A stretch of DNA of 64,000 bases from IMG/VR virus record IMGVR_UViG_3300042898_006838, positions 91,933-155,932 of that record; one strand, 5' to 3'. The translations under genes were made by a program, and so were the position numbers. The stretch's first letter is position 1, and each line of letters starts with the position of its first letter. Shown piece by piece: positions 1 to 64,000 of the stretch. The DNA comes from a virus. The notes under the pieces were generated by a model. The model ran no database searches. It had not been told where the DNA came from and was given only the letters and a program-made list of their open reading frames with translations.

Positions 1-9
1 CCAGTTCAT
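1..9 (-). CDS. Start of a gene running off the left edge
   Basis: An ATG at position 9 on the minus strand is preceded by GGAGGTGA at good spacing and by the GGGCATAAC motif. Only the first three codons are inside the window, so nothing can be said about the product. Confidence 0.55.
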
Positions 10-26
10 ATCTCACCTCCACGACT

Positions 27-35
27 GTTATGCCC
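27..35 (-). promoter_or_regulatory. GGGCATAAC motif upstream of a gene start
   Basis: Minus-strand GGGCATAAC, 17 nt before the ATG at position 9 with the SD in between. This is one of nine copies placed near gene starts in this window. A promoter or leader element is inferred from position only. Confidence 0.5.
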
Positions 36-52
36 GTGGAGGCGAGCGATCT

Positions 53-493
53 TCACCAGCTGCCGCTGGCCTGGTGCCACTGCCGCATCTTGGCCATGAC
101 CATGGCCGTGGTCGAGGCCTGGCTCGTGGTCTTGACCAGCTTCTGGTCGTAGAAGATGGCGGTCATGGAGAAGAGCTTGAGAGCCGGCGGCAGGCCCGGG
201 TTCTCAATCTCCCACTGCCTGGGGTCGAAGTAGTCCAGGAACCGCATACCCGCGCTCTCGGTGAAGACGTCGATGAGCGCGTGCTGGAACACGATCTTGG
301 CCCGGTCGTAGTTGATCCCGGGCCTAACCTGGACCTTGACGATCAGCGTCTGCTCGCTGGGCTTGAACTCACTCTGGCCCTTGGTGACCTCGACCATGTA
401 CGGCTCACCGGCCTCGACGCCGGCGCGCGCCGAGACCAGGGCCGTGGGACGAACGCCGCCGCGGAGTGCTTGTCGCTTCTGTTCTTTGTCCAT
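53..493 (-). CDS. Hypothetical protein
   Basis: A roughly 146-residue soluble protein of unrecognised family, with no signal peptide or membrane segment. The start is uncertain. The ATG at 493 is the first ATG; in-frame GTG (508) and TTG (517) codons lie upstream, and none has a strong SD. It follows the Cys-rich gene at 520-1023 closely and is probably cotranscribed with it. Confidence 0.6.
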   Translation of the reverse strand: MDKEQKRQALRGGVRPTALVSARAGVEAGEPYMVEVTKGQSEFKPSEQTLIVKVQVRPGINYDRAKIVFQHALIDVFTESAGMRFLDYFDPRQWEIENPGLPPALKLFSMTAIFYDQKLVKTTSQASTTAMVMAKMRQWHQASGSW

Positions 494-519
494 GACCAAA
501 GCTGACACAGAAGACAACG

Positions 520-1023
520 TCAGCCAACTGCTTTCATCATCTCGTCAAGCACCGAGTACTCGTGACCACATGCCGGGCAGGTCAGGCTGTGACGGTCGGC
601 GCATTCCCGACACAACACGTCCTGGCAGCAGCTCTGCTCCACGTAGTCGTCGGTCAGGTCCCCGCAGTTGCTCAGCGTGCACTGACAGTGCGTGACCTCG
701 ATGTCGTCCCAGGTCAAGCCCACGATCTCCATGATCAGGTCGTCAGCTCCCTTGTGACACCTGATCTCGTCGTAGAGCCACTGCATGTGGTCGTCGAAGG
801 ACTCGTAGGCCCAGGCCTGCTTGTCGCTGCAGTCCTCTGGGGCATCGCTGAAGTCGCTGAAGTCCCAGCCATCGAACTCGGAGTAGTAGAGGTAGCACTC
901 GCGGTAGGCGACATCGGCCTGCGTCAGGGCCTCAGTCAGCGTCTTGACCTTGTCGTAGACCTTCAGGCCCTTGATCCTGACCCTCTTCTCCAGCGAACTC
1001 TGAAACATGTCCCTCACGCCCAT
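520..1023 (-). CDS. Cys-rich protein with C-terminal zinc ribbon/RING-like knuckles
   Basis: A 167-residue protein if the ATG at 1023 is used (another ATG is at 1008). The middle is acidic and rich in Tyr and Trp. The last 50 residues carry many cysteines, including CxxC-x7-CxxC (CREC...CPAC), which should bind zinc. The first 90 bases overlap the end of the upstream gene in another frame, and the two parts read like one continuous protein (see findings). Function unknown. Confidence 0.65.
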   Translation of the reverse strand: MGVRDMFQSSLEKRVRIKGLKVYDKVKTLTEALTQADVAYRECYLYYSEFDGWDFSDFSDAPEDCSDKQAWAYESFDDHMQWLYDEIRCHKGADDLIMEIVGLTWDDIEVTHCQCTLSNCGDLTDDYVEQSCCQDVLCRECADRHSLTCPACGHEYSVLDEMMKAVG

Positions 1024-1510
1024 CAGCCACCGCCTTTGCCATGTCCAGGGCCACGCTGTCGACATCGTCGTCGCACGTGATCCAGAGTTGAACGCCGAAG
1101 ACCTTGACGTGTTTCCAGGCCACGTGCCCACCTTCTTCGTCGACGACCACGAACAGGTCACCGACGACCAGGTAGTCGTCCGGCGGACCGCCGCTGACTT
1201 CATCCGCCACGTCGATACTGTCGTCGTAAGCGGCGCTGGCGATGGCGGACGAGATCTCGTTGCTCGCCTGCTCGTAGGCCAGGATACCGAGCCCGTCGCT
1301 GATCGACGGCGAGGTTGGGAAGTGGCCTTTGACGTAGACCTGTTCAGCTAGCCTCAGCAGTTCGCTGTCTTCTAGCTGGCTGCCGAGGTCGTAGCCGCTG
1401 AGCCAGTCGCCGACGTGGTCGCTGATGTCTCGCTCCCGGTAGCTGCCACTGGCGGCGACGTTGGAAAAGAAATCGTTTCCGCAGTCTTTGATTATTTCAT
1501 TGAGTGTCAT
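932..1510 (-). CDS. Hypothetical protein, C-terminus possibly frame-shifted into next gene
   Basis: An ORF of 192 residues starting at ATG 1510, overlapping the upstream zinc-ribbon gene by 14 nt. The first 160 residues look like a normal acidic phage protein. The last 30 (from about position 1023 to 932) are rich in Gly, Gln and Asp and look like an off-frame reading of the next gene. Either the genes overlap by 90 nt, or a frameshift (natural or sequencing error) splits one protein. No family recognised. Confidence 0.55.
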   Translation of the reverse strand: MTLNEIIKDCGNDFFSNVAASGSYRERDISDHVGDWLSGYDLGSQLEDSELLRLAEQVYVKGHFPTSPSISDGLGILAYEQASNEISSAIASAAYDDSIDVADEVSGGPPDDYLVVGDLFVVVDEEGGHVAWKHVKVFGVQLWITCDDDVDSVALDMAKAVADGREGHVSEFAGEEGQDQGPEGLRQGQDAD

Positions 1511-1733
1511 TCACAGCCTCCTCCATCTCCTCAAGAACACTTGCTTCGTCAGGCGACTGCCATTCGCCGTCGGGGTCAATGAACCAGCGACAGCTTTCGC
1601 AGGAGCTGCCGGCCCAGGACTCAAGGTCCTGCAGCAGCACCGACTCGCTGTCACCGTCGCCACCGGCGCAGTCGGGACAGAAAAAGGCCCCGTCACAGAC
1701 GAGGCCAATCACTTCCCAGATCTTGCGGCCCAC
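1497..1733 (-). CDS. Small zinc-ribbon protein
   Basis: A 78-residue protein starting at GTG 1733 (no ATG fits). Two CxxC pairs, CPDC and CESC, are separated by about 25 residues and should form a zinc ribbon. The C-terminus is acidic. The gene starts 3 bases from the upstream stop and overlaps the next gene, so it sits inside a translationally coupled run. The partner or target is unknown. Confidence 0.65.
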   Translation of the reverse strand: MGRKIWEVIGLVCDGAFFCPDCAGGDGDSESVLLQDLESWAGSSCESCRWFIDPDGEWQSPDEASVLEEMEEAVNDTQ

Positions 1734-1736
1734 GGC

Positions 1737-2081
1737 CTAGGTCTTGACCCTGGACTCCGGCGGCAGGATTGCTCGCCGAGCCAGGTCCTGTGGCAGGTCA
1801 CGGACGATGACGTCCAAGACCTTGTCCGGGTCCATGTCCGCGCTGATGCCGGCACGAGCCATGGTCCCGCGGTCGACGTGGCCGCCGTGGGTCAGCAGGT
1901 GGGCGATACGGGCCCTGAGCGCCGACGTCTCCAGGGCCTCGGCGGTGGCCAGCAGCGTCTCCTCCCAACGCCTCTGCTCCCTGTCGCTGGCGCAGATGCC
2001 GACGAATGCCGGGTGACGACTCCGCAGGTAGTCGCTGCCGGGGATGCGGTCTGTCTCTTTCGTTCCTGGCTTGATGCTCAT
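1737..2081 (-). CDS. Hypothetical protein
   Basis: A 114-residue, mostly helical-looking protein without cysteine clusters or membrane segments. ATG at 2081 is preceded by AGGAGC. The start overlaps the stop of the nuclease gene upstream (ATGA), so translation is probably coupled. Family not recognised. Confidence 0.65.
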   Translation of the reverse strand: MSIKPGTKETDRIPGSDYLRSRHPAFVGICASDREQRRWEETLLATAEALETSALRARIAHLLTHGGHVDRGTMARAGISADMDPDKVLDVIVRDLPQDLARRAILPPESRVKT

Positions 2082-3418
2082 GACTTGCTCCTGTCGCTGG
2101 CCGTGCGGACTCGCCCGGCCACCTGACGTTGTGGTTTCTCTGGCTTCACTGGCTTCGGCCCGGGCTTCACGGCCGTCCGCTTCCTGGGCTTGAAGACGTC
2201 GAACTCTGTCTCGATCTCCTGCGAACGCGCCGGCTCCAGGGCCTTGTTCACGTCCTCGTGCTTGGCGAGCTTCTTCACTTCAGCGAGGTTCAGGCTCGTG
2301 AACTCGCTGAGCTTGTGACCCTCGACGACGCCGGTGTCGATGAGGCCTTTGATGATGCTCAGCGTCTTGTTCTTGTCGTAGCGCGTCATCTCGTGGGCGT
2401 TGAAACCGACCCCGGTCTCCTCGTCCAGGAGCACGACGCCGTGTTCCTGCGTGAAGGCACGCAGGGCCTTCTTCACACCCGCCACCCGCTCCTGGTTCAC
2501 GATCAACCAGGCCGCAGCCTCCCTGGCGCTGACCATGTCCGTGGGCGTGGTCATTGACGGCTCCAGCACCTTGTTGCCGGCGCTGCAGCTGGCCAGATAT
2601 CGGCAGTACTGGCACTTCCCGAAACCAGGCTCTGGCTGGATCTTGTCTTCGGTGATCATGGACTTGAAACGCGCCCGCATCTGCAGACGTGACCAGGCCA
2701 AGGCGATTTGCTCGCGGCTGAAGTCCACGATATCCGTGACCCCGTACTGGAAGTAGTAGATGCCGGCACGGAAGCGTGTGAACTGCGGGTACTTGTGCAT
2801 GGCCAGGGTCAGGTAGCCACACAGCTGCTCATCGGTCGACAGCTCGCTGTCGCTGAACATGGCCGGTCTGTTCTTGAAGTCGATGATCGTCAGCAGACCG
2901 TCACCGCTGTCCTCGGCGTAGTCGACGACGCCGCGCCATCCGTCTTCCGGACATGTGTCGAAGGGCACGACGTTTCCCGCGGCGTCGATGGCCAGCTTCA
3001 GCTCGTTGCCAATCATCCGGTCGCGGATGAAGGCATTTCGCTCCTCGACCGTGATGTCGCTTGTGATACGGAATCGGCGATAGAACGTGGCCATGCGCTC
3101 GTCGACGATGTCGACAGCCGAGATCATGTCACCGGCATCCTTCATCACCTCCTGGCTCACGGACAGCGAGCTCAGGTGACCGGAGACCTTGGCCTCGGCT
3201 GCCAGGGCCTGGGACGGAAGACCCAGGCCAGAGATAGCCCGCAGCTGCAGATCGGCTCCCGTGTGCAGTAGCGTGCCGAGACGTGTCCTGTCGATCTCCA
3301 GCAGCCTCTCCGGACGCGGCTCCGGTGGCAGCTTCAACACCTTCTCCTTGTACAGGGCCAGGGAGCAGGAACTGGCTCGGCTATAGGACCATGGTCCCTT
3401 GAGAACTGTCTTCGTCAT
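2078..3418 (-). CDS. RecB/Cas4-like PD-(D/E)XK nuclease with Fe-S cysteines
   Basis: A 446-residue protein starting at ATG 3418, with AGGAGG upstream. Seen: a PD-(D/E)XK core, with Glu139 (motif I candidate), GVVDYAE (Asp166), IIDFKNR (Asp180 and Lys182) and a following QLCGY that fits the motif after the catalytic lysine. One early cysteine (about 18) plus C-x2-C-x5-C (269, 272, 278) matches the iron-sulfur layout of Cas4 and AddB-type nucleases. The family cuts DNA ends in recombination or degradation. The ATGA overlap with the DinG-like helicase suggests the two act together on DNA ends. A basic tail follows the nuclease domain. Confidence 0.8.
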   Translation of the reverse strand: MTKTVLKGPWSYSRASSCSLALYKEKVLKLPPEPRPERLLEIDRTRLGTLLHTGADLQLRAISGLGLPSQALAAEAKVSGHLSSLSVSQEVMKDAGDMISAVDIVDERMATFYRRFRITSDITVEERNAFIRDRMIGNELKLAIDAAGNVVPFDTCPEDGWRGVVDYAEDSGDGLLTIIDFKNRPAMFSDSELSTDEQLCGYLTLAMHKYPQFTRFRAGIYYFQYGVTDIVDFSREQIALAWSRLQMRARFKSMITEDKIQPEPGFGKCQYCRYLASCSAGNKVLEPSMTTPTDMVSAREAAAWLIVNQERVAGVKKALRAFTQEHGVVLLDEETGVGFNAHEMTRYDKNKTLSIIKGLIDTGVVEGHKLSEFTSLNLAEVKKLAKHEDVNKALEPARSQEIETEFDVFKPRKRTAVKPGPKPVKPEKPQRQVAGRVRTASDRSKS

Positions 3419-5142
3419 TTGATTGCCTCCTGAAACCAAGCGGGTAACTGCTTCTTGTTGGCGGATAGGAACCTGTTGAAACGACTGTCGAGAATGTAGG
3501 TACGGCAGCTGTCTTCGGCGCTGCGCATACCTCGTCCGTAGGTCTGAACCAGGGTCAGGCATGCACGCCAGTCGCTGAACCTGGGATCAATCTCCGAACG
3601 CGCCTTCACGCGCTTGCTCGGGTACTGGTAGGGCAGACGGATGATGATCTGGAAGCGGCACAGGTCGTCCTTGAAGTCGTAGCCCTCGGTGAGCCCGACT
3701 CCGACCAGCACCGCGTCCTTTGCATCGCCTCCGGACAGGAACTTGTTCACCACCGACACCCTGTCGTCCTTGCCGTGCCAGACGAACCTCTTCTTCTCCA
3801 GCACCGCCGACAAGGCCTCAGACATCTGGTAGCTAGTGCAGTGCACCACGCCCCTGACGCCCCTGTTCTCGTCGACGATCTCTGAGATGGCTTTCGACAA
3901 GGCCTCGAAGTTCCCCTCGTAGCCCTTGAAGCCCATGTCCCCGACGTACCTGCGGATCAAGGGCCTCCTGTCAGCCGGGAACGTGCTGGGTACCGACAGG
4001 TGCCTGGTGTTCTCGGTGCTGAGGTTGACGCTGCGGCTGAAGGCCTTGTCTCCGTCCAGGAACGTGGCGGAAAGAAGCAGGCGCTTGTGCCCCCACTTCA
4101 ACAACGCCTCCTTGACGAAGCGTCCGGCCTTCACCGGCTCCAGCCTGACGCTGTCGCTGCCGATCTCAGCCACCCAGGGCATAGGCGACTTACCGTTGTT
4201 GCTGGCGACGTAGCGGCCGATGCGCTGCTTGATGTCCGTCGCCTTCTTGACCATGTCCGCCAGGTGCTTGAGGTTCGCGCCGGCACCGGGCCTGTGGCTG
4301 GCCTGGTAGCTGACACGCTCGTTGGACAGGTCCTGGCTGAGTTTTACCAGCCTGTCGTCAAGGCTCTTGCTCACGACCTGGACCCAGGCTGACACCACCC
4401 TCGCGTCGTCACTGGCCGGCGTGGTCCATGGCAGGCCCAGAAACCTGAATGCCGGTGACATCAAGTCCACGGACGCAAAGGACACGATCTTGTCCTCGAT
4501 GTTGTGAGCCTCATCGAGAGTGATCAGGGCCCGTGGAGACGGGAAGGCGCCGCCGAGCGTGCACTGGCTGAGGAAGCTGTCGAAGTTATGCAAGGCAATC
4601 GGCGTCCAGCGAGCCGTGTCCTTGGCGTCTTGGTACGAGCACTTGCCGGCTCCGCAGCCGGCGCTGCCGTAGAAGAGGTCGGCGTCGTGGCAGCTGAAGT
4701 CATGCAATCCTCCGGAAGACGACCCCATCAGCGACAACGTGTCTCTCGGATCCTTGCTGCACGGATAGTTGCCCTTGCCTTTGATCAGCGACACGAGGCC
4801 GCGGGTCTTGAGGTAGGCGTCCTGCAGTAGCTTCATGCTGGTGATGACGTGAGCCTGGCCCGGGGCCATGATCGCGTAGGCCTCGTCAACCGCGTTCTTT
4901 GGCAGGAATCGAGCTCGGTGCAGGAGTGCGGGAAAGCCGTGGGTCATGTACAGAGCCACGGTCTTGGCGATGTCAGTCTTGCCGCTGCCCGTGGGCGCCT
5001 CGATGACCACGGTGTCGGTGTCCGAGTCCACCAGGGCCTGAAGCGCGTCACGGATGACTTCAAACTGATGCCGTCTGTAGCTCGGCCCGCCACCGGCGGT
5101 ACGGTGTGGGAAAAGCTCATGAATCAAGTTCTCGTCAATCAC
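3415..5142 (-). CDS. DinG/XPD-like ATP-dependent DNA helicase
   Basis: A 575-residue protein with a GTG start at 5142 and GGAG upstream. Walker A is APTGSGKT (near residue 50) and the DEAH box is LDEAHNIE. Between them, several spaced cysteines (SCHDAD...CGAGKC) sit where XPD/DinG helicases hold an Fe-S cluster. The C-terminal half carries EGYDFKDD and a QTYGRGMRS motif VI, typical of DinG. These enzymes unwind forked or R-loop DNA. It overlaps the RecB-like nuclease by 4 nt and lies downstream of SSB, forming a DNA-end processing group. Confidence 0.85.
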   Translation of the reverse strand: MIDENLIHELFPHRTAGGGPSYRRHQFEVIRDALQALVDSDTDTVVIEAPTGSGKTDIAKTVALYMTHGFPALLHRARFLPKNAVDEAYAIMAPGQAHVITSMKLLQDAYLKTRGLVSLIKGKGNYPCSKDPRDTLSLMGSSSGGLHDFSCHDADLFYGSAGCGAGKCSYQDAKDTARWTPIALHNFDSFLSQCTLGGAFPSPRALITLDEAHNIEDKIVSFASVDLMSPAFRFLGLPWTTPASDDARVVSAWVQVVSKSLDDRLVKLSQDLSNERVSYQASHRPGAGANLKHLADMVKKATDIKQRIGRYVASNNGKSPMPWVAEIGSDSVRLEPVKAGRFVKEALLKWGHKRLLLSATFLDGDKAFSRSVNLSTENTRHLSVPSTFPADRRPLIRRYVGDMGFKGYEGNFEALSKAISEIVDENRGVRGVVHCTSYQMSEALSAVLEKKRFVWHGKDDRVSVVNKFLSGGDAKDAVLVGVGLTEGYDFKDDLCRFQIIIRLPYQYPSKRVKARSEIDPRFSDWRACLTLVQTYGRGMRSAEDSCRTYILDSRFNRFLSANKKQLPAWFQEAIK

Positions 5143-5176
5143 GTGGCGCGCTCCAGGTCATGTTGTTGTCAGCCCT

Positions 5177-6007
5177 TCAGAAGGGCAAATCGTCGTCTGC
5201 ACCGTAGGCCGCGGCATCCGGGCCCTTGGGCTCGGCGGCCGCGCTGTTGCGTCCGCCGGTGGTCACGAACTGAACTCCGAATGGCCTGGCCGTGATGGTC
5301 AAGCGCTTCGGCGCCTTGCCCTTGACCAGGAAATCCGCCTCGCGAACACCGAGTTCGCCGTTGACGTAGACCTGATCGAAGTGCTTCAGGTTCGCACCCA
5401 GGAACTCTGCCTGCGGTCCGAATACTCCGACATCGAACCAGATCGGATCTCCATCCTTCTTCCGTGGATCGTTGTAGGCCAGGGTCAGGAAGCAGTTCTT
5501 CCTGTCCGTGCCGCCCACCCTTGGTCCAGTCTGACCTTCGTCACGCTTCTTCTTGCTGACGATGAAACGACCGAGGACCATGATCTCGTTACGGCACATG
5601 CCGTCGTCAGGTGGGTTATCGATGTCGTCAAGAGTAGCCGACACCAGACCAACTCCGTCGCCATCAACCTGCAGTCGGTTCAGCTTCTTCTTGTCACCCT
5701 GGTCATCGGTGACTTCGCGGTTGACGACGAAGGCGTTGGCTCGGAAGTAGTCTCCGGCCTTGGCCTTGGCTGCCAGGCTCTGGCTGTCACCAAAGCAGTC
5801 GACGGTCACCGGCACCCACTGCATCTTCCCATCCTTCTTGTAGGACGGGATCAGCAACGGGACCATGGTGTACTTGCCGGCTGCGCTCTTCGGCGTGTCG
5901 CGGACCCGACCGATGATGAACGCGCGGTTCTCGTTGAGGCTGATCGCGCTCTTCTTTTCCCCGCCGCCGCCGCCGCCGCCGTCACTGCCAGTGTTGTCTT
6001 CAGTCAT
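5177..6007 (-). CDS. ssb: Single-stranded DNA-binding protein
   Basis: A 276-residue protein starting at ATG 6007, preceded by GGGAG. It begins with an acidic, poly-Gly leader. The body contains what look like two OB-fold halves (NRAFIIGRV... and NEIMVLGRFIV...), which makes it longer than cellular SSB. It ends in DDDLPF, the classic acidic SSB tail that recruits partner proteins. It coats single-stranded DNA in replication and recombination. It lies next to the Gp3-like and helicase genes, which fits. The call rests mainly on the tail and the OB-like strands. Confidence 0.8.
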   Translation of the reverse strand: MTEDNTGSDGGGGGGGEKKSAISLNENRAFIIGRVRDTPKSAAGKYTMVPLLIPSYKKDGKMQWVPVTVDCFGDSQSLAAKAKAGDYFRANAFVVNREVTDDQGDKKKLNRLQVDGDGVGLVSATLDDIDNPPDDGMCRNEIMVLGRFIVSKKKRDEGQTGPRVGGTDRKNCFLTLAYNDPRKKDGDPIWFDVGVFGPQAEFLGANLKHFDQVYVNGELGVREADFLVKGKAPKRLTITARPFGVQFVTTGGRNSAAAEPKGPDAAAYGADDDLPF

Positions 6008-6032
6008 GTTCAAGCTCCCTTCGTTGTTGGAA

Positions 6033-7187
6033 TCAGAAGTCCAGGTCATCGGCGTCGATGAGGTCGTCCCCAGCGTCGCCCGGGCCCCAGTTCTTGCCCG
6101 TTGTCGCCGGCGCAGTGCCACCGGCTTCCGTCCTCAGCTCTGTGAGCATGGCTCCGAGGTCTCCCTCGTGCTTATTCTCCAAGAGCCTCATGCGCGCGGA
6201 CGTGTAACCGAGCTTGCTGGCCAGTGCCGCAACCTCGCTCTGCACGGCCGTGGCGTCGACTTCGACTGACTCTTCAGCCGCCGCCGCCGCCATGTCGTCA
6301 CTGACGTCATCGTCACCGTCGACAGCCATGTCGTCACCCATGGCCATGGGAGTGAAGACCGTGCGGCCGACAGGGGCCTTTACGTCATGCCCAGCCAAGG
6401 CCTCTGACAGCGTCCGACGCATCGTCATCTCCTCGATGGCCAGGCGCTTCAGCTCGCTCAGCGGCCCGTCGAAGTCGAAGGTCATGACCGGAATGCGCCG
6501 GTTCTGACCGTCTGCCTGACGGATGTCGATGAGATGCTGCCTGAACATCAACGGGATGCCGGACAGCACGCCGCCGGTTACGCGTGAGATAGCGTTAAGG
6601 CTGCTGACCATGGACATGATCGAGTAGTAACTGCGCGTGCGGTGCACGCTTCTACTCGGAAACACGGGCCGGTGGATCAGCTGCATGTTCACGATAGCTC
6701 GCCAACCGCAGTCGCTCTTCTCCCCGTTCTTCGCCCACATCGGACACTCGCGATTGCAGTCCACGTCCTGGGGCTGTGGATGCATCTTCAGCGTCTTGTT
6801 CTTGGCGTAGGCCTTGACGTCAGCGACCTGGCTGGCTTTCTGAGATCCGTAGGCGCTGCTGCACATACGTCCGCGTCCGGTGTAGAAAGCCCGCTCCAAG
6901 TAGATGATGCCGTCGTCGCCCTGGACCTTGTCGGTGGTCACGAACACGGGGATGGCTTTGACGTCACTGGTCCAGTTGGCCTCGTTGAGACCCTGGTGCC
7001 TGGCAGCCGCCTTCATCACCTGCTCGTCGACGTCGAACTTCTTCGTTGCCGGGTTGCGTGTGGGAAGGCGAACGCGAGGCGGGGTCTTGATGGGTGCGCT
7101 GCCCCCCATCTCACCGCCTCTGATGCCTCGGAATTCGATCAGGTAGTGCGGGTCGTCGAACCCGCTTTCAACTTCTTTCGTTGGCAC
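6033..7187 (-). CDS. Gp3/RDF-like phage protein with SSB-like acidic tail
   Basis: A 384-residue protein from a GTG at 7187 with GAGGTGA upstream. The order of elements resembles the family of phage proteins annotated as recombination directionality factor-like or Gp3-like: an N-terminal G(I)RGGEM..P stretch, a Cys-containing knuckle (CNREC...CGW), then HRTRSYYSIMSM and a beta-rich ISGIPL segment. The C-terminal 100 residues are low complexity and acidic, ending DDLIDADDLDF, much like the tail of the neighbouring SSB. No integrase is visible, so a role in ssDNA or replication metabolism is more likely than excision. The family call is tentative. Confidence 0.5.
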   Translation of the reverse strand: MPTKEVESGFDDPHYLIEFRGIRGGEMGGSAPIKTPPRVRLPTRNPATKKFDVDEQVMKAAARHQGLNEANWTSDVKAIPVFVTTDKVQGDDGIIYLERAFYTGRGRMCSSAYGSQKASQVADVKAYAKNKTLKMHPQPQDVDCNRECPMWAKNGEKSDCGWRAIVNMQLIHRPVFPSRSVHRTRSYYSIMSMVSSLNAISRVTGGVLSGIPLMFRQHLIDIRQADGQNRRIPVMTFDFDGPLSELKRLAIEEMTMRRTLSEALAGHDVKAPVGRTVFTPMAMGDDMAVDGDDDVSDDMAAAAAEESVEVDATAVQSEVAALASKLGYTSARMRLLENKHEGDLGAMLTELRTEAGGTAPATTGKNWGPGDAGDDLIDADDLDF

Positions 7188-7195
7188 TGGTCACC

Positions 7196-7684
7196 TCACA
7201 TTTCGTCGAAGAGATCGTTGTCGCTGACTTGAGGAGGAGCAGCGTCTCGGTCCGGTTCGTCTGCCGCCTCCGTCTTCTCCGTTTCCTTGGCCTTGGTCTT
7301 GGTCTTGGTCTTTGGCTCCGGCTTCGGCTCTTCCTTCTCCTCCTCTTCCTCCTCCTTCTCATCATCACCAGACGCCGTCGCCGTCGCCGCTGCCGTGTCG
7401 CTGGCTTTGGTCTCGGTCGTCTTCGAGCCGCGGGCTTTGGGCGGCTCGACCTTCTCCAGGTAGCCGCTGACGGCCAGGGCGCAGTCCGGGCACAGCCACT
7501 CGAAGAAGACGCGCTTGTGCTCGCCACCGGGCACGGCGACGACGGCCGCACACATCGCTTCCGTCTTGTCGGCACGGGCCGCGAACTTCTCGTAGAACGA
7601 GATCTGCGCCTCATCCGTCACCGGCCGATGCTTCTTGCACCGGTCGCAGTTGATGTTGACGCCAGTCTTGATCAATCCACCCAT
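7196..7684 (-). CDS. Zinc-ribbon protein with charged tail
   Basis: A 162-residue protein starting at ATG 7684 with AGGAGG upstream. The N-terminal half has CDRC and CPDC knuckles about 50 residues apart, a likely zinc ribbon. The second half is a Lys/Glu/Thr-rich disordered linker ending DNDLFDEM. Together with the two following genes this makes three consecutive proteins with acidic, hydrophobic-tipped C-termini. Function unknown. Confidence 0.7.
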   Translation of the reverse strand: MGGLIKTGVNINCDRCKKHRPVTDEAQISFYEKFAARADKTEAMCAAVVAVPGGEHKRVFFEWLCPDCALAVSGYLEKVEPPKARGSKTTETKASDTAAATATASGDDEKEEEEEEKEEPKPEPKTKTKTKAKETEKTEAADEPDRDAAPPQVSDNDLFDEM

Positions 7685-7692
7685 ACGTCCTC

Positions 7693-7917
7693 CTAACCGT
7701 CGTCAACGACGACGTCTTCGTCCCTGGAGATCAGGGACTTGATTTTATCCAAGACCCTGACGACGTCAGGGCCTGTGATCTGAACTCCGAACCTGACCTG
7801 GAACCGGCGGCCTATCTCAGTGACCATCGCCGCCTCGGTATCGAAGGCCGTGGCTCCGGTCATGGCCAGCAGCGCCAGGACAACTGCTTCTCGCTCACTC
7901 AGGTCGAGTCTCTTCAC
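7693..7917 (-). CDS. Small hypothetical protein
   Basis: A 74-residue protein from a GTG at 7917, probably alpha-helical, with a short acidic C-terminus. It fits tightly between neighbours (9-nt gaps) on the same strand. There is no clear SD, so it may be translated by coupling. Family not recognised. Confidence 0.6.
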   Translation of the reverse strand: MKRLDLSEREAVVLALLAMTGATAFDTEAAMVTEIGRRFQVRFGVQITGPDVVRVLDKIKSLISRDEDVVVDDG

Positions 7918-7926
7918 AACTGGTTA

Positions 7927-8103
7927 TCACGCATCTTGAGAACCAATTTCTTCAGCGACTTCATCTTCAACTTCCTCTTCAATGACCACGGCGAAGGGGT
8001 CGTTGAGTGGCTTGATGTTTGGATCGAATGGATCGGCATCCCGCTTCTTCTCGCCAACAGCCGGTCCGAAAGGGTTGTGGTCGTCATCACGTTCGACGGA
8101 CAT
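7927..8103 (-). CDS. Small acidic protein
   Basis: A 58-residue protein if translation starts at ATG 8103 (GGAGCG upstream); an ATG at 8130 would lengthen it. It has repeated NPF/DPF-type tripeptides and an acidic Glu/Val-rich C-terminus, suggesting a disordered adaptor-like protein. It overlaps the upstream gene by 17 nt. Function unknown. Confidence 0.55.
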   Translation of the reverse strand: MSVERDDDHNPFGPAVGEKKRDADPFDPNIKPLNDPFAVVIEEEVEDEVAEEIGSQDA

Positions 8104-8335
8104 ATTCGCTCCGTCGCTGGAAGACCTCATCGTTCTGCAGCCTGATCAGGCACACCGTCGACAGGTCGACGGCGTTGTTGCTGCCGTCGCTGTCCACGAG
8201 TGTGATCGTGGACGTTCCGCCTTCCCAGGCGTCGATGATTTCCTTCGACTCGTGGCTGACGACGTTGCGAACCCATACGGCCTTGTCTCGGCCGATGAAT
8301 GAGAACTCAACATGTACTGGCTCCTTGCTACTCAT
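8087..8335 (-). CDS. Hypothetical protein
   Basis: An 82-residue, beta-rich small protein. ATG 8335 is chosen over the in-frame GTG at 8341 because GAGGTG sits at the right distance. It lies between the sliding clamp and the acidic small protein, in the same transcription direction. Not recognised. Confidence 0.6.
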   Translation of the reverse strand: MSSKEPVHVEFSFIGRDKAVWVRNVVSHESKEIIDAWEGGTSTITLVDSDGSNNAVDLSTVCLIRLQNDEVFQRRSEYVRRT

Positions 8336-8348
8336 AGACACCTCGCTT

Positions 8349-9551
8349 TCAACGTACGCCGCGTGGCATGACCACGACGGCTACTGAGTTTTTTTCGTCG
8401 TGAATCTGCATAGGCATCCCCTGCATGCCGTCGACGGGTTCAGCCCACATGACCTTGACCGTGTCGGCGGTGAGAGCCGACAAGGCCTTGGTCAGGTACA
8501 GGGAGAAGAAGGCCACTCCGTTGAGGAACTGGAGACCGGAGACGTCAGACTTCGTGACCGACCCCGGCTGCCAGTTCAGGACCTGCTCGACATGAATCCC
8601 GTGCCCGGCAATGTCGCTGGGGTAGTGGCTGACGAGGTTCATCTCGTCGTCGTCTGGATCCACCATCACGCGCACCGCCGCTCCCAGCTTCTTCTCGTCG
8701 GCGCTCACCGAGCCGCCGAGAATGCGCCTGCAGATCTCCAGCATCTCCTGCCTCTGCACGTAGACCCAGTGGACCCTTGTCTTCTTCTGCCCGGCGAACA
8801 GGAACTGGCCACTGGCGTCCGGCGCGTAGACGAAGGGCTTCAGGCCCGTGTACTTGCTAGCCGTCAGCCTCACCCACACGCACCAGTCACTGCCTCGGAG
8901 CCAAAGCGATCCGGGGTCGGCAGACATCTTCAGGTTCTTGTCGCCACCGCCGATAAAGGCCCTGAGCTTGACCCAGGCCTGTGCCGGAACGATGACGTCT
9001 GACCCAGGTGGCACGATGGCCTTGCCGATGCGGGCCATGACCTTGGTGTCCGTGGCCTCGGATCCGTCTTCGCCCAGGTGGATGCTTGACCACTGGGGCA
9101 TGTACGGGTCATCGCTGGCCGCCCAGAGCACGGACTTGACCACGCGCTGCATCTCCGCGTCGTCCACCGGCCACCAGGACTGCGGCTGCTGGAGGCTGGT
9201 GAAGTTGTCACCGGCCACCAGCGGCAACGTCATGTGCACGCCCGGTCCGCGAAAGGACAGTAGGCGGTCAGACGACGCGACGTTGAGGTCGATGTGATGC
9301 GGCAGCACCGACACCAGCTTGTCCAGGTGGTCGACGCCAACGGATACGACACCTGGCTCGTGTCCGGTGACGGGAACCGCCATCCTCGCCCCGCCGTCGG
9401 GTGACGAGATATCCAGCGTCATCAACCCCTTTTCCATGACCCTGAAGACTGCGTTCTTGTGAGCTGGTAGCAGGTCGCCGCTGCGAGCTCTGAACTGCAG
9501 AGCCCGCCTGCCGGCGTCGACCAGCTTGTCTGCCGGTATCTTTGCCTTCAT
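8349..9551 (-). CDS. dnaN: DNA polymerase sliding clamp (beta-clamp-like)
   Basis: A 400-residue protein from ATG 9551 with GGGAGAG upstream. The order of strands follows the bacterial beta clamp: an early helix and LPAHKNAVFRV, then EPGVVSVGVDHLDKLVSVLP, a middle domain with SIHLGEDGSEATDTKVMARI (clamps have an ATDg.RLA motif here), and a last strand VVVMPRG, which fits the yvimPmr ending of DnaN. Length is close to the usual 370. It should encircle DNA and tether the polymerase. The call is by fold pattern; sequence identity is low. The long hairpin-rich stretch upstream is its leader or spacer. Confidence 0.75.
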   Translation of the reverse strand: MKAKIPADKLVDAGRRALQFRARSGDLLPAHKNAVFRVMEKGLMTLDISSPDGGARMAVPVTGHEPGVVSVGVDHLDKLVSVLPHHIDLNVASSDRLLSFRGPGVHMTLPLVAGDNFTSLQQPQSWWPVDDAEMQRVVKSVLWAASDDPYMPQWSSIHLGEDGSEATDTKVMARIGKAIVPPGSDVIVPAQAWVKLRAFIGGGDKNLKMSADPGSLWLRGSDWCVWVRLTASKYTGLKPFVYAPDASGQFLFAGQKKTRVHWVYVQRQEMLEICRRILGGSVSADEKKLGAAVRVMVDPDDDEMNLVSHYPSDIAGHGIHVEQVLNWQPGSVTKSDVSGLQFLNGVAFFSLYLTKALSALTADTVKVMWAEPVDGMQGMPMQIHDEKNSVAVVVMPRGVR

Positions 9552-9597
9552 TGTCTCTCCCGATATGAGCTAATCGTCTTGCTCAACTTTGAGTGAA

Positions 9598-9603
9598 TGT
9601 CAA
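9598..9603 (-). promoter_or_regulatory. Candidate -35 box (TTGACA) upstream of the clamp gene
   Basis: Perfect minus-strand TTGACA about 47 nt before the clamp ATG. No convincing -10 follows at 17 nt, so this is weak. Confidence 0.25.
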
Positions 9604-9629
9604 CGTGTTCCTAGCTGACCTTCTTTTGA

Positions 9630-9723
9630 CTTCCTCTCCGACAACCGATCGTTTGATCGTGCGAGGGGCCGCGCGCTCAGAGCGCGCGGCACCCCTACAC
9701 ACACGGCGTCGTCGGAGAAGAAG
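9630..9723 (-). ncRNA. Candidate structured RNA element, copy 1
   Basis: A 12-of-13 bp closing stem pairs 9630-9642 with 9711-9723. It encloses two hairpins: 9646-9659 (5 bp, 4-nt loop) and 9668-9690 (10 perfect bp, 3-nt loop, with flanking GGG/CCC). This gives a three-way junction. A second stretch with the same order of elements and the shared TCTCC(G)ACAA...GTCGGAGA closing strand occurs at 22514-22600. Both lie 40-85 nt upstream of a minus-strand start codon. There is no U tract. Strand is inferred from the flanking genes. Confidence 0.5.
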
Positions 9724-9735
9724 ACTCCAAACCTG

Positions 9736-10012
9736 CGCCGGCGAGTCGCCGGCCGTGACATTCGAACACGTGCTTTCTCATCCTGATCCCGCCGGTGTCG
9801 TTGTGGCTGTCCCAGGGAGCTTGCTCCCTGGGGCGAGGCCGCTGATAGGCGTCACCTGCGTTCTTGAATCCGTCATCGGCGGCGAGTCGCCGCCGTCTCT
9901 GTCGATGAGACCTTCCTGATTCCAACATCTTGAGGACTTGGCTTTCGAATCAACGGAAAGCCAAGTCCCAAAGCCAATTCAGGCTGTCAGCGACGGCGAG
10001 ACGCCGTCTCCT
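9736..10012. repeat. Hairpin array 1 (GGCGAGWCGCC mini-hairpins)
   Basis: Gene-free stretch between the VWA gene stop and the clamp. Three GGCGAG(T/A)CGCC mini-hairpins are centred near 9745, 9893 and 10005. Between them are two long, unrelated hairpins: 9811-9832 (9 bp) and 9934-9968 (13 perfect bp, 9-nt loop). On the minus strand, two of the mini-hairpins are preceded by a shared TCGACAG(G)AGACGGCG. None is followed by a U run, so they are not simple terminators. Together with copy 1 of the RNA element they fill nearly all of 9552-10027. Confidence 0.6.
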
Positions 10013-10027
10013 GTCGAAGGCCTCTGT

Positions 10028-11677
10028 CTACTTCTGACCGAGCCAGCGCTCGACGACGGCCTTGTGGCCGATGGCGATGTCGGCTCGGCTCGGCAGCCTG
10101 ACGACCATGCCCCAAGGCGGCACCGCCCCGTTGTGCGTGATCAGCCAGATGACCGGTACCCCGCGTGGCGGATTGGGGAACGGTGCGTAGCCATCGGTGG
10201 TCACGATACAGACGTCTGGCCGCATCTCCTCAGCCAGGGCCAGCGGCGCCGCGAAGTCGGTTCCGCCTCGTCCCTTGAACTCGGCCGCCCTCTTCACGGT
10301 GCTGCGGTTGATGGCAATAGGCGGTCCGTGCAGGCCGTGGTCGAAGTCCTGCACCTGCACTTGCACGTGACTCAGACGTGTCATGTGGAAGAGCTCGTTG
10401 TAGCTGACGGCCAGCTCCTCGTCGACGACGCTGCCGCTGGTGTCACGACACCAGAGAATCGACAGCCGTCTGTTCTTCTTGCTGCCGGGAGGAACATGCG
10501 TCTTCCTGTTGACCTTGGCGACGGTACTGCGCCTGGTGACGTGAACGTGCCTGGCCACGAACATGCGCAGGAGCTTCTCGAATGGAACGGCCTTCTCCCT
10601 CATGATCTCGTCGATCATGGTCAGGAGATCTCCAGGCATGTACCCGCGCATCTTTCCGCCTTCGCCTCGCGACTGCGCCGTCTGGTACGCGTGCCTGACC
10701 ATGGCCTTGACGGCCTCGTGCACAACCTCCGGTGAGTCGTTCACGACACCCCACTGGCCATGATCGTCGAAGGACTGGAGCTCGCCTTCTCCGTCGCCCT
10801 CCTCGTCCCCCGGCTCCTTGCCTTTGCCAGGCTTACCGTCTTCACCCGGCTCACCTTCACCGCCCTTGCCATCGCCTGGCTTCTTGCCTTTGCCATCCTT
10901 ACCGTCTCCCGGCTTGCCATCATCGCCGGGCTCGCTGTCGCCTGGCTTGCCGGCGCCAGGGTCGTCGCCCTTGGGCCTGGACATCATGATCTTGACGCTG
11001 ACGCTCTTGAAGTACTGCGGGCTCTTCTCTCGAATCTGCTGAAGCAGCTCGTAGTACCTCTCCCACGTCTCCCGCTCCGGGAAGTTCCTCCAGTCCCTCT
11101 CCGCCTTGCCCTCCTCTGGAACGCGCAGCTTGCTGGGCATCAGCACCCAACCCGGCTGATCACCTTCGCTCTGGATCAGGCTGTCGACAGCCAGGTCCAT
11201 GGCCACGTTGACCAGCGGATCCCGGTGCAGATCCCTATTCTTCCGACCCTGCTCGACGTGACCGTGGATGCAGTGTCCGATTTCATGCTGCAGGAACCCG
11301 ACGTTGTGCTTCAGGTTGTGGATGGCCATGAAGTCCGGGTTGTAGACCATCTCCACCCGCCCGTTCCTGACGCCGACGGCCAGGGTCGGGATCTCGTAGG
11401 TCTCACGCCTCACGATCTCGGCAAAGCAGTAGGCGTAGAACGGTCGGTTCTCCCGAAGCCACATCAGCGCCCACTCGAAGCTGTGCTGGTGACGAGGGTC
11501 CCCGGGCTCCACGCCCTTCTCGGCCATGATCCGCCGGTACGTGAACCGGCGCCCGGAGACCACGGCCTTGACAGCCTCCTCCACGCTCTCCGGCTTATCC
11601 GTTGACGGTGCATCCTCAAGAGTCCCGGGCTTGAGCCAGGGGCCAAGAGGTCCTTGGTCAGCTGCGTTTCTTGTCAT
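10028..11677 (-). CDS. VWA-domain protein with N-terminal metallopeptidase-like domain (DUF2201-like)
   Basis: A 549-residue protein from ATG 11677 with AAGGAGG upstream. The N-terminal domain has HEIGHCIHGH (about 131-140), the zinc motif of DUF2201-type putative metallopeptidases. A Gly/Pro/Asp/Lys-rich, collagen-like linker of about 80 residues follows. The C-terminal VWA-like domain has a MIDAS-type DTSGS (about 425), then GRGGTDF and TTDGY. The family pairs with MoxR AAA+ ATPases, as here: the AAA gene lies directly upstream and overlaps it by 20 nt. It is the last gene of the reverse transcriptase operon. Substrate unknown. Confidence 0.8.
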   Translation of the reverse strand: MTRNAADQGPLGPWLKPGTLEDAPSTDKPESVEEAVKAVVSGRRFTYRRIMAEKGVEPGDPRHQHSFEWALMWLRENRPFYAYCFAEIVRRETYEIPTLAVGVRNGRVEMVYNPDFMAIHNLKHNVGFLQHEIGHCIHGHVEQGRKNRDLHRDPLVNVAMDLAVDSLIQSEGDQPGWVLMPSKLRVPEEGKAERDWRNFPERETWERYYELLQQIREKSPQYFKSVSVKIMMSRPKGDDPGAGKPGDSEPGDDGKPGDGKDGKGKKPGDGKGGEGEPGEDGKPGKGKEPGDEEGDGEGELQSFDDHGQWGVVNDSPEVVHEAVKAMVRHAYQTAQSRGEGGKMRGYMPGDLLTMIDEIMREKAVPFEKLLRMFVARHVHVTRRSTVAKVNRKTHVPPGSKKNRRLSILWCRDTSGSVVDEELAVSYNELFHMTRLSHVQVQVQDFDHGLHGPPIAINRSTVKRAAEFKGRGGTDFAAPLALAEEMRPDVCIVTTDGYAPFPNPPRGVPVIWLITHNGAVPPWGMVVRLPSRADIAIGHKAVVERWLGQK

Positions 11678-13154
11678 TCTCAACCTCCTTCTCGAACTGG
11701 CTGTGAACGCGCTCGAACAAGTCCTTCATGATCGGCATGCTGCCTGCCCAGTACAGGCTGCGCTTGAAGCGCTGGTGCATGTCCTCCAACAGGAACCGGC
11801 GGCTGATGTCGACGGGCAGGTCCCTGAGGAACATGAGCAGATTCATCATCTGCCCCTTCTCCAGGTCCGTGAGACCGCTGCCCGTGCGCTCGTCGCTGCC
11901 CCGGGCCTTGAGATCGTCGTCGAAGGCGTGCATGTACTCACGCGCCTCGTCGAGTGTGATCTTCAGCAGCTCGGTCTTCACGTTGGTCTTCTTGACCATG
12001 GCGTGGAGCCTGGTCCTGGTCTTCGTCGGCTTCCAGGCCTTGTAGTCGCGAAGCTCCTCGACCTTCATGTCCTGACGCCAGCCGTAGTCGTTCAGGATCT
12101 CCTGGATCCTGAGCGGACGATGCACACTCTCCGTGCCCTCCTTGAAGAAGATGGGACCGAGATCTGGGCCCAGGAGGTCGCTGACCACGGACATGCCCAC
12201 GCTCTGAATCTCGTCCTTGGTCATCAGATCCCAGCACTTGCCGGCCATCTCCAGACTCCGGAACGTGGGCTTGACCTCGTTGCGCAGGTCGGCCTCGTAC
12301 TTGATCAGCTTCCGGTGCTTGTCGGCGACGATGCGAGCCGTCTCGCTGACGCCGCTCTTCCCCGCCCAGTCGATGAACTCCTCGATGTCCGGGATCGCGT
12401 TGACGACGGCACAGCGAGTCAGCATCGCCCGGTCCATCTGGCCCACGAGGTACTCACCGTTGTCCGGGTTCATGGTGCACACGATCCAGACGCCTTCCGG
12501 CACCGTGTAGTCCAGGTAGCGACGCTCCAGGATCATCTGCATCAGCGCCTGACGCACTGGATCCTCCATGCGGTTGAGCTCGTCGATGAGCCAGATGCCG
12601 CCGCCACGATGCCTGGCGTCTGGGAAGTTGCGGCTCACGCGCAGGTACTCGACGTGGGCGTGTCGCTTGTCGTCCTCGCTGATCCCCAGCTTCCGACACA
12701 TGCCGATGAAGATGTCTTCGGCCGCGGACAGCATGTCTCGTGGGTCGGAGTTGACGTGCATGCGGCTGGCCATGTCGCAGGCCCGCAGGTAGACCTCGCG
12801 GTACACGGCTCGGTCGTCGACGACGTAGGGCATGCCCGTCACCTCCTCGTGGGCGATGATCGACATCGTCCAGAGCCCGAAGGCGTCGAGGCTCTCGCTG
12901 ACGTTCTTGAACAGGTGGCGGCTGTTAACGGTGCTCAGCGACGAGACGTCTCGGTCCACGACCAAGTCGTTGCCGTCGCCGACACGGCCCTTGATCGAGA
13001 CCTTACCCAGGCCCTGGCCGCGGATCGCCGCCTGCTCGGCGTAGAACTGGTAGACGGCGCTGGTCTTGCCCATGCCGCTTTCGCCCACGATCACGGGCGT
13101 GATGTCGGCGCGTTGAAAGATTGCGAGCTTGTTCTTGATATGATTGAGGCTCAT
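11658..13154 (-). CDS. MoxR-type AAA+ ATPase
   Basis: A 498-residue protein from ATG 13154. Walker A is GESGMGKT (24-31), Walker B IWLIDELNR (about 187) and sensor 1 CTMNPD (about 229), the order seen in MoxR-like AAA+ ATPases; a helical C-terminal region follows. Such ATPases remodel or load metal-dependent VWA partners, and a VWA gene follows with a 20-nt overlap. The reverse transcriptase gene lies immediately upstream (2-nt gap). Role in phage biology unknown. Confidence 0.8.
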   Translation of the reverse strand: MSLNHIKNKLAIFQRADITPVIVGESGMGKTSAVYQFYAEQAAIRGQGLGKVSIKGRVGDGNDLVVDRDVSSLSTVNSRHLFKNVSESLDAFGLWTMSIIAHEEVTGMPYVVDDRAVYREVYLRACDMASRMHVNSDPRDMLSAAEDIFIGMCRKLGISEDDKRHAHVEYLRVSRNFPDARHRGGGIWLIDELNRMEDPVRQALMQMILERRYLDYTVPEGVWIVCTMNPDNGEYLVGQMDRAMLTRCAVVNAIPDIEEFIDWAGKSGVSETARIVADKHRKLIKYEADLRNEVKPTFRSLEMAGKCWDLMTKDEIQSVGMSVVSDLLGPDLGPIFFKEGTESVHRPLRIQEILNDYGWRQDMKVEELRDYKAWKPTKTRTRLHAMVKKTNVKTELLKITLDEAREYMHAFDDDLKARGSDERTGSGLTDLEKGQMMNLLMFLRDLPVDISRRFLLEDMHQRFKRSLYWAGSMPIMKDLFERVHSQFEKEVENDKKRS

Positions 13155-13156
13155 GT

Positions 13157-14173
13157 TCAGCTTCTCCCTTTTCTCTGAAAGTCGAACTCGAATGGGGCCT
13201 GGGAGACGTTTTTCTCCCAGGTCCTGGTAACTGACTCTGACTCGGCCCTGGCGATCACGGACTCAAGACGCAGGGCCTCCTGCGGTTGGACGCTGTGGAT
13301 GTACGAGAGCCAGCCCTTGATGGCTGCCTTCCGCTCCGGTGTCTGCTGTGGCCAGTGGTGACAGGCACTCTGGATCCGGCGCCTTATCTGGCGGGGGATG
13401 CGAGCGTCGTCGCCGCTGACGACCAGGCCCGTGACCTTCTGACGGCCGCCACGGCGCATGATCGCCACCTTCTTCTCATTGACCCGAAAGCCCTGGTCCA
13501 CGACGATCTCTCGCACGTAGCCCAGGAAGCCGTCGACGCCACCACGCCAGACGTCGGCACTGAACGTGAGGTCATCGGCGTAGCGCGTGTAGCGCATGCC
13601 CAGGCTCGCGGCCAGGGCCTTGAGTCTGCGATCCAGGCGCCAGGCGGCGATGTTGGCGATGTCGGGGCTGGTGACAAAGCCTTGACACAGATGGTCCTCG
13701 TAACTGGTCAGGCGCGTAAGCGTCGCCGCCACCCGCGGCTCGAAGCCGAAGACGGTGCGGAAGATGGCGAATACGCGCCGGCTGCCGATGCCGGGGAAGA
13801 AGTCCTTGAGGTCGACGTTGATCAGCAGCTGCGGAGCCCGTGCCTCTCCGCCAGCCAGTGACGGCACGTGGGACCTGGCGTTGGTCAGGCACCCACGCCC
13901 GGGCACGAAGCCGTGAACGCAGTCGTCGACGGGCACGCGCTGCAGCAGGCCCTCACGGATCCGTGTCTGCAGCCAGTACAGGACCTTGCTCGGCTCGTAG
14001 ACCGTCCTTCTCTTCGCACCCTTGTTCGTGACGATGACGTGCTTACTCACGTTCTCAGCCTGACGCCATGCACACCACGTGGCGTGTCGCGGCAACACGT
14101 CCAGGTAGCTGAACAGCAGGCTGACGGTATTCAGGTAGCTGAGATCAACTACCGGTTTTGGATTCTCGTCCAT
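13157..14173 (-). CDS. Retron-like reverse transcriptase
   Basis: A 338-residue protein from ATG 14173 with GGGAG upstream. RT motifs in order: GFVPGRG then NAxxH (98-102), INVDLKDFF (Asp121), CQGFVTSP (Gln164-Gly165), the catalytic YADD (198-201), VNEKK, and VTGL (VTG 247-249). NAxxH and VTG are hallmarks of retron RTs; the QG...TSP form argues against a diversity-generating RT. It should make cDNA from a structured RNA. Unusually, its start overlaps the upstream gene by 29 nt, so no msr-msd fits directly upstream. It is cotranscribed with the MoxR and VWA genes downstream. Confidence 0.88.
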   Translation of the reverse strand: MDENPKPVVDLSYLNTVSLLFSYLDVLPRHATWCAWRQAENVSKHVIVTNKGAKRRTVYEPSKVLYWLQTRIREGLLQRVPVDDCVHGFVPGRGCLTNARSHVPSLAGGEARAPQLLINVDLKDFFPGIGSRRVFAIFRTVFGFEPRVAATLTRLTSYEDHLCQGFVTSPDIANIAAWRLDRRLKALAASLGMRYTRYADDLTFSADVWRGGVDGFLGYVREIVVDQGFRVNEKKVAIMRRGGRQKVTGLVVSGDDARIPRQIRRRIQSACHHWPQQTPERKAAIKGWLSYIHSVQPQEALRLESVIARAESESVTRTWEKNVSQAPFEFDFQRKGRS

Positions 14174-14558
14174 GACCTTCTCCCTTCTTCTTTCGCAGCG
14201 CGATGGTGACCAAGTCTGTCTTGGCTGTGCACTTGAACATGGCGCTGACGCCCAGGCCGTCCTGGAGACAGCTGATGTTGTTCATGCACACGCCGCATAG
14301 GTCTCCATGGTTTTGCCCGTAGATGATCAGTTCTTTCACCTGCAACCAGAACAGAGCCCGCAGGTGCTTGTCCTGCAGGTGCCTGGGCACGAGCGGTATC
14401 ATGAGATCACCGTCGACAACCGCGATGCTGGATCCAGCACGCTGGCACTCGTCGACGACGCGCTGGTCCAGCTTGTGAGTCGACATCAGCGCCAGAGACT
14501 CGTGACGATGTATCTGCACATTCCTCTTCCAATCAGCTCTGCTCCCAGCCATTGACAT
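14145..14558 (-). CDS. Hypothetical Cys-containing protein upstream of the RT
   Basis: A 137-residue protein from ATG 14558 (GAGGT upstream; ATGs at 14552 and 14486 are alternatives). Four cysteines in C-x2-C-x6-C-x10-C suggest a metal site. It overlaps both the upstream gene (26 nt) and the RT (29 nt), so the three are translationally linked and this could be an RT accessory. The C-terminus is Lys/Gly-rich. No family recognised. Confidence 0.65.
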   Translation of the reverse strand: MSMAGSRADWKRNVQIHRHESLALMSTHKLDQRVVDECQRAGSSIAVVDGDLMIPLVPRHLQDKHLRALFWLQVKELIIYGQNHGDLCGVCMNNISCLQDGLGVSAMFKCTAKTDLVTIALRKKKGEGHGRESKTGS

Positions 14559-15999
14559 ACTGACCTCGAATTCCGGGCCTTATGCCCAGCTGACTGTGGA
14601 CGGTTTGGAAGTACGGATATCCGATACGGACGCTGAACCTTGGTCGGTCGCCGACGGTGATTGACGATCCACGGAATCCGAATCCACCATGCTGACTTGC
14701 ACCTGTATCGGTGCTGATCGTGATGTCTCCGCGCCCGTCGATCTCCATGGCCAGGACGTCATTGCGCTTGCTTCGACCGTCACCGTGATACCGGAGGTCT
14801 CCGAACGAGTACCTCCTGTCCATGTCCTTCATGACCAGGAACAGGGACGGCAGCCGCTCCTTGTCGACGGTGTCGAGAGAGAAGCTGCTGGGAACGGCTC
14901 CGATTGACAAGAGCTCGGTCTCACTGACCGTCGCGAACTCCCCGTACCCGGGCGTCAGCGACCTGAGGCTGAGGACACGTTCGCCCTTGAACCACTTGCG
15001 ACCCGGGCCGTAGACGATGAAGTTCTTATTATTCCGCTTCCACTTACTTCCTCCCCAGCGACCCCAGGCCTCAAGCCATGACCTCTGGTCCTCACGGCCT
15101 TGCCAGCCGCCGATGACCGGGACCATGTCAGGAGACAGTCGACAAGGGCTCTCCAGGGCCCAGACGTTCTTGCAGGCGTAGACGCAGCCCTGGCACTCGC
15201 TGGCCCGGTACGCGCGTCTGGCCTTGTTTGTGGCCCCGGACTTCTGGCTCTTGAACCTGGCCGTCAGCCGATGCACGGCGCTGGTCTCGTAGCTGAAGTC
15301 CAGGGTCCCGGCGTTCACGCGCTCGGGAAAGCCGGTGACCGGGGCCTGGGCCGCGAAGTATGGCCGGGACTTGGCAACGGCCTCCAGGTCCTCGATGTCC
15401 ACACCCTCCTCGATCATGCCCCTGACAACACGGATGTCGCTGTCGTCGACCTCCGGGTTCAGGTGCTGAGGCCTGGTGACAACGCACCATCCCAGGTCCT
15501 TCAGGCTCTTGGCGGTGATCGTGGCCGTCGTCGCCGTCCCGATCCTGATCAGGGAACAGGCGTTGCGGTGGCCGTCGAGTACCGCCCGCTCCATCTCCTC
15601 ACTGGCCTCGGCTCGCGGGTCCTTGCCGCTACTGCGCTGCCACTTCGGGCGATGATCGTGGTTCGGCGGCCTGACGCCGGGGACGGTTCCTTCCAGTCCC
15701 CCGTAGCGACGCCAGCAGTCGTCGCGCTGTGGGCAGCTGGCACAGACGTTTCGCGCCTGCCCCTCGCCTCCCGCCATCAGCCACTGGCCTCCGGAGATGT
15801 TGACGTACTCGGACTCCAGATCCTCGAAGCCGCCACGGTTGACGCTCGGGCCCTGGACGGCGACGAGGCTGTGGCCGACGGAGAAGACGTTGAAGTCATG
15901 CTCCAGGGCCAGGCGCCTGAGTCTATTCTGATCCGATTCGCCGTTGTGGCAGATGACGAGGACGCCGCTGTCATCCTTCCTGAAAAAGCAGTTGTTCAT
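14533..15999 (-). CDS. Large hypothetical protein, first gene of the RT operon
   Basis: A 488-residue protein from ATG 15999 with CAGGAGC upstream. It has two cysteine clusters: C-x2-C-x5-C (CASCPQRDDC, near residue 90) and C-x2-C-x3-C plus a later Cys (near 275), perhaps metal or Fe-S sites. The C-terminal half is beta-rich. No enzyme motif was recognised. It leads the unit that contains the RT, MoxR and VWA genes, and a terminator-like hairpin lies in its leader. Confidence 0.65.
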   Translation of the reverse strand: MNNCFFRKDDSGVLVICHNGESDQNRLRRLALEHDFNVFSVGHSLVAVQGPSVNRGGFEDLESEYVNISGGQWLMAGGEGQARNVCASCPQRDDCWRRYGGLEGTVPGVRPPNHDHRPKWQRSSGKDPRAEASEEMERAVLDGHRNACSLIRIGTATTATITAKSLKDLGWCVVTRPQHLNPEVDDSDIRVVRGMIEEGVDIEDLEAVAKSRPYFAAQAPVTGFPERVNAGTLDFSYETSAVHRLTARFKSQKSGATNKARRAYRASECQGCVYACKNVWALESPCRLSPDMVPVIGGWQGREDQRSWLEAWGRWGGSKWKRNNKNFIVYGPGRKWFKGERVLSLRSLTPGYGEFATVSETELLSIGAVPSSFSLDTVDKERLPSLFLVMKDMDRRYSFGDLRYHGDGRSKRNDVLAMEIDGRGDITISTDTGASQHGGFGFRGSSITVGDRPRFSVRIGYPYFQTVHSQLGIRPGIRGQYVNGWEQS

Positions 16000-16011
16000 A
16001 TCCAGCTCCTG

Positions 16012-16044
16012 AAAAAGAAGAGACCCGGCTCGTCACCGGGTCTC
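16012..16044 (-). terminator. Intrinsic terminator or attenuator before the RT operon
   Basis: A perfect 9-bp stem, GAGACCCGG with CCGGGTCTC (16020-16028 and 16036-16044, 7-nt loop), is followed on the minus strand by TTCTTTTT. It lies between a GGGCATAAC motif (16067-16075) and the ATG at 15999. It may end the upstream unit or act as an attenuator for the RT operon. Confidence 0.75.
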
Positions 16045-16066
16045 GTTGGTTCTCTGCTCACTGACG

Positions 16067-16075
16067 GTTATGCCC
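16067..16075 (-). promoter_or_regulatory. GGGCATAAC motif upstream of the RT operon
   Basis: Located 4 nt after the stop of the preceding gene and 67 nt before the ATG at 15999, upstream of the terminator-like hairpin. The preceding bases resemble those at 25165-25180 (TGACNTC before the motif). Confidence 0.45.
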
Positions 16076-16079
16076 GATG

Positions 16080-16265
16080 TCAGCCCGGGATACGGGCCCC
16101 ACATTCCTGACAGACGCCGTTGACGGTCGCCGTCAGGCACCGGCACCAGACGAGGTGGCCGTCTGACCTCAGCGGCTGCTGGTCAGCGTCTTGAGCCTCC
16201 TTGTCCAGGGTCGAAGGCTGCACTGCGTACTTGGTCATTCCCTGACCCGATTTCTTCTCTTCCAT
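16080..16265 (-). CDS. Small zinc-ribbon protein
   Basis: A 61-residue protein. The ATG at 16265 has a strong SD (AGGGGGTG); an internal ATG at 16238 is possible. The C-terminus has CRC and CQEC (CxC-x9-CxxC), a likely zinc knuckle. It overlaps the upstream membrane-protein gene by 83 nt, which is unusually long. Function unknown. Confidence 0.55.
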   Translation of the reverse strand: MEEKKSGQGMTKYAVQPSTLDKEAQDADQQPLRSDGHLVWCRCLTATVNGVCQECGARIPG

Positions 16266-16482
16266 CGATCACCCCCTTGACCCTGGTCACGTAGGCCAGG
16301 CACTTTTGATTCACAGCAATCAGGTTCTCACAGGCACTGGCCACGGACGACAGCTGATCCCTGGTCACCAGTCGACGGTCGTCGAGCTGGGACCTGAGAA
16401 CAGCATTCTCTCGCCACAGGAACGCCGACGTCGAGGACAGCGCCAGGAGACAGATGCTCAATGCCACAACAGCAGTTCTCAT
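16183..16482 (-). CDS. Small membrane-anchored or secreted protein
   Basis: A 99-residue protein from ATG 16482 with GGGAGGA upstream. Residues 1-22 form a hydrophobic N-terminal segment (TM anchor or signal peptide), followed by a helical stretch with two cysteines. The last 27 residues are read in the overlap with the next gene and look like off-frame sequence. The shape recalls an inner-membrane spanin, but there is no lysis context, so no function is assigned. Confidence 0.55.
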   Translation of the reverse strand: MRTAVVALSICLLALSSTSAFLWRENAVLRSQLDDRRLVTRDQLSSVASACENLIAVNQKCLAYVTRVKGVIDGREEIGSGNDQVRSAAFDPGQGGSRR

Positions 16483-16781
16483 GACCGTTCCTCCCTCTTC
16501 TTCATCGCCAGGTGATATTTGTCCCAGCGACTGCGAGACGCGTCGGCGACGGCTTGCATGGAGTCGTACACGGCACGGCAGTCTGTGACGTGCCTGGCCA
16601 ACTCGTCCCTGGTCATGACCAGAGACGTCTCAACTCGTCCATCCTCTCCCCAAACCGTGATCTGGGCTCCGGGAACCAAGGCCATGCCATCGTCGTCGAC
16701 ACTCGACTCGTCGGTCATGGCCATGGCGTCGGCAGCCGGTGGCAGGAGAAGTACAGCTACCCTCATAACTTTTGAGCTCAT
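16479..16781 (-). CDS. Hypothetical protein with hydrophobic N-terminus
   Basis: A 100-residue protein from ATG 16781, overlapping the exonuclease stop (ATGA). The first 15 residues are hydrophobic (possible weak signal); the rest is a charged helix-rich region containing the same TRDEL/TRDQL-type tetrad as the downstream neighbour, hinting at a distant relation. No family recognised. Confidence 0.55.
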   Translation of the reverse strand: MSSKVMRVAVLLLPPAADAMAMTDESSVDDDGMALVPGAQITVWGEDGRVETSLVMTRDELARHVTDCRAVYDSMQAVADASRSRWDKYHLAMKKREERS

Positions 16782-17653
16782 CGCCTGACATCTCCATCGT
16801 CTTTGCCTGGTTTTATTGGGACCTCGACCTTAAGACCAGGAACAGTTTCCTGGCTCTCGTCACTGAAGTCACCCTTCATCGCGTTCTTCATCGCCAGCAT
16901 CGTCGACGGAGCCAGGTCCGTGAAGCGGCTGGTGATGAAGCTCAGGTAGCTCTTTGGCGTCTCCGACAGCAGCATGCCGATGTGCTTGCCGGCCCCCATC
17001 CGCAGTCGAGACGTTTCTCGACAGCGGAAGAGGAAGGCGCCGTACCGCTGGTACTCGGCCTCGACCAGCGGTCGAAGTCGAGCCTGCTCGTCCAGCGCCT
17101 CGTCGACGTCGGCCGGAATCATGCCCTTGTCGGCCATGGCCGTGATCAACTCACCAGTCATCTGGCAGTCGACGGCGGCGCTGTGAGCCTGGCCACGGCT
17201 GGGGTGGATGCCGAAGCGAGCGCAGACCTCCGTCAGCTTCCGCGGCTGTCCCCTCATCTTCCAGTTCACGAAGACCATGGCGTCGAGAGTCGGCCAGGGC
17301 CAGCCCGCGTCCAGGCCGTGACGCTCGCACTCCGCCGTCACCAGCACCTGGTCGTAGGCGAGGATGTTGTAGCCGGCCACGACCGTGCCCTCGCCTTCGA
17401 AGTAGGCCTTGACCCGAGGCCAGAGCTCCGGGAACTGAGGGCAGTCGGCGACGGTGGCGTCGACGATGCCGTGGACGTCGCTGGCTCCCTTGGGGATGGG
17501 GATCCCGGGGTTCACGCGCACACGCCGCCGCGTGTACTCGCTGACCCCGGGATCCCTGATCGCTGCCCCGAACTCGACGACACGGTCGCTGGCCGTGTCC
17601 ACGCCCGTGGACTCGATGTCGAAAACAACCAATCTGGTCTCTGAAAGCAGCAT
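16778..17653 (-). CDS. DnaQ-like 3'-5' exonuclease with DUF3820-like C-terminus
   Basis: A 291-residue protein from ATG 17653 with GAGGTGAC upstream. DEDDh motifs: FDIESTGVD, GYNILAYDQ and HSAAVDCQMT (His and Asp). These are the acidic residues of the polymerase III epsilon/RNase T family, which degrade DNA from 3' ends for proofreading or repair. The C-terminal part GKHIGMLLSETPKSYLSFI resembles the DUF3820 segment found behind exonuclease X-type domains. It probably works with the nearby SNF2 helicase and sliding clamp. Confidence 0.85.
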   Translation of the reverse strand: MLLSETRLVVFDIESTGVDTASDRVVEFGAAIRDPGVSEYTRRRVRVNPGIPIPKGASDVHGIVDATVADCPQFPELWPRVKAYFEGEGTVVAGYNILAYDQVLVTAECERHGLDAGWPWPTLDAMVFVNWKMRGQPRKLTEVCARFGIHPSRGQAHSAAVDCQMTGELITAMADKGMIPADVDEALDEQARLRPLVEAEYQRYGAFLFRCRETSRLRMGAGKHIGMLLSETPKSYLSFITSRFTDLAPSTMLAMKNAMKGDFSDESQETVPGLKVEVPIKPGKDDGDVRR

Positions 17654-17713
17654 GTCACCTCACAATCCGGTCCAGGCTGTCCTGGCGACCTGTTGTAGTC
17701 AAGTTTGATTGCA

Positions 17714-19591
17714 TCATCTTCTTCCGCTCTTAGAGAGTTGAAGAAGCTGGGCGATGACGTTGCCGTCGACGACGGCCTCATGCGCCTCCTGCTTCGTCAT
17801 CACCGCCTTCAGGATCACTTCATCGACCGTGCCCTTGGCCACGACCGTCACGTACGTCACCTTCCGCGTCTGGCCCATGCGGTAGATGCGTCTCTTCGCC
17901 TGGTAGAAGTCCTCGAAGCTGTAGCCATAGCTGTGGAAGATGGCGACGTTGCAGTGCTCGACCCACGTGTGCCCGAACTTGGCGCTGAGGGGGTGAGCGA
18001 TCATGACCTTGTTCCTGCCGGTCTTGAAGGCCATGGCGCTGGCCTCGTGATCGCTAGTGCCGCCGTGCATCGTGCTCACGCCGTACTTGGCCAGGGCGTC
18101 GCCGATGAGCTTGCCCTCTGTCTCCGGGAACCGGATCCAGATCACGACCGAGCGACCCTCGTCCTCGATCAACTGCCTGGCGATGCGTACGGTCTCGGCG
18201 ATCTTCGGACTCTCGCCCAGGAACCTGCTGTTGCCCGCGTCGTCGAAGACGAAGCCGCTGGTGATCTGGCTGAGCTTGTTCATCTGCACGATGAGCCAGC
18301 TCGTGCTCACGGTCTCGCCGTTGCCAAACTCCAGCATCATCTTCCGGTGCATGTCCCGGTAGTGAGTCTTCAGAACGCCATCGAGCTCGACCTCTGCCAA
18401 CTCGTAGCACTCGCCAGGCAAGTCCACGCACTCGTCGAGCTGGTAGCGGATGGAGCGCTCGAAGACGATGTCCCTGATCTTCATGTCCGTGTCGTCGGTC
18501 TTCGGCAGCCAGCGGAAGCCGTCGCTGGTCTGGTAGTAGTACTTGCTGCGGAAGGCGTAGAAGTTTCCGCCCAGGCACTGGTCCAGGAACGCCATTTGAC
18601 CCCAGAAGTCGAGGCTGGTGTTGGGCCGGGGTGTGGCGGTCATGCACACGCGCCGGCGCACACTGGCCCCGAAGCTGATGGTCATCTGCGTGATCTGACT
18701 CTTTGGGTTCTTGAGGCAGCTGCTCTCGTCGACGATGAACATGTCCCAATCCCAGCGCCCCAGGTCATCGGCCACGAGCTTGAAGGCCTCGGGGTTGATG
18801 AGGAAGACCTGGGCGTCGCTGGACAAGGCAGTCAGCAGCCGCTGTCTCTTGTCGTCGGCTCCCGGCGGCTGGAGCTCGGGGTGCCGGCGGTAGAGCTCGG
18901 CCTCGGCGGCCTCGTCCCCCAGCTCCTCGATCTTCTTCGACATGTGCGTGCGCATGTGCCGCCAGCCCACGTGGGTCTTGAAGACGCGCTTGCACACCGG
19001 ACAGGTCAGCACCGGCTCCCGCGGCGGCGGGTCGCTGATGTTCACCCACCGCAGGTCGCTGAAGGCGCTGACGTCCGCGCCCCAGCTCACGCCCAGGATC
19101 GTCTTCGGGGCCATGACCAGGAAGCGCTTGTAGCCCTTCAGGTCGACAAGGGCCTGCATGATGATGGCGGCCGTCGCCGTCTTGCCCGTGCCCGTGTCCA
19201 GGAACAGTCCACATGCCGGCAGCTTCAGCGCGTAGGCGGCGCTGACGACCTGGTGGTCCTTGGCCGTCGGCGGCAGCCTGACGCCGATGGCCGTCAGCCT
19301 AGTCCTGAGCTCGGACGCCGGCGTGGCCCTGATCTTGTTGGCCGCCACCCGCGCCAGCGCCAGCTTCTGCTGGTCAGCGAGCCAGGCGCTGGCCTCCGGC
19401 GGCATGGCCACGCCCATGGCCTTGAGGCCGTCGATGGCGTCATGGCTCAGGGGAATGACCCAGCGTCGGTAGCGACCGTGGTAGCGGGCTCCGGTGCTGA
19501 CGCTCTGCCACAAGCGCACCGCAAAGCCCTGGTTTTCCTCGCCCGGCGCGCCGGTGAGGTGAATGTTTCCACGCAGAATCTTGATGTCCAT
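17714..19591 (-). CDS. SNF2-family helicase with an inserted C2H2 zinc finger
   Basis: A 625-residue protein from ATG 19591. Walker A is DTGTGKTA (about 133), motif II DESSCLKN (about 288), motif III MTATP, and motif VI YQAKRRIYRMGQ, which together identify an SNF2-type DNA translocase. Between motifs Ia and II lies CPVCKRVFKTHVGWRHMRTH, a textbook C2H2 finger of the eukaryotic spacing, which is odd in this family. It likely remodels protein-DNA complexes or forks during replication. Confidence 0.88.
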   Translation of the reverse strand: MDIKILRGNIHLTGAPGEENQGFAVRLWQSVSTGARYHGRYRRWVIPLSHDAIDGLKAMGVAMPPEASAWLADQQKLALARVAANKIRATPASELRTRLTAIGVRLPPTAKDHQVVSAAYALKLPACGLFLDTGTGKTATAAIIMQALVDLKGYKRFLVMAPKTILGVSWGADVSAFSDLRWVNISDPPPREPVLTCPVCKRVFKTHVGWRHMRTHMSKKIEELGDEAAEAELYRRHPELQPPGADDKRQRLLTALSSDAQVFLINPEAFKLVADDLGRWDWDMFIVDESSCLKNPKSQITQMTISFGASVRRRVCMTATPRPNTSLDFWGQMAFLDQCLGGNFYAFRSKYYYQTSDGFRWLPKTDDTDMKIRDIVFERSIRYQLDECVDLPGECYELAEVELDGVLKTHYRDMHRKMMLEFGNGETVSTSWLIVQMNKLSQITSGFVFDDAGNSRFLGESPKIAETVRIARQLIEDEGRSVVIWIRFPETEGKLIGDALAKYGVSTMHGGTSDHEASAMAFKTGRNKVMIAHPLSAKFGHTWVEHCNVAIFHSYGYSFEDFYQAKRRIYRMGQTRKVTYVTVVAKGTVDEVILKAVMTKQEAHEAVVDGNVIAQLLQLSKSGRR

Positions 19592-19594
19592 GTC

Positions 19595-19792
19595 CTAGTC
19601 CTCCGGCTCGATTGTTTCCTCGACCACGTCCTCGTAGTGCCCGTCGCCGAAGACCTCGGGCGCGTAGCCGGCCTTGACGGCGTTGACGCACTCGTCGCAC
19701 ACCCGTGACACGGGTATGCCCTTGGCGTCATTCAGCCACCAACTGTTTTGCTTGTCGTGCTGGGCCTTGTGAGCCCGAAGCCAGTCACTCAT
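19595..19792 (-). CDS. Small conserved phage protein with CxxC
   Basis: A 65-residue protein. ATG 19792 is preferred to upstream ATGs because GGAG lies 6 nt before it. The core WLNDAKGIPVSRVCDECV followed by acidic residues resembles a small protein common in phage genomes. One CxxC could bind metal in a dimer. It ends 3 nt before the SNF2 gene start. Confidence 0.65.
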   Translation of the reverse strand: MSDWLRAHKAQHDKQNSWWLNDAKGIPVSRVCDECVNAVKAGYAPEVFGDGHYEDVVEETIEPED

Positions 19793-19930
19793 CTCTGACT
19801 CCATGAGTCTGGGTTTCTGATGCCAGGTGCAACACATCCGCTGCCGCCACATCGACGGCAGGTTCGGGCGTAGAAGCCGCGCCTGCGTCTCTCTGGACGC
19901 CAGCCGCGGCCGAAGCAGAGATTGCAGCGC

Positions 19931-20275
19931 TCATCCATCGCCGGCCTCGATCTTGTAGCCCTTGCTCATCCAGGACTTGGATTGAATGTGACCGAGCCAG
20001 TCGCTGACGCTGGGCACGCGGCCGCCGCAGTCCTCCTTCACATGCTGTTCGCCGATGTAGCGGACAGGAACCTTCTTTCCGTCGCTGTTCACGATCTCCA
20101 GGCCGAACTTGCGCTCGGCCTCGAAGATGCCGTGACTATGGTGTCTCAGCGCCCGGTGCCTGAAGTCGCACATCATCTCCTTGGTCTCGTCGAACCAGTC
20201 GTGGATGGCCTGATAGTCCTCGGGCCTGCCACCAAAGATTCGGGCACTGGATTGTGCGTGGTGACTGGTGTGCAT
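19931..20275 (-). CDS. DUF6915-like protein
   Basis: A 114-residue protein from ATG 20275. The pattern HH..S....GG..EDY..IH.WFDE, then FRHRALRHHSHGIF, RYIGEQHVKED and WMSKG matches my memory of DUF6915, a small domain of unknown function in phages and mobile elements. Many conserved His residues suggest a metal or nucleic-acid role, but none is proven. Coupled to the upstream gene by TGATG. Confidence 0.65.
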   Translation of the reverse strand: MHTSHHAQSSARIFGGRPEDYQAIHDWFDETKEMMCDFRHRALRHHSHGIFEAERKFGLEIVNSDGKKVPVRYIGEQHVKEDCGGRVPSVSDWLGHIQSKSWMSKGYKIEAGDG

Positions 20276-20736
20276 CACTCACCGACCTTCTCGTCAACGG
20301 AATCAGACATCTCATCGATGGTCGTGGACAGCTCCACGACCATCACGCTTGTGTCCTGGGTCATGACGTTGTCGTTGTGAGTCAGCGTCATCGTCCTGGC
20401 CTGAACGTCTATCTCGAAACGTCCGTCAGCTCCGTCGTTGTTGAAGCATCCGCCGTGTTCGTGGTCGAGGATGGAGTCGCAATAGTCGATGATTACTTCA
20501 GTAAGCTTCCTATTCTTCTTAACCGATGGTCCTTTCACCCATCCGATGCCTTCTTGAAACCTTTCTTCATGAACATAGACTTCAACCCGAACATCATTTT
20601 TGGAGTCGTAGTCGATGACACAGTGGTCAATCTGACCACTGTCTCCGCTGCCGCTGTACTCGACAGTCACGTTCATGGCGCCCATGGCCTTCAGCGCGTC
20701 CATGATCAGTCTCTTGTTGTCATCGTTTTTTCTCAT
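20275..20736 (-). CDS. DUF6878-like protein
   Basis: A 153-residue acidic protein from ATG 20736 with AGGAGA upstream. YSGSGDSGQID, a central GGCFNNDGADG and LTHND follow the pattern of DUF6878, a phage and plasmid protein of unknown function. A C-terminal STTIDEMSD tail resembles the TTI(D/E)E(I/M)(N/E)(E)AV endings of other small proteins in this window (27163, 27953, 28818). Confidence 0.6.
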   Translation of the reverse strand: MRKNDDNKRLIMDALKAMGAMNVTVEYSGSGDSGQIDHCVIDYDSKNDVRVEVYVHEERFQEGIGWVKGPSVKKNRKLTEVIIDYCDSILDHEHGGCFNNDGADGRFEIDVQARTMTLTHNDNVMTQDTSVMVVELSTTIDEMSDSVDEKVGE

Positions 20737-21256
20737 ACCCGTCTCCTGTCGTTTTTGATTTGAGAAGCGGCCACTCACGCCGCCAATCGTCGATGATGGA
20801 ACTGAACTCCCTGGTCGCCAGGACATGGGTCCTGACGTCACTCTCGAACATGTCCATGCCCAGGTACTCGACGGCCTGCGCGTCGAAGTCGCCGAGTACC
20901 CGGTCGCCGAGACGCTGTTTCCCGCGCCTGGCAAAGCGCAGGGTCGGGTCGAAGACGGCATCGCCGTTCACCGCCACCCAGCCGTGGAGGATGGGGATGT
21001 GGCGGAGAGCGAAGCCTTCGACGTAGGTGAAGGTCGTCGGCGTCAGCGCCCCGGCCATGAGCACGAACTGCTGAGCGTTGCCGAAACACTGTTGCCTCGG
21101 GAACCTGAGCCGGCACTTGTCCACGACCTTGAAGATGGACTCGTGCTCCAGCGTCGTCAGCGACCGGGGCGTGAACGACCTGCCCCTTCGCGCCAGCAGG
21201 TCGTAGAAGCTGTTGTAGTCATAGCCAGGTCTAGGATGACCGTGCATTTCCGCCAT
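20720..21256 (-). CDS. Putative cysteine-peptidase-fold protein
   Basis: About 178 residues if ATG 21256 is used; several ATGs lie close by and the start is uncertain. The motif set CFGNAQQ, then YVEGFA, then HGWVAVNGDAVFDPT gives a Cys-His-Asp order like papain-like/transglutaminase folds seen in small phage proteins. Whether it is an active enzyme is not known. It overlaps both neighbours slightly. Confidence 0.5.
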   Translation of the reverse strand: MAEMHGHPRPGYDYNSFYDLLARRGRSFTPRSLTTLEHESIFKVVDKCRLRFPRQQCFGNAQQFVLMAGALTPTTFTYVEGFALRHIPILHGWVAVNGDAVFDPTLRFARRGKQRLGDRVLGDFDAQAVEYLGMDMFESDVRTHVLATREFSSIIDDWRREWPLLKSKTTGDGYEKKR

Positions 21257-21632
21257 CTGCCTGAGAATGATAGGCAACTGCATCCCCAACCTCATGGATC
21301 GTGGTCTTGACGGTTCTGTCGATAAGCGACTGGGCGTCACGCCTCAGCAACTTGTCGACCTTGTTCTTGAACGCGGTCTTGGTCGTGTCACCGACGTTAC
21401 AGCGCAGACCCACGTGGTCCCTGACGTCGACGGCAGTGGTGTCATTGTCCAGGAGACCGAGCATGAACATGCGTGTGGCGAACTCTTGCCAGTTGCTGTC
21501 CTTGATCTCGCCGATGTCAACGGCCATGGTCAGGAAGATGAGCCTCTCGGTGACTGGGTTGATTCTGCCATCCGGCAGCCAGCACTTGGTCTTGTAGTCA
21601 GCGATTTTCGTCAGGTCGTACGTCAGTGGCAT
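21231..21632 (-). CDS. Hypothetical protein
   Basis: A 133-residue, helix-rich protein from ATG 21632 with GGAGA upstream. The C-terminal His/Ser/Gly-rich stretch lies in the overlap with the next gene. No domain recognised. It sits in an unbroken run of overlapping small genes. Confidence 0.65.
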   Translation of the reverse strand: MPLTYDLTKIADYKTKCWLPDGRINPVTERLIFLTMAVDIGEIKDSNWQEFATRMFMLGLLDNDTTAVDVRDHVGLRCNVGDTTKTAFKNKVDKLLRRDAQSLIDRTVKTTIHEVGDAVAYHSQADGGNARSS

Positions 21633-21900
21633 CTTTCATCTCCGTTAACGTGGTTGGGTAGGCAAGTTCGTGACAGCGGCTGTAGGCCTCAGTGAATTTG
21701 TCGGAGTCGCTGAGTCCGAGACCGCAGAGGTCGTGGAGCTTGGACACGATCAGGCGCACGGCCGGATGCTCTCGGCGGCTGAAGGTGTCCAGGTCCACGA
21801 GCATCGTCAGTCCCTGGGCCAGCGTCCTGGCCACGGCCGTGGGGTTGACTGCGTCCTGGATGTCGAGTGCCGTCCGGCAAAGCTCTTGCTCATTTTTCAT
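21598..21900 (-). CDS. Hypothetical protein
   Basis: A 100-residue helical protein from ATG 21900. It overlaps the next gene by 35 nt and the previous one by 11 nt. No SD is evident, so coupling to the upstream gene is likely. No family recognised. Confidence 0.6.
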   Translation of the reverse strand: MKNEQELCRTALDIQDAVNPTAVARTLAQGLTMLVDLDTFSRREHPAVRLIVSKLHDLCGLGLSDSDKFTEAYSRCHELAYPTTLTEMKDATDVRPDENR

Positions 21901-22234
21901 CGTCTAATCTCATCGTCAGATTGTTGAAGGTGAAGACACGGAAGCCGACGGCTATCGCCAGCCCCACGTGCGTGCCGACAAAGGCCACGTCATCTGGTCG
22001 ACGTTCGCGGACCACGGTCATGCGGACGTGGAGGCGGGAGACGATGATCGGGACCTGGGTCAGCGGCAGCCAGAGCACGCCGTCATCGCACTCCGTCGGC
22101 AGTCGTCCGCTGTTGTCGACGACTGCAAGTCGACCGCTGGCGTCGTCGACGAACAGTCGGTGCTCGCCGCGGGGCCCGGCGTACACCAGGCGCCAGCGAT
22201 AGAGGCTCTCCTGCATCTCGACTATGGTGTTCAC
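21890..22234 (-). CDS. Hypothetical beta-rich protein
   Basis: A 114-residue protein from GTG 22234, with AGGTGAG upstream and a GTGA overlap with the preceding stop. It alternates short hydrophobic strands with charged turns, suggesting a small beta fold. Not recognised. Confidence 0.6.
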   Translation of the reverse strand: MNTIVEMQESLYRWRLVYAGPRGEHRLFVDDASGRLAVVDNSGRLPTECDDGVLWLPLTQVPIIVSRLHVRMTVVRERRPDDVAFVGTHVGLAIAVGFRVFTFNNLTMRLDDEK

Positions 22235-22473
22235 GGCTCACCTGCGCTGGTTATCGAGGGGCTGGCGAAGGGGCAGGCCGGGCAGCCGGCGTAGACGGCG
22301 ACGGCCTTGCCTGCCGGGGCTCGGAGCTGTGGCGGTGGTTTGACGGCCACGCGCACCATGCACAGCCTGGCTCCGCAGTTCGGGCACTCGTCGTCGACTG
22401 CCGTCCACTTCGGCTTGCCGAGGACCTGGGGGCGAGGTTGTCCTGGGAACGGGGTTCTGAGTCTGTCGTTCAT
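22231..22473 (-). CDS. Zinc-ribbon protein
   Basis: An 80-residue protein from ATG 22473, chosen because GGAAGG lies upstream and everything before it is structured, non-protein-like sequence. CPNC and CPAC knuckles about 35 residues apart form a probable zinc ribbon. It is the first gene after hairpin array 2, whose RNA-like element begins about 40 nt upstream of its start. Confidence 0.65.
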   Translation of the reverse strand: MNDRLRTPFPGQPRPQVLGKPKWTAVDDECPNCGARLCMVRVAVKPPPQLRAPAGKAVAVYAGCPACPFASPSITSAGEP

Positions 22474-22513
22474 GTTCTCTTGTCCTTCCTGTGTTCTGAA
22501 TGCGAAGAATGAG

Positions 22514-22600
22514 TCTCCACAACTTGCCGGCAAGACAGGGACCAGGCGCCGGCGGCTGTGCCCTGACGGCCGCCGGCGCCTAGTCACTGGATGTCGGAGA
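22514..22600 (-). ncRNA. Candidate structured RNA element, copy 2
   Basis: TCTCCAC (22514-22520) pairs with GTCGGAGA (22593-22600) with one bulge. Enclosed are a 12-nt palindrome (22522-22533) and a perfect 13-bp GC-rich stem (22544-22556 with 22569-22581, 12-nt loop). The order closing strand, ACAAC, small hairpin, large GC hairpin, GTCGGAGAA is the same as in copy 1 at 9630-9723. Strand is inferred from the downstream gene. Confidence 0.5.
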
Positions 22601-22617
22601 AAAAAGTCCGTCGACCG

Positions 22618-23117
22618 CGGCGAGACGCCGAGGCTCTGCAGTATCTGGAGACCGTCTAGACGCTAACTGACCTGTAAGACGGGAGCCTGGTCGAGCTCCG
22701 GCTTACTCGGGCCTTGACGACGTTAGCCGGAGCTCGACCAGGCTCACGTCATCAATCACAGCCCACTTTGACTCTACGCGACGGCGAGACGCCGCCTGTG
22801 TTCACGGTTCCTACTTGCCGGGTGATTTCGATCCCTGAGCTCGGTACGAGCTCGGCAGGATCGCCACGGCGCTCAGACATCTGCCGTCGCGGGGGATGTC
22901 TGAGAAGTCGTTGACGCGATAGGCGCAACGCGCCGGCGAGACGCCGGCTGTTAGCTATTCGAACCTGACATCTGGTACCTGCTCACCGACGATAAACGAT
23001 CGGATGCGAACTAGGCTCTGCTAGTTAGCATCAGATCGCAGCGTGAGCGAAACAGCTCCGACCTCGGAGCTGAGAGCGAACGTCGACGACATAGTCGCGA
23101 CGTGCCGGCGAGGCGCC
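22618..23117. repeat. Hairpin array 2 (GGCGAGACGCC mini-hairpins)
   Basis: Gene-free stretch. Mini-hairpins GGCGAG(A/G)CGCC occur near 22619, 22783, 22935 and 23107, about 150-170 nt apart. Between them lie unrelated longer hairpins: 22683-22745 (21 bp), 22829-22863, 22872-22904 (10 bp), 22997-23038 (16 bp with two mismatches) and 23053-23072 (9 bp). No convincing ORF and no U tracts. The same mini-hairpin recurs in array 1 at 9.7-10.0 kb. Confidence 0.6.
22683..22745. repeat. 21-bp perfect inverted repeat
   Basis: 22683-22703 is the exact reverse complement of 22725-22745, with a 21-nt loop. It is the strongest hairpin in the window and has no U tract. It could be a structured RNA, a retron msd-like stem or a protein binding site. 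Confidence 0.8.
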
Positions 23118-23141
23118 AGCCGTTGCCTTCGCGATCGTACC

Positions 23142-23654
23142 CTAAGCCGCTGACCTGACTGACGTGGACCTGAGCTTCCTGACCATGTCCAGGATCGCCT
23201 TAAGCTCCTGACCGTAGTCGCTGATGTCTGAGTAGAAGCTGACTGCGTCTTTTACTTCTGAGACTTCTAGATCATCCCAGTTGCTGATGTGGTCGTTGAT
23301 CCTCTCAGCGTCCAGGTCTTCGAGATCTTCGAGCTTGCTCTCGATGTCCGAGAGCTTGTCGTCGACGCCATCCAGCTTCTCGACGCTCCTCTCGACGTCG
23401 GCGATCCTATCGTCGAAGTTGCTGATCTCGCTGAGGTCGATGTCTTCGAGGCCGGACGTCAGCTCCAATACTCCTGACAACTTCTTCTGCATGTCTCCGA
23501 TCTTTAGCTCAAGCCAGCTGTTGAAGACCAGCTCCAGGGCCTGGCGCTGGTCATCGCTCAGCTCCTTGAAGTTGATGGCCGGCGGCGGCTGTGATGCGCG
23601 TGACAGAGCCTCGGCCAGGGCGTGTAGAGCCCCGGCCATTTCCTTGATGTCCAT
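23142..23654 (-). CDS. Coiled-coil protein
   Basis: A 170-residue acidic protein from ATG 23654 with GGAGC upstream. Residues about 70-125 are heptad-like, with repeated LE/LD-D/S-I patterns (VERSVEKLDGVDDKLSDIE), so a long coiled coil is expected. No catalytic motif. It is the last gene before hairpin array 2. Confidence 0.65.
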   Translation of the reverse strand: MDIKEMAGALHALAEALSRASQPPPAINFKELSDDQRQALELVFNSWLELKIGDMQKKLSGVLELTSGLEDIDLSEISNFDDRIADVERSVEKLDGVDDKLSDIESKLEDLEDLDAERINDHISNWDDLEVSEVKDAVSFYSDISDYGQELKAILDMVRKLRSTSVRSAA

Positions 23655-23659
23655 ATGAT

Positions 23660-24079
23660 TCAGCTCCTCGCCAACAGTGTCAGGAACATGTCAGCGAAAT
23701 GTTTGTGACCAAGGTCTAGGGACAGCTGTTCCTGCAGCTTGTCCCTGGACACGGATCCGTCGTCGGCTATCGACGACGGAGTGAGTACGCATAGACGTGT
23801 TTTTTTGTAGCCGATGACACCCAGTCCACGGCCACCGGCTCGGTCCACCCGTCGCAGGAACGCGAGCTGCGGGGCGGAGAAGCGGTGGCCGAGGACGTTG
23901 CTGGAGCCCCGGACCGGCCAATGGTCCGTGTACTTCAGCTCAAGCCAGTAAGCGCGCCCCTCGACGACGAGGTGAGCGTCTGGCACGCCGGTTGCCGTCA
24001 TGGACGCCATGTACTCGCAGAAGCAGCGAGGTCTCAGGGCCCTGACAAACCGACGTCGGAAATCTTCTTCTCCACTCAT
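23660..24079 (-). CDS. VRR-NUC/HJC-like PD-(D/E)XK nuclease
   Basis: A 139-residue protein from ATG 24079, overlapping the upstream stop (ATGA). GVPDAHLVVEGRAYWLELKYT gives the G-x-PD...E-x-K core of VRR-NUC and related small nucleases, followed by a helix SAPQLAFLRRVDRAGG as in that family. These enzymes cut branched or damaged DNA. It sits beside the DUF445 and Orn-like genes. Confidence 0.75.
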   Translation of the reverse strand: MSGEEDFRRRFVRALRPRCFCEYMASMTATGVPDAHLVVEGRAYWLELKYTDHWPVRGSSNVLGHRFSAPQLAFLRRVDRAGGRGLGVIGYKKTRLCVLTPSSIADDGSVSRDKLQEQLSLDLGHKHFADMFLTLLARS

Positions 24080-24609
24080 TTCAGAAGAGCCTGAGCCGCG
24101 CCGACTGCGGCACCGATGGGAGCTCCGAGCCAGATGATGACCCGGAGTTCACGGTTGATGATGGAGATGACCATGTTCTCGATCTCGTCGATGGACATAG
24201 AGTCTATGGCCGACGTGATCATGATCGAAGCAATTTTTGCTTCACGTGCCTCACCGGCTGCGCGCTGGCAGTCGGCGAGGAATTGAGCCTTGGTCAGACT
24301 GTCAAAGTACAGCCCCGTGGCCACGCGCAGGAGCGGGTAGCGGCCAAGGATCCTATCGGCACTGCCGTCGGAGAAAGCGGTGTAGACGGCATCGAATAGC
24401 CCCTCACCGCTTAACAACCGGTCCTGGACCAGGGACGCGACTTCCCTGGAAAAATCCCGGCGACGACGGGCGAAGACACCCGGAGTAAAGGGGACGCGGA
24501 CACCGAAAACTCGCCAGGTATGGCGTGGCCAGAAGATCATCTTCACAACCAGCCAGTGGTCGAGGTAGCCGATGACTGCGCCGATGATCATCGGAACAAT
24601 CAGGTCCAT
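24076..24609 (-). CDS. DUF445-like membrane protein
   Basis: A 177-residue protein from ATG 24609. The N-terminal IIGAVIGYLDHWLVVKMIF followed by PFTPGVFARRRRDF and the C-terminal WLGAPIGAAVGAAQALL segment match the layout of DUF445 proteins: a TM helix at each end and a helical middle. The domain is known from bacterial envelopes, not as a usual phage gene. It overlaps the VRR-NUC gene by 4 nt. Role unknown. Confidence 0.75.
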   Translation of the reverse strand: MDLIVPMIIGAVIGYLDHWLVVKMIFWPRHTWRVFGVRVPFTPGVFARRRRDFSREVASLVQDRLLSGEGLFDAVYTAFSDGSADRILGRYPLLRVATGLYFDSLTKAQFLADCQRAAGEAREAKIASIMITSAIDSMSIDEIENMVISIINRELRVIIWLGAPIGAAVGAAQALLK

Positions 24610-24613
24610 GCCC

Positions 24614-25135
24614 CTACCGCGCCATTCCCGCGGCGTAGGAACGGAGCTCTGCCAACGTCTCTTCGAGATCGGCGTGGGCCGTGTGCACTCTCTTCTTCTC
24701 GATGGTCATCGGATCCGAGCCGTTGATGAACCACAGGGACATGCGCATGGCACTGACGTCCAGGTGACGGTGACTGAATACGGCCTCGACACTGGGCATG
24801 TGCTGGCGCAGGAACCCGCGGTCGAAGTGGACGCTGTTGCCGCTGAGGATCGGGAGCTTGCCCGCCTGCTCAAGCCACGCCAGTAACTCTTTCTCCACAT
24901 GCTTGACCCCGTTCTGGCAGTCGAGAGCGCGTTGGAAGAGACCCGTCTTCACGTGCATGTCCATGGCGTAGGCGTCGGCGGCGGCCGCCGCGCCCAGGGC
25001 CGGCGTGATCAGGGAGTGGAATGACTGCCCCGTGTCCCGGAACTTGTCGTCAAAGATCCTGGCCCCGACCTCCAGCAGACAGTGCCTGCTGGCGTCGAGG
25101 CCCGTTGTTTCCGTGTCGAGAAAGACAAACTTCAT
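24614..25135 (-). CDS. Oligoribonuclease-like DEDDh exonuclease
   Basis: A 173-residue protein from ATG 25135 with AGGAGGT upstream. FLDTETTGLD, then SGNSVHFDRGFLRQHMP and HRHLDVSAMR, then HTAHADLEETL follow the order of oligoribonuclease (Orn) rather than generic DnaQ. Orn degrades 2-5-mer RNA. In a phage it could clear nanoRNAs or salvage nucleotides. Length is close to Orn (about 180). It follows a GGGCATAAC motif and starts a transcription unit. Confidence 0.82.
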   Translation of the reverse strand: MKFVFLDTETTGLDASRHCLLEVGARIFDDKFRDTGQSFHSLITPALGAAAAADAYAMDMHVKTGLFQRALDCQNGVKHVEKELLAWLEQAGKLPILSGNSVHFDRGFLRQHMPSVEAVFSHRHLDVSAMRMSLWFINGSDPMTIEKKRVHTAHADLEETLAELRSYAAGMAR

Positions 25136-25155
25136 CGTCGTTACCTCCTGTTCAG

Positions 25156-25164
25156 GTTATGCCC
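25156..25164 (-). promoter_or_regulatory. GGGCATAAC motif upstream of the Orn-like gene
   Basis: Located 20 nt before ATG 25135, with the SD AGGAGGT between, in the short gap after the previous gene's stop (25170). Supports a transcription-unit boundary. Confidence 0.5.
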
Positions 25165-25169
25165 TGAGG

Positions 25170-25844
25170 TCAGAGGATATTGCCCTCCACGTCCTCACGG
25201 CAGTTGTCGTCGTCGCTGCCGACGTCGATTCTCGGCGCCCAAGCGCGCCATGGTCTGTCAACGCCCCGCTCGCTGAGTAGGGACATGGCCGTCGCCAGGT
25301 CCGTGCCGTAGAGCGTGGGCAGGGCCTGAGCCGTCAGCACCTGGGCCAGGGCTCGGTAGGCGTTGGTGACGTTGTCGTCAGGTTGGTTGGCATCGCTGTC
25401 CACGATGTGCTCGGGCTCGCGTGTCACGCGCACGCGCCCGTCTACGGCCACGGACAACAGTCCCCAGGCCCTGGGCAGGGACTCCAGGTGACCGGGACCG
25501 ATGGCGTCGGCGTGAGCCAGCCACGGATTCAGGCTCAGGCGCGGGTAGGGCAGGAGCCACTTGCCGTCCTCCACGTCCTCACGCGACAGGTCGGCGAGGC
25601 TGCCCTTGACCTCGATGACGTGTAGGCTCTCGACGCCGTCGCGTACGCAGCCGGCGGCGACGTCCACTCGCCACCGACCGTCCCAGGGCGTGCACAGTCC
25701 GTGAAGGCCGTGGAGACCGACCTCAGTCGCCAGGGCCCTGCAGCCCCGGCGCCAGAGCCAGAGACAGCTGGCCGTCGTTACCCTGGCCGTGGCCTGGGCT
25801 CGACTCAGATCTCTCCAGGACAAGAGCGTCGATGGCGTCTTCAC
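25170..25844 (-). CDS. MmcB-like PD-(D/E)XK nuclease-fold protein
   Basis: A 224-residue protein from GTG 25844 with GGAGGTAA upstream. WRVDVAAG then HVIEVKGSLADL and EDGKW give the D...E-x-K core; the following segment about a coastline of Pro/Trp residues and LPRAWGLLSVA resembles MmcB-type DNA repair proteins. It overlaps the upstream gene by 122 nt, which is long, but the N-terminal CLWLWRRGCRALATE also fits the family. Confidence 0.6.
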   Translation of the reverse strand: MKTPSTLLSWRDLSRAQATARVTTASCLWLWRRGCRALATEVGLHGLHGLCTPWDGRWRVDVAAGCVRDGVESLHVIEVKGSLADLSREDVEDGKWLLPYPRLSLNPWLAHADAIGPGHLESLPRAWGLLSVAVDGRVRVTREPEHIVDSDANQPDDNVTNAYRALAQVLTAQALPTLYGTDLATAMSLLSERGVDRPWRAWAPRIDVGSDDDNCREDVEGNIL

Positions 25845-26004
25845 TTACCTCCACCTCACCGCCAGATTTCTTGCGGAAGCTGCGAACTGGTACGACGGCA
25901 ACGATCCTCCAGCCCTGGGACGAGAGCTGGTTGAGCTCCGCCTCCAGGGCCGCGAGGACGTCGTCTCCGTCGTAGCTGGGATCGAGAACGCGGTAGCGAG
26001 TCAA
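25723..26004 (-). CDS. Hypothetical protein (DUF4177-like)
   Basis: About 93 residues if a TTG start at 26004, overlapping the upstream TGA, is used; there is no good ATG. LTRYRVLDP...LEAELNQLSSQGWRIVAVVPV is like DUF4177 (a small beta protein with LN.LG..GW). The last 40 residues are read inside the overlap with the next gene and look like filler. The start is uncertain. Confidence 0.5.
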   Translation of the reverse strand: MTRYRVLDPSYDGDDVLAALEAELNQLSSQGWRIVAVVPVRSFRKKSGGEVEVSEDAIDALVLERSESSPGHGQGNDGQLSLALAPGLQGPGD

Positions 26005-26357
26005 GACAGCCGAGTCTTCAGCCAGGCCATCAGGTCGCCACCAGGCGCCGACTTCGGAGCGCCGGCAGACTCGCACAGGGCCTGCAGGTCGCTGAGGTAC
26101 CGGCGCATGGCGTCGTTGGCTTGACGTTCGCTGCGCAGGGCCTCGGCGACGCTGTCGTTGACGTGCCCGTGCTCTGGCTCGCCGGGCGTGCCGATAAGGC
26201 TCTCTATGCTCGCTGCCCGCAGGTGCGGGACAAGCGGGTGCTCCTCTGCGCCCTCGTCAAGAAGCCAGGAGTCGCCGCCCTTGTACGAGATCTTCTCCAC
26301 GCCGTGCAGGATGACAAAGGCGTCGCGGCAGAGGCTGCTGTAGTCAAAGTTTTTCAT
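26001..26357 (-). CDS. Hypothetical protein
   Basis: A 118-residue protein from ATG 26357 with AGGAGC upstream. The C-terminal half is helical (EALRSERQANDAMRRYLSDL), possibly a short coiled coil. It overlaps genes on both sides by 4 nt. No family recognised. Confidence 0.65.
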   Translation of the reverse strand: MKNFDYSSLCRDAFVILHGVEKISYKGGDSWLLDEGAEEHPLVPHLRAASIESLIGTPGEPEHGHVNDSVAEALRSERQANDAMRRYLSDLQALCESAGAPKSAPGGDLMAWLKTRLS

Positions 26358-26611
26358 CGGAAAAGCTCCTGGTTGTGAGCAGAGCAGACTGCTTTGAAGA
26401 CGTCAACGTCAATGGCCTGGGCCATGACGTCCACGGTCGTCAGGGTCACGAATACGTCGACGCGCTGAGCCTCCCAGGACACGACGGCCTCGAAGTCGGC
26501 GCCAGGTGGTAGGTGCTGTCGAATAAGGCGCAGGTGGAATTGGCTGCGATCCGGGTCGAGCTCGTAGGAGACGGGACTCAGCTGTTCTCCGTTGACGAAT
26601 ACTTTCCACAT
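26354..26611 (-). CDS. Small hypothetical protein
   Basis: An 85-residue beta-rich protein from ATG 26611 with GGAGGC directly upstream. The end overlaps the next gene by 4 nt. No motif recognised. Confidence 0.65.
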   Translation of the reverse strand: MWKVFVNGEQLSPVSYELDPDRSQFHLRLIRQHLPPGADFEAVVSWEAQRVDVFVTLTTVDVMAQAIDVDVFKAVCSAHNQELFR

Positions 26612-26895
26612 GCCGCCTCCATGACGTCGAGTTCCGTTGCGTCTCTGATCGTGAACGAGGTTTTTCCTTCAAAGGTCAGAAACGAGTCTTCGCAGATGCC
26701 GAAGACCTGATAACTCCATCCCGGCTCTTCGTAGGCGCAGAGTACGGGTTGGCCGACGAGAACCGGGTTCACGAGGTCAATGACCCATCGGTTACCGGAC
26801 AGGTCGTGGTTGCCGACCGTGGGACGCATCCTCCTGATCCGGTCGCCGAAGACGAGCTGGAAGTAGTCCCAACTCATGACCTCCGGCGCAGTCAT
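26578..26895 (-). CDS. Hypothetical protein
   Basis: A 105-residue protein. ATG 26895 is chosen because GGAGGAG lies just upstream. It contains a beta-rich core with YQVFGICEDSFLTFEGK. It overlaps the next gene by 34 nt. Not recognised. Confidence 0.6.
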   Translation of the reverse strand: MTAPEVMSWDYFQLVFGDRIRRMRPTVGNHDLSGNRWVIDLVNPVLVGQPVLCAYEEPGWSYQVFGICEDSFLTFEGKTSFTIRDATELDVMEAACGKYSSTENS

Positions 26896-26923
26896 GGCAT
26901 CTCCTCCCTGTGCCCGAGTCCAA

Positions 26924-27166
26924 TCAACATTCCTGCACATCTCCGTGATCAACACCGAAGATGCAGTGACCGTTATCTAGCAGCAGCGGCAGCCAGTGGT
27001 CGCAGTCGCTGTCACCGGCGACGACCAGGGACTTGATCTCACACATATGTCTGTCGGCCTTGATGAAGAGGCTGTGGCTGCAGGTGCTGCAGTTGGCTGA
27101 CAGCGGCCCGCAGGGCGTGTCCACGATCTTCACCGGCGGACGGCGTTTCTCTCTGGTCATGGTCAT
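26924..27166 (-). CDS. Cys-rich small protein
   Basis: An 80-residue protein from ATG 27166 with GAGGAG upstream and an ATGA overlap. Six or more cysteines, including C-x2-C, C-x12-C and a final Cys, suggest a compact metal- or disulfide-bound fold. Function unknown. Confidence 0.65.
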   Translation of the reverse strand: MTMTREKRRPPVKIVDTPCGPLSANCSTCSHSLFIKADRHMCEIKSLVVAGDSDCDHWLPLLLDNGHCIFGVDHGDVQEC

Positions 27167-27447
27167 GACTCCTCTCTATCTGATTTCTTAATTGTCATCA
27201 ACTCCGATTGAAACATTGACTCCGCCATCTCCTCCAACGTCGTGGCTATGGTCATGACGCTGGTGTTGCCACCAGCGTCCACCACGTGAACCTCATTCTC
27301 AGGCACCGAGGCGCTGATGACGAATGGCCTGCCCATGAACATGAAGCCAGTACGCTCTTCGTCGCAGAGCTCTGTGACGTGGCATGGGTTAAAGCGAACA
27401 CATGTTCCCGGTGGCAGGCGTTCAATACGTCTCCTGGGAAGGGGCAT
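27163..27447 (-). CDS. Hypothetical protein
   Basis: A 94-residue protein from ATG 27447 with AAGGAG upstream. The Cys-containing N-terminus (CVRFNPCHVTELC) may bind metal. The middle has TIATTLEEMAESM, an ending shared in style with neighbours at 27953 and 28818, so these small genes may be distant relatives. Confidence 0.6.
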   Translation of the reverse strand: MPLPRRRIERLPPGTCVRFNPCHVTELCDEERTGFMFMGRPFVISASVPENEVHVVDAGGNTSVMTIATTLEEMAESMFQSELMTIKKSDREES

Positions 27448-27461
27448 GACTCTTCTCCTTC

Positions 27462-27716
27462 CTACATGTCCAGGAACTCGGTGTCCTCGCCGTACGACCG
27501 GAGTAGTTGCTCCTGTTTCTCGCCGTCGACGAGGACGCGGCCACCGAAGATGCGACGTGCGCTCTCGATGACCCTGAATTCTGATGGCGATGGATCGTTG
27601 TTCAGCACGTGCCAGAGCTCCTGCTCGCTCCAGGCCCGCGTGCCCTTGGGCGCAGGCTCGTCGACGGCGACGTCGATCTCGACGTCAGGTGTCTTCAGGT
27701 ACAGGGTGATGATCAC
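27462..27716 (-). CDS. Small hypothetical protein
   Basis: An 84-residue acidic protein from GTG 27716 with AAGGAG upstream. It overlaps the upstream gene by 32 nt. No domain recognised. Confidence 0.6.
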   Translation of the reverse strand: MIITLYLKTPDVEIDVAVDEPAPKGTRAWSEQELWHVLNNDPSPSEFRVIESARRIFGGRVLVDGEKQEQLLRSYGEDTEFLDM

Positions 27717-28002
27717 TGACTGACTCCTTGATCAAGTCCATTGTCGTCTCCAGGCCCAGCAGCGGCCTTGCCTCGATCTCGTAGACCTTGTCGAAAACGT
27801 CATCGACGTATTCCAGTCGCTGTTCGTAAGTCAGCGCCTGGAAGGCCCTGAAATCGTCTTCGTCGCCGCAGTCTGAGATGGTGTCTTCCATGTCGCTGGC
27901 TATCCAGGCCTTGGCCGTATCTATGTCGACCACGGCCTCTGTGTACTGATGGTTATCTGGCTGTCGAACTATGACCACGTAGATGTCCAACACAGTCTTC
28001 AT
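27685..28002 (-). CDS. Hypothetical protein
   Basis: A 105-residue acidic protein from ATG 28002 with GGAGG upstream. MKTVLDIYVVIVRQPDNHQY begins with a strand-like segment. It overlaps its neighbours by 32 and 50 nt. Function unknown. Confidence 0.6.
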   Translation of the reverse strand: MKTVLDIYVVIVRQPDNHQYTEAVVDIDTAKAWIASDMEDTISDCGDEDDFRAFQALTYEQRLEYVDDVFDKVYEIEARPLLGLETTMDLIKESVSDHHPVPEDT

Positions 28003-28252
28003 TAACTGCCTCCTCCATTTCCTCGATCGTCGTCTTGACGAGTGACATGGCCGCCTCGGCCGTCACGTCCTCGGCGGCGATGTCGTAGTTGTTGCCGTTT
28101 TCTAAAAGCTGGCGAAAGACGTCTTCGTCGACAAAGACCTGGCGCTGTCGCCAGGTAATTGCCATCCACTCCCAGCGCTCGTCGCCGCTGTAAGTGGCCC
28201 AGGCGGCACCGGCGCCGGTAAAGAACGTCTCACCGTCTCGACTCCAGGGCAT
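27953..28252 (-). CDS. Hypothetical protein
   Basis: A 99-residue protein from ATG 28252 (AGGAGA at proper spacing; the ATG at 28258 is too close). A Trp-rich N-terminal half is followed by KTTIEEMEEAVNED, the same kind of ending seen at 1497, 20275 and 28818. No function assigned. Confidence 0.6.
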   Translation of the reverse strand: MPWSRDGETFFTGAGAAWATYSGDERWEWMAITWRQRQVFVDEDVFRQLLENGNNYDIAAEDVTAEAAMSLVKTTIEEMEEAVNEDCVGHLRGHSSTAR

Positions 28253-28309
28253 AGACATTCTCCTACAACCGCCAGGGGCACCGGCTCGGCTTGAGCCAAT
28301 GGTCTACGG

Positions 28310-28843
28310 TCACGCAAAGGCCCTGGCCATCAGGGCTCTGATGTCTTCGTCGCTCATGACCATGCCCGTGACGGCCAGGAACGACTCGCAGACCCTGGCG
28401 ACGAGCTCGGCACCCGGGTCCCGGCTCCTGGCCATTTCATGGGCGTCCATGAGATTCAGGCTGTCGAGGCCGCGCATACGTCGTCCGTTGACAAGCAGTT
28501 GCAGGTGGACACGGCCGTCGTCGACGAAGATCAGTGACTCCAGGACCTGTGCGTGATCTGACATCGCGGATCGGAATCGGCGCCAGAGCCTGTCTTCTGG
28601 CTCGTGCATTGTCTCCGTTTCGTAGCCGCCGTCGTTGTCCAGGACCTGGGTGTCTCCGGCGACGTAGTCGTCTTCGCCGAATAACACGACCTTGCGCGTG
28701 TCGTGGCTACAGGCTCGCCTGACAGCGAAGTCGATCAGGGCCTGGGAGTCTAGTGGCCAGCTCCAGTCACGGTCGTCGTATTCGATGACGATCGTGGTCT
28801 CGGCTACGCGCTGCATTTCAACGTGAAGATACTTCTTTGTCAT
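28310..28843 (-). CDS. Hypothetical protein
   Basis: A 177-residue protein from ATG 28843 with GAGGC upstream, overlapping the next upstream gene by 26 nt. It looks alpha/beta, with FGEDDYVAGDTQVLDNDGGYE in the middle. No family recognised. A 57-nt gap with nothing obvious follows. Confidence 0.6.
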   Translation of the reverse strand: MTKKYLHVEMQRVAETTIVIEYDDRDWSWPLDSQALIDFAVRRACSHDTRKVVLFGEDDYVAGDTQVLDNDGGYETETMHEPEDRLWRRFRSAMSDHAQVLESLIFVDDGRVHLQLLVNGRRMRGLDSLNLMDAHEMARSRDPGAELVARVCESFLAVTGMVMSDEDIRALMARAFA

Positions 28844-29291
28844 TCACTGCCTCATTGATTTCGTCGATGGTCGTTGAGTAGTTGGAGATGAACGGCGTGA
28901 CCGAGCTGTTGTCCTTGACCCAGGCCTCGGCCATGGTCAGGGGGTTGAACCAGGCAACGCGTTTTGCGGTGACGGCCGCGGCTCCTCCGCTGAAGGCGTC
29001 GGCGCGGTGCTTGTCGCAGGTGTTGGCCCAGGAGACGAAAAGCGAGTCGTTGGGCCTGTGAGCGGCAAGGAAGAGACGAAGGCAGTCGACGGCCTTGTCC
29101 AAGTCACCGCTGTCACCGTCGTCCCTGATGTAAGCGGAGCTTCCGGCGTCAAGAATCAGCTCTAGACCCTGGCATTGAGTGTTTCCATCCTCATCCTCAG
29201 TCTCGTCAGCGAAGTAGTCACGAAGCCACTCGCTCTCCTCCAGCGTGGTGTTGGAGATCCTGATCATGAAGTGCGTGTAGTAGTTGGCCAT
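28818..29291 (-). CDS. Conserved phage protein of unknown function
   Basis: A 157-residue protein from ATG 29291. LEESEWLRDYF, then an IRDDGDSGDLDKAVDCLRLFL segment, then FVSWANTCDKHRADAFSGGAA follow the pattern of a phage protein family I have seen annotated only as hypothetical. The tail has STTIDEINEAVND. A structural beta sheet with one conserved Cys is likely. Confidence 0.6.
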   Translation of the reverse strand: MANYYTHFMIRISNTTLEESEWLRDYFADETEDEDGNTQCQGLELILDAGSSAYIRDDGDSGDLDKAVDCLRLFLAAHRPNDSLFVSWANTCDKHRADAFSGGAAAVTAKRVAWFNPLTMAEAWVKDNSSVTPFISNYSTTIDEINEAVNDKEVSSR

Positions 29292-29294
29292 AGG

Positions 29295-29627
29295 CTAGTA
29301 CCCCCTCTTCGCTCGCAGCTCGTAGTCAGCGAAGGCCTCGTCTCGGTCGTGGATGTAGTGGCCCCAGGTCCACTCCCGATCCCAACCCTCGCCGTCGCGA
29401 CCCTGCCAGGCCGTGACGTACTCGCCGTCGCCCTTGTCCGCGATGATGACGCGGCCGCTGCGCTTGGCGCCTCCGCCTGGGCTGGGTGTGCTGTCGATGA
29501 TGGCCATGCCGTTGACGGTCTCTTCACTGACTGTGGTCTTGCAGTTCAAGCAGATCCTCTTCCCGTCTTGTCGACGTTGGTATGTTTTGTGGCCGCAGTG
29601 GCGGCAGGAGAAAAACAGGTCACTCAT
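29295..29627 (-). CDS. Zinc-ribbon protein
   Basis: A 110-residue protein from ATG 29627 (internal start preferred for SD and position). CRHCG and CLNC knuckles, 18 residues apart, form a zinc ribbon at the N-terminus. The remainder is Gly- and Trp-rich. It is preceded by a GGGCATAAC motif 20 nt upstream. Confidence 0.65.
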   Translation of the reverse strand: MSDLFFSCRHCGHKTYQRRQDGKRICLNCKTTVSEETVNGMAIIDSTPSPGGGAKRSGRVIIADKGDGEYVTAWQGRDGEGWDREWTWGHYIHDRDEAFADYELRAKRGY

Positions 29628-29628
29628 C

Positions 29629-29868
29629 TCACTCTCTCTCGACACTGGTTATGCCCTGGTAACTGCCGATCATCAGCGCCTGGTCATCGCTGATCTCCAC
29701 GCTCATGCCGTCGGGCGAGAATTGGCACTGAGCTCCGAGGTGACGGGAAACGAAAGAGGCCCTGCGCTGCAGGGCCCCTTTGGCTTCCTCGACGCTGTCG
29801 TGGCGCGAGATCTCTCTCGGCTCCCTACTCGACCACGGACTGTGGACGAGGCGATACGTTGTCGTCAT
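29629..29868 (-). CDS. Small hypothetical protein
   Basis: A 79-residue protein from ATG 29868 with GAGGAG upstream. It looks like a small alpha/beta protein (TYRLVHSPWSS...EEAKGALQRRASF), which could be a stress-type modifier fold, but nothing is certain. It overlaps the next gene by 4 nt. Confidence 0.6.
   Translation of the reverse strand: MTTTYRLVHSPWSSREPREISRHDSVEEAKGALQRRASFVSRHLGAQCQFSPDGMSVEISDDQALMIGSYQGITSVERE
29648..29656 (-). promoter_or_regulatory. GGGCATAAC motif inside the end of a small gene
   Basis: Lies within the last codons of the 29629-29868 gene and 20 nt before ATG 29627 of the zinc-ribbon gene. It is the only copy of the motif clearly inside coding sequence. Confidence 0.35.
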
Positions 29869-30068
29869 CGGCTCTCCTCGACCATGACCTTGATGACGTC
29901 CTTGACGTCGCCGACGACGTTGACCTCGTCGGACTCCAGGACGTGAAGGATCCAGTTGCTGTCAATGCCCTTGACTTCGCAGAGACTGAGATCGTCGACG
30001 ACGTCATCGGCGATGAAGACCAGGGGATGGACGTGCGGGCGCTTGTTGACGTAGACAATGAATTTCAT
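29865..30068 (-). CDS. Small hypothetical protein
   Basis: A 67-residue protein from ATG 30068, coupled to the upstream gene by ATGA (no SD of its own). The longer in-frame reading is off-frame sequence of the neighbour and was rejected. Acidic; no family recognised. Confidence 0.6.
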   Translation of the reverse strand: MKFIVYVNKRPHVHPLVFIADDVVDDLSLCEVKGIDSNWILHVLESDEVNVVGDVKDVIKVMVEESR

Positions 30069-30505
30069 GCGTACACGATCTCCCCGAAGGCGATGTACTG
30101 GACGAGGACGTCGCCGGTCGCGGCGTCGCCGCTGTCGTTGACGATGTCTGCGAAGTGCCTGGGGCTGTTCTTGGCCATGAGCTGCAGGCCCTTGGCGATG
30201 GTCTCCAGGTTCAGGACGATGGTCTTGGTCTTGCCGCTGCCGTCGTCGGCACGGAAGCTGACTGCTCCGCCTGGCTGCAGCGGGTAGTCGTAGCAGGGCC
30301 AGATCCGGCCGTCGGCGTCTCCGGCGTCCATGATCGCCACCGGGTTCTCGGGCTTGGTGTACTTGAAGTCCTGTCGCGGACACCAGTAGCCGATACCGCC
30401 CTCGACGGCGGCACAGAGCTGGTTGGCGATGTTGCGCCTGGTCACGGCGACGGTGACGGTTATGGCGAAGTCTTCGGGCCGGGGTTTGAGGTTGATGTCG
30501 GTCAC
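30065..30505 (-). CDS. Conserved phage protein of unknown function
   Basis: A 146-residue protein from GTG 30505. AVEGGIGYWCPRQDF near residue 35, then KGLQLMAKNSPRHFADIV and TGDVLVQYIAFGEIVYA at the C-terminus, resemble a phage family known only as hypothetical. The pattern suggests a compact enzyme-like or structural fold; no catalytic residues are evident. Confidence 0.65.
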   Translation of the reverse strand: MTDINLKPRPEDFAITVTVAVTRRNIANQLCAAVEGGIGYWCPRQDFKYTKPENPVAIMDAGDADGRIWPCYDYPLQPGGAVSFRADDGSGKTKTIVLNLETIAKGLQLMAKNSPRHFADIVNDSGDAATGDVLVQYIAFGEIVYA

Positions 30506-30861
30506 GTTCCTGTCTTTCTCGCCGCCTGGCGGCGTGCGTCTAGGTTGTCAAGGATCGGTTGCCAGCGACGACGGCTGTCTTCGTCGCCGTCGTCCAGGCA
30601 GTCACGTAGTACGTAGCGGATGCCCGCCGGCGTCTGCGGCAGGCCGTTGTGCTCTCTCTGGAAGTCCTCTGCCGCCTGGCCGCAGGGCTGGCACAGGTAC
30701 TCGACGTTGACGGCTCCGTCGAAGACGTCGAAGTGGCGCAGGTACTTTTCTCTGGGGGCCATGACCTGCCTGCAGGCCTGACATGCCCGGGGCTTGCGAG
30801 CGTGGTGCCAGGTGTTGACCCAGACACTGCAGACGTCACCGGTGTCGTAGATCTCGCACAT
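30502..30861 (-). CDS. Zinc-binding protein
   Basis: A 119-residue protein from ATG 30861 with GGAGGGGTG upstream. CQACRQVMAPREKYLR and a later CQPCG give a C-x2-C/C-x2-C zinc pair separated by about 33 residues, plus an N-terminal Cys-containing segment. The C-terminal half is helical and basic. Function unknown. Confidence 0.65.
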   Translation of the reverse strand: MCEIYDTGDVCSVWVNTWHHARKPRACQACRQVMAPREKYLRHFDVFDGAVNVEYLCQPCGQAAEDFQREHNGLPQTPAGIRYVLRDCLDDGDEDSRRRWQPILDNLDARRQAARKTGT

Positions 30862-30862
30862 G

Positions 30863-31123
30863 TCACCCCTCCTCGTCGTCGCTGCACCACAGCCAGCCCT
30901 GGACCCAGTAGCCAAGCTCGCCGCCTCCGGCTTTGCTGGATAAAGCGTCTTCATCGACCTCGACCTCGTCGCTGCCGAAGAGAACGCGGGCCCGTTCCTT
31001 CTGTTTGTCTGTGGCCAGGACCTTGTCGTACTCAGATAGGACCTCTCTCGCCCGGTCGCCTGTGACAGTGGCGCCGGCGGCCAGGTCCCGGGCCAGTTGA
31101 ATCAGTTGCTCTTGAACGGTCAT
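30863..31123 (-). CDS. Small hypothetical protein
   Basis: An 86-residue protein from ATG 31123 with GGGAGGA upstream. Helical N-terminal half (QEQLIQLARDLAAGATVTG) and a Trp-rich C-terminus. The longer reading starting upstream has no SD. Not recognised. Confidence 0.6.
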   Translation of the reverse strand: MTVQEQLIQLARDLAAGATVTGDRAREVLSEYDKVLATDKQKERARVLFGSDEVEVDEDALSSKAGGGELGYWVQGWLWCSDDEEG

Positions 31124-31157
31124 GTCTTCCTCCCTGCAGCCGATGAAGATCGGCGCG

Positions 31158-31808
31158 TCACTTTGAGTTCTTGATCGAGAGCACGCCGCCGCGGAACGTA
31201 CCCTCACAGTCGTCGACGCTGGCGCCGGCGCGGGTCTTGTCGATGTTGCACTGGATGACCCCTGCCGCTCGCTCCAGCTCAGCCAGGTCGAGTGCGGGCG
31301 ATGGTGGTGGAGAAGCCGAGGCCTCTACTGCCGGAACCAGCGAAACGAACTTCTTCGCACTCGTGATGAGTGCGCGAGGCATCACGAACTCGTCGTTACA
31401 AACTTTCAGCTCAACTGAACGCTGCGCATCCGCGATCTTCCGCGCCAGATCCGTGGAGGTCATGACTTTCAGGTACTCGATCACGTACCCACGGCCGACG
31501 GTGCCGTCGTGCTCAAAATCGGGTAGATCCACTTGCTTTCCGTCGATCAGCATCGAGACATTGGAACACCGCATATATTCCCAGCCATCAGATACAAACG
31601 CCAACGACACCAGCATGCGCGGTGCCGTACCGTCTTTCCTCATGGCGGTGATAAACGTAATCGACGGCCGGCTTGAGCGTTTGGCCGTACCAAACTCCTC
31701 CTCCAGGACGATGCTCGTCTTGCCGCTGAATCTGTCTTCAGTGCGTTCGACGGACGCCGAGGCGGACAGGCTGAAAGCGAACAGAACAAAAGCGATAACG
31801 GTCTTCAT
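31158..31808 (-). CDS. Secreted protein of unknown function (moron candidate)
   Basis: A 216-residue protein from ATG 31808 with GGAGGTT upstream. Residues 1-19 (ending SASAS) form a typical Sec signal peptide, so the mature protein is expected in the periplasm or outside. A likely disulfide pair and a C-terminal region with CEGTFRGGVL follow. The gene is preceded by an intrinsic terminator (31831-31854), so it forms its own unit, and its codon use looks more varied than that of its neighbours. This is the pattern of a moron (accessory gene active in the host). No family recognised. Confidence 0.65.
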   Translation of the reverse strand: MKTVIAFVLFAFSLSASASVERTEDRFSGKTSIVLEEEFGTAKRSSRPSITFITAMRKDGTAPRMLVSLAFVSDGWEYMRCSNVSMLIDGKQVDLPDFEHDGTVGRGYVIEYLKVMTSTDLARKIADAQRSVELKVCNDEFVMPRALITSAKKFVSLVPAVEASASPPPSPALDLAELERAAGVIQCNIDKTRAGASVDDCEGTFRGGVLSIKNSK

Positions 31809-31830
31809 ATAACCTCCGGTACGTTGTCAT

Positions 31831-31854
31831 TAGAAAAGGCGGCCTGATGCCGCC
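31831..31854 (-). terminator. Intrinsic terminator upstream of the secreted-protein gene
   Basis: Minus-strand stem GGCGGC/GCCGCC (31838-31843 with 31849-31854, 5-nt loop) is followed by TTTTCT. It ends transcription from the 31886 gene and insulates the secreted-protein gene. Confidence 0.7.
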
Positions 31855-31885
31855 CGGTCACGTTTCGTCGTCGTCACTTGCAGTG

Positions 31886-32134
31886 TCATGACCACCCCCG
31901 CACCGAGGGCGTGCGATCTTGAAGTCCGTTTTGTCCATACACACGCACATCGTCGTTCGTGGCGCTCGTCGAGGTCGTCGACGACTGGGAGAGCCGCGCC
32001 AAGAGCCGATTGGCGCAGCCGTGGCCGCACACGCGGTAGCGCCAGCCGTCGAAGTCGACGACGAGCGAGGTTACGTCGCCAAGGTAGCAGTTGCACCCGG
32101 CGCAGGGGATCGTTGTCTGGGAGATGGTGTTCAT
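31886..32134 (-). CDS. Small metal-binding protein
   Basis: An 82-residue protein from ATG 32134 with GGAGC upstream. CAGCNC and CGHGC motifs may form a metal site. It overlaps the upstream gene by ATGA. Upstream in-frame sequence is off-frame reading of the neighbour. Confidence 0.6.
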   Translation of the reverse strand: MNTISQTTIPCAGCNCYLGDVTSLVVDFDGWRYRVCGHGCANRLLARLSQSSTTSTSATNDDVRVYGQNGLQDRTPSVRGWS

Positions 32135-32355
32135 GGCTGCTCCATCCCTTCGACGACGTCGTGGGCTGATGGGAGGTCGCCAACGTAGTGACACCAACCA
32201 ATGCCGCGATGCAACGCAATCGCCACCGCCCACTGCTGACCGAGGACGACGCGGACGATGTCGTCTCTGGTGTAGATGCGCCGGTCTTCGACGTGGACTT
32301 CTTCACCTGCCCCGAAAAATTGTCGCGCTAGGTTCAAGACTGGATTTTCGGTCAC
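32131..32355 (-). CDS. Small hypothetical protein
   Basis: A 74-residue protein from GTG 32355 with AAGGAT upstream and 4-nt overlaps on both sides. VHVEDRRIYTRDDIVRVVLG looks like a small beta-alpha segment. Not recognised. Confidence 0.6.
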   Translation of the reverse strand: MTENPVLNLARQFFGAGEEVHVEDRRIYTRDDIVRVVLGQQWAVAIALHRGIGWCHYVGDLPSAHDVVEGMEQP

Positions 32356-32627
32356 TGCTTATCCTTCTTGGGTGCAAGCGCCTCGCGGGCGCGTTGTTCT
32401 GGTGTTCGCATGCAGAGCGGGTCGCTGTAGTCGCCGCGTGCGATGTCGGCGAGGGCGGCGCGCAGGGCGGCGTTATCGGTGCGGAGCCTTGAGTTCTCTG
32501 ACACCAAGTTCAAGTCGCCTGTGAAGCGTTGAAGCACGTCCTCGATGACGTCCTCCATCGGGGTGTAGTCGTCGGCTCCAAAGGCATGGCGCAAGCGCGC
32601 AAAGGCGTCTTCCAGTTTGTCTCTCAT
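32352..32627 (-). CDS. Small coiled-coil protein
   Basis: A 91-residue protein from ATG 32627 with GGAG upstream. Residues about 35-70 have heptad character (LNLVSENSRLRTDNAALRAAL), so a coiled coil is likely. Overlaps both neighbours by 4 nt. Confidence 0.65.
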   Translation of the reverse strand: MRDKLEDAFARLRHAFGADDYTPMEDVIEDVLQRFTGDLNLVSENSRLRTDNAALRAALADIARGDYSDPLCMRTPEQRAREALAPKKDKQ

Positions 32628-33247
32628 GGCTTCTTCTCCAAGGCCGCACGCAGCACGGCGATATCTTCTTGGTCAAACTTCACGTCGACGAACTTCGCCG
32701 TCGTCAGGACGGTCACCCTGTTCTTCTGCTCCATGATGCCAAGCGCGAGCGTGCAGGCTTCGCGCAGAGCGGCGATCTCCTCTTGCGCCTCGTCCAGTCG
32801 CTTGTCCTCGACGCGGGTCGCCAACCCGAGCCTCGCCATCGTCGAGTCAAGGTCTTGCATACGGCGTTCATGTTCACGATCTATAGCCAGCGCACCATCC
32901 TGCTCAATCTCAAGCAGGCGCTGGAGGATCTGTTCCATCCGATGAGCGCCGTCCTCGGTCGATACCCCAGCGCCAAGGCCCGCTAGTTCAGCCAGCAAAC
33001 GATCTTCTTCAGTAACGACGGACTCGAAGATGACGCGAGGCAGGGGATGCCAGTGGGTAGCCCATGGCCTGTGGCCTTCCTCGTCGTCGTCGACCTTGAC
33101 GCAGCGGCCGTCGTTCGTCTCGATGCGCCAATCCGAACTCAGCGGCGAAGAGACGAACGGAGGCTCGCTGATGGGAACCCGGTACCAAAGCACGTCTCCG
33201 TCATCTTCGTGCCAGTCACTCAGCGGGCGTAGAACTTCGCAGGTCAT
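32624..33247 (-). CDS. Hypothetical protein with coiled coil
   Basis: A 207-residue protein from ATG 33247. The N-terminal half carries Trp and acidic residues; residues about 100-190 are strongly helical and charged. The end overlaps the next gene by 4 nt. Unknown function. Confidence 0.65.
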   Translation of the reverse strand: MTCEVLRPLSDWHEDDGDVLWYRVPISEPPFVSSPLSSDWRIETNDGRCVKVDDDEEGHRPWATHWHPLPRVIFESVVTEEDRLLAELAGLGAGVSTEDGAHRMEQILQRLLEIEQDGALAIDREHERRMQDLDSTMARLGLATRVEDKRLDEAQEEIAALREACTLALGIMEQKNRVTVLTTAKFVDVKFDQEDIAVLRAALEKKP

Positions 33248-33249
33248 GG

Positions 33250-34098
33250 TCAGTCACCCATCGCTTCGCGCAGAAGGCGCTGTGTGTGAAACAAGGCCGC
33301 GTTCTGCGGCGGGTTCGTCAGCAGTGCCGTCATGTCGTTGAGGCTCCAGGCCAAGACCTCAAGCGCGGCGTGACGGAGCCTTGAGCTTTCCGCCTCGGCG
33401 GTGATGGCGCGGGCCTCGGCGGCGTCGCGGTCGGCGTGGGCGGCAGCACGCTGGGTATCCATGTGCGCGCACGCCTTCTCTGACGAGCGCCACAGGAGCC
33501 GGGCTGCTTCGGCGTCGCCGACGTGCATCTCGACCATGCCAGTCGCCTTGTCCAGCTTCTCGCAGATCTCCCTCTCCCTCGCCTCGGCGGCGATGGCGCG
33601 GGCCTCGGCGCGGTCGGCGCGGGTGACGGCGTCGTTCAGCACCGTGGCAAAAGCAAGGCTCTCCTTGGAGGGGCCCTTCTTGGCAAGGCTGGCCTCGGCG
33701 GCATCGGCACGGGCGATGGCGGCCTCAAGCCTCTTGTCTCCAGCCACGATGGCGTTGAGGGCCTCGTCGTAGTGCGCTCTCGACACCAGCTGACCGGTGG
33801 CGGTGTCGGGGATGGTGAGAGCGCGAGCCAGTTGCGGGCTGGCGCGCAGGCTCGGGCCGTAGATGCAGTCGAGCTTCTCCGCCAGGTACTCGGCCTCGTA
33901 GCTCTCCATGCGCAACGGCTTCTCGCTGTGGGTGTTGGCGTGCATGAAGCCCGGGTTCTTCGTGCAGATCTTGATGTACTCGTTCATCAGCCCCGTGAAC
34001 TCGATGAAGGCGTGAACGCCGGTCTGCTGGGCTGCGAGGTAGAAGCGTGCGGACGCTGCGTACATGGCTTCGATAGCCTTCTGTTCTTCTTCACTCAT
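33250..34098 (-). CDS. Hypothetical protein with helical repeats
   Basis: A 282-residue protein from ATG 34098 with AAGGAGA upstream. The N-terminal third has a compact fold (HAFIEFTGLMNEYIK...NTHSEKPLRM...AEYLAEKLDCIYG) that resembles hypothetical proteins from environmental bacteria and phages; the middle is a long alanine-rich helical region with repeated ADAAEA/DRAEARA units. Function unknown. Confidence 0.65.
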   Translation of the reverse strand: MSEEEQKAIEAMYAASARFYLAAQQTGVHAFIEFTGLMNEYIKICTKNPGFMHANTHSEKPLRMESYEAEYLAEKLDCIYGPSLRASPQLARALTIPDTATGQLVSRAHYDEALNAIVAGDKRLEAAIARADAAEASLAKKGPSKESLAFATVLNDAVTRADRAEARAIAAEAREREICEKLDKATGMVEMHVGDAEAARLLWRSSEKACAHMDTQRAAAHADRDAAEARAITAEAESSRLRHAALEVLAWSLNDMTALLTNPPQNAALFHTQRLLREAMGD

Positions 34099-34114
34099 TT
34101 GCCTGTCTCCTTGA

Positions 34115-34396
34115 TCATTTGTTGGTCATGGCGCTGGCCAGGTTCGCGATTTCCAGGCGCTGCTCGTCACTGAGCTGGTGCCAGATGCTCGACATGCGGC
34201 CGCTGGCAAAGGCGTCGGGTTCAGGCGGAACCTCAACGGTGCCACCGCTGCCATCTCCGCCCAGAGGCACGCCGCGGCCGCTGTGCTCCAGCTCCGAGAC
34301 GATGTTCCAGAGCCTGGCGTAGGTCGCGCTGCTCAGGCCGTCGAGACACTCGGCGACCTCGTCTGGGCGCCAGTCGGCTACGGGACATTCGATCAT
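34115..34396 (-). CDS. Small hypothetical protein
   Basis: A 93-residue protein from ATG 34396 with AAGGAGA upstream, coupled to the upstream gene by ATGA. The N-terminal ECPVADWRPDEVAECLDGLSS and an LSDEQRLEIANLASAM end suggest two short helical bundles. A longer ORF through 35290 in this frame was rejected. Confidence 0.6.
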   Translation of the reverse strand: MIECPVADWRPDEVAECLDGLSSATYARLWNIVSELEHSGRGVPLGGDGSGGTVEVPPEPDAFASGRMSSIWHQLSDEQRLEIANLASAMTNK

Positions 34397-34896
34397 GACT
34401 TCTCCTTCAGTGACTGGCCCATGAGCCAGAGGTTGTTGCCAAGCCTTTGGGCCACAGACGGCTCCAAAAGCGATTCTCGGTAGTCGTGGATGTGGCGGTC
34501 GGAGGCACGACGCACGGCTCTTTCCAGGTCCTGGGGGCCGATGCCGGCCGCGCGCCACAGGCCCCAGGTGTCGCGGCAGAGGCGGCAAACCGGGGCCAGG
34601 CCAAGATCCTGATCCACGGGGATCACGGTGCCGGTGCCGAAGACGGCGACTCCGGCGTCGGCGTAGAGCAGCACGTCCTCGCCGCGGCGGTGCAGTGTCC
34701 CGGGTACCAGGCCCCGGTCGCCGCCGGTGACCAGGTCGCGGAGCCTGGGGCTGTCGACAAAGCGGCCGACGTGCGGCCGCAGGTAGTCGCCGAGCCAGGG
34801 CATGCCACTGGCGTTGACGAACATGGCCAGCAGCTTTCGGTCCCCATCTGACTCGCAGGCCTGCATGAGGCAGGAGCCAATCAACGCCCTCTTCAC
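34393..34896 (-). CDS. Hypothetical protein
   Basis: A 167-residue protein from GTG 34896 with GGGAGGGG upstream. It is compact, with several Cys and His residues (CLMQACESDGD, CRLCRDTWG) and a helical C-terminal part. It overlaps neighbours on both sides by 4 nt. Not recognised. Confidence 0.6.
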   Translation of the reverse strand: MKRALIGSCLMQACESDGDRKLLAMFVNASGMPWLGDYLRPHVGRFVDSPRLRDLVTGGDRGLVPGTLHRRGEDVLLYADAGVAVFGTGTVIPVDQDLGLAPVCRLCRDTWGLWRAAGIGPQDLERAVRRASDRHIHDYRESLLEPSVAQRLGNNLWLMGQSLKEKS

Positions 34897-35294
34897 AGCC
34901 CCTCCCGGGCCAGGGACGCGGCCATGACCTCGAAGGTCGTCGCGGACAGGACTCCGCCGTCCTCGAAGGCCAGGGTGCAGGACCCGGAGTCAAACGACAG
35001 CCGCTGCCCGCGATACTCGCCGGCCACGCGACGGAGGTAGGGCAGCAGGGGAATGACCACGCACGCCACGTCATCGGACATGAACCGGCCGTTGAATTCC
35101 AGCATGTCGTAGCTGCCCAGGACGTGGCGCCGTTTCTGGACCTGAGCGACATGCGGATGCCAGGGTATCCAAGGTGGTGGACTTGGCGTCTCTTTTTTCC
35201 CAGCGCAGTCCTGGAACCAGAGCAGTGCCTCTGTAAAAATTTTGTCTTCCGTTCCAAAGAAGAGACAAAATCTGCAATCGACATTTTCATTCAT
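34893..35294 (-). CDS. Hypothetical protein, paralog of the 35690-36151 product
   Basis: A 133-residue protein from ATG 35294 with GGGAG upstream. The N-terminal CRFC may bind metal. The C-terminal LLPYLRR...SATTFEVMAASLA matches LLPYVLG...LTPTTLELMAAST of the 35690-36151 product in order and spacing, so the two are probably paralogs. A perfect TATAAT box lies about 80 nt upstream, and the TGTCCCA repeat array lies just beyond it. Confidence 0.65.
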   Translation of the reverse strand: MNENVDCRFCLFFGTEDKIFTEALLWFQDCAGKKETPSPPPWIPWHPHVAQVQKRRHVLGSYDMLEFNGRFMSDDVACVVIPLLPYLRRVAGEYRGQRLSFDSGSCTLAFEDGGVLSATTFEVMAASLAREGL

Positions 35295-35373
35295 CGACAA
35301 CTCCCGCGTAGACGCACGTGTGCCGAAACACGCCAGCCAACTGAGGCAGGTGCGCACTTGTCGGCTCACGGTC

Positions 35374-35379
35374 ATTATA
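35374..35379 (-). promoter_or_regulatory. Candidate -10 box (TATAAT)
   Basis: Minus-strand perfect TATAAT about 80 nt before ATG 35294, just downstream of the repeat array. The -35 region (TCAAAA or AAAACA) is weak, so an activator could be needed. Confidence 0.5.
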
Positions 35380-35410
35380 CCTGAAAACTTGTTCATGTTT
35401 TGATGTCGCC

Positions 35411-35725
35411 TGTCCCATGCCCTGGGACTCTCTGTCCCATGGCCCATGGGACAGCTGACAACATCGACTTTTCAACTACTTAACCCGCCTTTTTTACCTT
35501 CTGTCCCATACCCTCCCCTAAAATGAGAGGTTTAGAGACGGATGGTATTTTTCCGGAAGCAGGGTCCAAGATCAGAACCCGTAACTGGAAAGGGCCTGAA
35601 AACCGGCTACAGGGCTTGGAGACGTGGAAAACGGCGAAAAGCATGGGACGCATGGGACATCGGCTTGTAAGTTCCTGATATCACTCAGGTCACGGTGTCC
35701 CAGGGCCATGGGACAGTGTCCCATG
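35411..35725. repeat. TGTCCCA/TGGGACA repeat array
   Basis: About ten copies of TGTCCCA or its complement TGGGACA lie between 35411 and 35725, several as inverted pairs: 35411-35428, 35432-35454 (10 bp each arm, 3-nt spacer), 35696-35715; CATGGGAC is repeated at 35642 and 35651. The stretch 35295-35689 has no gene. This pattern suggests binding sites for a regulator or initiator. The last copies run into the end of the 35690 gene. Confidence 0.7.
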
Positions 35726-36151
35726 CCCAGTCGACGCGGCCATCAGCTCCAGGGTCGTGGGTGTCAGCGTCAGCGGCCCCAGTCTCAGGCCGTTGTCTGG
35801 CAGGGTGTAGACGAGGTCGCTGGAGATGGTCGGCGTCTTGGCCATACCCGCGGCCCCCAGCACGTAGGGCAGAAGCGGCTGCAGCCAGGCCCTGAGTTCT
35901 GAGACCGGAGCCGGACCAAGGACCATCCACAGGCCGCGGGTGTTGGCAGCCGAGAGCCAGTGGAGACGTGCCGTGTCACCAGATTTCGCGCGAAACGTCT
36001 CTCTCTGACTACGGCTCCAGGGTCCCCACTCACTTTCCCATTTCGGTATCAGGTAGTGGCTTCGAAAAGAAACCAGCGCCTGGTCAAGGCGCTGGTCGCA
36101 GTCAAAGACGATGTAGAAATCTGAGTCGAGGTATTCTGGTTCCTGTTCCAT
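35690..36151 (-). CDS. Hypothetical protein, paralog of the 34893-35294 product
   Basis: A 153-residue protein from ATG 36151. It starts with FYIVFDCDQRLDQALVSF and ends with the LLPYVLG...TLELMAAS region shared with the 34893-35294 product. The last ten residues are encoded by the TGTCCCA repeats. The start is only 6 nt from a GGGCATAAC motif. Role unknown. Confidence 0.6.
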   Translation of the reverse strand: MEQEPEYLDSDFYIVFDCDQRLDQALVSFRSHYLIPKWESEWGPWSRSQRETFRAKSGDTARLHWLSAANTRGLWMVLGPAPVSELRAWLQPLLPYVLGAAGMAKTPTISSDLVYTLPDNGLRLGPLTLTPTTLELMAASTGHGTLSHGPGTP

Positions 36152-36157
36152 GCCCAG

Positions 36158-36166
36158 GTTATGCCC
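36158..36166 (-). promoter_or_regulatory. GGGCATAAC motif
   Basis: Only 6 nt before ATG 36151, so the leader would be almost absent; the closest spacing of all copies. It lies between the stop of the primase-helicase gene and the next gene. Confidence 0.35.
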
Positions 36167-36175
36167 GGTGCGGAC

Positions 36176-38917
36176 TCAGAATTCCTGGTCGCCGTAGTCG
36201 TCGTAGGGGCTCAGCGTCGACTGGTCGGCGGCTGACGGCGGCTGCCACCACCGGGCCTTGACGCCGTTGACCCGGCGCTGGGGTCCGCGCACGCAGCCCA
36301 GCTGCTTCAGGGTCATGAGCAACTCGCTCTCCAGCGCCTTGTCGCGGGCGGCGGCGCTGAGCTCCATGGCCTTGTACAGGCTGTCCATGTCGAAGAGCCG
36401 CTTGCCCTCGTCCTTCTGCGCCTGACGCTCGGCGACGAAGCGGGCGAGGGTGTCGTAGTGCACGCTGCGAGCCTCGTAGGCCTTGAGGCTCTGCGCCCGG
36501 GCCGCCTCTTCCTCCGCCTCGTACCACCAGCGACTGGCGTCCAGGAGCTCGCGACCCCAGACGCTGTCCGGGTCCTCGGCCAGCCAGGCCTCGGCCATCT
36601 CGTGCATGGCGTAGAGATGCCGGATCTGGGCCCAGAGCTGGTCGTGGATGGCGCGCAGGCGCTTGAGGTTCAGGACGTTGGCGCCCAGGTCGCAGATGTA
36701 GAAGCGGCGGTGGCCGGTGGCGTCGTGGAGCAGGCCCTCCCTGTCGTTGCTGGTGCCGAAGAAGACGCAGCGGCGCTTCACGCTGACGATGTCCTTGCCG
36801 TAGGGCTCGCGAAAGACGTCGTGGTCGCGGGCCAGGAAGGCCTTGACGTTGTCCACGGCACGCGCGCTCTTCGCGTGCTCGCTCTCGCCCCACTCCATGA
36901 CGTTGTGCGTGCCCACGACCATCAGCCCGTCGCGGTCGTCGATCTTGAACTTGGCGTCGGTGAACATCTTCCGGTCTTTTTTATTCCGAGTGTCGCCGTC
37001 GACGAGCTCCTTGAGCAGCGTGGACTTGAAGCGGCCCTGGGCGCCGACGATGATGAGGATGGTCTGGACCTTACGGCCCGGGCACAGGCCTCGGGCCATG
37101 ACGCCCGTCAGCTGGTGTCGCCATTCCGTATAGTTTTGGCGCCAGGCGTCGTGGTCCTCGTCGGCCTTCAGGCCCAGGACGTCGGTGAGAAAGGTACCCA
37201 GGTGGTCAGCGCCGTCCCAAGCCGGCAGGGCCTCGACCTTCTCGCGCCATGGGTCGTAGTGCCGCTCGTGACAGGCGACCTTGATCGCCGACTCCACCTT
37301 CTCCTTCGACAACTCCTCGTGGAAGATGAAGGACAGGTTCTCGCGGATCTTCTCCTGGTCAATGTCCTCCATCGGCCGGCCGTCGCACTGCCAGCTGCGC
37401 TTCAGGTCGTTCCACTGCAGCTCGCGCCTGTTGATCTGGCCGTGGAGCAGGACCTGGGTGATGTTGTTGGTCGTGGGCTTGATGACCCACTGACCGGTGA
37501 CGTTCTGCGTCCGGATCCAGGGGCTGTCGCGGACCTGGGCGTAGTCGACGCCCAGCCTCTTCCACAGCGCCGCGAACTTCTGCTCGTCGCTGGTCCACGC
37601 CGGACTCGTCTTCAGCACGTGCACCGTCGCCATCTGCGGTTGAGGTGCCTGCTGGGGCTGTGGCTGGCTCGGGCCGTTGGCCGTGGCCTTGGCCGGCTGC
37701 GGCTTCACGGGCGTCGTCACCAGCTGCCCGTCGTCGTCGTAGTACTCGTCGCCGTAGGCGTCGTTGTCCGGTCCCGGGGCTGCCGATGGGTCGAAGACCT
37801 TTATGTCCGTCATGTGCTTGCCCAACTCCCATTCCGGTCTGTCCACGAGCAGGAACCCGGCGTTGGCGCAGTCCTCGCGGCCCGCGTGCTCGACCTTGCG
37901 CATCAACTCCCAGTCCGCCCACTGCGGCTGGCACCTGGGGTTGTACTCGTCCTTCAACAGCGTCAGCGCCTCGCCCTCGTCGAGAGCAAAGCCCTGCACC
38001 AGGCGGCAGGCGGCGTAGTACAGCTGGTTCTGGCCGCCGCTGCCCTCGATGGCCGGGTCGACGGTCGCCAGGTACGCGCTGGCCCTCCTCAGCTTCTCGG
38101 CGGCCGTGCAGTTGCTGGCTACGCCGGCCTCCAGGTCCCGGCGCCGCGCCGCCTTCATCGCCGTCTCCGCCGGGTGCTCGCCGGGCAGGGCCACGGTCAC
38201 GGCCGTCGGCGACTTCCACTTCTTGTCGGCGATCCACGACGGCTGCCACAGCGGCAACTCCATGTCCCGGTGCCAGGGCTCGACCTGGGTGTAGACGAAG
38301 CCGGTCTTGATGTTGACGGCCGGCGGCGCCACGACGTAGCCGCCTTGGCCTCGGACGTCGATCATCGGCCCGAGGCTGACGCCGGCTGCGACGGCCTTCT
38401 TCACCTCCTCCTCCACGCGCACGCGCTCGCCGGCGGCGTGGGCGGCGGTATCACCGCGCCCGTTCCTGATCTTGACGTCGAAGCCCGCAGCCAGCGCCTC
38501 GTGCGCGAACCGGGCCCGGCTGCCAAGGACGTCGACGCGGTTGCCCTGGATCTCGGCTCCGGCGTTCCATCGGAAGTAGAGGTGACCGCCGCGCCGCGTC
38601 GCCGTGGCCATGACCGACGGCGGCAGGTTGGCCTGGCACCAGGCCAGGCCCTCGGCGTTGTCGGCGTCGACGATGACCAGGCCGTATGGACCTGACAGCG
38701 GACCGGCGAGGATCGCCGGATTCAGGCGCCCGCCCGCCGCCTGCCACTCCACGCGCAGCCGGTCCTCACTCCACGGCCCGTCGTCGATCTGGTCCTTGAA
38801 GGCCATGGCCGGGCTCTTCTCAGCCGGCCGCAGACCGATGACGGACAGCGGCTGCCTGTCCCTGCCAAAGATCCACTTGAGTTTGACTATTTCCTTGAAG
38901 TCTGGGGTCAACGCCAT
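36176..38917 (-). CDS. Prim-Pol primase / VirE-type helicase
   Basis: A 913-residue protein from ATG 38917 with GGAGC upstream. The N-terminal 250 residues look like a bifunctional primase-polymerase domain: GLVIVDAD (metal-binding acidic residues) and GGHLYFRW. After a linker, the C-terminal half is the VapE/VirE ATPase: GAQGRFKST (Walker A-like), VMEWGESEHAKSA, REPYGKDIVS, RRCVFFGTSND and GHRRFYI (Arg finger). It should synthesise primers and unwind DNA during phage replication. Confidence 0.88.
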   Translation of the reverse strand: MALTPDFKEIVKLKWIFGRDRQPLSVIGLRPAEKSPAMAFKDQIDDGPWSEDRLRVEWQAAGGRLNPAILAGPLSGPYGLVIVDADNAEGLAWCQANLPPSVMATATRRGGHLYFRWNAGAEIQGNRVDVLGSRARFAHEALAAGFDVKIRNGRGDTAAHAAGERVRVEEEVKKAVAAGVSLGPMIDVRGQGGYVVAPPAVNIKTGFVYTQVEPWHRDMELPLWQPSWIADKKWKSPTAVTVALPGEHPAETAMKAARRRDLEAGVASNCTAAEKLRRASAYLATVDPAIEGSGGQNQLYYAACRLVQGFALDEGEALTLLKDEYNPRCQPQWADWELMRKVEHAGREDCANAGFLLVDRPEWELGKHMTDIKVFDPSAAPGPDNDAYGDEYYDDDGQLVTTPVKPQPAKATANGPSQPQPQQAPQPQMATVHVLKTSPAWTSDEQKFAALWKRLGVDYAQVRDSPWIRTQNVTGQWVIKPTTNNITQVLLHGQINRRELQWNDLKRSWQCDGRPMEDIDQEKIRENLSFIFHEELSKEKVESAIKVACHERHYDPWREKVEALPAWDGADHLGTFLTDVLGLKADEDHDAWRQNYTEWRHQLTGVMARGLCPGRKVQTILIIVGAQGRFKSTLLKELVDGDTRNKKDRKMFTDAKFKIDDRDGLMVVGTHNVMEWGESEHAKSARAVDNVKAFLARDHDVFREPYGKDIVSVKRRCVFFGTSNDREGLLHDATGHRRFYICDLGANVLNLKRLRAIHDQLWAQIRHLYAMHEMAEAWLAEDPDSVWGRELLDASRWWYEAEEEAARAQSLKAYEARSVHYDTLARFVAERQAQKDEGKRLFDMDSLYKAMELSAAARDKALESELLMTLKQLGCVRGPQRRVNGVKARWWQPPSAADQSTLSPYDDYGDQEF

Positions 38918-39031
38918 TGACGAGCTCCGTTCGCCAAGGCATCATCTGCCCTGGTAGTTGTCTGTCCTCTGGGGTCCGACGCGAGTTTCCCTCTCCGCGT
39001 CGGGCCCCTGTCCTTTTCAGACCCTAAGTCA

Positions 39032-39047
39032 GAGTTCGTGACCAAGC
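39032..39047 (+). repeat. GAGTTCGTGACCAAGC repeat, copy 1
   Basis: 16 identical bases with copy 2, followed by a similar GCCAC. A shorter TTCGTGACCAA occurs upstream of the deoxynucleoside kinase gene at 51343. Candidate operator. Confidence 0.55.
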
Positions 39048-39093
39048 AAGCCACAAGATGTGGTGGACATGATTAGCTTGTTGACTATCGGCT

Positions 39094-39109
39094 GAGTTCG
39101 TGACCAAGC
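39094..39109 (+). repeat. GAGTTCGTGACCAAGC repeat, copy 2
   Basis: 62 nt from copy 1. With the bases that follow it forms an inverted repeat GTTCGTG...CACGAAC, which would suit a dimeric regulator or a ParB-type site. Confidence 0.55.
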
Positions 39110-39255
39110 TGCCACGAACTTTGAAGTCAGCTCTGACCATGAAAATTTACTCATCCTTCTACAGAGACCTCTTGATCTTCATCGAAGAGTGCCGAGACAT
39201 GTGGCCGTCGGACAATCTCGACGTCTACGGCTCATGGAAATGACGACGGCGCCGA

Positions 39256-39264
39256 GGGCATAAC
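39256..39264 (+). promoter_or_regulatory. GGGCATAAC motif upstream of parB
   Basis: The only plus-strand copy of the motif, 48 nt before ATG 39313. It reads in the direction of parB transcription, as the other copies do for their genes. Confidence 0.45.
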
Positions 39265-39312
39265 GCTGATGACAGCGTCAGCAACACCGTCAACGGAAAG
39301 GATTAACACCGC

Positions 39313-40212
39313 ATGGGAAAGCAAGCATTTGAAGACATCGAGGGTCGGATCAATGGCATGAGGTTCGACCCCTACAAGGTCAAGATCTACGGCCTGGACA
39401 AGGACTGCCCTGAAGCCGCTGCTCACCTCTGGGTACCAGACGCCAAGATGTTCCCGAGCGACGAGTTCGTCGCCGACATCCGCGACAAGGGCATCGAGAC
39501 GCCTATCGTCGTGCAGAAGATCGGCGACATTCCCGTCGTCGTTAAGGGCCGCAGCCGGGTCAAGGCCGCACGCTTGCTCAAGGACGAGGGCGTTGACATC
39601 ACCGTCCCGGCCATGGTCAGCGAGCGTGGCTCCACGCAGGCCGAGATCATGGCCAGCGTCATCAGCGAGAACCGTCAGCGCAAGAAGATGAACGCCCTCG
39701 ATCTGGCTGAGATGGTGTCCTACTTCATCAAGCTCAACGGACGCGACGACAAGGCCATGTCGAGCCTGAAGGCCGCCGCCGGCCTCGACGAGCGTCGCCT
39801 GGACAAGCTCATGGACCTGCGCAGCGCCAACAAGAGCGTCCACGAGGCGATCAAGGACGGTGACATGGACTACGAGGCTGCCATCGCCATCTCCGAGATG
39901 CCGGTCGACAAGCAGGCCGAGACCGTCAACAAGCTCAGGGCCGGGAACAACGGCAAGAAGATCACGACCGAGCAGGCTCGTGCGGCCAAGGTCGGCAGGT
40001 ACCCGCGTCCGCCGCAGAGCTTCGTCAAGCGCCTTATCGCCAAGCTGGCCAAGGACAAGACCCTGAACCAACAGGCCTTGGACGTCATGCGCTACCTCAA
40101 CGGCGAAGCCAGCGACGACGTGCTCATCGAGCACATCAAGACCGCGGTGACGGACATCAAGGCCAAGACCGCCAAGCGCAAGGCCAGCGCCAAGGCCAAG
40201 GCCAAGAAGTGA
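39313..40212 (+). CDS. parB: ParB-like DNA-binding protein
   Basis: A 299-residue protein from ATG 39313. GRSRVKAARLL (ParB box, like GERR.RAa) and SENRQRKKMNALDLAEMV (ENxxR then a helix-turn-helix region) identify the ParB/Spo0J N-terminal fold, probably a CTP-binding clamp. A very Lys/Ala-rich tail binds DNA. No ParA gene is visible nearby; the role may be transcription, segregation or DNA organisation. The upstream repeats could be its sites. Confidence 0.85.
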   Translation: MGKQAFEDIEGRINGMRFDPYKVKIYGLDKDCPEAAAHLWVPDAKMFPSDEFVADIRDKGIETPIVVQKIGDIPVVVKGRSRVKAARLLKDEGVDITVPAMVSERGSTQAEIMASVISENRQRKKMNALDLAEMVSYFIKLNGRDDKAMSSLKAAAGLDERRLDKLMDLRSANKSVHEAIKDGDMDYEAAIAISEMPVDKQAETVNKLRAGNNGKKITTEQARAAKVGRYPRPPQSFVKRLIAKLAKDKTLNQQALDVMRYLNGEASDDVLIEHIKTAVTDIKAKTAKRKASAKAKAKK

Positions 40213-40219
40213 AGACGGC

Positions 40220-40284
40220 GGTGACGGGAGTACGGGGGCAGACCCCTTCTCCCGTCACCGACGACAGCGGACACGATTTTTTTT
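40220..40284 (+). terminator. Probable terminator after parB
   Basis: An 11-bp perfect stem (40220-40230 with 40249-40259) has an inner GC-rich hairpin in its loop. Eight Ts follow 17 nt later (40277-40284), so the distance is unusual for an intrinsic terminator. Confidence 0.45.
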
Positions 40285-40324
40285 AGTCGGGCGCGGAAAA
40301 CTACCTGAAAATATAGGAGTTATG

Positions 40325-40951
40325 ATGACGACACTTTGTGACAAAGAGATCGAGAGCTATCGACACCAAGGTGAACTGGTCATCGACCCGTTCCTGCCAG
40401 AGAACCTCAACGGCATGAGCTACGACCTGACCCTGGGCCCCTGGTTCTATCGACGCCTGTCTTTCGAATCATCGCCAGACGTGTACCTGCGTGACCAGAG
40501 CCACCGCTTCCAGCTCGTTGACGCTCGTGACTCCGGTGTCATCGAGCTAGGGCCACTGGAGTCGATCCTGGCCCACACCAACGAGGTCGTGGGCGGGCGG
40601 CGGAAGATCAACACCTTCCTGCACGCCACGTCCACGGCCGGGCGCAACGACGTCACCGCCTGTCGCTGTGCGGGCTGGGGCGACCCGGGCTTCGTGAACA
40701 TCTGGACCCTGGAGGTGCAGAACCTCGGGTCCAGCCCGCTGACGCTCAAGGTCGGCACCGTCATCGCCCAGGTCGTCTTCAGCCTCGTCACCGCCCCCGA
40801 CCGCGTCTACGGTCAGGACGGTCACGGGCAGTACTTGCCCTCTCGTGACAGCGAGTCGGCAAAGGCCGTCAGGGCGGATTGGAAGCCCGAACAAATGATC
40901 CCCAAGGCCATGAAGGTCAGGGACTGGAGAGAGACATGGAAGAGCAGATGA
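40325..40951 (+). CDS. dcd: dCTP deaminase/dUTPase-fold protein
   Basis: A 208-residue protein; the start is ATG 40325 (an ATG at 40322 is adjacent, TAGGAG upstream). DPFLPENLNGMSYDLTLG, then ATSTAGRNDVTA, then GWGDPGFVNIWTLEVQN follow the dCTP deaminase family: sYDlrLG, raRSS.aR, GWiDpGf.G.ltLe. The RSS-like stretch is divergent, so deaminase activity is uncertain; dUTPase is possible. It fits the thymidylate and RNR genes of this phage. Confidence 0.72.
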   Translation: MTTLCDKEIESYRHQGELVIDPFLPENLNGMSYDLTLGPWFYRRLSFESSPDVYLRDQSHRFQLVDARDSGVIELGPLESILAHTNEVVGGRRKINTFLHATSTAGRNDVTACRCAGWGDPGFVNIWTLEVQNLGSSPLTLKVGTVIAQVVFSLVTAPDRVYGQDGHGQYLPSRDSESAKAVRADWKPEQMIPKAMKVRDWRETWKSR

Positions 40952-41085
40952 CGAAGATCGAAGGCGAGTTCAAGGCCATGAAGGCCATCGTTAAGTCTAT
41001 GACCGAGCACATCGAAAACGTGACTCCCGAGGGACGGGTGTGGCTGCGGGCCAAGATTGACGAGATTCTTGGTGACGAGAAATGA
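40936..41085 (+). CDS. Small hypothetical protein
   Basis: A 49-residue protein from ATG 40936 with GGAGAGAG upstream. It overlaps the Dcd-like gene by 16 nt and the next gene by 4 nt. Highly charged and helical. Not recognised. Confidence 0.6.
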   Translation: MEEQMTKIEGEFKAMKAIVKSMTEHIENVTPEGRVWLRAKIDEILGDEK

Positions 41086-41543
41086 AGCCGCGGATAACGT
41101 CAAAGCACATGGAGAACATCGTGATCAAGGAATCTGAAGTTTTCGGCCGAGAGGGCGGATGGCGTCTCATGTACCGGGCCGTCGACGACGGTGTTCGTCG
41201 CGTCACCCGCGTCCTGCCCGTGGCGGGCATGGGCGTGCTCATGCAGACCCTGGTTCAGCAGTCGATGCCAGACGGCAACTTCTCTGAACCCGTCATCAGC
41301 GGCGTCACGCAGCTCTCGGGCCTGGTGCTCGTCGAGTACGCGCAGCCTGAAGTTGGTGGCGATATCATCATCCTCCATCGGGAGCTGATGACGCCAGCAG
41401 AGTTCTCGGCCCGTCACAGCCGCAGTCGTCCGGGGCAGAAGGCTGCAGACATCCGCGCCGGATCGGTTGTCACCTTCAACGTCAGTCAAGTTCAAAGTCA
41501 AGACACGTCGCAAGTCGTCGACAGTGAAGGAGCAGGGACATGA
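41082..41543 (+). CDS. Hypothetical protein
   Basis: A 153-residue protein from ATG 41082 (ATG 41109 is an alternative). Beta-rich, with GLVLVEYAQPEVGGDIIILHR and a basic C-terminal third. It overlaps both neighbours by 4 nt. Function unknown. Confidence 0.6.
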   Translation: MKPRITSKHMENIVIKESEVFGREGGWRLMYRAVDDGVRRVTRVLPVAGMGVLMQTLVQQSMPDGNFSEPVISGVTQLSGLVLVEYAQPEVGGDIIILHRELMTPAEFSARHSRSRPGQKAADIRAGSVVTFNVSQVQSQDTSQVVDSEGAGT

Positions 41544-41809
41544 GCAAGAACATCAAGATCAACAGCCGCGTGTCGTGGAAGACCAAGAGCTCGACCGGCA
41601 AAGGCGAGCGCGACGGCATTGTCAGGGCCTTCGTGGCCGCGGGGAAGAAGATCCCCAAGCTGCCGAAGGGGTCAAAGTTTAAGAGCCTGCTCGTCAACAA
41701 GATTCACGACCGATACCTAGTCGAGGTTGAGCGCGTGAACAAGAAGACTGGCGCCAAGCTCGCCAGCCTGTGGATGGCGCCGAAGGCCGCGACTCTCACC
41801 TCCGGCTAA
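41540..41809 (+). CDS. Small basic protein
   Basis: An 89-residue, Lys-rich protein from ATG 41540 with GGAGCAGG upstream. INSRVSWKTKSST and HDRYLVEVERVNKKTGAKLASLWM suggest a small beta-barrel nucleic-acid binder. It ends the plus-strand unit, just before a terminator hairpin. Confidence 0.65.
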   Translation: MSKNIKINSRVSWKTKSSTGKGERDGIVRAFVAAGKKIPKLPKGSKFKSLLVNKIHDRYLVEVERVNKKTGAKLASLWMAPKAATLTSG

Positions 41810-41832
41810 AAAAAAGCCGACGCCGTGACAGA

Positions 41833-41866
41833 GAGAAAGGGGCCCTTGTGGGCCCCCTTCTCTTTT
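41833..41866 (+). terminator. Terminator between convergent genes
   Basis: GAGAAAGGGGCCC-ttgt-GGGCCCCCTTCTC followed by TTTT. It separates the plus-strand gene ending at 41809 from the minus-strand gene ending at 41866 and could work for the plus strand. Confidence 0.7.
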
Positions 41867-42201
41867 CACCCCAGCCCCAGCGGGAAGACGCGGCTGCGCA
41901 CTCGCATCCCCGCCTGTCGACAGAACAGGAACAGTCGCAGGTGACCCAGCTTCCGCCAGTTCCGGCTGTGCACGGTCACCAGCACCTGCGGCCGGTTCTC
42001 AGCGAGCCAGCGCGCCAGGTCCATGCCCGTGCGCGCCAGCCCGTCTGGCCCGTGGTACAGGTCGTAGTCGAGGCTGACCTCGGTGACCTGCGTGTTCTCC
42101 GTCAACAAGGCCACGGCCTCGTCCACGGTCTGGGCGATGAACGTACCACGCCAGCGAGGCCAGCGCCGCGGGTCGTCGTCGAGAGCCAGACGCGTGATCA
42201 T
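41866..42201 (-). CDS. Cyclic-phosphate-processing receiver-like protein
   Basis: A 111-residue protein from ATG 42201. LDDDPRR near the start, then VSLDYDLYHG (Asp pair) and GMDLARWL followed by VTVHSRNWRK match the receiver-like fold of cPRC domains, small proteins tied to cyclic-nucleotide conflict systems. It could counter a host defence signal. Overlaps the next gene by 4 nt. Confidence 0.6.
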   Translation of the reverse strand: MITRLALDDDPRRWPRWRGTFIAQTVDEAVALLTENTQVTEVSLDYDLYHGPDGLARTGMDLARWLAENRPQVLVTVHSRNWRKLGHLRLFLFCRQAGMRVRSRVFPLGLG

Positions 42202-42641
42202 GACTGCCTCGACAGCGCATGCACGGACCAGAACTCCCGGCTCTCGCCGATGTTACGGCAGCGAGGGTCCCCTGGCTCCTGAGGCGCCTGCGGACCGCCG
42301 TAGACAGTGGCCAGAACCGTTCGACCGGCGTCGTCACATACGATCACGACCGTCGCCGTTGAGACCATGCGTGCGCCTCTGGATACCAGGCGCGAGTCGT
42401 AATCACGTCCAGCGCGCCGGGCGTAGACGACCTCGCTCTCCGGCACCGACTCGTCGCCGGCCAGCGGGCCCCAGAGACCGCTGGGCAGCTGACCGAGATG
42501 CGGCGGGAAGCTGATAGTCGCGATTCGGACAGGCTCCTTCTCCGCGTCAAGCTCCACGTCACCCAACACCTTCAACAGGTGCTTCAAATGCCCCAGCGTC
42601 AAGCCGGCGTGGTCGAGATGGCTTTCCATGGTGATGATCAT
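42198..42641 (-). CDS. Hypothetical protein
   Basis: A 147-residue protein from ATG 42641 with AAGGAGG upstream. The middle has ATVVIVCDDAGRTVLATVYGG, a beta hairpin; the rest is not recognised. The longer ORF start upstream lacks an SD. Confidence 0.6.
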   Translation of the reverse strand: MIITMESHLDHAGLTLGHLKHLLKVLGDVELDAEKEPVRIATISFPPHLGQLPSGLWGPLAGDESVPESEVVYARRAGRDYDSRLVSRGARMVSTATVVIVCDDAGRTVLATVYGGPQAPQEPGDPRCRNIGESREFWSVHALSRQS

Positions 42642-42751
42642 CGTTGACCTCCTTGCCCGTTCGTGGGCCTTGGGCCTGCATCCCTGCAGCAGGCTACGCA
42701 TGGCCAGCGACGTGCTGGCGGTCATGTGCCGGCGCCGGAGGGCGCCGTTCT

Positions 42752-42961
42752 CTAGTACCCACTTCTCTCGATCACGGACTTCCCGTTGACGAGAAGACGA
42801 CTCCAGTCGTCACCGGGGTCGGTGAAGCTGCTGCACTCCATCTCCGCCTGCGCGCCGGCGTCGATGTCCTTCACCACCTGAGCATGCACGTCCGGAGACG
42901 TGCGCTTGAGGTCGTCGAGGGCGATGGCGATGAGACCTGGTTCCTTGTTCTTGTACGGCAT
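42752..42961 (-). CDS. Small hypothetical protein
   Basis: A 69-residue protein from ATG 42961 with AGGTG upstream. DLKRTSPDVHAQVVKDIDAGAQAE is helical; a beta end follows. A 110-nt stretch upstream of 42752 holds only a short GC hairpin. Confidence 0.6.
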   Translation of the reverse strand: MPYKNKEPGLIAIALDDLKRTSPDVHAQVVKDIDAGAQAEMECSSFTDPGDDWSRLLVNGKSVIERSGY

Positions 42962-43135
42962 TCAGACACCTGCCTTTCTGGACATTTCCGACGTGAGCTC
43001 TCTGTACGATGCTTGGTCTTCCTTGAACTTTTTCAAGGCCTCCATCCTCTTTTCGTTGTCGCTGATCTTGGATATCGCGAGCAACCGGTTAGGTGACATG
43101 GCGGCGAAGATTGTGGATGCGAGCTTTTCGTTCAT
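42962..43135 (-). CDS. Small helical protein
   Basis: A 57-residue helical, charged protein from ATG 43135 with GGAGAG upstream, preceded by a GGGCATAAC motif. Ends adjacent to the next gene. Not recognised. Confidence 0.6.
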   Translation of the reverse strand: MNEKLASTIFAAMSPNRLLAISKISDNEKRMEALKKFKEDQASYRELTSEMSRKAGV

Positions 43136-43150
43136 GTTCTCTCCACCATT

Positions 43151-43159
43151 GTTATGCCC
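43151..43159 (-). promoter_or_regulatory. GGGCATAAC motif
   Basis: Located 15 nt before ATG 43135, with the SD between. It lies in the divergent gap between this unit and the plus-strand M14-like gene. Confidence 0.5.
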
Positions 43160-43277
43160 GAGAGCCGGTGCCATCTTCTGGAACATAGATAGAGGTCACA
43201 GACCAGGCGGCCGGTACCTGTACCCGCGTCGTCGACAACCTGGTCTCTAAGTTCACGGGTCAGGTACTGGAGTTCAT

Positions 43278-43853
43278 GTGATGAAATGGTCCCGATCCCA
43301 GCTGGTCAACGAGATGCCCGTGTTCTCACGCGCCGGACAGCGTCGTCTATTCGTCATCAGCGGCCTGCACGGAGACGAGACCAGTGGACCCCGTGCCGTC
43401 GGCTTCTGGCTCCGGCACACGAAGTTGCCGGATGGCGTCGGCGCCGTCGTCGTGCCGTCGGTGATGCCCGCCGACGGCCGGCGTCTGAAGGCGGGTCTGG
43501 ATCCGAACCGCGACTTCTTCCGACGCCGCATGCCGGTTATCGACGAGATTCGCAGGCTGGTGACGGAGACGGAGCCTGAACTGTTCATCGACGTGCACGA
43601 GGACGTGGAGAGCGATGAGCCCTACGTCTTCGCGCACCGATCGTCGTCTGGCGACATGTCTCGTCTTCTCGCCCGGGCTATGGACGTGAAGGCGCGCACG
43701 TGGTCAGCCGGAGACGGTGGGTCGAGCGAGAACGTGTTCACGGACCTAGGCATCCCCTCCGTCACCGTCGAGGTCCCTCCGACGTGGCCCATGTCCAAGC
43801 GCATCGCGTTCGTGATCAGGCTCCTGAACGAGGCAGCCGACCTCATTCGCTGA
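43278..43853 (+). CDS. M14-like zinc carboxypeptidase
   Basis: A 191-residue protein from ATG 43278 (or 43281). SGLHGDETSGPRAV holds the zinc His and Glu, PNRDFF the substrate Arg-type position, FIDVHED the third zinc His, and TVEVPP the catalytic Glu region. These are features of M14-type carboxypeptidases and aspartoacylase-like enzymes. It may trim peptidoglycan stem peptides during lysis or infection. It stands alone on the plus strand. Confidence 0.7.
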   Translation: MMKWSRSQLVNEMPVFSRAGQRRLFVISGLHGDETSGPRAVGFWLRHTKLPDGVGAVVVPSVMPADGRRLKAGLDPNRDFFRRRMPVIDEIRRLVTETEPELFIDVHEDVESDEPYVFAHRSSSGDMSRLLARAMDVKARTWSAGDGGSSENVFTDLGIPSVTVEVPPTWPMSKRIAFVIRLLNEAADLIR

Positions 43854-43939
43854 CGAAGAAGAGGCTTGACGGCCACCCAGGTCCATGAGAGAAGTCACAC
43901 GTCACCAGCGTTGCTCTTCGCGGAGAAACACTGGACCGG

Positions 43940-44178
43940 CATCCGGGAGTAGCGCAAGCTACCACCAGGACCCGGCTGAATCGCTGACCAGGACGCAGGG
44001 CTCCGATCTAGCCCCACAACCGCTCTCCCTCACCGGACAGCGGCCCCTCTCGGACACCGAGATGCGGGACAGCGAAAGATCGGGACGGCACCGAGCGCGG
44101 TGTGCGTAGGCGGTACAACCCTTCACTGGGCGTGCACGAAACGGGAAGAGGGCACTGGAGCAATCCGGTGCTTTTTTC
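43940..44178 (+). ncRNA. Candidate structured non-coding RNA
   Basis: The 340 bases between 43854 and 44193 hold no convincing gene. Hairpins in order: 43949-43962 (5 bp, GCAA tetraloop, closed by CCGGG/CCCGG), 43998-44014, 44020-44043, 44048-44062 (6 bp), 44089-44102 and a terminator at 44152-44177. No tRNA, RNase P or tmRNA signature was found. The 5' end is unknown. Confidence 0.5.
44152..44177 (+). terminator. Intrinsic terminator
   Basis: GCACTGG-agcaat-CCGGTGC (7 bp including one wobble) followed directly by six Ts. It ends the candidate RNA and lies 16 nt before the next gene. Confidence 0.8.
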
Positions 44179-44193
44179 ATTTACGATATCGGA

Positions 44194-44382
44194 ATGAATC
44201 CTCCAGCTACGGCCATGGCCGCTGTCGCCCGCGTCTTCGGAAAGACGTGGGAAGATCTTGACGGCCAGGAACTGATGTACGTGCGCATGCAGTGTCGAGT
44301 GCGGTTGTCACGTGCGGCCAAGATCAGTGTCGGGGACTGCGATCGGGTCAAGGCTTGGTTGAATGGAGCTGGCAGGAAATGA
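44194..44382 (+). CDS. Small hypothetical protein
   Basis: A 62-residue protein from ATG 44194. A helical, basic segment (ELMYVRMQCRVRLSRAAKIS) is visible. No strong SD. It overlaps the next gene by ATGA. Not recognised. Confidence 0.55.
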   Translation: MNPPATAMAAVARVFGKTWEDLDGQELMYVRMQCRVRLSRAAKISVGDCDRVKAWLNGAGRK

Positions 44383-44669
44383 GATGTGTGAGGAGGCCTC
44401 TGGAAGTCAACGTCGACGTCGACGAAGACGGCTGGTACCACGTCGACGGCTTCGTCCTGACCTACGAAGACTTCGCCGCCAGGTACGTTGAAATAGATAG
44501 CCAGCACGGGGCCGTGCTCTTCGTCATCGAGCGCTACATGGCCATCGGCGCCGAGGAAGTTGACATCGTCCAGAGCCGGCCGATGAAGAGCATAGGTCGT
44601 CATACGACGCCAGACGGTCCTCAGACCCTGACGCTGACGGTGAAGCTGGCTACCGAGGACGTGACGTGA
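44379..44669 (+). CDS. Small hypothetical protein
   Basis: A 96-residue protein from ATG 44379, coupled to the upstream stop. A VDVDEDGW...FVLTYEDFAARYVEI region is alpha/beta. The end overlaps the next gene (GTGA). Confidence 0.6.
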   Translation: MRCVRRPLEVNVDVDEDGWYHVDGFVLTYEDFAARYVEIDSQHGAVLFVIERYMAIGAEEVDIVQSRPMKSIGRHTTPDGPQTLTLTVKLATEDVT

Positions 44670-44830
44670 AGGCCTACACGCGTCGACGACAGGTCGAGGT
44701 CAAGCTCCTGGGCAGCGGCAACTGGCTGGTGACGGAGGAGGAAGGCAGTCGCGTCAGCGTCAGGCCCGAGGTCTTCCACGAGCTCTTTGAGCTTGAGGAC
44801 GAGGAGCAGGAGCCCGTGGATCTCGGCTAA
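44666..44830 (+). CDS. Small hypothetical protein
   Basis: A 54-residue protein from GTG 44666, overlapping the previous stop by 4 nt. It reads KAYTRRRQVEVKLLGSG followed by a beta strand and an acidic helix, a plausible small phage protein. A hairpin terminator follows. Confidence 0.6.
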   Translation: MKAYTRRRQVEVKLLGSGNWLVTEEEGSRVSVRPEVFHELFELEDEEQEPVDLG

Positions 44831-44835
44831 AGAAA

Positions 44836-44853
44836 ACGGGGCACGGGCCCCGT
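44836..44853. terminator. Hairpin between convergent genes
   Basis: ACGGGGC-acgg-GCCCCGT (7 bp), just after the plus-strand stop (44830) and before the minus-strand gene end (44858). No long U tract; four As upstream give a short U run on the minus strand, so it may work on the minus strand. Confidence 0.5.
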
Positions 44854-44857
44854 CTCC

Positions 44858-45304
44858 TCACAGGCCATTCTTCTCTGCCCATGCCCTCAGGCTCATCTCG
44901 CCGCAGGGCTTCATGATCAGGGCCTCGTCACCGTCGTAGACGTGGTAGGCGTCGTCGCCCGCGTCCTTCAGAGCCTTGAGTACCCGGCGGTTGCTGGCCG
45001 GCGTCGGCTTCTGAACCAGGCTGCTGCCCCTGGTCCTGATCGCCAGCTTCACGCGCGCGACCTCACGGGCGTCGAAGACCTTGATGACATCCGGGTCCGT
45101 CACGGTCATGGACGGTGAGTTGTCGACCTGCCACGTCGGCTTGCTGAAGTCTTCTCCGGACAGAGTCTTCACCGGCGTGCTCCAGCTGGCTCCTGGGTTG
45201 CCGAGGTTGACGCTGCGCCAGACGGCGACTCCGCCTCGGCTCTTTATCCAGTCCCAGAACTTCCTCGCGTCACCGACGTGACACTCGTGTACGAACTCGG
45301 TCAC
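44858..45304 (-). CDS. Hypothetical protein
   Basis: A 148-residue protein from GTG 45304 with AAGGTGAG upstream. FWDWIKSRGGVAVWRSVNLGN is conserved-looking, and the C-terminus includes DAYHVYDGDEALIMKPCG. Could be a small nucleic-acid binder; nothing certain. Overlaps the next gene by GTGA. Confidence 0.6.
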   Translation of the reverse strand: MTEFVHECHVGDARKFWDWIKSRGGVAVWRSVNLGNPGASWSTPVKTLSGEDFSKPTWQVDNSPSMTVTDPDVIKVFDAREVARVKLAIRTRGSSLVQKPTPASNRRVLKALKDAGDDAYHVYDGDEALIMKPCGEMSLRAWAEKNGL

Positions 45305-45537
45305 AGCTCACCTTCTTTCAGGCCGTCAATAGCCCTGACGTCTGCCAGAGACAGCAGACGGTTTGTCCACTCGGCGTCGACGGGCATCGACGGCATCTCC
45401 GAACCCAGCACCTCCCCTCCCGGGTTGATGCCCAGGCGGTGAGCGACGTCGACGGCGTCAACGAAGTCGCGGGCCGCGACCAGCGCCGCGCCCAGGAACC
45501 CGTCGCCGTCGGCAAACGAAAGCCACCACCAGCTCAC
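45301..45537 (-). CDS. Small hypothetical protein
   Basis: A 78-residue protein from GTG 45537. MSWWWLSFADGDGFLGAALV then NPGGEVLGSEMP resemble small hypothetical proteins found in phages and bacteria. Function unknown. Confidence 0.6.
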   Translation of the reverse strand: MSWWWLSFADGDGFLGAALVAARDFVDAVDVAHRLGINPGGEVLGSEMPSMPVDAEWTNRLLSLADVRAIDGLKEGEL

Positions 45538-45959
45538 GACTCACCGTCCTTCCCCAGGATCTGCGAGACGCGGACGTCGGACCAGGACCGCGTCGGCTCG
45601 CTGACTTCCTGGCCGAGTTTTTTTACGAGGCCAAGGAGCTCGCTGATGCGGCGCCCGGCGCTGGCCCTGGTCACCCTGCTCCTGGCCCGCGCCTCCTCGG
45701 CCATGGCCTGAGCGTTGTCCCTGGCCAACTCGGCAAAGGCCACACGCTCCTCCAGAATCCTGACCTCGTCGACCTTTTCACCGAGCTCGCCGTGCACGGC
45801 CATGAGCTCAGCACGGCTGGCGACGTACAGAGCCAGCGCCTCGTCGACGGCCTGCGCGCCCATCGTCAGCCGCGCGTCCTCGACGCTCAGGTACTTCCGG
45901 TCCTGGCTGTTACCTAGGGGCTTGTTGTTGTCAGTGACCACCTCGATGACGAGTCTCAC
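45534..45959 (-). CDS. Coiled-coil protein
   Basis: A 141-residue protein from GTG 45959 with AAGGAGG upstream. Residues about 55-110 are helical and heptad-like (LGEKVDEVRILEERVAFAELARDNAQ). Not recognised. Confidence 0.65.
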   Translation of the reverse strand: MRLVIEVVTDNNKPLGNSQDRKYLSVEDARLTMGAQAVDEALALYVASRAELMAVHGELGEKVDEVRILEERVAFAELARDNAQAMAEEARARSRVTRASAGRRISELLGLVKKLGQEVSEPTRSWSDVRVSQILGKDGES

Positions 45960-46153
45960 AAGGCCTCCTTGGGACGGCTGGAGCCGGGGAACAGGGAGAG
46001 CTGCTGCCGCGGGGCCTTGGCCGCGGCCTTGCGGATCATGCGAGCCAGTGGCTCGTGGTGTCCTCCCAAGACCTTCGCCAGCTGCTCCTCCTGAAGCGCA
46101 AGGTCTTCGAGTTGAACGCGGTTATCCATCTGGAACTTGTATTCATTGAACAT
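45956..46153 (-). CDS. Small hypothetical protein
   Basis: A 65-residue helical protein from ATG 46153 with GGAGGTGA upstream, preceded by a GGCATAAC motif. The end overlaps the next gene by 4 nt. Confidence 0.65.
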   Translation of the reverse strand: MFNEYKFQMDNRVQLEDLALQEEQLAKVLGGHHEPLARMIRKAAAKAPRQQLSLFPGSSRPKEAL

Positions 46154-46170
46154 CTGTCACCTCCGAACCT

Positions 46171-46179
46171 GTTATGCCT
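46171..46179 (-). promoter_or_regulatory. GGCATAAC motif (variant AGGCATAAC)
   Basis: Located 17 nt before ATG 46153, SD between. The bases before it, GGCGCCG, are the same as those before the plus-strand copy at 39256. Confidence 0.45.
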
Positions 46180-46204
46180 CGGCGCCCATGCTATTTTCCT
46201 GGGC

Positions 46205-46672
46205 ATGAACCTGAGCAAAAACTTCACTCTCCGAGAACTCAGCTACAGCCAGAGCGCCGAGCGCAAGGGCGTCGACAACACTCCGACTCCTGAGGTCATC
46301 GAGAACCTGAAGGCGTTGTGCGCGGCCGTGCTCCAGCCCCTGCGTGATGCCACTGGCCAGATCACGGTCACCAGCGGATACCGGTCTCCGGCGCTGAACA
46401 AGATCATCGGCGGCAACGCCAAGGGCCAGCATCCCCTGGGTCAGGCCGCGGACATGGAGTGCTTCGCCATGAGCACGCGTGACCTTGCCGAGAAGATCAT
46501 CGAGCTCAAGCTGCCGTTCGACCAGCTGATCATGGAGTTCGCCAGCGACTTCGACGCCAGCGCCGGCTGGGTCCATGTCAGCCACAAGAAGGAAGGCGGA
46601 AACCGCGGCCAGGTCCTGCGAGCGGTTCGCGACGTCGCGGGCAAGACCAGGTACCTGCCGGGCCTGAGCTAG
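46205..46672 (+). CDS. M15-type peptidase (probable endolysin)
   Basis: A 155-residue protein from ATG 46205 (chosen because upstream in-frame sequence antisense to the neighbour is unlikely). FTLRELSYSQSA, then TSGYRSPALNKIIGG, then QHPLGQAADM (zinc His and Asp) and WVHVSHK (zinc His) fit M15A D-Ala-D-Ala carboxypeptidases. It should cut peptidoglycan cross-bridges. It converges on the RNR gene with a 1-nt gap. Confidence 0.85.
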   Translation: MNLSKNFTLRELSYSQSAERKGVDNTPTPEVIENLKALCAAVLQPLRDATGQITVTSGYRSPALNKIIGGNAKGQHPLGQAADMECFAMSTRDLAEKIIELKLPFDQLIMEFASDFDASAGWVHVSHKKEGGNRGQVLRAVRDVAGKTRYLPGLS

Positions 46673-46673
46673 G

Positions 46674-48968
46674 TCACAGGATCTGGCAGGCGCCGCCGGC
46701 ACAAGCCGAGATCTGGCCGAAGTCGACGCCGCTCTCGTTCTCCACCATCTGGCTGTAGTCGACGTCGACGGTGTTATCGGTCAAGGCCTGCCACTTGCGC
46801 CAGTAGTACAGGCTCTTGAGGTAGTGCCCGGACCGGCGCCGGTCGCCGGAGAACGAGTTGTTGGTCAGGGTCGAGAGCCGCTGCTGCCAGGCATCTCGGT
46901 CTGCCTTCTGCATCTCGTTTGCCGGATTGGTCACCGGGTCCACGGCATCCCACAGGTCCCGGTACGAGAACCGAGCGTCGTCGACGATGCCGATGTCATT
47001 CTCGTCGTATCGGCCGAAGACGCTGTCGATCTCCTTCGGCTCCAGGACCTCGACGAACGGGGCCTGTGGGTAGTCGAGGTCTCCGCCGTCGGCGAGCAGA
47101 CTCACACCGGCGAAGACGTCGCGATTGTCGTAGATGAACCTGGTCACGTCATCCCACTCGCCGTCGCGCACTACGACGGTGTTGCTGACGTTGTGGCTGA
47201 TCCAGGGCTGGGTGCAGAGCTCGGGTCGACGGCCGGTGTCCACCCAGCTGCTCTTCACCATCGCCACGCGCCTGAGCATGTCCAGGGCACTGGTCTGCGC
47301 CTTGAAGGCGGCGTGGGCCGGGGCCTGCAGGGCGAATGACAGGATCACATCCCTGTCCTTCCAGACACTGGCCTCGACGGCGTGCGGGTTGTGGATGGCG
47401 AAGTACTGTGCCTGGACCTCGTTCCTATTCGCCTGCACGTGCCTGATCGTGCGCGGGGCGTGGACGTCGTGGACACCACTGCCAAGTGCTCCGAGCATGG
47501 GCGTGCTCGTGCCCTCTGGCTTGATGCAGGTGCTGCGGGCCGCGGCGTTGATGCCGAGAAGGGCTGCGACCTCGGCGTTCGTGTCCTTGACCACCTGGGC
47601 CAGCTCTCGCAGGCTATCGGCGTCGAAGGCGATGTCCGGGCGCTCGGCCATGCCCGTCATGCTCACGCCCAGCAGCGCCTCGCGTCTGGTGATGCGCTCG
47701 CTGACCGGCCCCAGGTACGGGAAGCTCGTGTATCCGGCCTGCAGCGTGCCCATGATCGCCGCAGCTCGTACAGCACGCAGCGCGTCGTCCATGGTCTTCA
47801 CCGCCGCCATGTTGGAGAGGCTGAGGTTGCAGAACTGCCAGCCGCTCTCTCCCGTCTCCACGCACACGGGCCAGAAGCTGGCCTCGACGCATGGGTTGAC
47901 ACCCATCTCCGTGCTGTCGGCCCAGACCACGCCCGGCTCGCCCCACTCCCGGCTCCAGTCCACGATCTGCTTGTACTGCTCGTAGCTCGTGGACCCGCGC
48001 AGCAGCAGCGCGCTGTTGTTGCTGCGACCGCGCTGTGGGTTGTCGGAGAACCAGTTCCCGGTCTTGGCTCGGGCCATGTCCATGTCGTCGACGCTGAACA
48101 GGCAGATGCTGGCGCTGCGACGTACTCCGCCGGCGAGGACGGCGTCGCTGGCGTGCATGACCATGTCGTAGACATCGACGGGTTGCAGCTTGCTCGCGTG
48201 ATGAAGGTCGTAGGACTTCTCGGATCCGAATTCGGCGTGGCCGTTGAGGGCGTTACGCTGACAGCATCGGTCGAGGAGGTCGCGGATCTTCTCCAGGCTC
48301 ACGCGCAGAGGCTCCGGGCCCGGAGCCTTTCCCGTGTTCGTGGACAACGGGCTGCCCTCGGGTCTGATCAGGATGTAGGAGAATTCCACGATCTTGCCGC
48401 GGTACTCGGGGAACGGCGTGTCGTCGCTGTCGAGGTAGCTGGACAGCAGCACGCCCAACGCATCTGCCCAGCCCTCGATGGTATCCGGTATCACGAAGGC
48501 CTTGGACTCGCTGTCAGCCGCCGGGCGCTTGATTGCCGGCAGGCGAGCGACGTGGTGCCACTGCACGCTGAATCCGGTTCCCGAGCCACAGAGCAGCAGG
48601 TGGAAGGCTTCTTGGAAGAAGCGCGGTCGGTCGGCGAAGCTGAAGCAGCAGTTGTAGGCACGAGCGTGCTTGTTCAGCACCGGCACACCGGCGTACTGCA
48701 GCACGCGCTGACTGCCCAGGGCCAGGCCATCCTCAAACGCGTCCTCGGCCTCGTCGATGAGCAGCGCCAGTGGCCGTCGAGAGAAATCGGAAACTGGCGA
48801 CAGACGGCAGCCGCTTGACGCCAGGACCCCGCGCTCCAGGTAGTAGGCCCGGTGCATGTCGAACATGCGAGCCCTCGCCTCGTCCCTGGTCTCACGCCTC
48901 TTCAGATCTCTGATGTCGTTCGCGTACTTGGCTGTGAAGATGTAGCGGCTGAGAGCGGCGGTAGTCAT
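46674..48968 (-). CDS. nrdJ: Class II (B12-dependent) ribonucleotide reductase
   Basis: A 764-residue protein from ATG 48968 with GGAGGAAC upstream. CGSGTGFSV, then NPCVEASF (active-site Cys and Glu), FCNLSLSN and CIKPEGTST mark a class II RNR alpha chain; length and the final CAGGACQIL (redox Cys pair) fit NrdJ. It reduces ribonucleoside tri- or diphosphates using adenosylcobalamin and needs no separate small subunit. It supplies dNTPs together with ThyX, the kinase and Dcd-like proteins. Confidence 0.92.
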   Translation of the reverse strand: MTTAALSRYIFTAKYANDIRDLKRRETRDEARARMFDMHRAYYLERGVLASSGCRLSPVSDFSRRPLALLIDEAEDAFEDGLALGSQRVLQYAGVPVLNKHARAYNCCFSFADRPRFFQEAFHLLLCGSGTGFSVQWHHVARLPAIKRPAADSESKAFVIPDTIEGWADALGVLLSSYLDSDDTPFPEYRGKIVEFSYILIRPEGSPLSTNTGKAPGPEPLRVSLEKIRDLLDRCCQRNALNGHAEFGSEKSYDLHHASKLQPVDVYDMVMHASDAVLAGGVRRSASICLFSVDDMDMARAKTGNWFSDNPQRGRSNNSALLLRGSTSYEQYKQIVDWSREWGEPGVVWADSTEMGVNPCVEASFWPVCVETGESGWQFCNLSLSNMAAVKTMDDALRAVRAAAIMGTLQAGYTSFPYLGPVSERITRREALLGVSMTGMAERPDIAFDADSLRELAQVVKDTNAEVAALLGINAAARSTCIKPEGTSTPMLGALGSGVHDVHAPRTIRHVQANRNEVQAQYFAIHNPHAVEASVWKDRDVILSFALQAPAHAAFKAQTSALDMLRRVAMVKSSWVDTGRRPELCTQPWISHNVSNTVVVRDGEWDDVTRFIYDNRDVFAGVSLLADGGDLDYPQAPFVEVLEPKEIDSVFGRYDENDIGIVDDARFSYRDLWDAVDPVTNPANEMQKADRDAWQQRLSTLTNNSFSGDRRRSGHYLKSLYYWRKWQALTDNTVDVDYSQMVENESGVDFGQISACAGGACQIL

Positions 48969-49052
48969 TCCCGTTCCTCCATGGTCTCGATTCGAGGGCA
49001 CGCGGTTTCCCGTCGCGTGTCGTTCCCTGTCCTCGTCTCTTTGTTGTCGTTG

Positions 49053-49928
49053 TTACCGGGTCGGTAAAGGTAGCCTTGCCGGCCTGCGGCTGGCAACGGC
49101 TCGCTGGTAGTCGAAGATCTCGACGTTTTGCGTCAGGAACGATTGCCGGTGCTGAAGCCAGCCTAGGAAGTTGCCGCTGCGTTGGCTTGCGTCGGCAAGG
49201 GCCTGGGCCTGGTGCTCAAACGGGCTCCAGTGCCCACTTGATGACAATGACGATGTCAGCTCCAAGTCCTTGCTCACGATCGGTAGACTGCCGTCGTGGT
49301 TCTTGTAGCTGACGCGCGCGCAGCGGGCGACGCTGCAGGCCAGCAGGGTCTTGATGTCCAGCGTCAGCCTCTCGCCCGCGGTCGTGAACGGCAGATGCCA
49401 CTCGCCGTCGGCACAGGGCCGGGGCTGAGAGTTGAAGTAGGCGTCAGCCATCGCCCAGCCCAGGTCCTGCATCGTCGGGTCGGCGTCGGGGTGACAGCGG
49501 AGGGTGAAGAAGTTGTTGAAGTCCGTGGCCGTGCAGACCACGGCCATGTGCTGCCAGGGCTCGGTTACGCGGTTGGCGATCTGCTTGTGGCAGCCGATCT
49601 CCGCCAGGTGCGCACTGGTTCGCGCCGCCACTCTCGCCGCCCCGCGCCACACGGCCTGAGCGGCCTTGAGGTCGATGTCTTCCAACAGCCGCCGGCTCTG
49701 CATCCCCGGCTCGTTGCGTCCCCACTCACTGGGCTCAGCCGGCTCGCTGTCCACGGCCTCGATCATCTTCGAGATCGGGATTGCCCGCGACGAGCTGGCG
49801 TTGCGGCTGAAGACCCGGTGGGTCATGAACTCGCCGTGGACAAAGCGCGGGTACACGAGCTTCAGCGTCGTCACCCTCGCGCCGCCCGTCGACAGGCTGT
49901 CCATCACGATCTCAGCGCTGATTGTCAT
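49053..49928 (-). CDS. thyX: Flavin-dependent thymidylate synthase
   Basis: A 291-residue protein from ATG 49928 with AAGGAGG upstream. THRVFSRNASSSRAIP is the phage-type form of the ThyX RHR...S motif, with HWSPFEHQA near the C-terminus. The family makes dTMP from dUMP with FAD and methylene-THF. It is near the RNR and kinase genes. The last 60 residues look like a variable, basic extension. Confidence 0.88.
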   Translation of the reverse strand: MTISAEIVMDSLSTGGARVTTLKLVYPRFVHGEFMTHRVFSRNASSSRAIPISKMIEAVDSEPAEPSEWGRNEPGMQSRRLLEDIDLKAAQAVWRGAARVAARTSAHLAEIGCHKQIANRVTEPWQHMAVVCTATDFNNFFTLRCHPDADPTMQDLGWAMADAYFNSQPRPCADGEWHLPFTTAGERLTLDIKTLLACSVARCARVSYKNHDGSLPIVSKDLELTSSLSSSGHWSPFEHQAQALADASQRSGNFLGWLQHRQSFLTQNVEIFDYQRAVASRRPARLPLPTR

Positions 49929-50121
49929 CGACGGCCTCCTTGATCTCGTAGATCTTTCCGCTCACGCACCTGGCCATGCCCCTGAGCTCCAGGCCCCGGA
50001 GCGTGCTGTATTCCATGCCCTGTGCCGTCACCGGCCCCAGGCGCAGACGCTCCAACATCGCCGTCATCGCCGTCGTCAACGGCCTGGACTCGTTGACGAA
50101 CCTGCCCCATCGCGCGCGCAC
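49912..50121 (-). CDS. Small hypothetical protein
   Basis: A 69-residue protein from GTG 50121. MTAMLERLRLGPVTAQGMEY then LRGLELRGMARCVSGKIYE resembles a small winged-helix segment, common in phage hypothetical proteins. It overlaps the ThyX gene by 17 nt. Confidence 0.55.
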   Translation of the reverse strand: MRARWGRFVNESRPLTTAMTAMLERLRLGPVTAQGMEYSTLRGLELRGMARCVSGKIYEIKEAVDDNQR

Positions 50122-50124
50122 GAC

Positions 50125-50568
50125 TCACGGCTCCGGGATCATGGCGTTGGGCCAGGCGCAGACGGCGCCGGTCTTCTCGCAGGCCACGGCGAATACCGCG
50201 GGCCAGGGGATGTCGCAGAAGCTGTTGACGCCTGCGAATCCGAGGCTGGCCCGAACACCTCGCTGGTCGTAGTTGAAATCGGCGATGCCGAACTTCTTCG
50301 AGAAGTTCAGGACCTGAACTACTTCTCCACGCATTGACTCCGGGATAACGACTCCATCGACCCCCGTGACCAGGCGCACTTGCACCTTCGAATCCGAGAT
50401 CATGAGCGTGAAGACCATGAGCTTCACGGCGTCGTCCATCGACACCTTCACAGCCGGTTTCGGCGCTGGCGTCGCTGTCTTCGGCTTCGTCGTCGAACGT
50501 CCCTTGCTGAAGTCCACGCTGATGACGTTATCGCTCACGTCATTCTTCGTCGGTGTCGTCGATGTCAT
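50125..50568 (-). CDS. SspB-like ClpXP adaptor
   Basis: A 147-residue protein from ATG 50568 (an ATG at 50625 is possible but lies in the overlap). After a basic, Thr/Pro-rich N-terminal segment, the core has GVVIPESMRG, then FNYDQRGVRASLGFAG, CDIPWPAVFAVACEKTG and CAWPNAMIPE, matching SspB proteins of high-GC proteobacteria. SspB delivers ssrA-tagged substrates to ClpXP; a phage copy could redirect host proteolysis. Its usual C-terminal ClpX-binding tail is not obvious. Confidence 0.7.
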   Translation of the reverse strand: MTSTTPTKNDVSDNVISVDFSKGRSTTKPKTATPAPKPAVKVSMDDAVKLMVFTLMISDSKVQVRLVTGVDGVVIPESMRGEVVQVLNFSKKFGIADFNYDQRGVRASLGFAGVNSFCDIPWPAVFAVACEKTGAVCAWPNAMIPEP

Positions 50569-50683
50569 CGTCGTCATCCTCATCGTCGTCGCCGTCTTCT
50601 TCACGCTCTTCGTCTTCGAGGTCATCGTCGTCTTCCAGTTCTTCTTCGCTGGGGATCTCTGAACCGTTTTCGATTGTCATCAT
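50540..50683 (-). CDS. Very acidic small protein
   Basis: A 47-residue protein from ATG 50683 with AGGAGAGC upstream, about 60% Asp and Glu in the C-terminal half. It overlaps the SspB-like gene by 29 nt. It may be a DNA mimic, but the low-complexity sequence makes function unclear. Confidence 0.5.
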   Translation of the reverse strand: MMTIENGSEIPSEEELEDDDDLEDEEREEDGDDDEDDDDDIDDTDEE

Positions 50684-50696
50684 CTTGCTCTCCTCT

Positions 50697-51329
50697 TCAC
50701 TGCCGGCCGCTGATTGCGGACCGAAGACTTTCGACGATGCCACTGACGTCGGCATCTTCCAACCAGGGCACGGTCAGGATCTTCATGCCCCGGCTCCAGG
50801 CGTGGCGGCCGGAAGCGACGTCTTCCAACAGCTTCTGGTAGTGCCTGTTCAGGTCCTGAAGGTAGCCGATGCTGACCCCGACCTCTGCTCCCCGGGCCCG
50901 CGTGACCATGCGCTTGTAGGCTTCGTCCGGCTTCACGTCCAGGTACAGCAGGATACTGGGCGTCGGCGTGCCCAGGATCATCTGCTCGTAGAGCTCTTCG
51001 TACGTGTTCCACATGTCCCGGTCGACGTTACCGGCCTCGACGTGCATGGCCATGAACACGCGGTCCCCGGGCAGTCCTCGGTCGACGACGGCGCCGGCAC
51101 CGCAGGCGGCTTCAGCTGTGGCCAGGCGGTGCATGGCCCAGCGCCTGTTGAGTAGGAACACTTGCATCGGGAACACCCACTTCCCCGGGTCCTGGTAGCT
51201 GCGGGTCAGGAACGGGTTGTCGTCGACGGGCTCGAAGATGCCGCGGAGCCCAAGATGGCTGGCGACCGCGCGCGTGACCGTGGTCTTCCCGGCTCCGATC
51301 AATCCCTCGACCCAAACGACTGTGCCCAT
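50697..51329 (-). CDS. Deoxynucleoside kinase
   Basis: A 210-residue protein from ATG 51329 with AGGGGT upstream. EGLIGAGKTT (P-loop), EPVDDNPFL, then DRGLPGDRVF and an RARGAE lid fit deoxynucleoside kinases (dGK/dCK-like). It phosphorylates salvaged deoxynucleosides, completing the nucleotide set of this phage. A TTCGTGACCAA repeat lies just upstream. Confidence 0.85.
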   Translation of the reverse strand: MGTVVWVEGLIGAGKTTVTRAVASHLGLRGIFEPVDDNPFLTRSYQDPGKWVFPMQVFLLNRRWAMHRLATAEAACGAGAVVDRGLPGDRVFMAMHVEAGNVDRDMWNTYEELYEQMILGTPTPSILLYLDVKPDEAYKRMVTRARGAEVGVSIGYLQDLNRHYQKLLEDVASGRHAWSRGMKILTVPWLEDADVSGIVESLRSAISGRQ

Positions 51330-51342
51330 GTTGACCCCTAAG

Positions 51343-51354
51343 TTGGTCACGAAC
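51343..51354 (-). repeat. TTCGTGACCAA repeat
   Basis: Shares GTTCGTGACCAA with the two repeats upstream of parB (39032 and 39094). Also shares GTCAGCTCTGA nearby. Located 14 nt before the kinase ATG, suggesting a shared regulator. Confidence 0.5.
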
Positions 51355-51396
51355 CATGCGTCAGCTCTGAAATGATTGCAACCGTCAACCTCGACT

Positions 51397-51418
51397 AAAA
51401 AGAACCCGTTAGGGTTCT
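51397..51418 (-). terminator. Intrinsic terminator overlapping a stop codon
   Basis: Minus-strand AGAACCC-taac-GGGTTCT followed by TTTTAG. The TAA stop of the 51409 gene lies inside the loop-side of the hairpin. It ends the unit 52109-51409. Confidence 0.75.
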
Positions 51419-51816
51419 TCCAGACACCGGACCTGGACGGTCATGCGCTGGATCTCTCCGCGCACGAACTCCAGGTCTCGGTATATGCCTTCGCTCCAGC
51501 CGTGTTCTGGCACCAGATCTCCGCGGTGACCGCAGTCGAAACCGATCCAGAACACCGGCATCTCATACCCAGACACCGACAGGGCCATGAGCATCGTCGT
51601 GGTCAGTGAGTCCGGAGACTCGGCCTTCTTGTAGGTCAAGCCACCATGGGCCCTGATGCCGCGCAGGCGGTTGCGGTCCATGGCCTTGTGGATTCCCAGG
51701 TACCCCCGCCACCACCCGCCGCCGGCGCGCACAGCCGCCAGAACTAGGCCATCGTCGTCGATGTGCAGCCAGCTGTCTGGCTCCGACAGCCACGGCTTCA
51801 AGCCACCGGCGGCCAA
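51409..51816 (-). CDS. Conserved phage protein of unknown function
   Basis: A 135-residue protein; the start is uncertain (TTG 51816 has GGAG upstream; no ATG fits). GYLGIHKAMDR, then AHGGLTYKK and FWIGFDCGHRGDLVPE resemble a common phage protein with a conserved GFDC.H.GD motif, function unknown. Confidence 0.6.
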   Translation of the reverse strand: MAAGGLKPWLSEPDSWLHIDDDGLVLAAVRAGGGWWRGYLGIHKAMDRNRLRGIRAHGGLTYKKAESPDSLTTTMLMALSVSGYEMPVFWIGFDCGHRGDLVPEHGWSEGIYRDLEFVRGEIQRMTVQVRCLEEP

Positions 51817-52109
51817 GCCAGACTCCGCACGCGCTCGATCTCTTCATCGGTCAAGCTTCGGCCCTCGCCCTCGCCGTCTGTGGCCGTGACGAAGAACGGT
51901 CCGCAGATCACGTCCTGCAGCTCGGGCACGTAGCGATTGGGGAAGGCTCCGTTGATCTTGCCCTCCTCGTCGCAGACCAGGTCCAGACCGCCGGCCACGG
52001 GCACGAACTGAACGGTGCTGCATTCCGTGGCCTGGTACATTGACTCCAGGCCGCTTTCGATTTCAATGACTTCTGGTTCTTCCTCGACACGGAAAATGAG
52101 AACTCTCAT
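51798..52109 (-). CDS. DUF3846-like protein
   Basis: A 103-residue protein from ATG 52109 with GGAGGTAAG upstream, following a GGCATAAC motif. LESMYQATECSTVQFVPV then LVCDEEGKINGAFPNR and DVICGPFFV fit DUF3846, a small phage/plasmid domain sometimes linked to anti-restriction or replication accessory roles. It is the first gene of its unit. Confidence 0.65.
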   Translation of the reverse strand: MRVLIFRVEEEPEVIEIESGLESMYQATECSTVQFVPVAGGLDLVCDEEGKINGAFPNRYVPELQDVICGPFFVTATDGEGEGRSLTDEEIERVRSLAWPPVA

Positions 52110-52126
52110 ATCTTACCTCCGTCGAG

Positions 52127-52135
52127 GTTATGCCT
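52127..52135 (-). promoter_or_regulatory. GGCATAAC motif (variant AGGCATAAC)
   Basis: Located 17 nt before ATG 52109 with the SD between, in the 29-nt gap after the virion-module gene ending at 52139. Confidence 0.5.
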
Positions 52136-52138
52136 TGA

Positions 52139-53056
52139 TTACAAGCCAAATCTCGCGAGTGTTGACGGTGAGAATTTCTTCATTGTTTCTATCTTGTTTA
52201 AGAACTTCTCTGGCGCCTTATAGTTGAACCTGTTGAGTAGGTTTTTCCTCATGGCTTTGGAGAATCCGTGCTGCTGAACGTGGTCCCAACCACGTTTACC
52301 GTATGCCTGCATAACGACTTTTTCTGCATCTTTGAAACTACTGGCGACGCTTGATGTTATTCTTTCTGGATCTTCAGACACCCGGCTTTGAAACCTCTTC
52401 AAAAGGTCTTTCTTCATCGACTTGGTGAAGCCGTGTTGCTTGACGTAATCCCAGCCTTTGGCTCCATAGGCTTTGTTGATCACGCCCTTGATGTCTTTCA
52501 TCTCGCCGCCGGCTCTCATACGCAGTTGGACTCGGCGGGCCTCATCTGATCCCGGGCCGGTCATCTTCTTGACCAGGTTGAACTCGTCGAAGATCACCTT
52601 CGGTGAGTGGTGTCCGAAATCATCATCGTATTCGGAGACGACCTGGTGTGGCTTGATACGTCTCTCGCCGACTTCGTGAAGACCTGACCTGATGTTGTTG
52701 GCTCTCCAGCCCTCAGCCGTCCTCGGAGAATACCTTCCGCCTTGGCTGTGCCCGGCCCCGCGTCTGGTCATGAACGCTTTTCCATCGACATTGCTTTTGT
52801 CGACTAAGTTAGACGCCTGTTCCTTGAGTGGATCGGATACTGATGGAAAATCTCTCCAGGCGCGAGCTTCTTGTCTCAGATTGGCTTTACCTTGTGACGC
52901 TTTCGGAACCGAGAAAGGCCCCTCTTCGTCCATGGCCCTCATGCCGCCACGTGTAAGCCTGACGATACCGGCACGGTTGTACGCGGCCTGCAGCTCCTCG
53001 ACGCTGGCTGCCACCTTCTCCAGGCCCGCGCGTACACCGTCTTCAAAGCTGGTCAT
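52139..53056 (-). CDS. Tagged protein with two helical repeats
   Basis: A 305-residue protein from ATG 53056. It starts MTSFEDGVRAGLEKVA, the tag shared with other proteins of this module. Two repeats of about 36 residues (188-223 and 243-278) carry AYGxKGWDxVxQHGFxKxM. Its lower GC codon use around 52150-52500 differs from that of its neighbours. It is likely a virion-associated protein; no enzyme motif is visible. Confidence 0.65.
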   Translation of the reverse strand: MTSFEDGVRAGLEKVAASVEELQAAYNRAGIVRLTRGGMRAMDEEGPFSVPKASQGKANLRQEARAWRDFPSVSDPLKEQASNLVDKSNVDGKAFMTRRGAGHSQGGRYSPRTAEGWRANNIRSGLHEVGERRIKPHQVVSEYDDDFGHHSPKVIFDEFNLVKKMTGPGSDEARRVQLRMRAGGEMKDIKGVINKAYGAKGWDYVKQHGFTKSMKKDLLKRFQSRVSEDPERITSSVASSFKDAEKVVMQAYGKRGWDHVQQHGFSKAMRKNLLNRFNYKAPEKFLNKIETMKKFSPSTLARFGL

Positions 53057-53059
53057 GGC

Positions 53060-53314
53060 CTACATCCTCGTGTTCACGAACAATGGCGTCTTCGGTCCCA
53101 GCCACGAGCCGGCGACGTTGAAGTCGAAGAACTCACGGGCCTCGTCCAGGTCCATGCCGTCCCTGGCCATCAACGTCTCCAGGCACAGCCACTCGTCGTA
53201 GACCACGAAGGTCTCGCCGCCGCGACTGGCCGTGCCGATGATGGCGCCGTCGAAGCCGTCGGCGAACAACAGCTCTTCGTCGCCACTGGACTCGACACAT
53301 TCTTCCCTGGTCAT
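53060..53314 (-). CDS. Small conserved phage protein
   Basis: An 84-residue acidic protein from ATG 53314 (AGGTG upstream). ADGFDGAIIG, then VVYDEWLCLE and EFFDFNVAGSWLG resemble a phage family known only as hypothetical. Positioned between two tagged virion-module genes. Confidence 0.6.
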   Translation of the reverse strand: MTREECVESSGDEELLFADGFDGAIIGTASRGGETFVVYDEWLCLETLMARDGMDLDEAREFFDFNVAGSWLGPKTPLFVNTRM

Positions 53315-53323
53315 GGCTTGCAC

Positions 53324-53986
53324 CTAGCTGTTGGCTGCGGCGTTGAACCTGGCGACGGCTGACGGATCATTCATCCAGCTGCCGCTCTGTACCATGCGCG
53401 GCGCGATTTTCTTGCCGAAGAACTTATCGATGAAGTTGGCCTTCGGTGCCTCTGTCTTCTGCTTGTAGCCGAGTCCGTGTTCAAGTTGCTGGCCGGCATT
53501 GGACATGCGGCCCGGCGACATCTGCATCTCCACGGGCGTGCCCTTGTACGTGCCCTTGACGTTGACGCCGTGGTATCCGGGCCGGGCTTTGACGCTGTGG
53601 CTGATGTTCTCCACGCCGTGAGCCTTCAGCTTCTTGATCACGTCCGCAGCGTGTTCCGGGCTGGAGCTGTAGGACTGCATGCCCAGCAGGTCGTCAGGAA
53701 CTTCCTTCAGTCCCTTGGCGGCCATGGACGCGTGGCTCTTGACGCGGGCGCGATGCACCTTGACGCCCTTGCCCTTCAGGCCCGACATCAACTCCTCGCC
53801 CGCGGAGACGGCGGCCTTGCGCTGAGCCGTGAACAGCCCGTCTCCACCGGCCACGAGCTTCTTGCCGCCGAGGATTGCGCCCTTGATGGCCTTGATGCCG
53901 TGGGGGATGAGTTCGCGAAGACCTTCCTTGTCCATCGCCGCCGTCTTCGCGATACCGGCGCGCACGCCCTCGTCAAAAGCAGTCAT
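53324..53986 (-). CDS. Tagged protein with a RelA/SpoT-like region
   Basis: A 220-residue protein from ATG 53986 with GAGGTG upstream. The N-terminus MTAFDEGVRAGIAKTA is the module tag. Residues 115-190 (LLGMQSYSS...VIKKLKAHGV, then GYHGVNVKGTYKGTPVEMQM and a following helix) look like a remote RelA/SpoT nucleotidyltransferase region, but the usual R...D/E set is incomplete, so activity is doubtful. It could be an ejected virion protein. Confidence 0.5.
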   Translation of the reverse strand: MTAFDEGVRAGIAKTAAMDKEGLRELIPHGIKAIKGAILGGKKLVAGGDGLFTAQRKAAVSAGEELMSGLKGKGVKVHRARVKSHASMAAKGLKEVPDDLLGMQSYSSSPEHAADVIKKLKAHGVENISHSVKARPGYHGVNVKGTYKGTPVEMQMSPGRMSNAGQQLEHGLGYKQKTEAPKANFIDKFFGKKIAPRMVQSGSWMNDPSAVARFNAAANS

Positions 53987-54438
53987 CTCGTCACCTCGTT
54001 GAGAGCAAAAGCAATTCCCACGCACATGCCCGCGCCGGCGGCAAAGGACAGGGGCGCATCCACCCACTCCCAGGCGTCCTCGGCGACAGCTGACACACGT
54101 GGGGCGATTCCGCACAGGGTCTGCTGCTGTGCGATTACGCTCTCAAGGCGCGTGACGTGGTCGGTCAGCACCCGCTTCTGAGCCTGCAGCTCGTCGACAG
54201 CGCGCTTCAGATCGTCGTCGTGGGCGCTGAGCTTATTCAGGTCGGCCTGCGCCGCCGTCAGTGCCGGTTCGCACAGCTCCAGCTTCCGGTCGCTGGCGTC
54301 CACCTGGTCCCAGACGTCGGTGCGCACCAGCACGTGGCTGGCGGCGTATTTCGCACAGCCGCCGTCGACGGGGACCAGGGCCGGAGCCTGCGCCTGGCCG
54401 GCGGCGGTGAGCAGGAAGAGGATGAGCGCCTGCCTCAT
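53983..54438 (-). CDS. Signal peptide plus coiled coil plus membrane helix
   Basis: A 151-residue protein from ATG 54438, coupled to the upstream stop (ATGA). Residues 1-18 form a signal peptide (ends GQAQA), residues about 55-110 form a coiled coil (LNKLSAHDDDLKRAVDEL...), and the C-terminus has a hydrophobic segment (PLSFAAGAGMCVGIAFAL). The architecture recalls envelope-spanning proteins. It could be a spanin-like lysis protein or a tail/ejection factor. Confidence 0.55.
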   Translation of the reverse strand: MRQALILFLLTAAGQAQAPALVPVDGGCAKYAASHVLVRTDVWDQVDASDRKLELCEPALTAAQADLNKLSAHDDDLKRAVDELQAQKRVLTDHVTRLESVIAQQQTLCGIAPRVSAVAEDAWEWVDAPLSFAAGAGMCVGIAFALNEVTR

Positions 54439-54989
54439 GACTTCATGTCCTTGACCGTCGATGCCGCCCAGGCCGCGCCGGCGTCGCCGCCCCACAGGTC
54501 CCAGGCGATGCTGCCCTTGGGCGTGTCCTTGTTCCGGCGGTGCCGGCTGAAGAAGGCGTGCATGCGCTTGACGGTCTCCGGGCTCACCGACCTGCCGCTG
54601 GCCAGGGTCTGGGCCCTGACGACGCCGCTGCCGATGCCCTGGGCCCCGGCCTGTGTCGCGGTCAGGCCACCGCGTCTGCTGGCCGGCGCCTTGCGCCTGG
54701 CCTCCAGACCCCGACGCGCGGCGGCACGCACGGCCTCCGGGGGAGCGAGACCGGCTGACGCCGTCTTCGACATCTTCGAGGCCCACATGTTGTCGACGAG
54801 GTTCGGGTACGGACGCCCGGCCGCCGCCGCCCGCTCCCGGGCCCGCGTTCGCCACTCGTCGCTGAGCCCCGGGCCCTTGCCGGCGTCCTTGGGCGCTGGC
54901 TTCTTCCACGGCGGTTTCTCGGCCGCCGTCTTCTCCAGGCCCGTGACGACGCCGGCTTCGAATGCTGCGGTCAACAACGTCTCAATCAC
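54435..54989 (-). CDS. Tagged protein with a conserved C-terminal motif
   Basis: A 184-residue protein from GTG 54989. It contains AAFEAGVVTGLEKTA, the module tag. The C-terminal part has RAQTLASGRSVSPETVKRM and AWDLWGGDAGAAWA, a motif seen in many phage proteins next to head or tail genes, function not known to me. Probably virion-associated. Confidence 0.6.
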   Translation of the reverse strand: MIETLLTAAFEAGVVTGLEKTAAEKPPWKKPAPKDAGKGPGLSDEWRTRARERAAAAGRPYPNLVDNMWASKMSKTASAGLAPPEAVRAAARRGLEARRKAPASRRGGLTATQAGAQGIGSGVVRAQTLASGRSVSPETVKRMHAFFSRHRRNKDTPKGSIAWDLWGGDAGAAWAASTVKDMKS

Positions 54990-55001
54990 GGCTTGTGCCT
55001 C

Positions 55002-55937
55002 TCAGGTTGTGGTGGAAGCGTTGTGGGTCAACTCGACCCACAAAGTGCCGTCGAAGAAAAATGACATGTTGCCACCCGGGTCGATGGTGCGGTTGGCGTT
55101 GCTGAGCGACAGCGCCGTTGCGACTCCGCGGTTGAGCTGAGCGTGGAACGTCGTCCCCACATTTTGCAGGATCAAGACAGTGCCAACATCCACACCGGCC
55201 GTTGGGATTGTTGGTGTCGAGGTCAGGCTCCTGTTGCCCCCTGAGACCTGGAAGCGATGAAGCGCCGACGTCGGCAGCAACTGCTGTCCGTCGCTGGACA
55301 CGGTCTGAACCGCTCCGGTTCCCAGAACCAGATCCGGCAGCGGGCCGGTTGGCCAGTCGGACGAGGACAGGGATGAGCCGGGCACGAAAGACACGGTGAT
55401 CGACGGATCGCCGTCGTAGGCCATGAACACGTCCACGGACACGCAGCGCAGAGCCTCGGCACCGAGCAGTGACACGGGCGTTGATCCTGATGCCGGCAGT
55501 GGCGAACCGGCATAGGTGGCCACGGTGTCACTGACTACGCCGGTGATGACACGGTCCTGCCCGCCGGAGCGGACCATGCGACCCTCGTCACCGGCGCTGA
55601 ACAGCGGCTGGCTGACGGTAACCGTGCCGGCGACAGTCGTGACGCCGGTGACGGTGTCGTGGACAGCCGAGGCCAGGGCCTCGTCGACGGCAGACTGCGC
55701 GGCCGTCAGCTTCTGCTTCTCGACAACGAAGGCCTGCAAGTTCTCGTCGCTGACGCCAGCGAGCTGGTACGACAAGGCCGTGACGTAGCGCGTGTCTCCG
55801 TCGTTCTGACGGTACACGGCCGTCGGCGTCTGGTTGACGAAGACGTCAACTGGAAGCGTGGACATGAACGCGGCGAGAGCCGACCTCAGACCAACGAGGC
55901 TGTCGCTGCTGACGAGTTCGATGCCGGCGGTGTTCAT
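55002..55937 (-). CDS. Structural beta-rich protein, possible fibre/spike
   Basis: A 311-residue protein from ATG 55937 with GGAGGTGAG upstream. Middle region FSAGDEGRMVRSG...GSTPVSLLGAEALRCV is similar in order to the product at 61686-62291. The C-terminal region (FHAQLNRGVATALSLSNAN... FFFDGTLWVELTHN) resembles ends of phage tail-fibre or spike proteins. A role at the host surface is inferred. Confidence 0.6.
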   Translation of the reverse strand: MNTAGIELVSSDSLVGLRSALAAFMSTLPVDVFVNQTPTAVYRQNDGDTRYVTALSYQLAGVSDENLQAFVVEKQKLTAAQSAVDEALASAVHDTVTGVTTVAGTVTVSQPLFSAGDEGRMVRSGGQDRVITGVVSDTVATYAGSPLPASGSTPVSLLGAEALRCVSVDVFMAYDGDPSITVSFVPGSSLSSSDWPTGPLPDLVLGTGAVQTVSSDGQQLLPTSALHRFQVSGGNRSLTSTPTIPTAGVDVGTVLILQNVGTTFHAQLNRGVATALSLSNANRTIDPGGNMSFFFDGTLWVELTHNASTTT

Positions 55938-56302
55938 TTCTCACCTCCGCCGCCACCGACGTTGGCCTTGATGTTGTGCGTGGCGAAGTACAGGCTGCTG
56001 GCGGCGCCGAGCATGGCCAGCGCCGCGTTGCTGTCGAAGGCCGGGATGACGTGGCCGAACACCGTCGCGCCGGCGCCCAGGCCCTGCAGCAGCCACAGGC
56101 CCAGGCCCGCGGACCAGGCCAAGACCAGGATCGCACTGGTCTTGCTGAAGTCGCCGTTCTTGAAGAACAGCGCCTTCACGCCCTTGACGTCAGGGCTGCC
56201 GTCGCCGTCGCTGTCCAGGCTGGCGAACAGGTGATCGAGCGCCGCTCGATCCTCGGGGCCGAGTTTCTCGGCCAGGGCCTTGAGTTGATCCGGGTTCACC
56301 AT
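55934..56302 (-). CDS. Membrane protein with EF-hand-like loop (holin candidate)
   Basis: A 122-residue protein from ATG 56302. Residues about 27-38 include DSDGDGSPD, a calcium-loop type motif. Two hydrophobic segments follow (ILVLAWSAGLGLWLLQGLG and NAALAMLGAASSLYFA), with a Gly-rich tail. A small two-TM protein near other small membrane proteins may be a holin. The EF-hand-like loop is unusual. Confidence 0.55.
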   Translation of the reverse strand: MVNPDQLKALAEKLGPEDRAALDHLFASLDSDGDGSPDVKGVKALFFKNGDFSKTSAILVLAWSAGLGLWLLQGLGAGATVFGHVIPAFDSNAALAMLGAASSLYFATHNIKANVGGGGGEK

Positions 56303-56312
56303 GGCCCAGAGA

Positions 56313-56513
56313 CTATGGCGTTGGCACCGGCTGGTCCACACCACCGTCAACGATCACCGGCTCACCGGCCGTCACCGTCGGCACCGGTTTCTCTGACGGA
56401 GTTACTGCAGATTCAAGCGGCTTCTGGAGCCCTGAAAGATCCATGCCCAGGAAGCCTCCGAGCAAGCCGAGGAGCAGGGTCAGGACGTGGCTGATGATCA
56501 ACTTTTTGTTCAC
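56313..56513 (-). CDS. Small secreted or membrane protein
   Basis: A 66-residue protein from GTG 56513 with GAGGTAC upstream. Residues 4-22 are hydrophobic (TM or signal); the C-terminus is Pro/Val-rich. It could be an outer-membrane spanin-like partner, but no lipobox Cys is visible. Confidence 0.5.
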   Translation of the reverse strand: MNKKLIISHVLTLLLGLLGGFLGMDLSGLQKPLESAVTPSEKPVPTVTAGEPVIVDGGVDQPVPTP

Positions 56514-56764
56514 GAGTACCTCTTGTTTGCGTCTGAGACGCGGTCACGAAATTGGTCGTCGACGTCCTTCGCCTTCTCGGCATAGTCGTCGGCTGGATTG
56601 GTGTTAACGGCTGGCTTGTCACCGACGACGATGTCAGGCAACACCGGACGCTCAGGCGTCACGACCTGACCGCCTCTACGGTTGAAGACCACGGCCGCGA
56701 CAAAGGCCATGACCGCGCCCAGGCCCGCCAGCAGCCAGTACCAACGCTCTTTAATCCAAATCAT
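56510..56764 (-). CDS. Small membrane-anchored protein (spanin candidate)
   Basis: An 84-residue protein from ATG 56764. A single N-terminal TM (WLLAGLGAVMAFVAAVVF) is followed by a Pro-rich stretch and a charged C-terminal helix (DYAEKAKDVDDQFRDRVSDANKR), the inner-membrane spanin shape. Overlaps both neighbours. Confidence 0.55.
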   Translation of the reverse strand: MIWIKERWYWLLAGLGAVMAFVAAVVFNRRGGQVVTPERPVLPDIVVGDKPAVNTNPADDYAEKAKDVDDQFRDRVSDANKRYS

Positions 56765-57087
56765 CACTGCTTCTTCCCCACATGCAAAAGGAACGGGGTG
56801 ATGCCGCTGCGCTTCAACATCGCGCTGCCGTTGTAGGCCAGGGCGCCGAGGATCACGCCCAGGATCAGGCGCTGGGCGTCGTTGACATCGTCAGGCATCC
56901 ACGGCCCGGGCACAAATACGCTGCAGAGCACGCAGAATGACAACGGAATCAGCGGCTCGGCCCTGTTCATCAGCCGACCCTTCTCAAAGTGCCAGGGGAA
57001 TAGGCGCTCGATCGTGACCATCAGGATCCAGACGGCGGCGCAGAGCATCACGTTCCACTCCCGGGCCAGGAGGTCGACAAGGCTCAC
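56764..57087 (-). CDS. Small membrane protein (holin candidate)
   Basis: A 107-residue protein from GTG 57087 with up to three hydrophobic stretches (VMLCAAVWILMVTI, PLIPLSFCVLCSVFVPG, LILGVILGALAYNGSAML). Size and layout fit a holin. It precedes three other small membrane-protein genes (56510, 56313, 55934), together resembling a lysis cassette. Confidence 0.55.
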   Translation of the reverse strand: MSLVDLLAREWNVMLCAAVWILMVTIERLFPWHFEKGRLMNRAEPLIPLSFCVLCSVFVPGPWMPDDVNDAQRLILGVILGALAYNGSAMLKRSGITPFLLHVGKKQ

Positions 57088-57695
57088 TTGGGCGCCAACC
57101 CGATGACCGGCAGGTTCTTCACCACCGGCGTCTTCTCGCGGAAAGACTTGCTCCTATTCACGGCCATGTTTCCCAGTGCGATGCCAATGCCGGCGCCGGC
57201 GCCGAGCATGACTCCAGCACCCATCCCCGCGACAGCCAATGGTCTCCATGACCGCGTCAGCGTCTGGCCGATGAGCTTGCTGGCGTTGTCCGGGCTCAGG
57301 CTCTTGCTGACGGCTTCGTTGGCAACGTCGGCGATCAGCTTCCTGTTGTTGTTCAGCGTCTGGTCGAGTGCTTGGCTGGTGGCATCGGCGAACCACTTCT
57401 TGTTCTCTGGCGTCATCACGCTCTTCACCGCCGACGCACTCATGTTCGAGGCCATGTCACTCATGCCCTTGACGGCACCGGGGCTGGCGATGTTGGTCAT
57501 CACGTCCTGAGCCACGGTGCTCACGGCCTTTGATGCCTGAGCCTGGTTTCCGGAGCTGAGAAGGAAACGGCCGACGACGTTGGCCCCTTCGTCCCTGTGC
57601 GTGACGACCTTTCCAGCCTTTGACTTGAACCAGTCCCAGGGTCCGGCGACCTTCTCGATACCGGCCCTCGTTCCGACTTCAAAGCTCGTGGTCAT
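57084..57695 (-). CDS. Tagged protein with C-terminal membrane segment
   Basis: A 203-residue protein from ATG 57695 with GGGGAAG upstream. It starts MTTSFEVGTRAGIEKVA, the module tag. The middle is helical; a Gly-rich hydrophobic segment (LAVAGMGAGVMLGAGAGIGIALG) near the C-terminus could be a TM or a glycine zipper. Likely virion-associated or ejected. Confidence 0.6.
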   Translation of the reverse strand: MTTSFEVGTRAGIEKVAGPWDWFKSKAGKVVTHRDEGANVVGRFLLSSGNQAQASKAVSTVAQDVMTNIASPGAVKGMSDMASNMSASAVKSVMTPENKKWFADATSQALDQTLNNNRKLIADVANEAVSKSLSPDNASKLIGQTLTRSWRPLAVAGMGAGVMLGAGAGIGIALGNMAVNRSKSFREKTPVVKNLPVIGLAPK

Positions 57696-59200
57696 GACTT
57701 CTTCCCCGTCAGCGACGCGACCCACTCCGGGACCCCACGTCCCTTCTTCTGCCTGCCACTGGCGTCACTGCGCATCTCGTCGTCGAGAGGAATGCTTATC
57801 GACCTGGCCGCCGTCGCCGCACCTATGTCCCTGTCGGCTTCACCCGGTGTCTGGGCGTTGGCATATTTCTTCGGGCTCATGTCGCTGTGGATCTTGGCAG
57901 CAGCCAGCGCCGCCAGTGTCAGGCCCGCGGCGGCAAGTGCGCCCTTGGTCTTGCGGCCCATGGGCATGGACTCAAGAGCCTTCTTTCCGCCGCTCTTGGC
58001 GGCAGACGACGCTCTCCTCGTCACCATCTCGGGTCTGGGCGGGAGCTCCTTGAGGCCGTTCTTCAAAACCGGCTTCGGCTTGGTCTTCAGCGCCACACCC
58101 TGATCCTGACGGTGACCGCGTGCGGCCATCAGCATCCGGTTCCGCTGAAGCTTCTTGGCAGCGTCCTCCATCTGCACCTTCCTGGTCTCAGGGAAGCCGC
58201 TGTTCCGGCCGCTGGCGGTCAGGTCGTCCCACAACCTCTCGTCAGCCACGCGCTGAGCCAGCTCGTTGCTGATTGCCACCTTCTCCACGCCCGCACGCTG
58301 CCCGAGTCTGTTGGCCACGGCCGCGCCGCCGACACCGGCTCCGCCGACGACGCCGGCGCCGAGGGCCATGCGGCCCTTGCGGAAGTAGGGGATGACGCCG
58401 CCTCCCGTCGGCCGCTTGCCGTTGGCCGCCGCCAGCACCAGGCCGTGCCTGCTGAGTCCCTCGGTCTTCACGCCCTTGGCCTCGGCAGCACGCCGCAGCA
58501 TCTGGTCAGCGCCGAAGCCGGTGCCAGGCTTGATCTTGATGTCGATGCCGGTCACGGGCGTTATCTTCTCGGCTCCGAGGTTGTCGAAGGCGGTGGTGAT
58601 CGACCGGTTGAGCTTGTCGTAGTCGTAGCCCTCAAGCTGAGCGGCCCCGCGCCCACGGTCCAGGATCTGCTTCTTCACCTGGGACATGGGCTTGTGAACG
58701 CGGATGACGGCGTCGAACTTGTCTGGGTCGACCTGCGACAGCAGATGCGTCTGCTCGGCGATGACTCCGCGCCGGATCGGGTTCTTCTTCACCCACGACA
58801 CCAGGTCGCGGCCGCTCATGCTCTTGCCCACGTCGTCCATCATCAGCGGCGTCATGCCCAGTTCCTGACTCAGGGCCCGCGTCAACGTCGTCTTACCCGT
58901 GCCGCCCGTGCCGCTGACGGCGATGCGTGCCGTAGCCGGGTCGATGCCCTGGGCTCTGAGCGTCATCGCCACCTGCCGCGCCTGATCAACGGCCTGCTGA
59001 GGCAAGCTGGACTGGCGCTCAAGGGCATGGCCTCCGCCCTTTCCAAGGGCTTTGATCTCGGCCAGGAACTGCTTCCGCAGCGCCGGACGTGCGCCGATGA
59101 TCGTGGCAGCGGCGAGACCCGCTGCCCCCAGACCCGCAGCCGCCACCATCGCCCGATGCCGCCAGGGGCTGGGCTGACTGTCGGTCTTTTTGCTCTTCAC
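57692..59200 (-). CDS. P-loop kinase-like membrane protein with internal tag
   Basis: A 502-residue protein from GTG 59200 with GGAGAG upstream. Two N-terminal hydrophobic segments precede a P-loop domain: VSGTGGTGKTTLTRAL (Walker A, about residue 94), MMDDVGKS and a later RRGVIAEQTHL...DAVIRVHKP, similar to zeta-toxin or AAA-like kinases. Near residue 295 it has RLGQRAGVEKVA, the module tag in internal position, after a Gly/Ala membrane-like segment. A C-terminal membrane-like segment follows. It may be ejected into the host. Confidence 0.65.
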   Translation of the reverse strand: MKSKKTDSQPSPWRHRAMVAAAGLGAAGLAAATIIGARPALRKQFLAEIKALGKGGGHALERQSSLPQQAVDQARQVAMTLRAQGIDPATARIAVSGTGGTGKTTLTRALSQELGMTPLMMDDVGKSMSGRDLVSWVKKNPIRRGVIAEQTHLLSQVDPDKFDAVIRVHKPMSQVKKQILDRGRGAAQLEGYDYDKLNRSITTAFDNLGAEKITPVTGIDIKIKPGTGFGADQMLRRAAEAKGVKTEGLSRHGLVLAAANGKRPTGGGVIPYFRKGRMALGAGVVGGAGVGGAAVANRLGQRAGVEKVAISNELAQRVADERLWDDLTASGRNSGFPETRKVQMEDAAKKLQRNRMLMAARGHRQDQGVALKTKPKPVLKNGLKELPPRPEMVTRRASSAAKSGGKKALESMPMGRKTKGALAAAGLTLAALAAAKIHSDMSPKKYANAQTPGEADRDIGAATAARSISIPLDDEMRSDASGRQKKGRGVPEWVASLTGKKS

Positions 59201-59427
59201 GGTGCACTCTCCACGGTCACGATGTAGCCCAGGGCCACGAACTGACTCTCACGGCCCAGGTCTCTGAAGTCTTTGTCGCCGGCGACGACGGCCTGATCCA
59301 GCTTCTCTCGCCTCAGGAAGGCCAGGGCGCTGTCGATGGACGTGAAGAACGGCCACTTCGCGCGCGTACGCAGCCAGTGCTCACGACACTTTCCGCTGAG
59401 ACTGCGAATGACCACGATCTGCTTCAT
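59197..59427 (-). CDS. Small hypothetical protein
   Basis: A 76-residue protein from ATG 59427 (GTG 59430 is adjacent). VIRSLSGKCREHWLRTRAKW is basic, then an alpha/beta region. Coupled to its neighbours. Not recognised. Confidence 0.55.
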   Translation of the reverse strand: MKQIVVIRSLSGKCREHWLRTRAKWPFFTSIDSALAFLRREKLDQAVVAGDKDFRDLGRESQFVALGYIVTVESAP

Positions 59428-59690
59428 CACGTCACCACGTGAACAGCGCCCTGTGCGACTTCACGCGCCAGGGACTGGGCCACGGCACGCGCCTGGGCCT
59501 GGAGGTAGTAGTGAGTGCCTACTCCTCCGGCCGCGGCGCCGAGGAGCATGTACTTTCGGCGCTGGTCGTTGTCCGGCGTCGCCGGAGCCAAGGCACTGCC
59601 GATGAAGAAGCCGGTAATGGCATTCTGCAGCACGCGTGGGTCAAGGCCCGCGCGCACACCGGCTTGGAAGCTTGCGGATTTGTTCACCAC
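59427..59690 (-). CDS. Tagged small membrane-associated protein
   Basis: An 87-residue protein from GTG 59690 (GTG 59687 is alternative). It starts with SASFQAGVRAGLDP, a tag variant. A Gly/Ala segment (MLLGAAAGGVGTHYYLQ) may insert in a membrane. Virion module member. Confidence 0.55.
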   Translation of the reverse strand: MVNKSASFQAGVRAGLDPRVLQNAITGFFIGSALAPATPDNDQRRKYMLLGAAAGGVGTHYYLQAQARAVAQSLAREVAQGAVHVVT

Positions 59691-59702
59691 GTCTCGACTC
59701 CT

Positions 59703-60371
59703 TCAGACTTCAACTATCTCAGATGTAGCACCTGCGAGCAGGCGGCGGAACCGGGAGCTGAATGCGAACTTGTCGTCATAGCCCATGACCACGTAGGCCT
59801 TGGCGGCCTCGTCATCTACAGCCTGATCCAGGACTCCGTTGATCTCCAGGCCTCCGCCCGTGATCTTGTTCAGAGCCATTTGCACGCCGAAGTTGTCGAG
59901 GCTGAAGTCGTAGAGGCTGCTGATGCGAGCCAGTACGGTCTCGTGGCCAGCGAGGTAATCGAAGTGACCGGTCTCGACCTTCGCACCCTGCCACCCGAAT
60001 TGACGAAGCCAGCGGCTGAGGGAGCCAAAGTCACGACCAGCCGTCATCAGGTCAGGCTTCTTCGAGGACATGAACGCAGCTAGCGTCTCGTCGACAGCCA
60101 CGTCCAAGCTCATGCCGAAGTTGTGACCACTTTGAGTAGGTCGAGCGTAGTCACGATCCAGGCCATTCGACGCGGCCTGCAGGTGGCTGGCGACGGACGT
60201 GAACGCGGCCTTGAAGGTCACGGCCTGGCCGCAGGCGTCTTGGAGATCCTTCAGCGACTCGGCGGCGTCGGGCTGAAGCAGGCAGCATTCGGCGGGTAGA
60301 AACCCGTCGTCGGAGCCATTGAATCCAGGCCAGGCCCTGACCCTGACTCTCCGCAGAGACAGAGTCAGCAC
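59703..60371 (-). CDS. M15 (VanY-like) peptidase
   Basis: A 222-residue protein from GTG 60371. FKAAFTSVASHL, then SGHNFGMSLDV (zinc His and Asp) and GHFDYL (third zinc His) fit the M15 D,D-carboxypeptidase/endolysin fold. Together with the M15A gene at 46205 and the M14-like gene at 43278, this phage encodes three candidate peptidoglycan peptidases. Here it lies among virion genes and might be tail-associated. Confidence 0.8.
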   Translation of the reverse strand: MLTLSLRRVRVRAWPGFNGSDDGFLPAECCLLQPDAAESLKDLQDACGQAVTFKAAFTSVASHLQAASNGLDRDYARPTQSGHNFGMSLDVAVDETLAAFMSSKKPDLMTAGRDFGSLSRWLRQFGWQGAKVETGHFDYLAGHETVLARISSLYDFSLDNFGVQMALNKITGGGLEINGVLDQAVDDEAAKAYVVMGYDDKFAFSSRFRRLLAGATSEIVEV

Positions 60372-60763
60372 GACAATCTCACGCCAGAATCGACGCCGGC
60401 ATCGTATGCCGCTGTCTTGTCCCGCCGGTGCCTGTATGCGACCGTCAGCCCCGCTAACGGCAGGGCCAGGCTGGCCGCGGCTGCGGGGAGTGAATCCTTC
60501 TTCTTCACGAACATGCTCGCAGCCCGTGCGGCCAGGCTCGCGCCCGTGACGGCGGCGGCACCTTGGATCAGGCGCTTCTCGCCCTTCTTCAGCTTCTCCG
60601 CCGTCTTCGTGCTCGCCGGCTCGTCACCCGGCTTTGCGGGTTGAGGGTCTTCGGTGACGGGCGGGTTGTTTTCCGGCGGCGACATGGGCAGCGAACCGCC
60701 CTGCTGTGAGGGCAGAAAGAAGCGCTTCCGCTTCTTTTTTCTCCTGACCTCTTCGACACTCAT
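60365..60763 (-). CDS. Tagged protein with C-terminal tag
   Basis: A 132-residue protein from ATG 60763. A Lys/Arg-rich N-terminus and a Pro-rich linker precede helical, Ala-rich segments (AAAVTGASLAARAASMFV and PAAAASLALPLAG) and the C-terminal AAYDAGVDSGVRL, a variant of the module tag at the very end. Overlaps both neighbours. Confidence 0.55.
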   Translation of the reverse strand: MSVEEVRRKKKRKRFFLPSQQGGSLPMSPPENNPPVTEDPQPAKPGDEPASTKTAEKLKKGEKRLIQGAAAVTGASLAARAASMFVKKKDSLPAAAASLALPLAGLTVAYRHRRDKTAAYDAGVDSGVRLSC

Positions 60764-61002
60764 CGTCGCCGCTTCTTCTTCAGAGCCCCGTGAGCCATGC
60801 TGCCCAGGGCCGCGAGACCGGATGCCAGCGCCGCGCCCTCGACGGGCTTGTCAAAGTAGGCAGAGCCGATGCCGGCGCCAATGCCGCCAGCCACGCCCAT
60901 CAGCGCCTCCGGTCCGGCGGCGCGCCTGAATTTCGAGCCGCGGCTCTCAGCCGCCAGCTTCACGCCGTCGGCGGCGCCGATGTCGAAGGCCTGAGAGCTC
61001 AT
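60760..61002 (-). CDS. Tagged small protein
   Basis: An 80-residue protein from ATG 61002, coupled to the upstream stop (ATGA). It starts SSQAFDIGAADGVKLAA, a tag variant. A Gly/Ala segment and basic tail (KKKRRR) follow. Virion module. Confidence 0.55.
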   Translation of the reverse strand: MSSQAFDIGAADGVKLAAESRGSKFRRAAGPEALMGVAGGIGAGIGSAYFDKPVEGAALASGLAALGSMAHGALKKKRRR

Positions 61003-61673
61003 CGATAGGCCATCGCCGACATCATCTCCTGATGGCGGTTTTCTTTGGCCGCATTCTCCAGGTAGCGCTTGCGCTCCTTCGGCGACATCTTGTCCATCTT
61101 CTTCGCGAGCTGAGTACGGCCGTGACCCTTGATCACGCCGCCGAGGGCTCCGAGGGCTCCGAGGGTGCCGGCGCCAACGGCGGCTCCGATCAGCGCGCCT
61201 TTACCGGCCTTGGACTTTCCCATGCCCTTGCGGACACTGGAGCCGAGAGCAGCGCCGTATCCAGCACCGGCGAGACCGCCGAGAGCCGCACTGCCAGCGC
61301 CGTAGCGAGCACCGGTACGAGCCGTCTCTGCGCCGTAGTCACCCTTGGCCCGTTCCTTGTGGCCAGAGACTGCCTTCTGGATCTCTTCCTCGTGGCTGTC
61401 GGCGCTGGGGAGAATACGGAAGTTACGAACGTCGATGGCAGCCAGTTTCATGCCCTCGCCAACGCCGATGTCGAATGCCAGCTTGTCCATATTCATCCTC
61501 CGGGCTTTTTTTAGCCCATGTTCACTGTCTTGAAAGATTCCAGCGACCTTCTCAGGCAACTTCTTGCCCTTCGGGGTCTCACGCTGCCAGCGCCGGGCCG
61601 TGCCCTCGGGGACTTCCCCTCGGGCCTCGGCTGCGAACATGAAACGACGCTGGGCCTGGCTCTTGAACGGCAT
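60999..61673 (-). CDS. Tagged protein with MPFKSQAQ-type N-terminal domain
   Basis: A 224-residue protein from ATG 61673 with GAGGTC upstream. The start MPFKSQAQRRFMFA...KKLPEKV is a small domain seen in many phage proteins. An SD (GGAGG) precedes internal ATGs at about 61494 and 61488, after which LAFDIGVGEGMKLAA (the tag) begins, so a shorter product may be made. Gly-rich segments follow. Likely virion-associated. Confidence 0.6.
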   Translation of the reverse strand: MPFKSQAQRRFMFAAEARGEVPEGTARRWQRETPKGKKLPEKVAGIFQDSEHGLKKARRMNMDKLAFDIGVGEGMKLAAIDVRNFRILPSADSHEEEIQKAVSGHKERAKGDYGAETARTGARYGAGSAALGGLAGAGYGAALGSSVRKGMGKSKAGKGALIGAAVGAGTLGALGALGGVIKGHGRTQLAKKMDKMSPKERKRYLENAAKENRHQEMMSAMAYR

Positions 61674-61685
61674 CAGCGACCTCGA

Positions 61686-62291
61686 TCAGGCTTGGAGTTG
61701 ACCACCGAGAACCATCAGCACCGTGACTTCGAATTCTCCGGCCTTGCCCTTGCTCGCCGAGAGCTCCAGGTCCTGCAGGACCTCGGCGCCGAGCATCGAC
61801 ACCGTCTGACCCGTACCGCTGACGAAGTCGCCGGCGGCGTTGTCGTAGTTGACGCTGGTGGCGCTGTTGCGGACGGTGATGGTCTTCTCCAGGGCGCCGA
61901 TGCGCAGCTTGCGGCCAACGTCCTCGGCCTCGAAGGCCATGGTGGCGCTGGTCAGCACGCCCGGGGCCGTGGTCACGGCGTCGGCGACGGTCTTGAAGAC
62001 GCTGGCGGCGAGGGCGGCGTCGATCGCGGCCTGGCACTCGGCAAGGCTTCCGCTTTCACGGGCCACGACGTGCTCCAGGTCTCCGAACTTGGAGACGGGG
62101 GCAAGCTGACCGCCGTGGGCCAGGGCGAGCATGACGCCCGGGTCACTGTCAGCCTCCTTGAAGCTGGACATCGCCGATGCTCGTTGGCTGGTGAGGAGAG
62201 CGGCTCCGGCGCCGGCCTTGTAAGCCGCGAGCTCGGTGGCGAGGGTGGCGAGGGACGCGTCTTGCAGCAACTTCACCTTGATCAAGGGCAT
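61686..62291 (-). CDS. Structural protein related to the 55002 product
   Basis: A 201-residue protein from ATG 62291 with GGAGAAG upstream. FEAEDVGRKLRIG, then SGTGQTVSMLGAEVLQDLEL matches the middle of the 55002 product (FSAGDEGRMVRSG and GSTPVSLLGAEALRCV), so the two share a domain. Probably a virion decoration or tail protein. Confidence 0.6.
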   Translation of the reverse strand: MPLIKVKLLQDASLATLATELAAYKAGAGAALLTSQRASAMSSFKEADSDPGVMLALAHGGQLAPVSKFGDLEHVVARESGSLAECQAAIDAALAASVFKTVADAVTTAPGVLTSATMAFEAEDVGRKLRIGALEKTITVRNSATSVNYDNAAGDFVSGTGQTVSMLGAEVLQDLELSASKGKAGEFEVTVLMVLGGQLQA

Positions 62292-62312
62292 GTCATCTTC
62301 TCCATGCCGCGC

Positions 62313-62741
62313 TCAAGGCGGCGTTAGGTCTTCGGCCGCACCAGATGCGGCTTTCAGGAAAATCTTTCCGATCGTGACGGTATATTGCCCGCCGGCCGCT
62401 GGGAAGACCTTGACGTCATAGACGTAGGATCCAGCAGGAAGCCACTTGGTGTCCTGGCTCTGAAGCTTGATCAGGAACTGGCCCTTGGTCGTCCCGGTTT
62501 GCGGCAGGATCTCGACTTCACTGGCGTCGTCACTGGTCTTGACGACCAACGCCGGAGTCGGCGGCTGGAGCTTGTTATCCTCTGGAGAAAACTTCATCGT
62601 GAACCGGACTGCGGCGCCAGACAGGTTGACGGGGACGGGCTCCGGGTTGTCGCCAGTCGACGGAGGTCTAACGGTCACGCGGTAGACGACACTGTCCCCG
62701 CGCACCAGGTTTTTTTCTATCGTCGCTGGACCGTAGGTCAC
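62313..62741 (-). CDS. Baseplate-type protein (BppU N-terminal-like)
   Basis: A 142-residue protein from GTG 62741. LVRGDSVVYRVTV, then PVNLSGAAVRFTMKF, then AGSYVYDVKVFPAAGGQYTVTIGKIFL follow the pattern of N-terminal domains of phage baseplate upper proteins. It lies in a group of small tail/baseplate-like genes. Confidence 0.65.
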   Translation of the reverse strand: MTYGPATIEKNLVRGDSVVYRVTVRPPSTGDNPEPVPVNLSGAAVRFTMKFSPEDNKLQPPTPALVVKTSDDASEVEILPQTGTTKGQFLIKLQSQDTKWLPAGSYVYDVKVFPAAGGQYTVTIGKIFLKAASGAAEDLTPP

Positions 62742-62923
62742 TCGATTGTCCCGGTAGTCATGATTCCATCTACCACACCCTCAAAGCCCTGTATCACGCC
62801 CTCAAGATCCTGAACCACTTGGATCCCGACGACCAGGCGCTCGACGACGACCACGGGCTCACGCAGGCTGCTGAGGCTCAGCACCAGGTAGTCATGCTGC
62901 AGGGGCAGGATGGCGGTGCTCAT
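62738..62923 (-). CDS. Small hypothetical protein
   Basis: A 61-residue protein from ATG 62923, coupled by ATGA to the upstream gene. Beta-rich with HDYLVLSLSSL and a valine-rich end. Between two tail-like genes. Not recognised. Confidence 0.55.
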   Translation of the reverse strand: MSTAILPLQHDYLVLSLSSLREPVVVVERLVVGIQVVQDLEGVIQGFEGVVDGIMTTGTIE

Positions 62924-63513
62924 ACCGTGGTCATGAAGCCGCGGCGTCCGACGACGACGCCGCAGGACGTGGTGATGGAGATGTGAACGGAATACAACCT
63001 GTCGGCGACGAGACCCGGCGAGGTCTTCGTCATTCGAAACATGCCCTGGTTGTCTGGAGCAACGTCGCTGGCCGTGAACAAGACACTGTCGTCGGCGTCG
63101 TAGACACTGATAACCGCGGAAGCCACCGTCGGCGGAGGCACGGGCCGGCCGTTGCGGTTGAGGCTGACGTCGATGCGCAGGGTAGAAGACTGATAGTCGT
63201 ACGCCACGCCCATGACCGGCGGATCCCACTCACCGACGCGGATGGTGTCAATAGACCGCTCGTAGTCCGACTCCGTGGTCATGGCCATGTCATTGAACAG
63301 CCGGTAGACGGCAAAGTATCCGCCGGGACACGGAGGAAGCCACTCGGCGCTGTACAGTCCCAGGCTCACGTGGCTCAGGCTCAAGACGTCAATTGGGACA
63401 CTTCCACCAGACTCGTTGAAGATGGAGGCGGTTGGAAACACTGTCCCGACGCCGTCGGTCAGCTGCAGCCCCAGCTGCACCGTGTCACCTGGCAGGGAGT
63501 TGATTACAGACAC
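62920..63513 (-). CDS. Tail/baseplate-like structural protein
   Basis: A 197-residue protein from GTG 63513. DTVQLGLQLTDGVGTVFPTASIF, then SLGLYSAEWLPPCPGGYFAVY and IRVGEWDPP, a beta-sandwich pattern common in phage tail or fibre proteins. Coupled to its neighbour. Confidence 0.6.
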   Translation of the reverse strand: MSVINSLPGDTVQLGLQLTDGVGTVFPTASIFNESGGSVPIDVLSLSHVSLGLYSAEWLPPCPGGYFAVYRLFNDMAMTTESDYERSIDTIRVGEWDPPVMGVAYDYQSSTLRIDVSLNRNGRPVPPPTVASAVISVYDADDSVLFTASDVAPDNQGMFRMTKTSPGLVADRLYSVHISITTSCGVVVGRRGFMTTV

Positions 63514-63519
63514 GGCCTG

Positions 63520-63927
63520 TCACCATCTTCCCGCGGCCAGGGCCGCCGCTGTCGGGAAGAACAAGATCTTGCTGTTCTCGCCTCGCTCTCGACGCCTGGC
63601 CCTGACCGCGGAGATGGCGTCCTTCAGCTCCTGGCTGCCGGCTTCCACCTGGTCGATTTTCTCCTGCAGGACATCGAGCTCGGCGTGAATCTCGCGACCG
63701 CAGCGCATCTCGCCCTGGATCTTCATTGCCAGCAACAGGTCCTTGTCGCTGACATAGTCGAGATGGCGAAGAATAGAGCCAAGCAGCGCCTCATTGAAAT
63801 GAGACTGTTGACCCAGGGCCTTGTGAAGCTGTTCCCTGGTCAGGCGGCCCAGGCGCATAAGCACGTTGCCGATGCTGCTTGGGTCATCAATCGGATGCTG
63901 GCTCGGCTTTTCTTTATTCTTCCTCAT
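63520..63927 (-). CDS. Hypothetical helical protein
   Basis: A 135-residue protein from ATG 63927. GNVLMRLGRLTREQLHKAL followed by LLGSILRHLDYVSDKDLLLAM resembles the repeat-like N-terminal helices of type IV pilus GspE N-domain proteins, but no ATPase follows. A coiled coil is near the C-terminus. Function unknown. Confidence 0.55.
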   Translation of the reverse strand: MRKNKEKPSQHPIDDPSSIGNVLMRLGRLTREQLHKALGQQSHFNEALLGSILRHLDYVSDKDLLLAMKIQGEMRCGREIHAELDVLQEKIDQVEAGSQELKDAISAVRARRRERGENSKILFFPTAAALAAGRW

Positions 63928-64000
63928 CAGCCCTCCAGTAACTTGACGGCCGCCACCAGCTGCTTCTGGTTCTCGTTGACGACTGTAAGAACTTCGACTT
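63927..64000 (-). CDS. Partial CDS running off the right edge
   Basis: The last 23 codons of a minus-strand gene with stop TGA at 63929-63927, overlapping the next start as TGATG. The end reads NENQKQLVAAVKLLEG, helical. The rest is outside the window. Confidence 0.6.
   Translation of the reverse strand, partial: VEVLTVVNENQKQLVAAVKLLEG

Follow-up and report, generated by a model that had tools for sequence, protein, structure and literature searches.

A short peptide tag ending in K-x-A on otherwise unrelated proteins of an uncultivated phage, a candidate capsid-targeting propeptide

The window analyzed here (64,000 nucleotides) is the final part of a 155,932-bp IMG/VR virus record; the other 92 kb of the record were also examined, and gene calls were made by a simple script. 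The record encodes a fused RNA polymerase beta/beta' ORF of 2019 aa, a large terminase, and the major capsid protein, and in our own reading also a long tail-sheath-like protein and tail-fibre-like genes. Its named relatives (Salmonella phage Arash; Vibrio phages D69, D148, and D181) are all distant, and one 18.9-kb contig (L012) carries an RNA polymerase 74% identical to that of the record. Single-sequence scans of viral contigs with the P-loop protein T5 (listed below) or the capsid protein as query returned no matches, but alignment queries (RNA polymerase, protease) recovered relatives where these scans had failed.

The sequence-only reading of the window had noted a peptide repeated in at least nine proteins. 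All nine peptides were found at their reported positions, but they are unequal in completeness: the motif F-[DE]-x-G-x-x-x-G-[LIM]-x-K-[VT]-A is complete in only four of them, and in two more proteins elsewhere in the record, and the others are degenerate or partial. The tagged genes and their tags are, in window coordinates:

52139..53056 (-): T1, tagged protein of 305 aa, with MTSFEDGVRAGLEKVA at the N-terminus
53009..53047 (-): tag in T1, full motif, FEDGVRAGLEKVA
53324..53986 (-): T2, tagged protein of 220 aa, MTAFDEGVRAGIAKTA
53939..53977 (-): tag in T2, full motif, FDEGVRAGIAKTA
54435..54989 (-): T3, tagged protein of 184 aa, C-terminal part similar to PHROG 2859 (unknown function, 3e-16)
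54924..54962 (-): tag in T3, full motif, FEAGVVTGLEKTA
57084..57695 (-): T4-window, tagged protein of 203 aa with a glycine-rich hydrophobic segment
57645..57683 (-): tag in T4-window, full motif, FEVGTRAGIEKVA
57692..59200 (-): T5, P-loop protein of 502 aa (Pfam AAA_18, 3.8e-7) carrying a half-tag internally
58274..58312 (-): internal half-tag in T5, second half only, NRLGQRAGVEKVA (17.9 and 15.8 bits)
59427..59690 (-): T6, protein of 87 aa with the tag-like SFQAGVRAGLDP, lacking the K-x-A end, with K-S-A immediately before
59631..59669 (-): degenerate tag in T6, FQAGVRAGLDPRV
60365..60763 (-): T7, protein of 132 aa with the C-terminal end KTAAYDAGVDSGVRLSC
60368..60406 (-): C-terminal tag remnant in T7, YDAGVDSGVRLSC, with K-T-A before it
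60760..61002 (-): T8, glycine-rich protein of 80 aa, MSSQAFDIGAADGVKLAA
60949..60987 (-): tag in T8, FDIGAADGVKLAA, K-x-A one residue early
60999..61673 (-): T9, protein of 224 aa, in which an N-terminal domain common to other phages of the group is followed by LPEKVAG, the tag, and a glycine-rich part
61437..61475 (-): tag in T9, FDIGVGEGMKLAA, at residue 67, K-x-A one residue early

Seven full copies all have F1, G4, G8, K11, and A13 and a hydrophobic residue at position 9, and the tags of T8 and T9 keep the F..G...G part. Exceptions to the N-terminal position are T5 and T9 (internal) and T7 (C-terminal), and the K-x-A end is missing from T6 and T7. Several tagged proteins have glycine-rich hydrophobic segments; the functions of the tagged proteins in general, referred to below as cargo, were assigned from domain matches only. 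A hydrophobic-moment test for an amphipathic helix in the tag was not significant in most copies, and for this reason no helix is claimed.

The repeated peptide is real, its full copies lying far above shuffled sequence. A PSSM built from the four full window copies gave 31.2 and 27.8 bits to the two full copies outside the window, and its best scores on five shuffles of all six-frame ORFs were 11.4-14.6. With a six-copy PSSM, the six full copies scored 34.5-37.4 bits, and the best score per shuffle, over 100 shuffles of the proteome, averaged 10.5 and never exceeded 17.3. A seedless motif search returned G...G..K.A in 8/182 N-termini, the count for any such pattern in shuffles being at most 4. 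Partial copies, at 12-18 bits, score in a range that shuffles also reach, and the case for them is one of position and context, so that the shuffled control proposed in the sequence-only reading separates the strong copies from the weak ones. These weakest copies would fit a chance likeness of short alanine- or glycine-rich N-termini; for the full copies, two of which were found blind, chance is refuted by the shuffle scores, and as an account of the tag it is scarcely credible.

A motif search of the whole genome, likewise proposed there, yielded two further full copies and several partial ones beyond the window:

L005 8719-9123 (record 68719-69123): full tag copy
L005 12809-13147 (record 72809-73147): full tag copy
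L005 8230-8715: partial tag copy
L005 11315-12796: partial tag copy
L006 5781-6098: partial tag copy

The two full copies lie ~70-80 kb from those of the window, near the RNA polymerase and terminase genes, and tag copies occur in distant gene blocks and on both strands. An ACP-like ortholog beside the RNA polymerase gene of L012 has the full tag FAAGAAEGMVKVA, retained at 52% identity, and the adjacent tagged gene is absent there. Searching viral contigs with a degenerate DNA version of F[DE]xGxxAG[L..]EK[V/T..]A gave no further contig, indicating that the exact tag dialect is rare.

The earlier observation that the tagged proteins share nothing else was borne out by BLASTP: among 14 tag-bearing proteins compared with the tag masked, there was no mutual match at E <= 0.1. 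Shared homologous domains were rejected as the cause of the repeat on this ground, and gene duplication was rejected because no similarity was found outside the tag. If the repeats were functionless remnants of duplicated genes or of a mobile gene 5' end, several tagged genes might be expected close together on one strand, as is seen; but the copies in distant blocks on both strands, the lack of similarity beyond the tag, its retention in the L012 ortholog, and the repetition in relatives of other tags with the same end (below) make this origin very improbable.

The tag terminates in K-[VT]-A, and the same end motif, K-x-A, is present in the capsid protein, scaffold, and protease of the record alike. 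Relative to expectation, K[VTIL]A stands at 3.9-fold in the genes at 80-91.5 kb of the record and 2.5-fold at 54.7-80 kb (the portal-to-terminase segment), compared with 1.0-fold in tail genes and 1.2-fold in early genes; with the middle residue free, the excess of K.A in 80-91.5 kb is modest (32/19.7). Proteins with an N-terminal K-x-A are concentrated in the head region and in window 52-64 kb (22/63 vs. 6/111, Fisher P = 7e-7). The most extreme protein for K[VTIL]A (9 vs. 0.6 expected) is encoded by one gene of the head cluster:

record 80003-81418: head-maturation protease gene, 471 aa

This protease gene adjoins the scaffold and capsid genes. Against PHROG, the protein matches head maturation proteases weakly; its Vibrio phage D69 homolog (154604-156019 of the D69 record) matches these at 6.6e-7, and other homologs are annotated as "capsid maturation protease" or "prohead protease." Sequence searches of the PDB with the capsid protein and the protease found no relatives, and both were placed by fold comparison alone. 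For the protease, the fold was taken from an AlphaFold2 model of the homolog in contig L044 (pLDDT 86.6), whose best solved match is T4 gp21 (5jbl, probability 0.99, with a weak E-value of 3.4e-3); Epstein-Barr virus protease is also among its best fold matches, and 163 BFVD matches at E <= 0.001 include named prohead proteases. By this model of a homolog, the putative protease of the record would fold like T4 gp21. The alignment of homologs includes invariant His and Ser columns, and, among complete cores, K-x-A flanks the protease core on one side in 31/33 and on the other side in 33/33.

Protease homologs are present in 80 contigs. Among 400 spaced residue pairs in the surrounding genes, K.A ranks first (5038 vs. 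2742 expected, z = 43.8, a z-score that overstates independence because some of the contigs are near-duplicates), and it is enriched >1.3-fold in 78/80 contigs. The group consensus, counted on 1198 distinct proteins, is [MLF]-E-K-x-A|S, with Ser preferred next. In all 60 of 60 distinct major capsid proteins, a K-x-A with a free middle residue lies near the N-terminus (0.25 expected in each), mostly 12-14 residues downstream of a Phe; one capsid protein was modelled and shows the HK97 fold. The capsid N-terminus of Arash and D69, F-I-D-K-[IL]-D-Q-G-L-[VT]-K-E-A, aligns in register with F-E-D-G-V-R-A-G-L-E-K-V-A of the cargo; the corresponding stretch in the capsid protein of the record, FVENIRDPAMRKEA, is one residue longer. 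Arash has K-x-A head proteins (the basis of its "structural protein" labels is not stated), and no repeated cargo tag was found in it, so that not every member of the group tags its cargo. K.A enrichment is moderate in Bacillus phage G, and the signal is not clear in Rhodococcus phage E3, which has a distant protease homolog. Among the papers searched, none that bears on head cleavage at K-x-A or on the tag peptides was found.

Relatives repeat tags of their own. NKYLEKIA-type tags occur at 13 places in one fragment of 76.7 kb (G006) and at 9 places within the 80 kb read of another of 82.9 kb (G010), carried by SNF2 helicase, DNA-ligase-like, ferritin-like, and glycine-rich proteins; [AG]FxxELxKIA is repeated in L047, L050, and L060, and MIVKQAG in L045. 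All four tag dialects have the K-x-A end. Some SNF2 helicase orthologs begin directly at an LKxHQ motif and others have a tag before it, and the T9 homolog in L047/L048 has the dialect of its own phage at the aligned place. Judged from these alignments, tags are grafted onto otherwise unrelated enzymes across relatives. To the earlier reading, this sequence analysis adds a putative processing signature (K-x-A), tag copies beyond the window, and the different dialects that relatives use.

In phage T4, a capsid-targeting sequence (CTS) on the internal proteins IPI-III is cut by the prohead protease gp21, as described in PMC9026906 and PMC3012670; by the account in PMC9026906 it has 10 residues, of which the N-terminal part targets and the end is processed. 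The T4 L/I-x-E and SPN3US A-x-E sites, so far as they are set out in PMC9026906 and PMC10052503, are distributed over capsid, scaffold, and protease as K-x-A is here. Like the CTS, the tag is a short N-terminal peptide (T5, T7, and T9 excepted) on otherwise unrelated proteins, and it ends in the motif that is also seen in the capsid protein, scaffold, and protease of the same phage, the protease model resembling gp21. Unlike the CTS, it differs in sequence, has K-x-A (Ala at the predicted cut and Ser after it) in place of L/I-x-E, is carried by a larger and more diverse set of proteins, and varies from one relative to another; L/I-x-E was looked for at the tag end, and none was found, the tags ending in K-[VT]-A. 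The analogy to T4 drawn in the sequence-only reading is thus largely supported by the shared end signature and the grafting, but it does not extend to the sequence or to the L/I-x-E motif. Neither its sequence nor its motif makes the tag a T4 CTS, but it appears to work like one.

We consider it quite probable that the tag is a capsid-targeting propeptide, T4-like in kind, with a predicted K-x-A|S cleavage site replacing L/I-x-E. The F-x-x-G-x-x-x-G-[LIM] part would be read in prohead assembly by scaffold/core or protease, and unrelated cargo would by this means be drawn into the prohead, as we propose. The tag end, [LIM]-E-K-[VT]-A, would be the cleavage site of the gp21-like protease (record 80003-81418), cut after Ala; cleavage would remove the tag and free the cargo within the head, and the freed cargo would presumably be ejected together with the DNA. 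The point of cleavage, the targeting role, and the presence of tagged proteins in virions and their ejection are our inferences. An ejection role and a docking peptide, both named in the earlier reading, may be parts of this same mechanism.

The many K-x-A sites with unlike flanks in scaffold-like proteins and in the protease would also suit a tag that is a protease processing site only, with the cargo reaching the head along another route and its N-terminal peptide simply trimmed. This is unlikely, however: the cargo copies share F1, G4, G8, residue 9, K11, and A13, far beyond K-x-A, and each relative repeats a longer dialect of its own that a bare cleavage site would not need. Alternatively, the tag may have no part in head maturation and serve to dock its protein to a different partner (the portal, the tail, RNA polymerase, or a membrane site), the K-x-A end being coincidental, which would agree with the glycine-rich hydrophobic segments of several tagged proteins and with the two full tags that adjoin RNA polymerase and terminase genes. 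Set against this, the tag end matches the capsid/protease/scaffold signature of the group in residue and context, all four dialects end in K-x-A, and the hydrophobic-moment test lends no support to an amphipathic docking helix, so that we regard such docking as distinctly unlikely.

Extended to the group as a whole, the targeting-propeptide reading is one to which we give even chances: a large, mostly uncultivated group of phages would have a gp21-like protease with K-x-A|S specificity and lineage-specific tag dialects grafted onto varying cargo (helicases, ligases, ferritin-like, P-loop, and glycine-zipper proteins), and the tags would form a readable code for proteins that are packaged and injected. 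Phage proteins that are carried in the head and injected include anti-restriction factors, ADP-ribosyltransferases, and polymerases, and they are hard to spot by homology. If tag and K-x-A mark cargo, the packaged proteins of this group could be listed from sequence, and short tags could be tried as a means of loading selected proteins into the heads of phages. An Ala-specific site would also be added to the phage head proteases, the best-studied of which cut after Glu.

Herpesvirus assemblin sites are Ala|Ser, few in number, and located in scaffold and protease, and we know of no cargo tags of this kind in that system; their agreement with the predicted cut here, with Ala on one side and Ser on the other, is a suggestive likeness. 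Encapsulin cargo-loading peptides are short, C-terminal, and uncleaved; they bind the shell, which has the HK97 fold, and bring cargo into it. Unlike them, the tag is mainly N-terminal (with one C-terminal remnant, in T7) and ends in a predicted cleavage site. The N-terminal 30 residues of phage P1 DarB suffice to bring a reporter into the capsid, and the P1 Dar proteins, unlike the tagged proteins here, have no common consensus (PMC9024508). The head maturation sites of SPN3US and phiKZ are given as A-x-E or S/A-x-E in PMC10052503 and PMC9026906, with Glu before the cut where Ala is predicted here; their propeptides are for the most part long, at 111-254 residues, and the excerpted text of these two sources reports no short tag common to several proteins. 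By the same excerpts, the K-x-A signature resembles the SPN3US and phiKZ sites in being a three-residue motif with a free middle residue and Ser favoured after the cut (here a predicted one), in the several motifs per propeptide, and in a predicted counterpart of the protease self-cleavage of SPN3US and phiKZ (PMC10052503, PMC9026906).

The K-x-A specificity predicted for the head-maturation protease may, judging from sequence, extend as far as Bacillus phage G, given that K.A ranked first among all spaced pairs in the 5–45 kb region of that genome. The protease has a distant homolog there, gp19 (L124 11841-12743), which is itself K-x-A-rich.

The N-terminal domain of T9 (MPFKSQAQRR...LPEK), a 224-aa tagged protein (window 60999-61673, minus strand), was found again in four contigs of related phages (L047, L048, L080, and L101); in L047 and L048 it is followed by that phage's own tag dialect. 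The NKYL tag, a dialect of the NKYLEKIA type with the same K-x-A end, is borne by two further proteins, among others, in relatives. The first, of 70 aa (L033 4827-5036), is ferritin-like (Pfam EncFtn-like, 1.1e-11) and is possibly a virion-packaged ferritin. The second (L061 6946-7608) has an HGTS motif and looks ADP-ribosyltransferase-like on reading, Pfam gives no match for it, and it is homologous (30%, 7e-13) to gp96 of Salmonella phage Arash (L010 5253-5927), which is annotated as "structural."

A protein encoded at L005 8230-8715 (record 68230-68715), between RNA polymerase and terminase, is also tagged and has a domain resembling acyl carrier proteins (PHROG 5934, E = 2.8e-4); its ortholog in the 18.9-kb relative L012 has a full tag. 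The RNA polymerase is a single 2019-aa ORF (L005 1786-7845; record 61786-67845) in which beta and beta′ are fused, as they are in L012 (74% identity); in Arash and Vibrio D69 they are separate ORFs.

Nucleotide genes in window 46674-51350 adjoin the tagged block, all putative and assigned by reading of the sequence:

Ribonucleotide-reductase-like ORF
ThyX-like ORF
Deoxynucleoside-kinase-like ORF

The tagged block probably continues into the tail genes with which the record opens. Window 62943-63998 is 93% identical across 1056 bp to L002 1-1056, the record start. Either the genome is circular or terminally redundant and was joined with differences between strains, or 1 kb has been duplicated.
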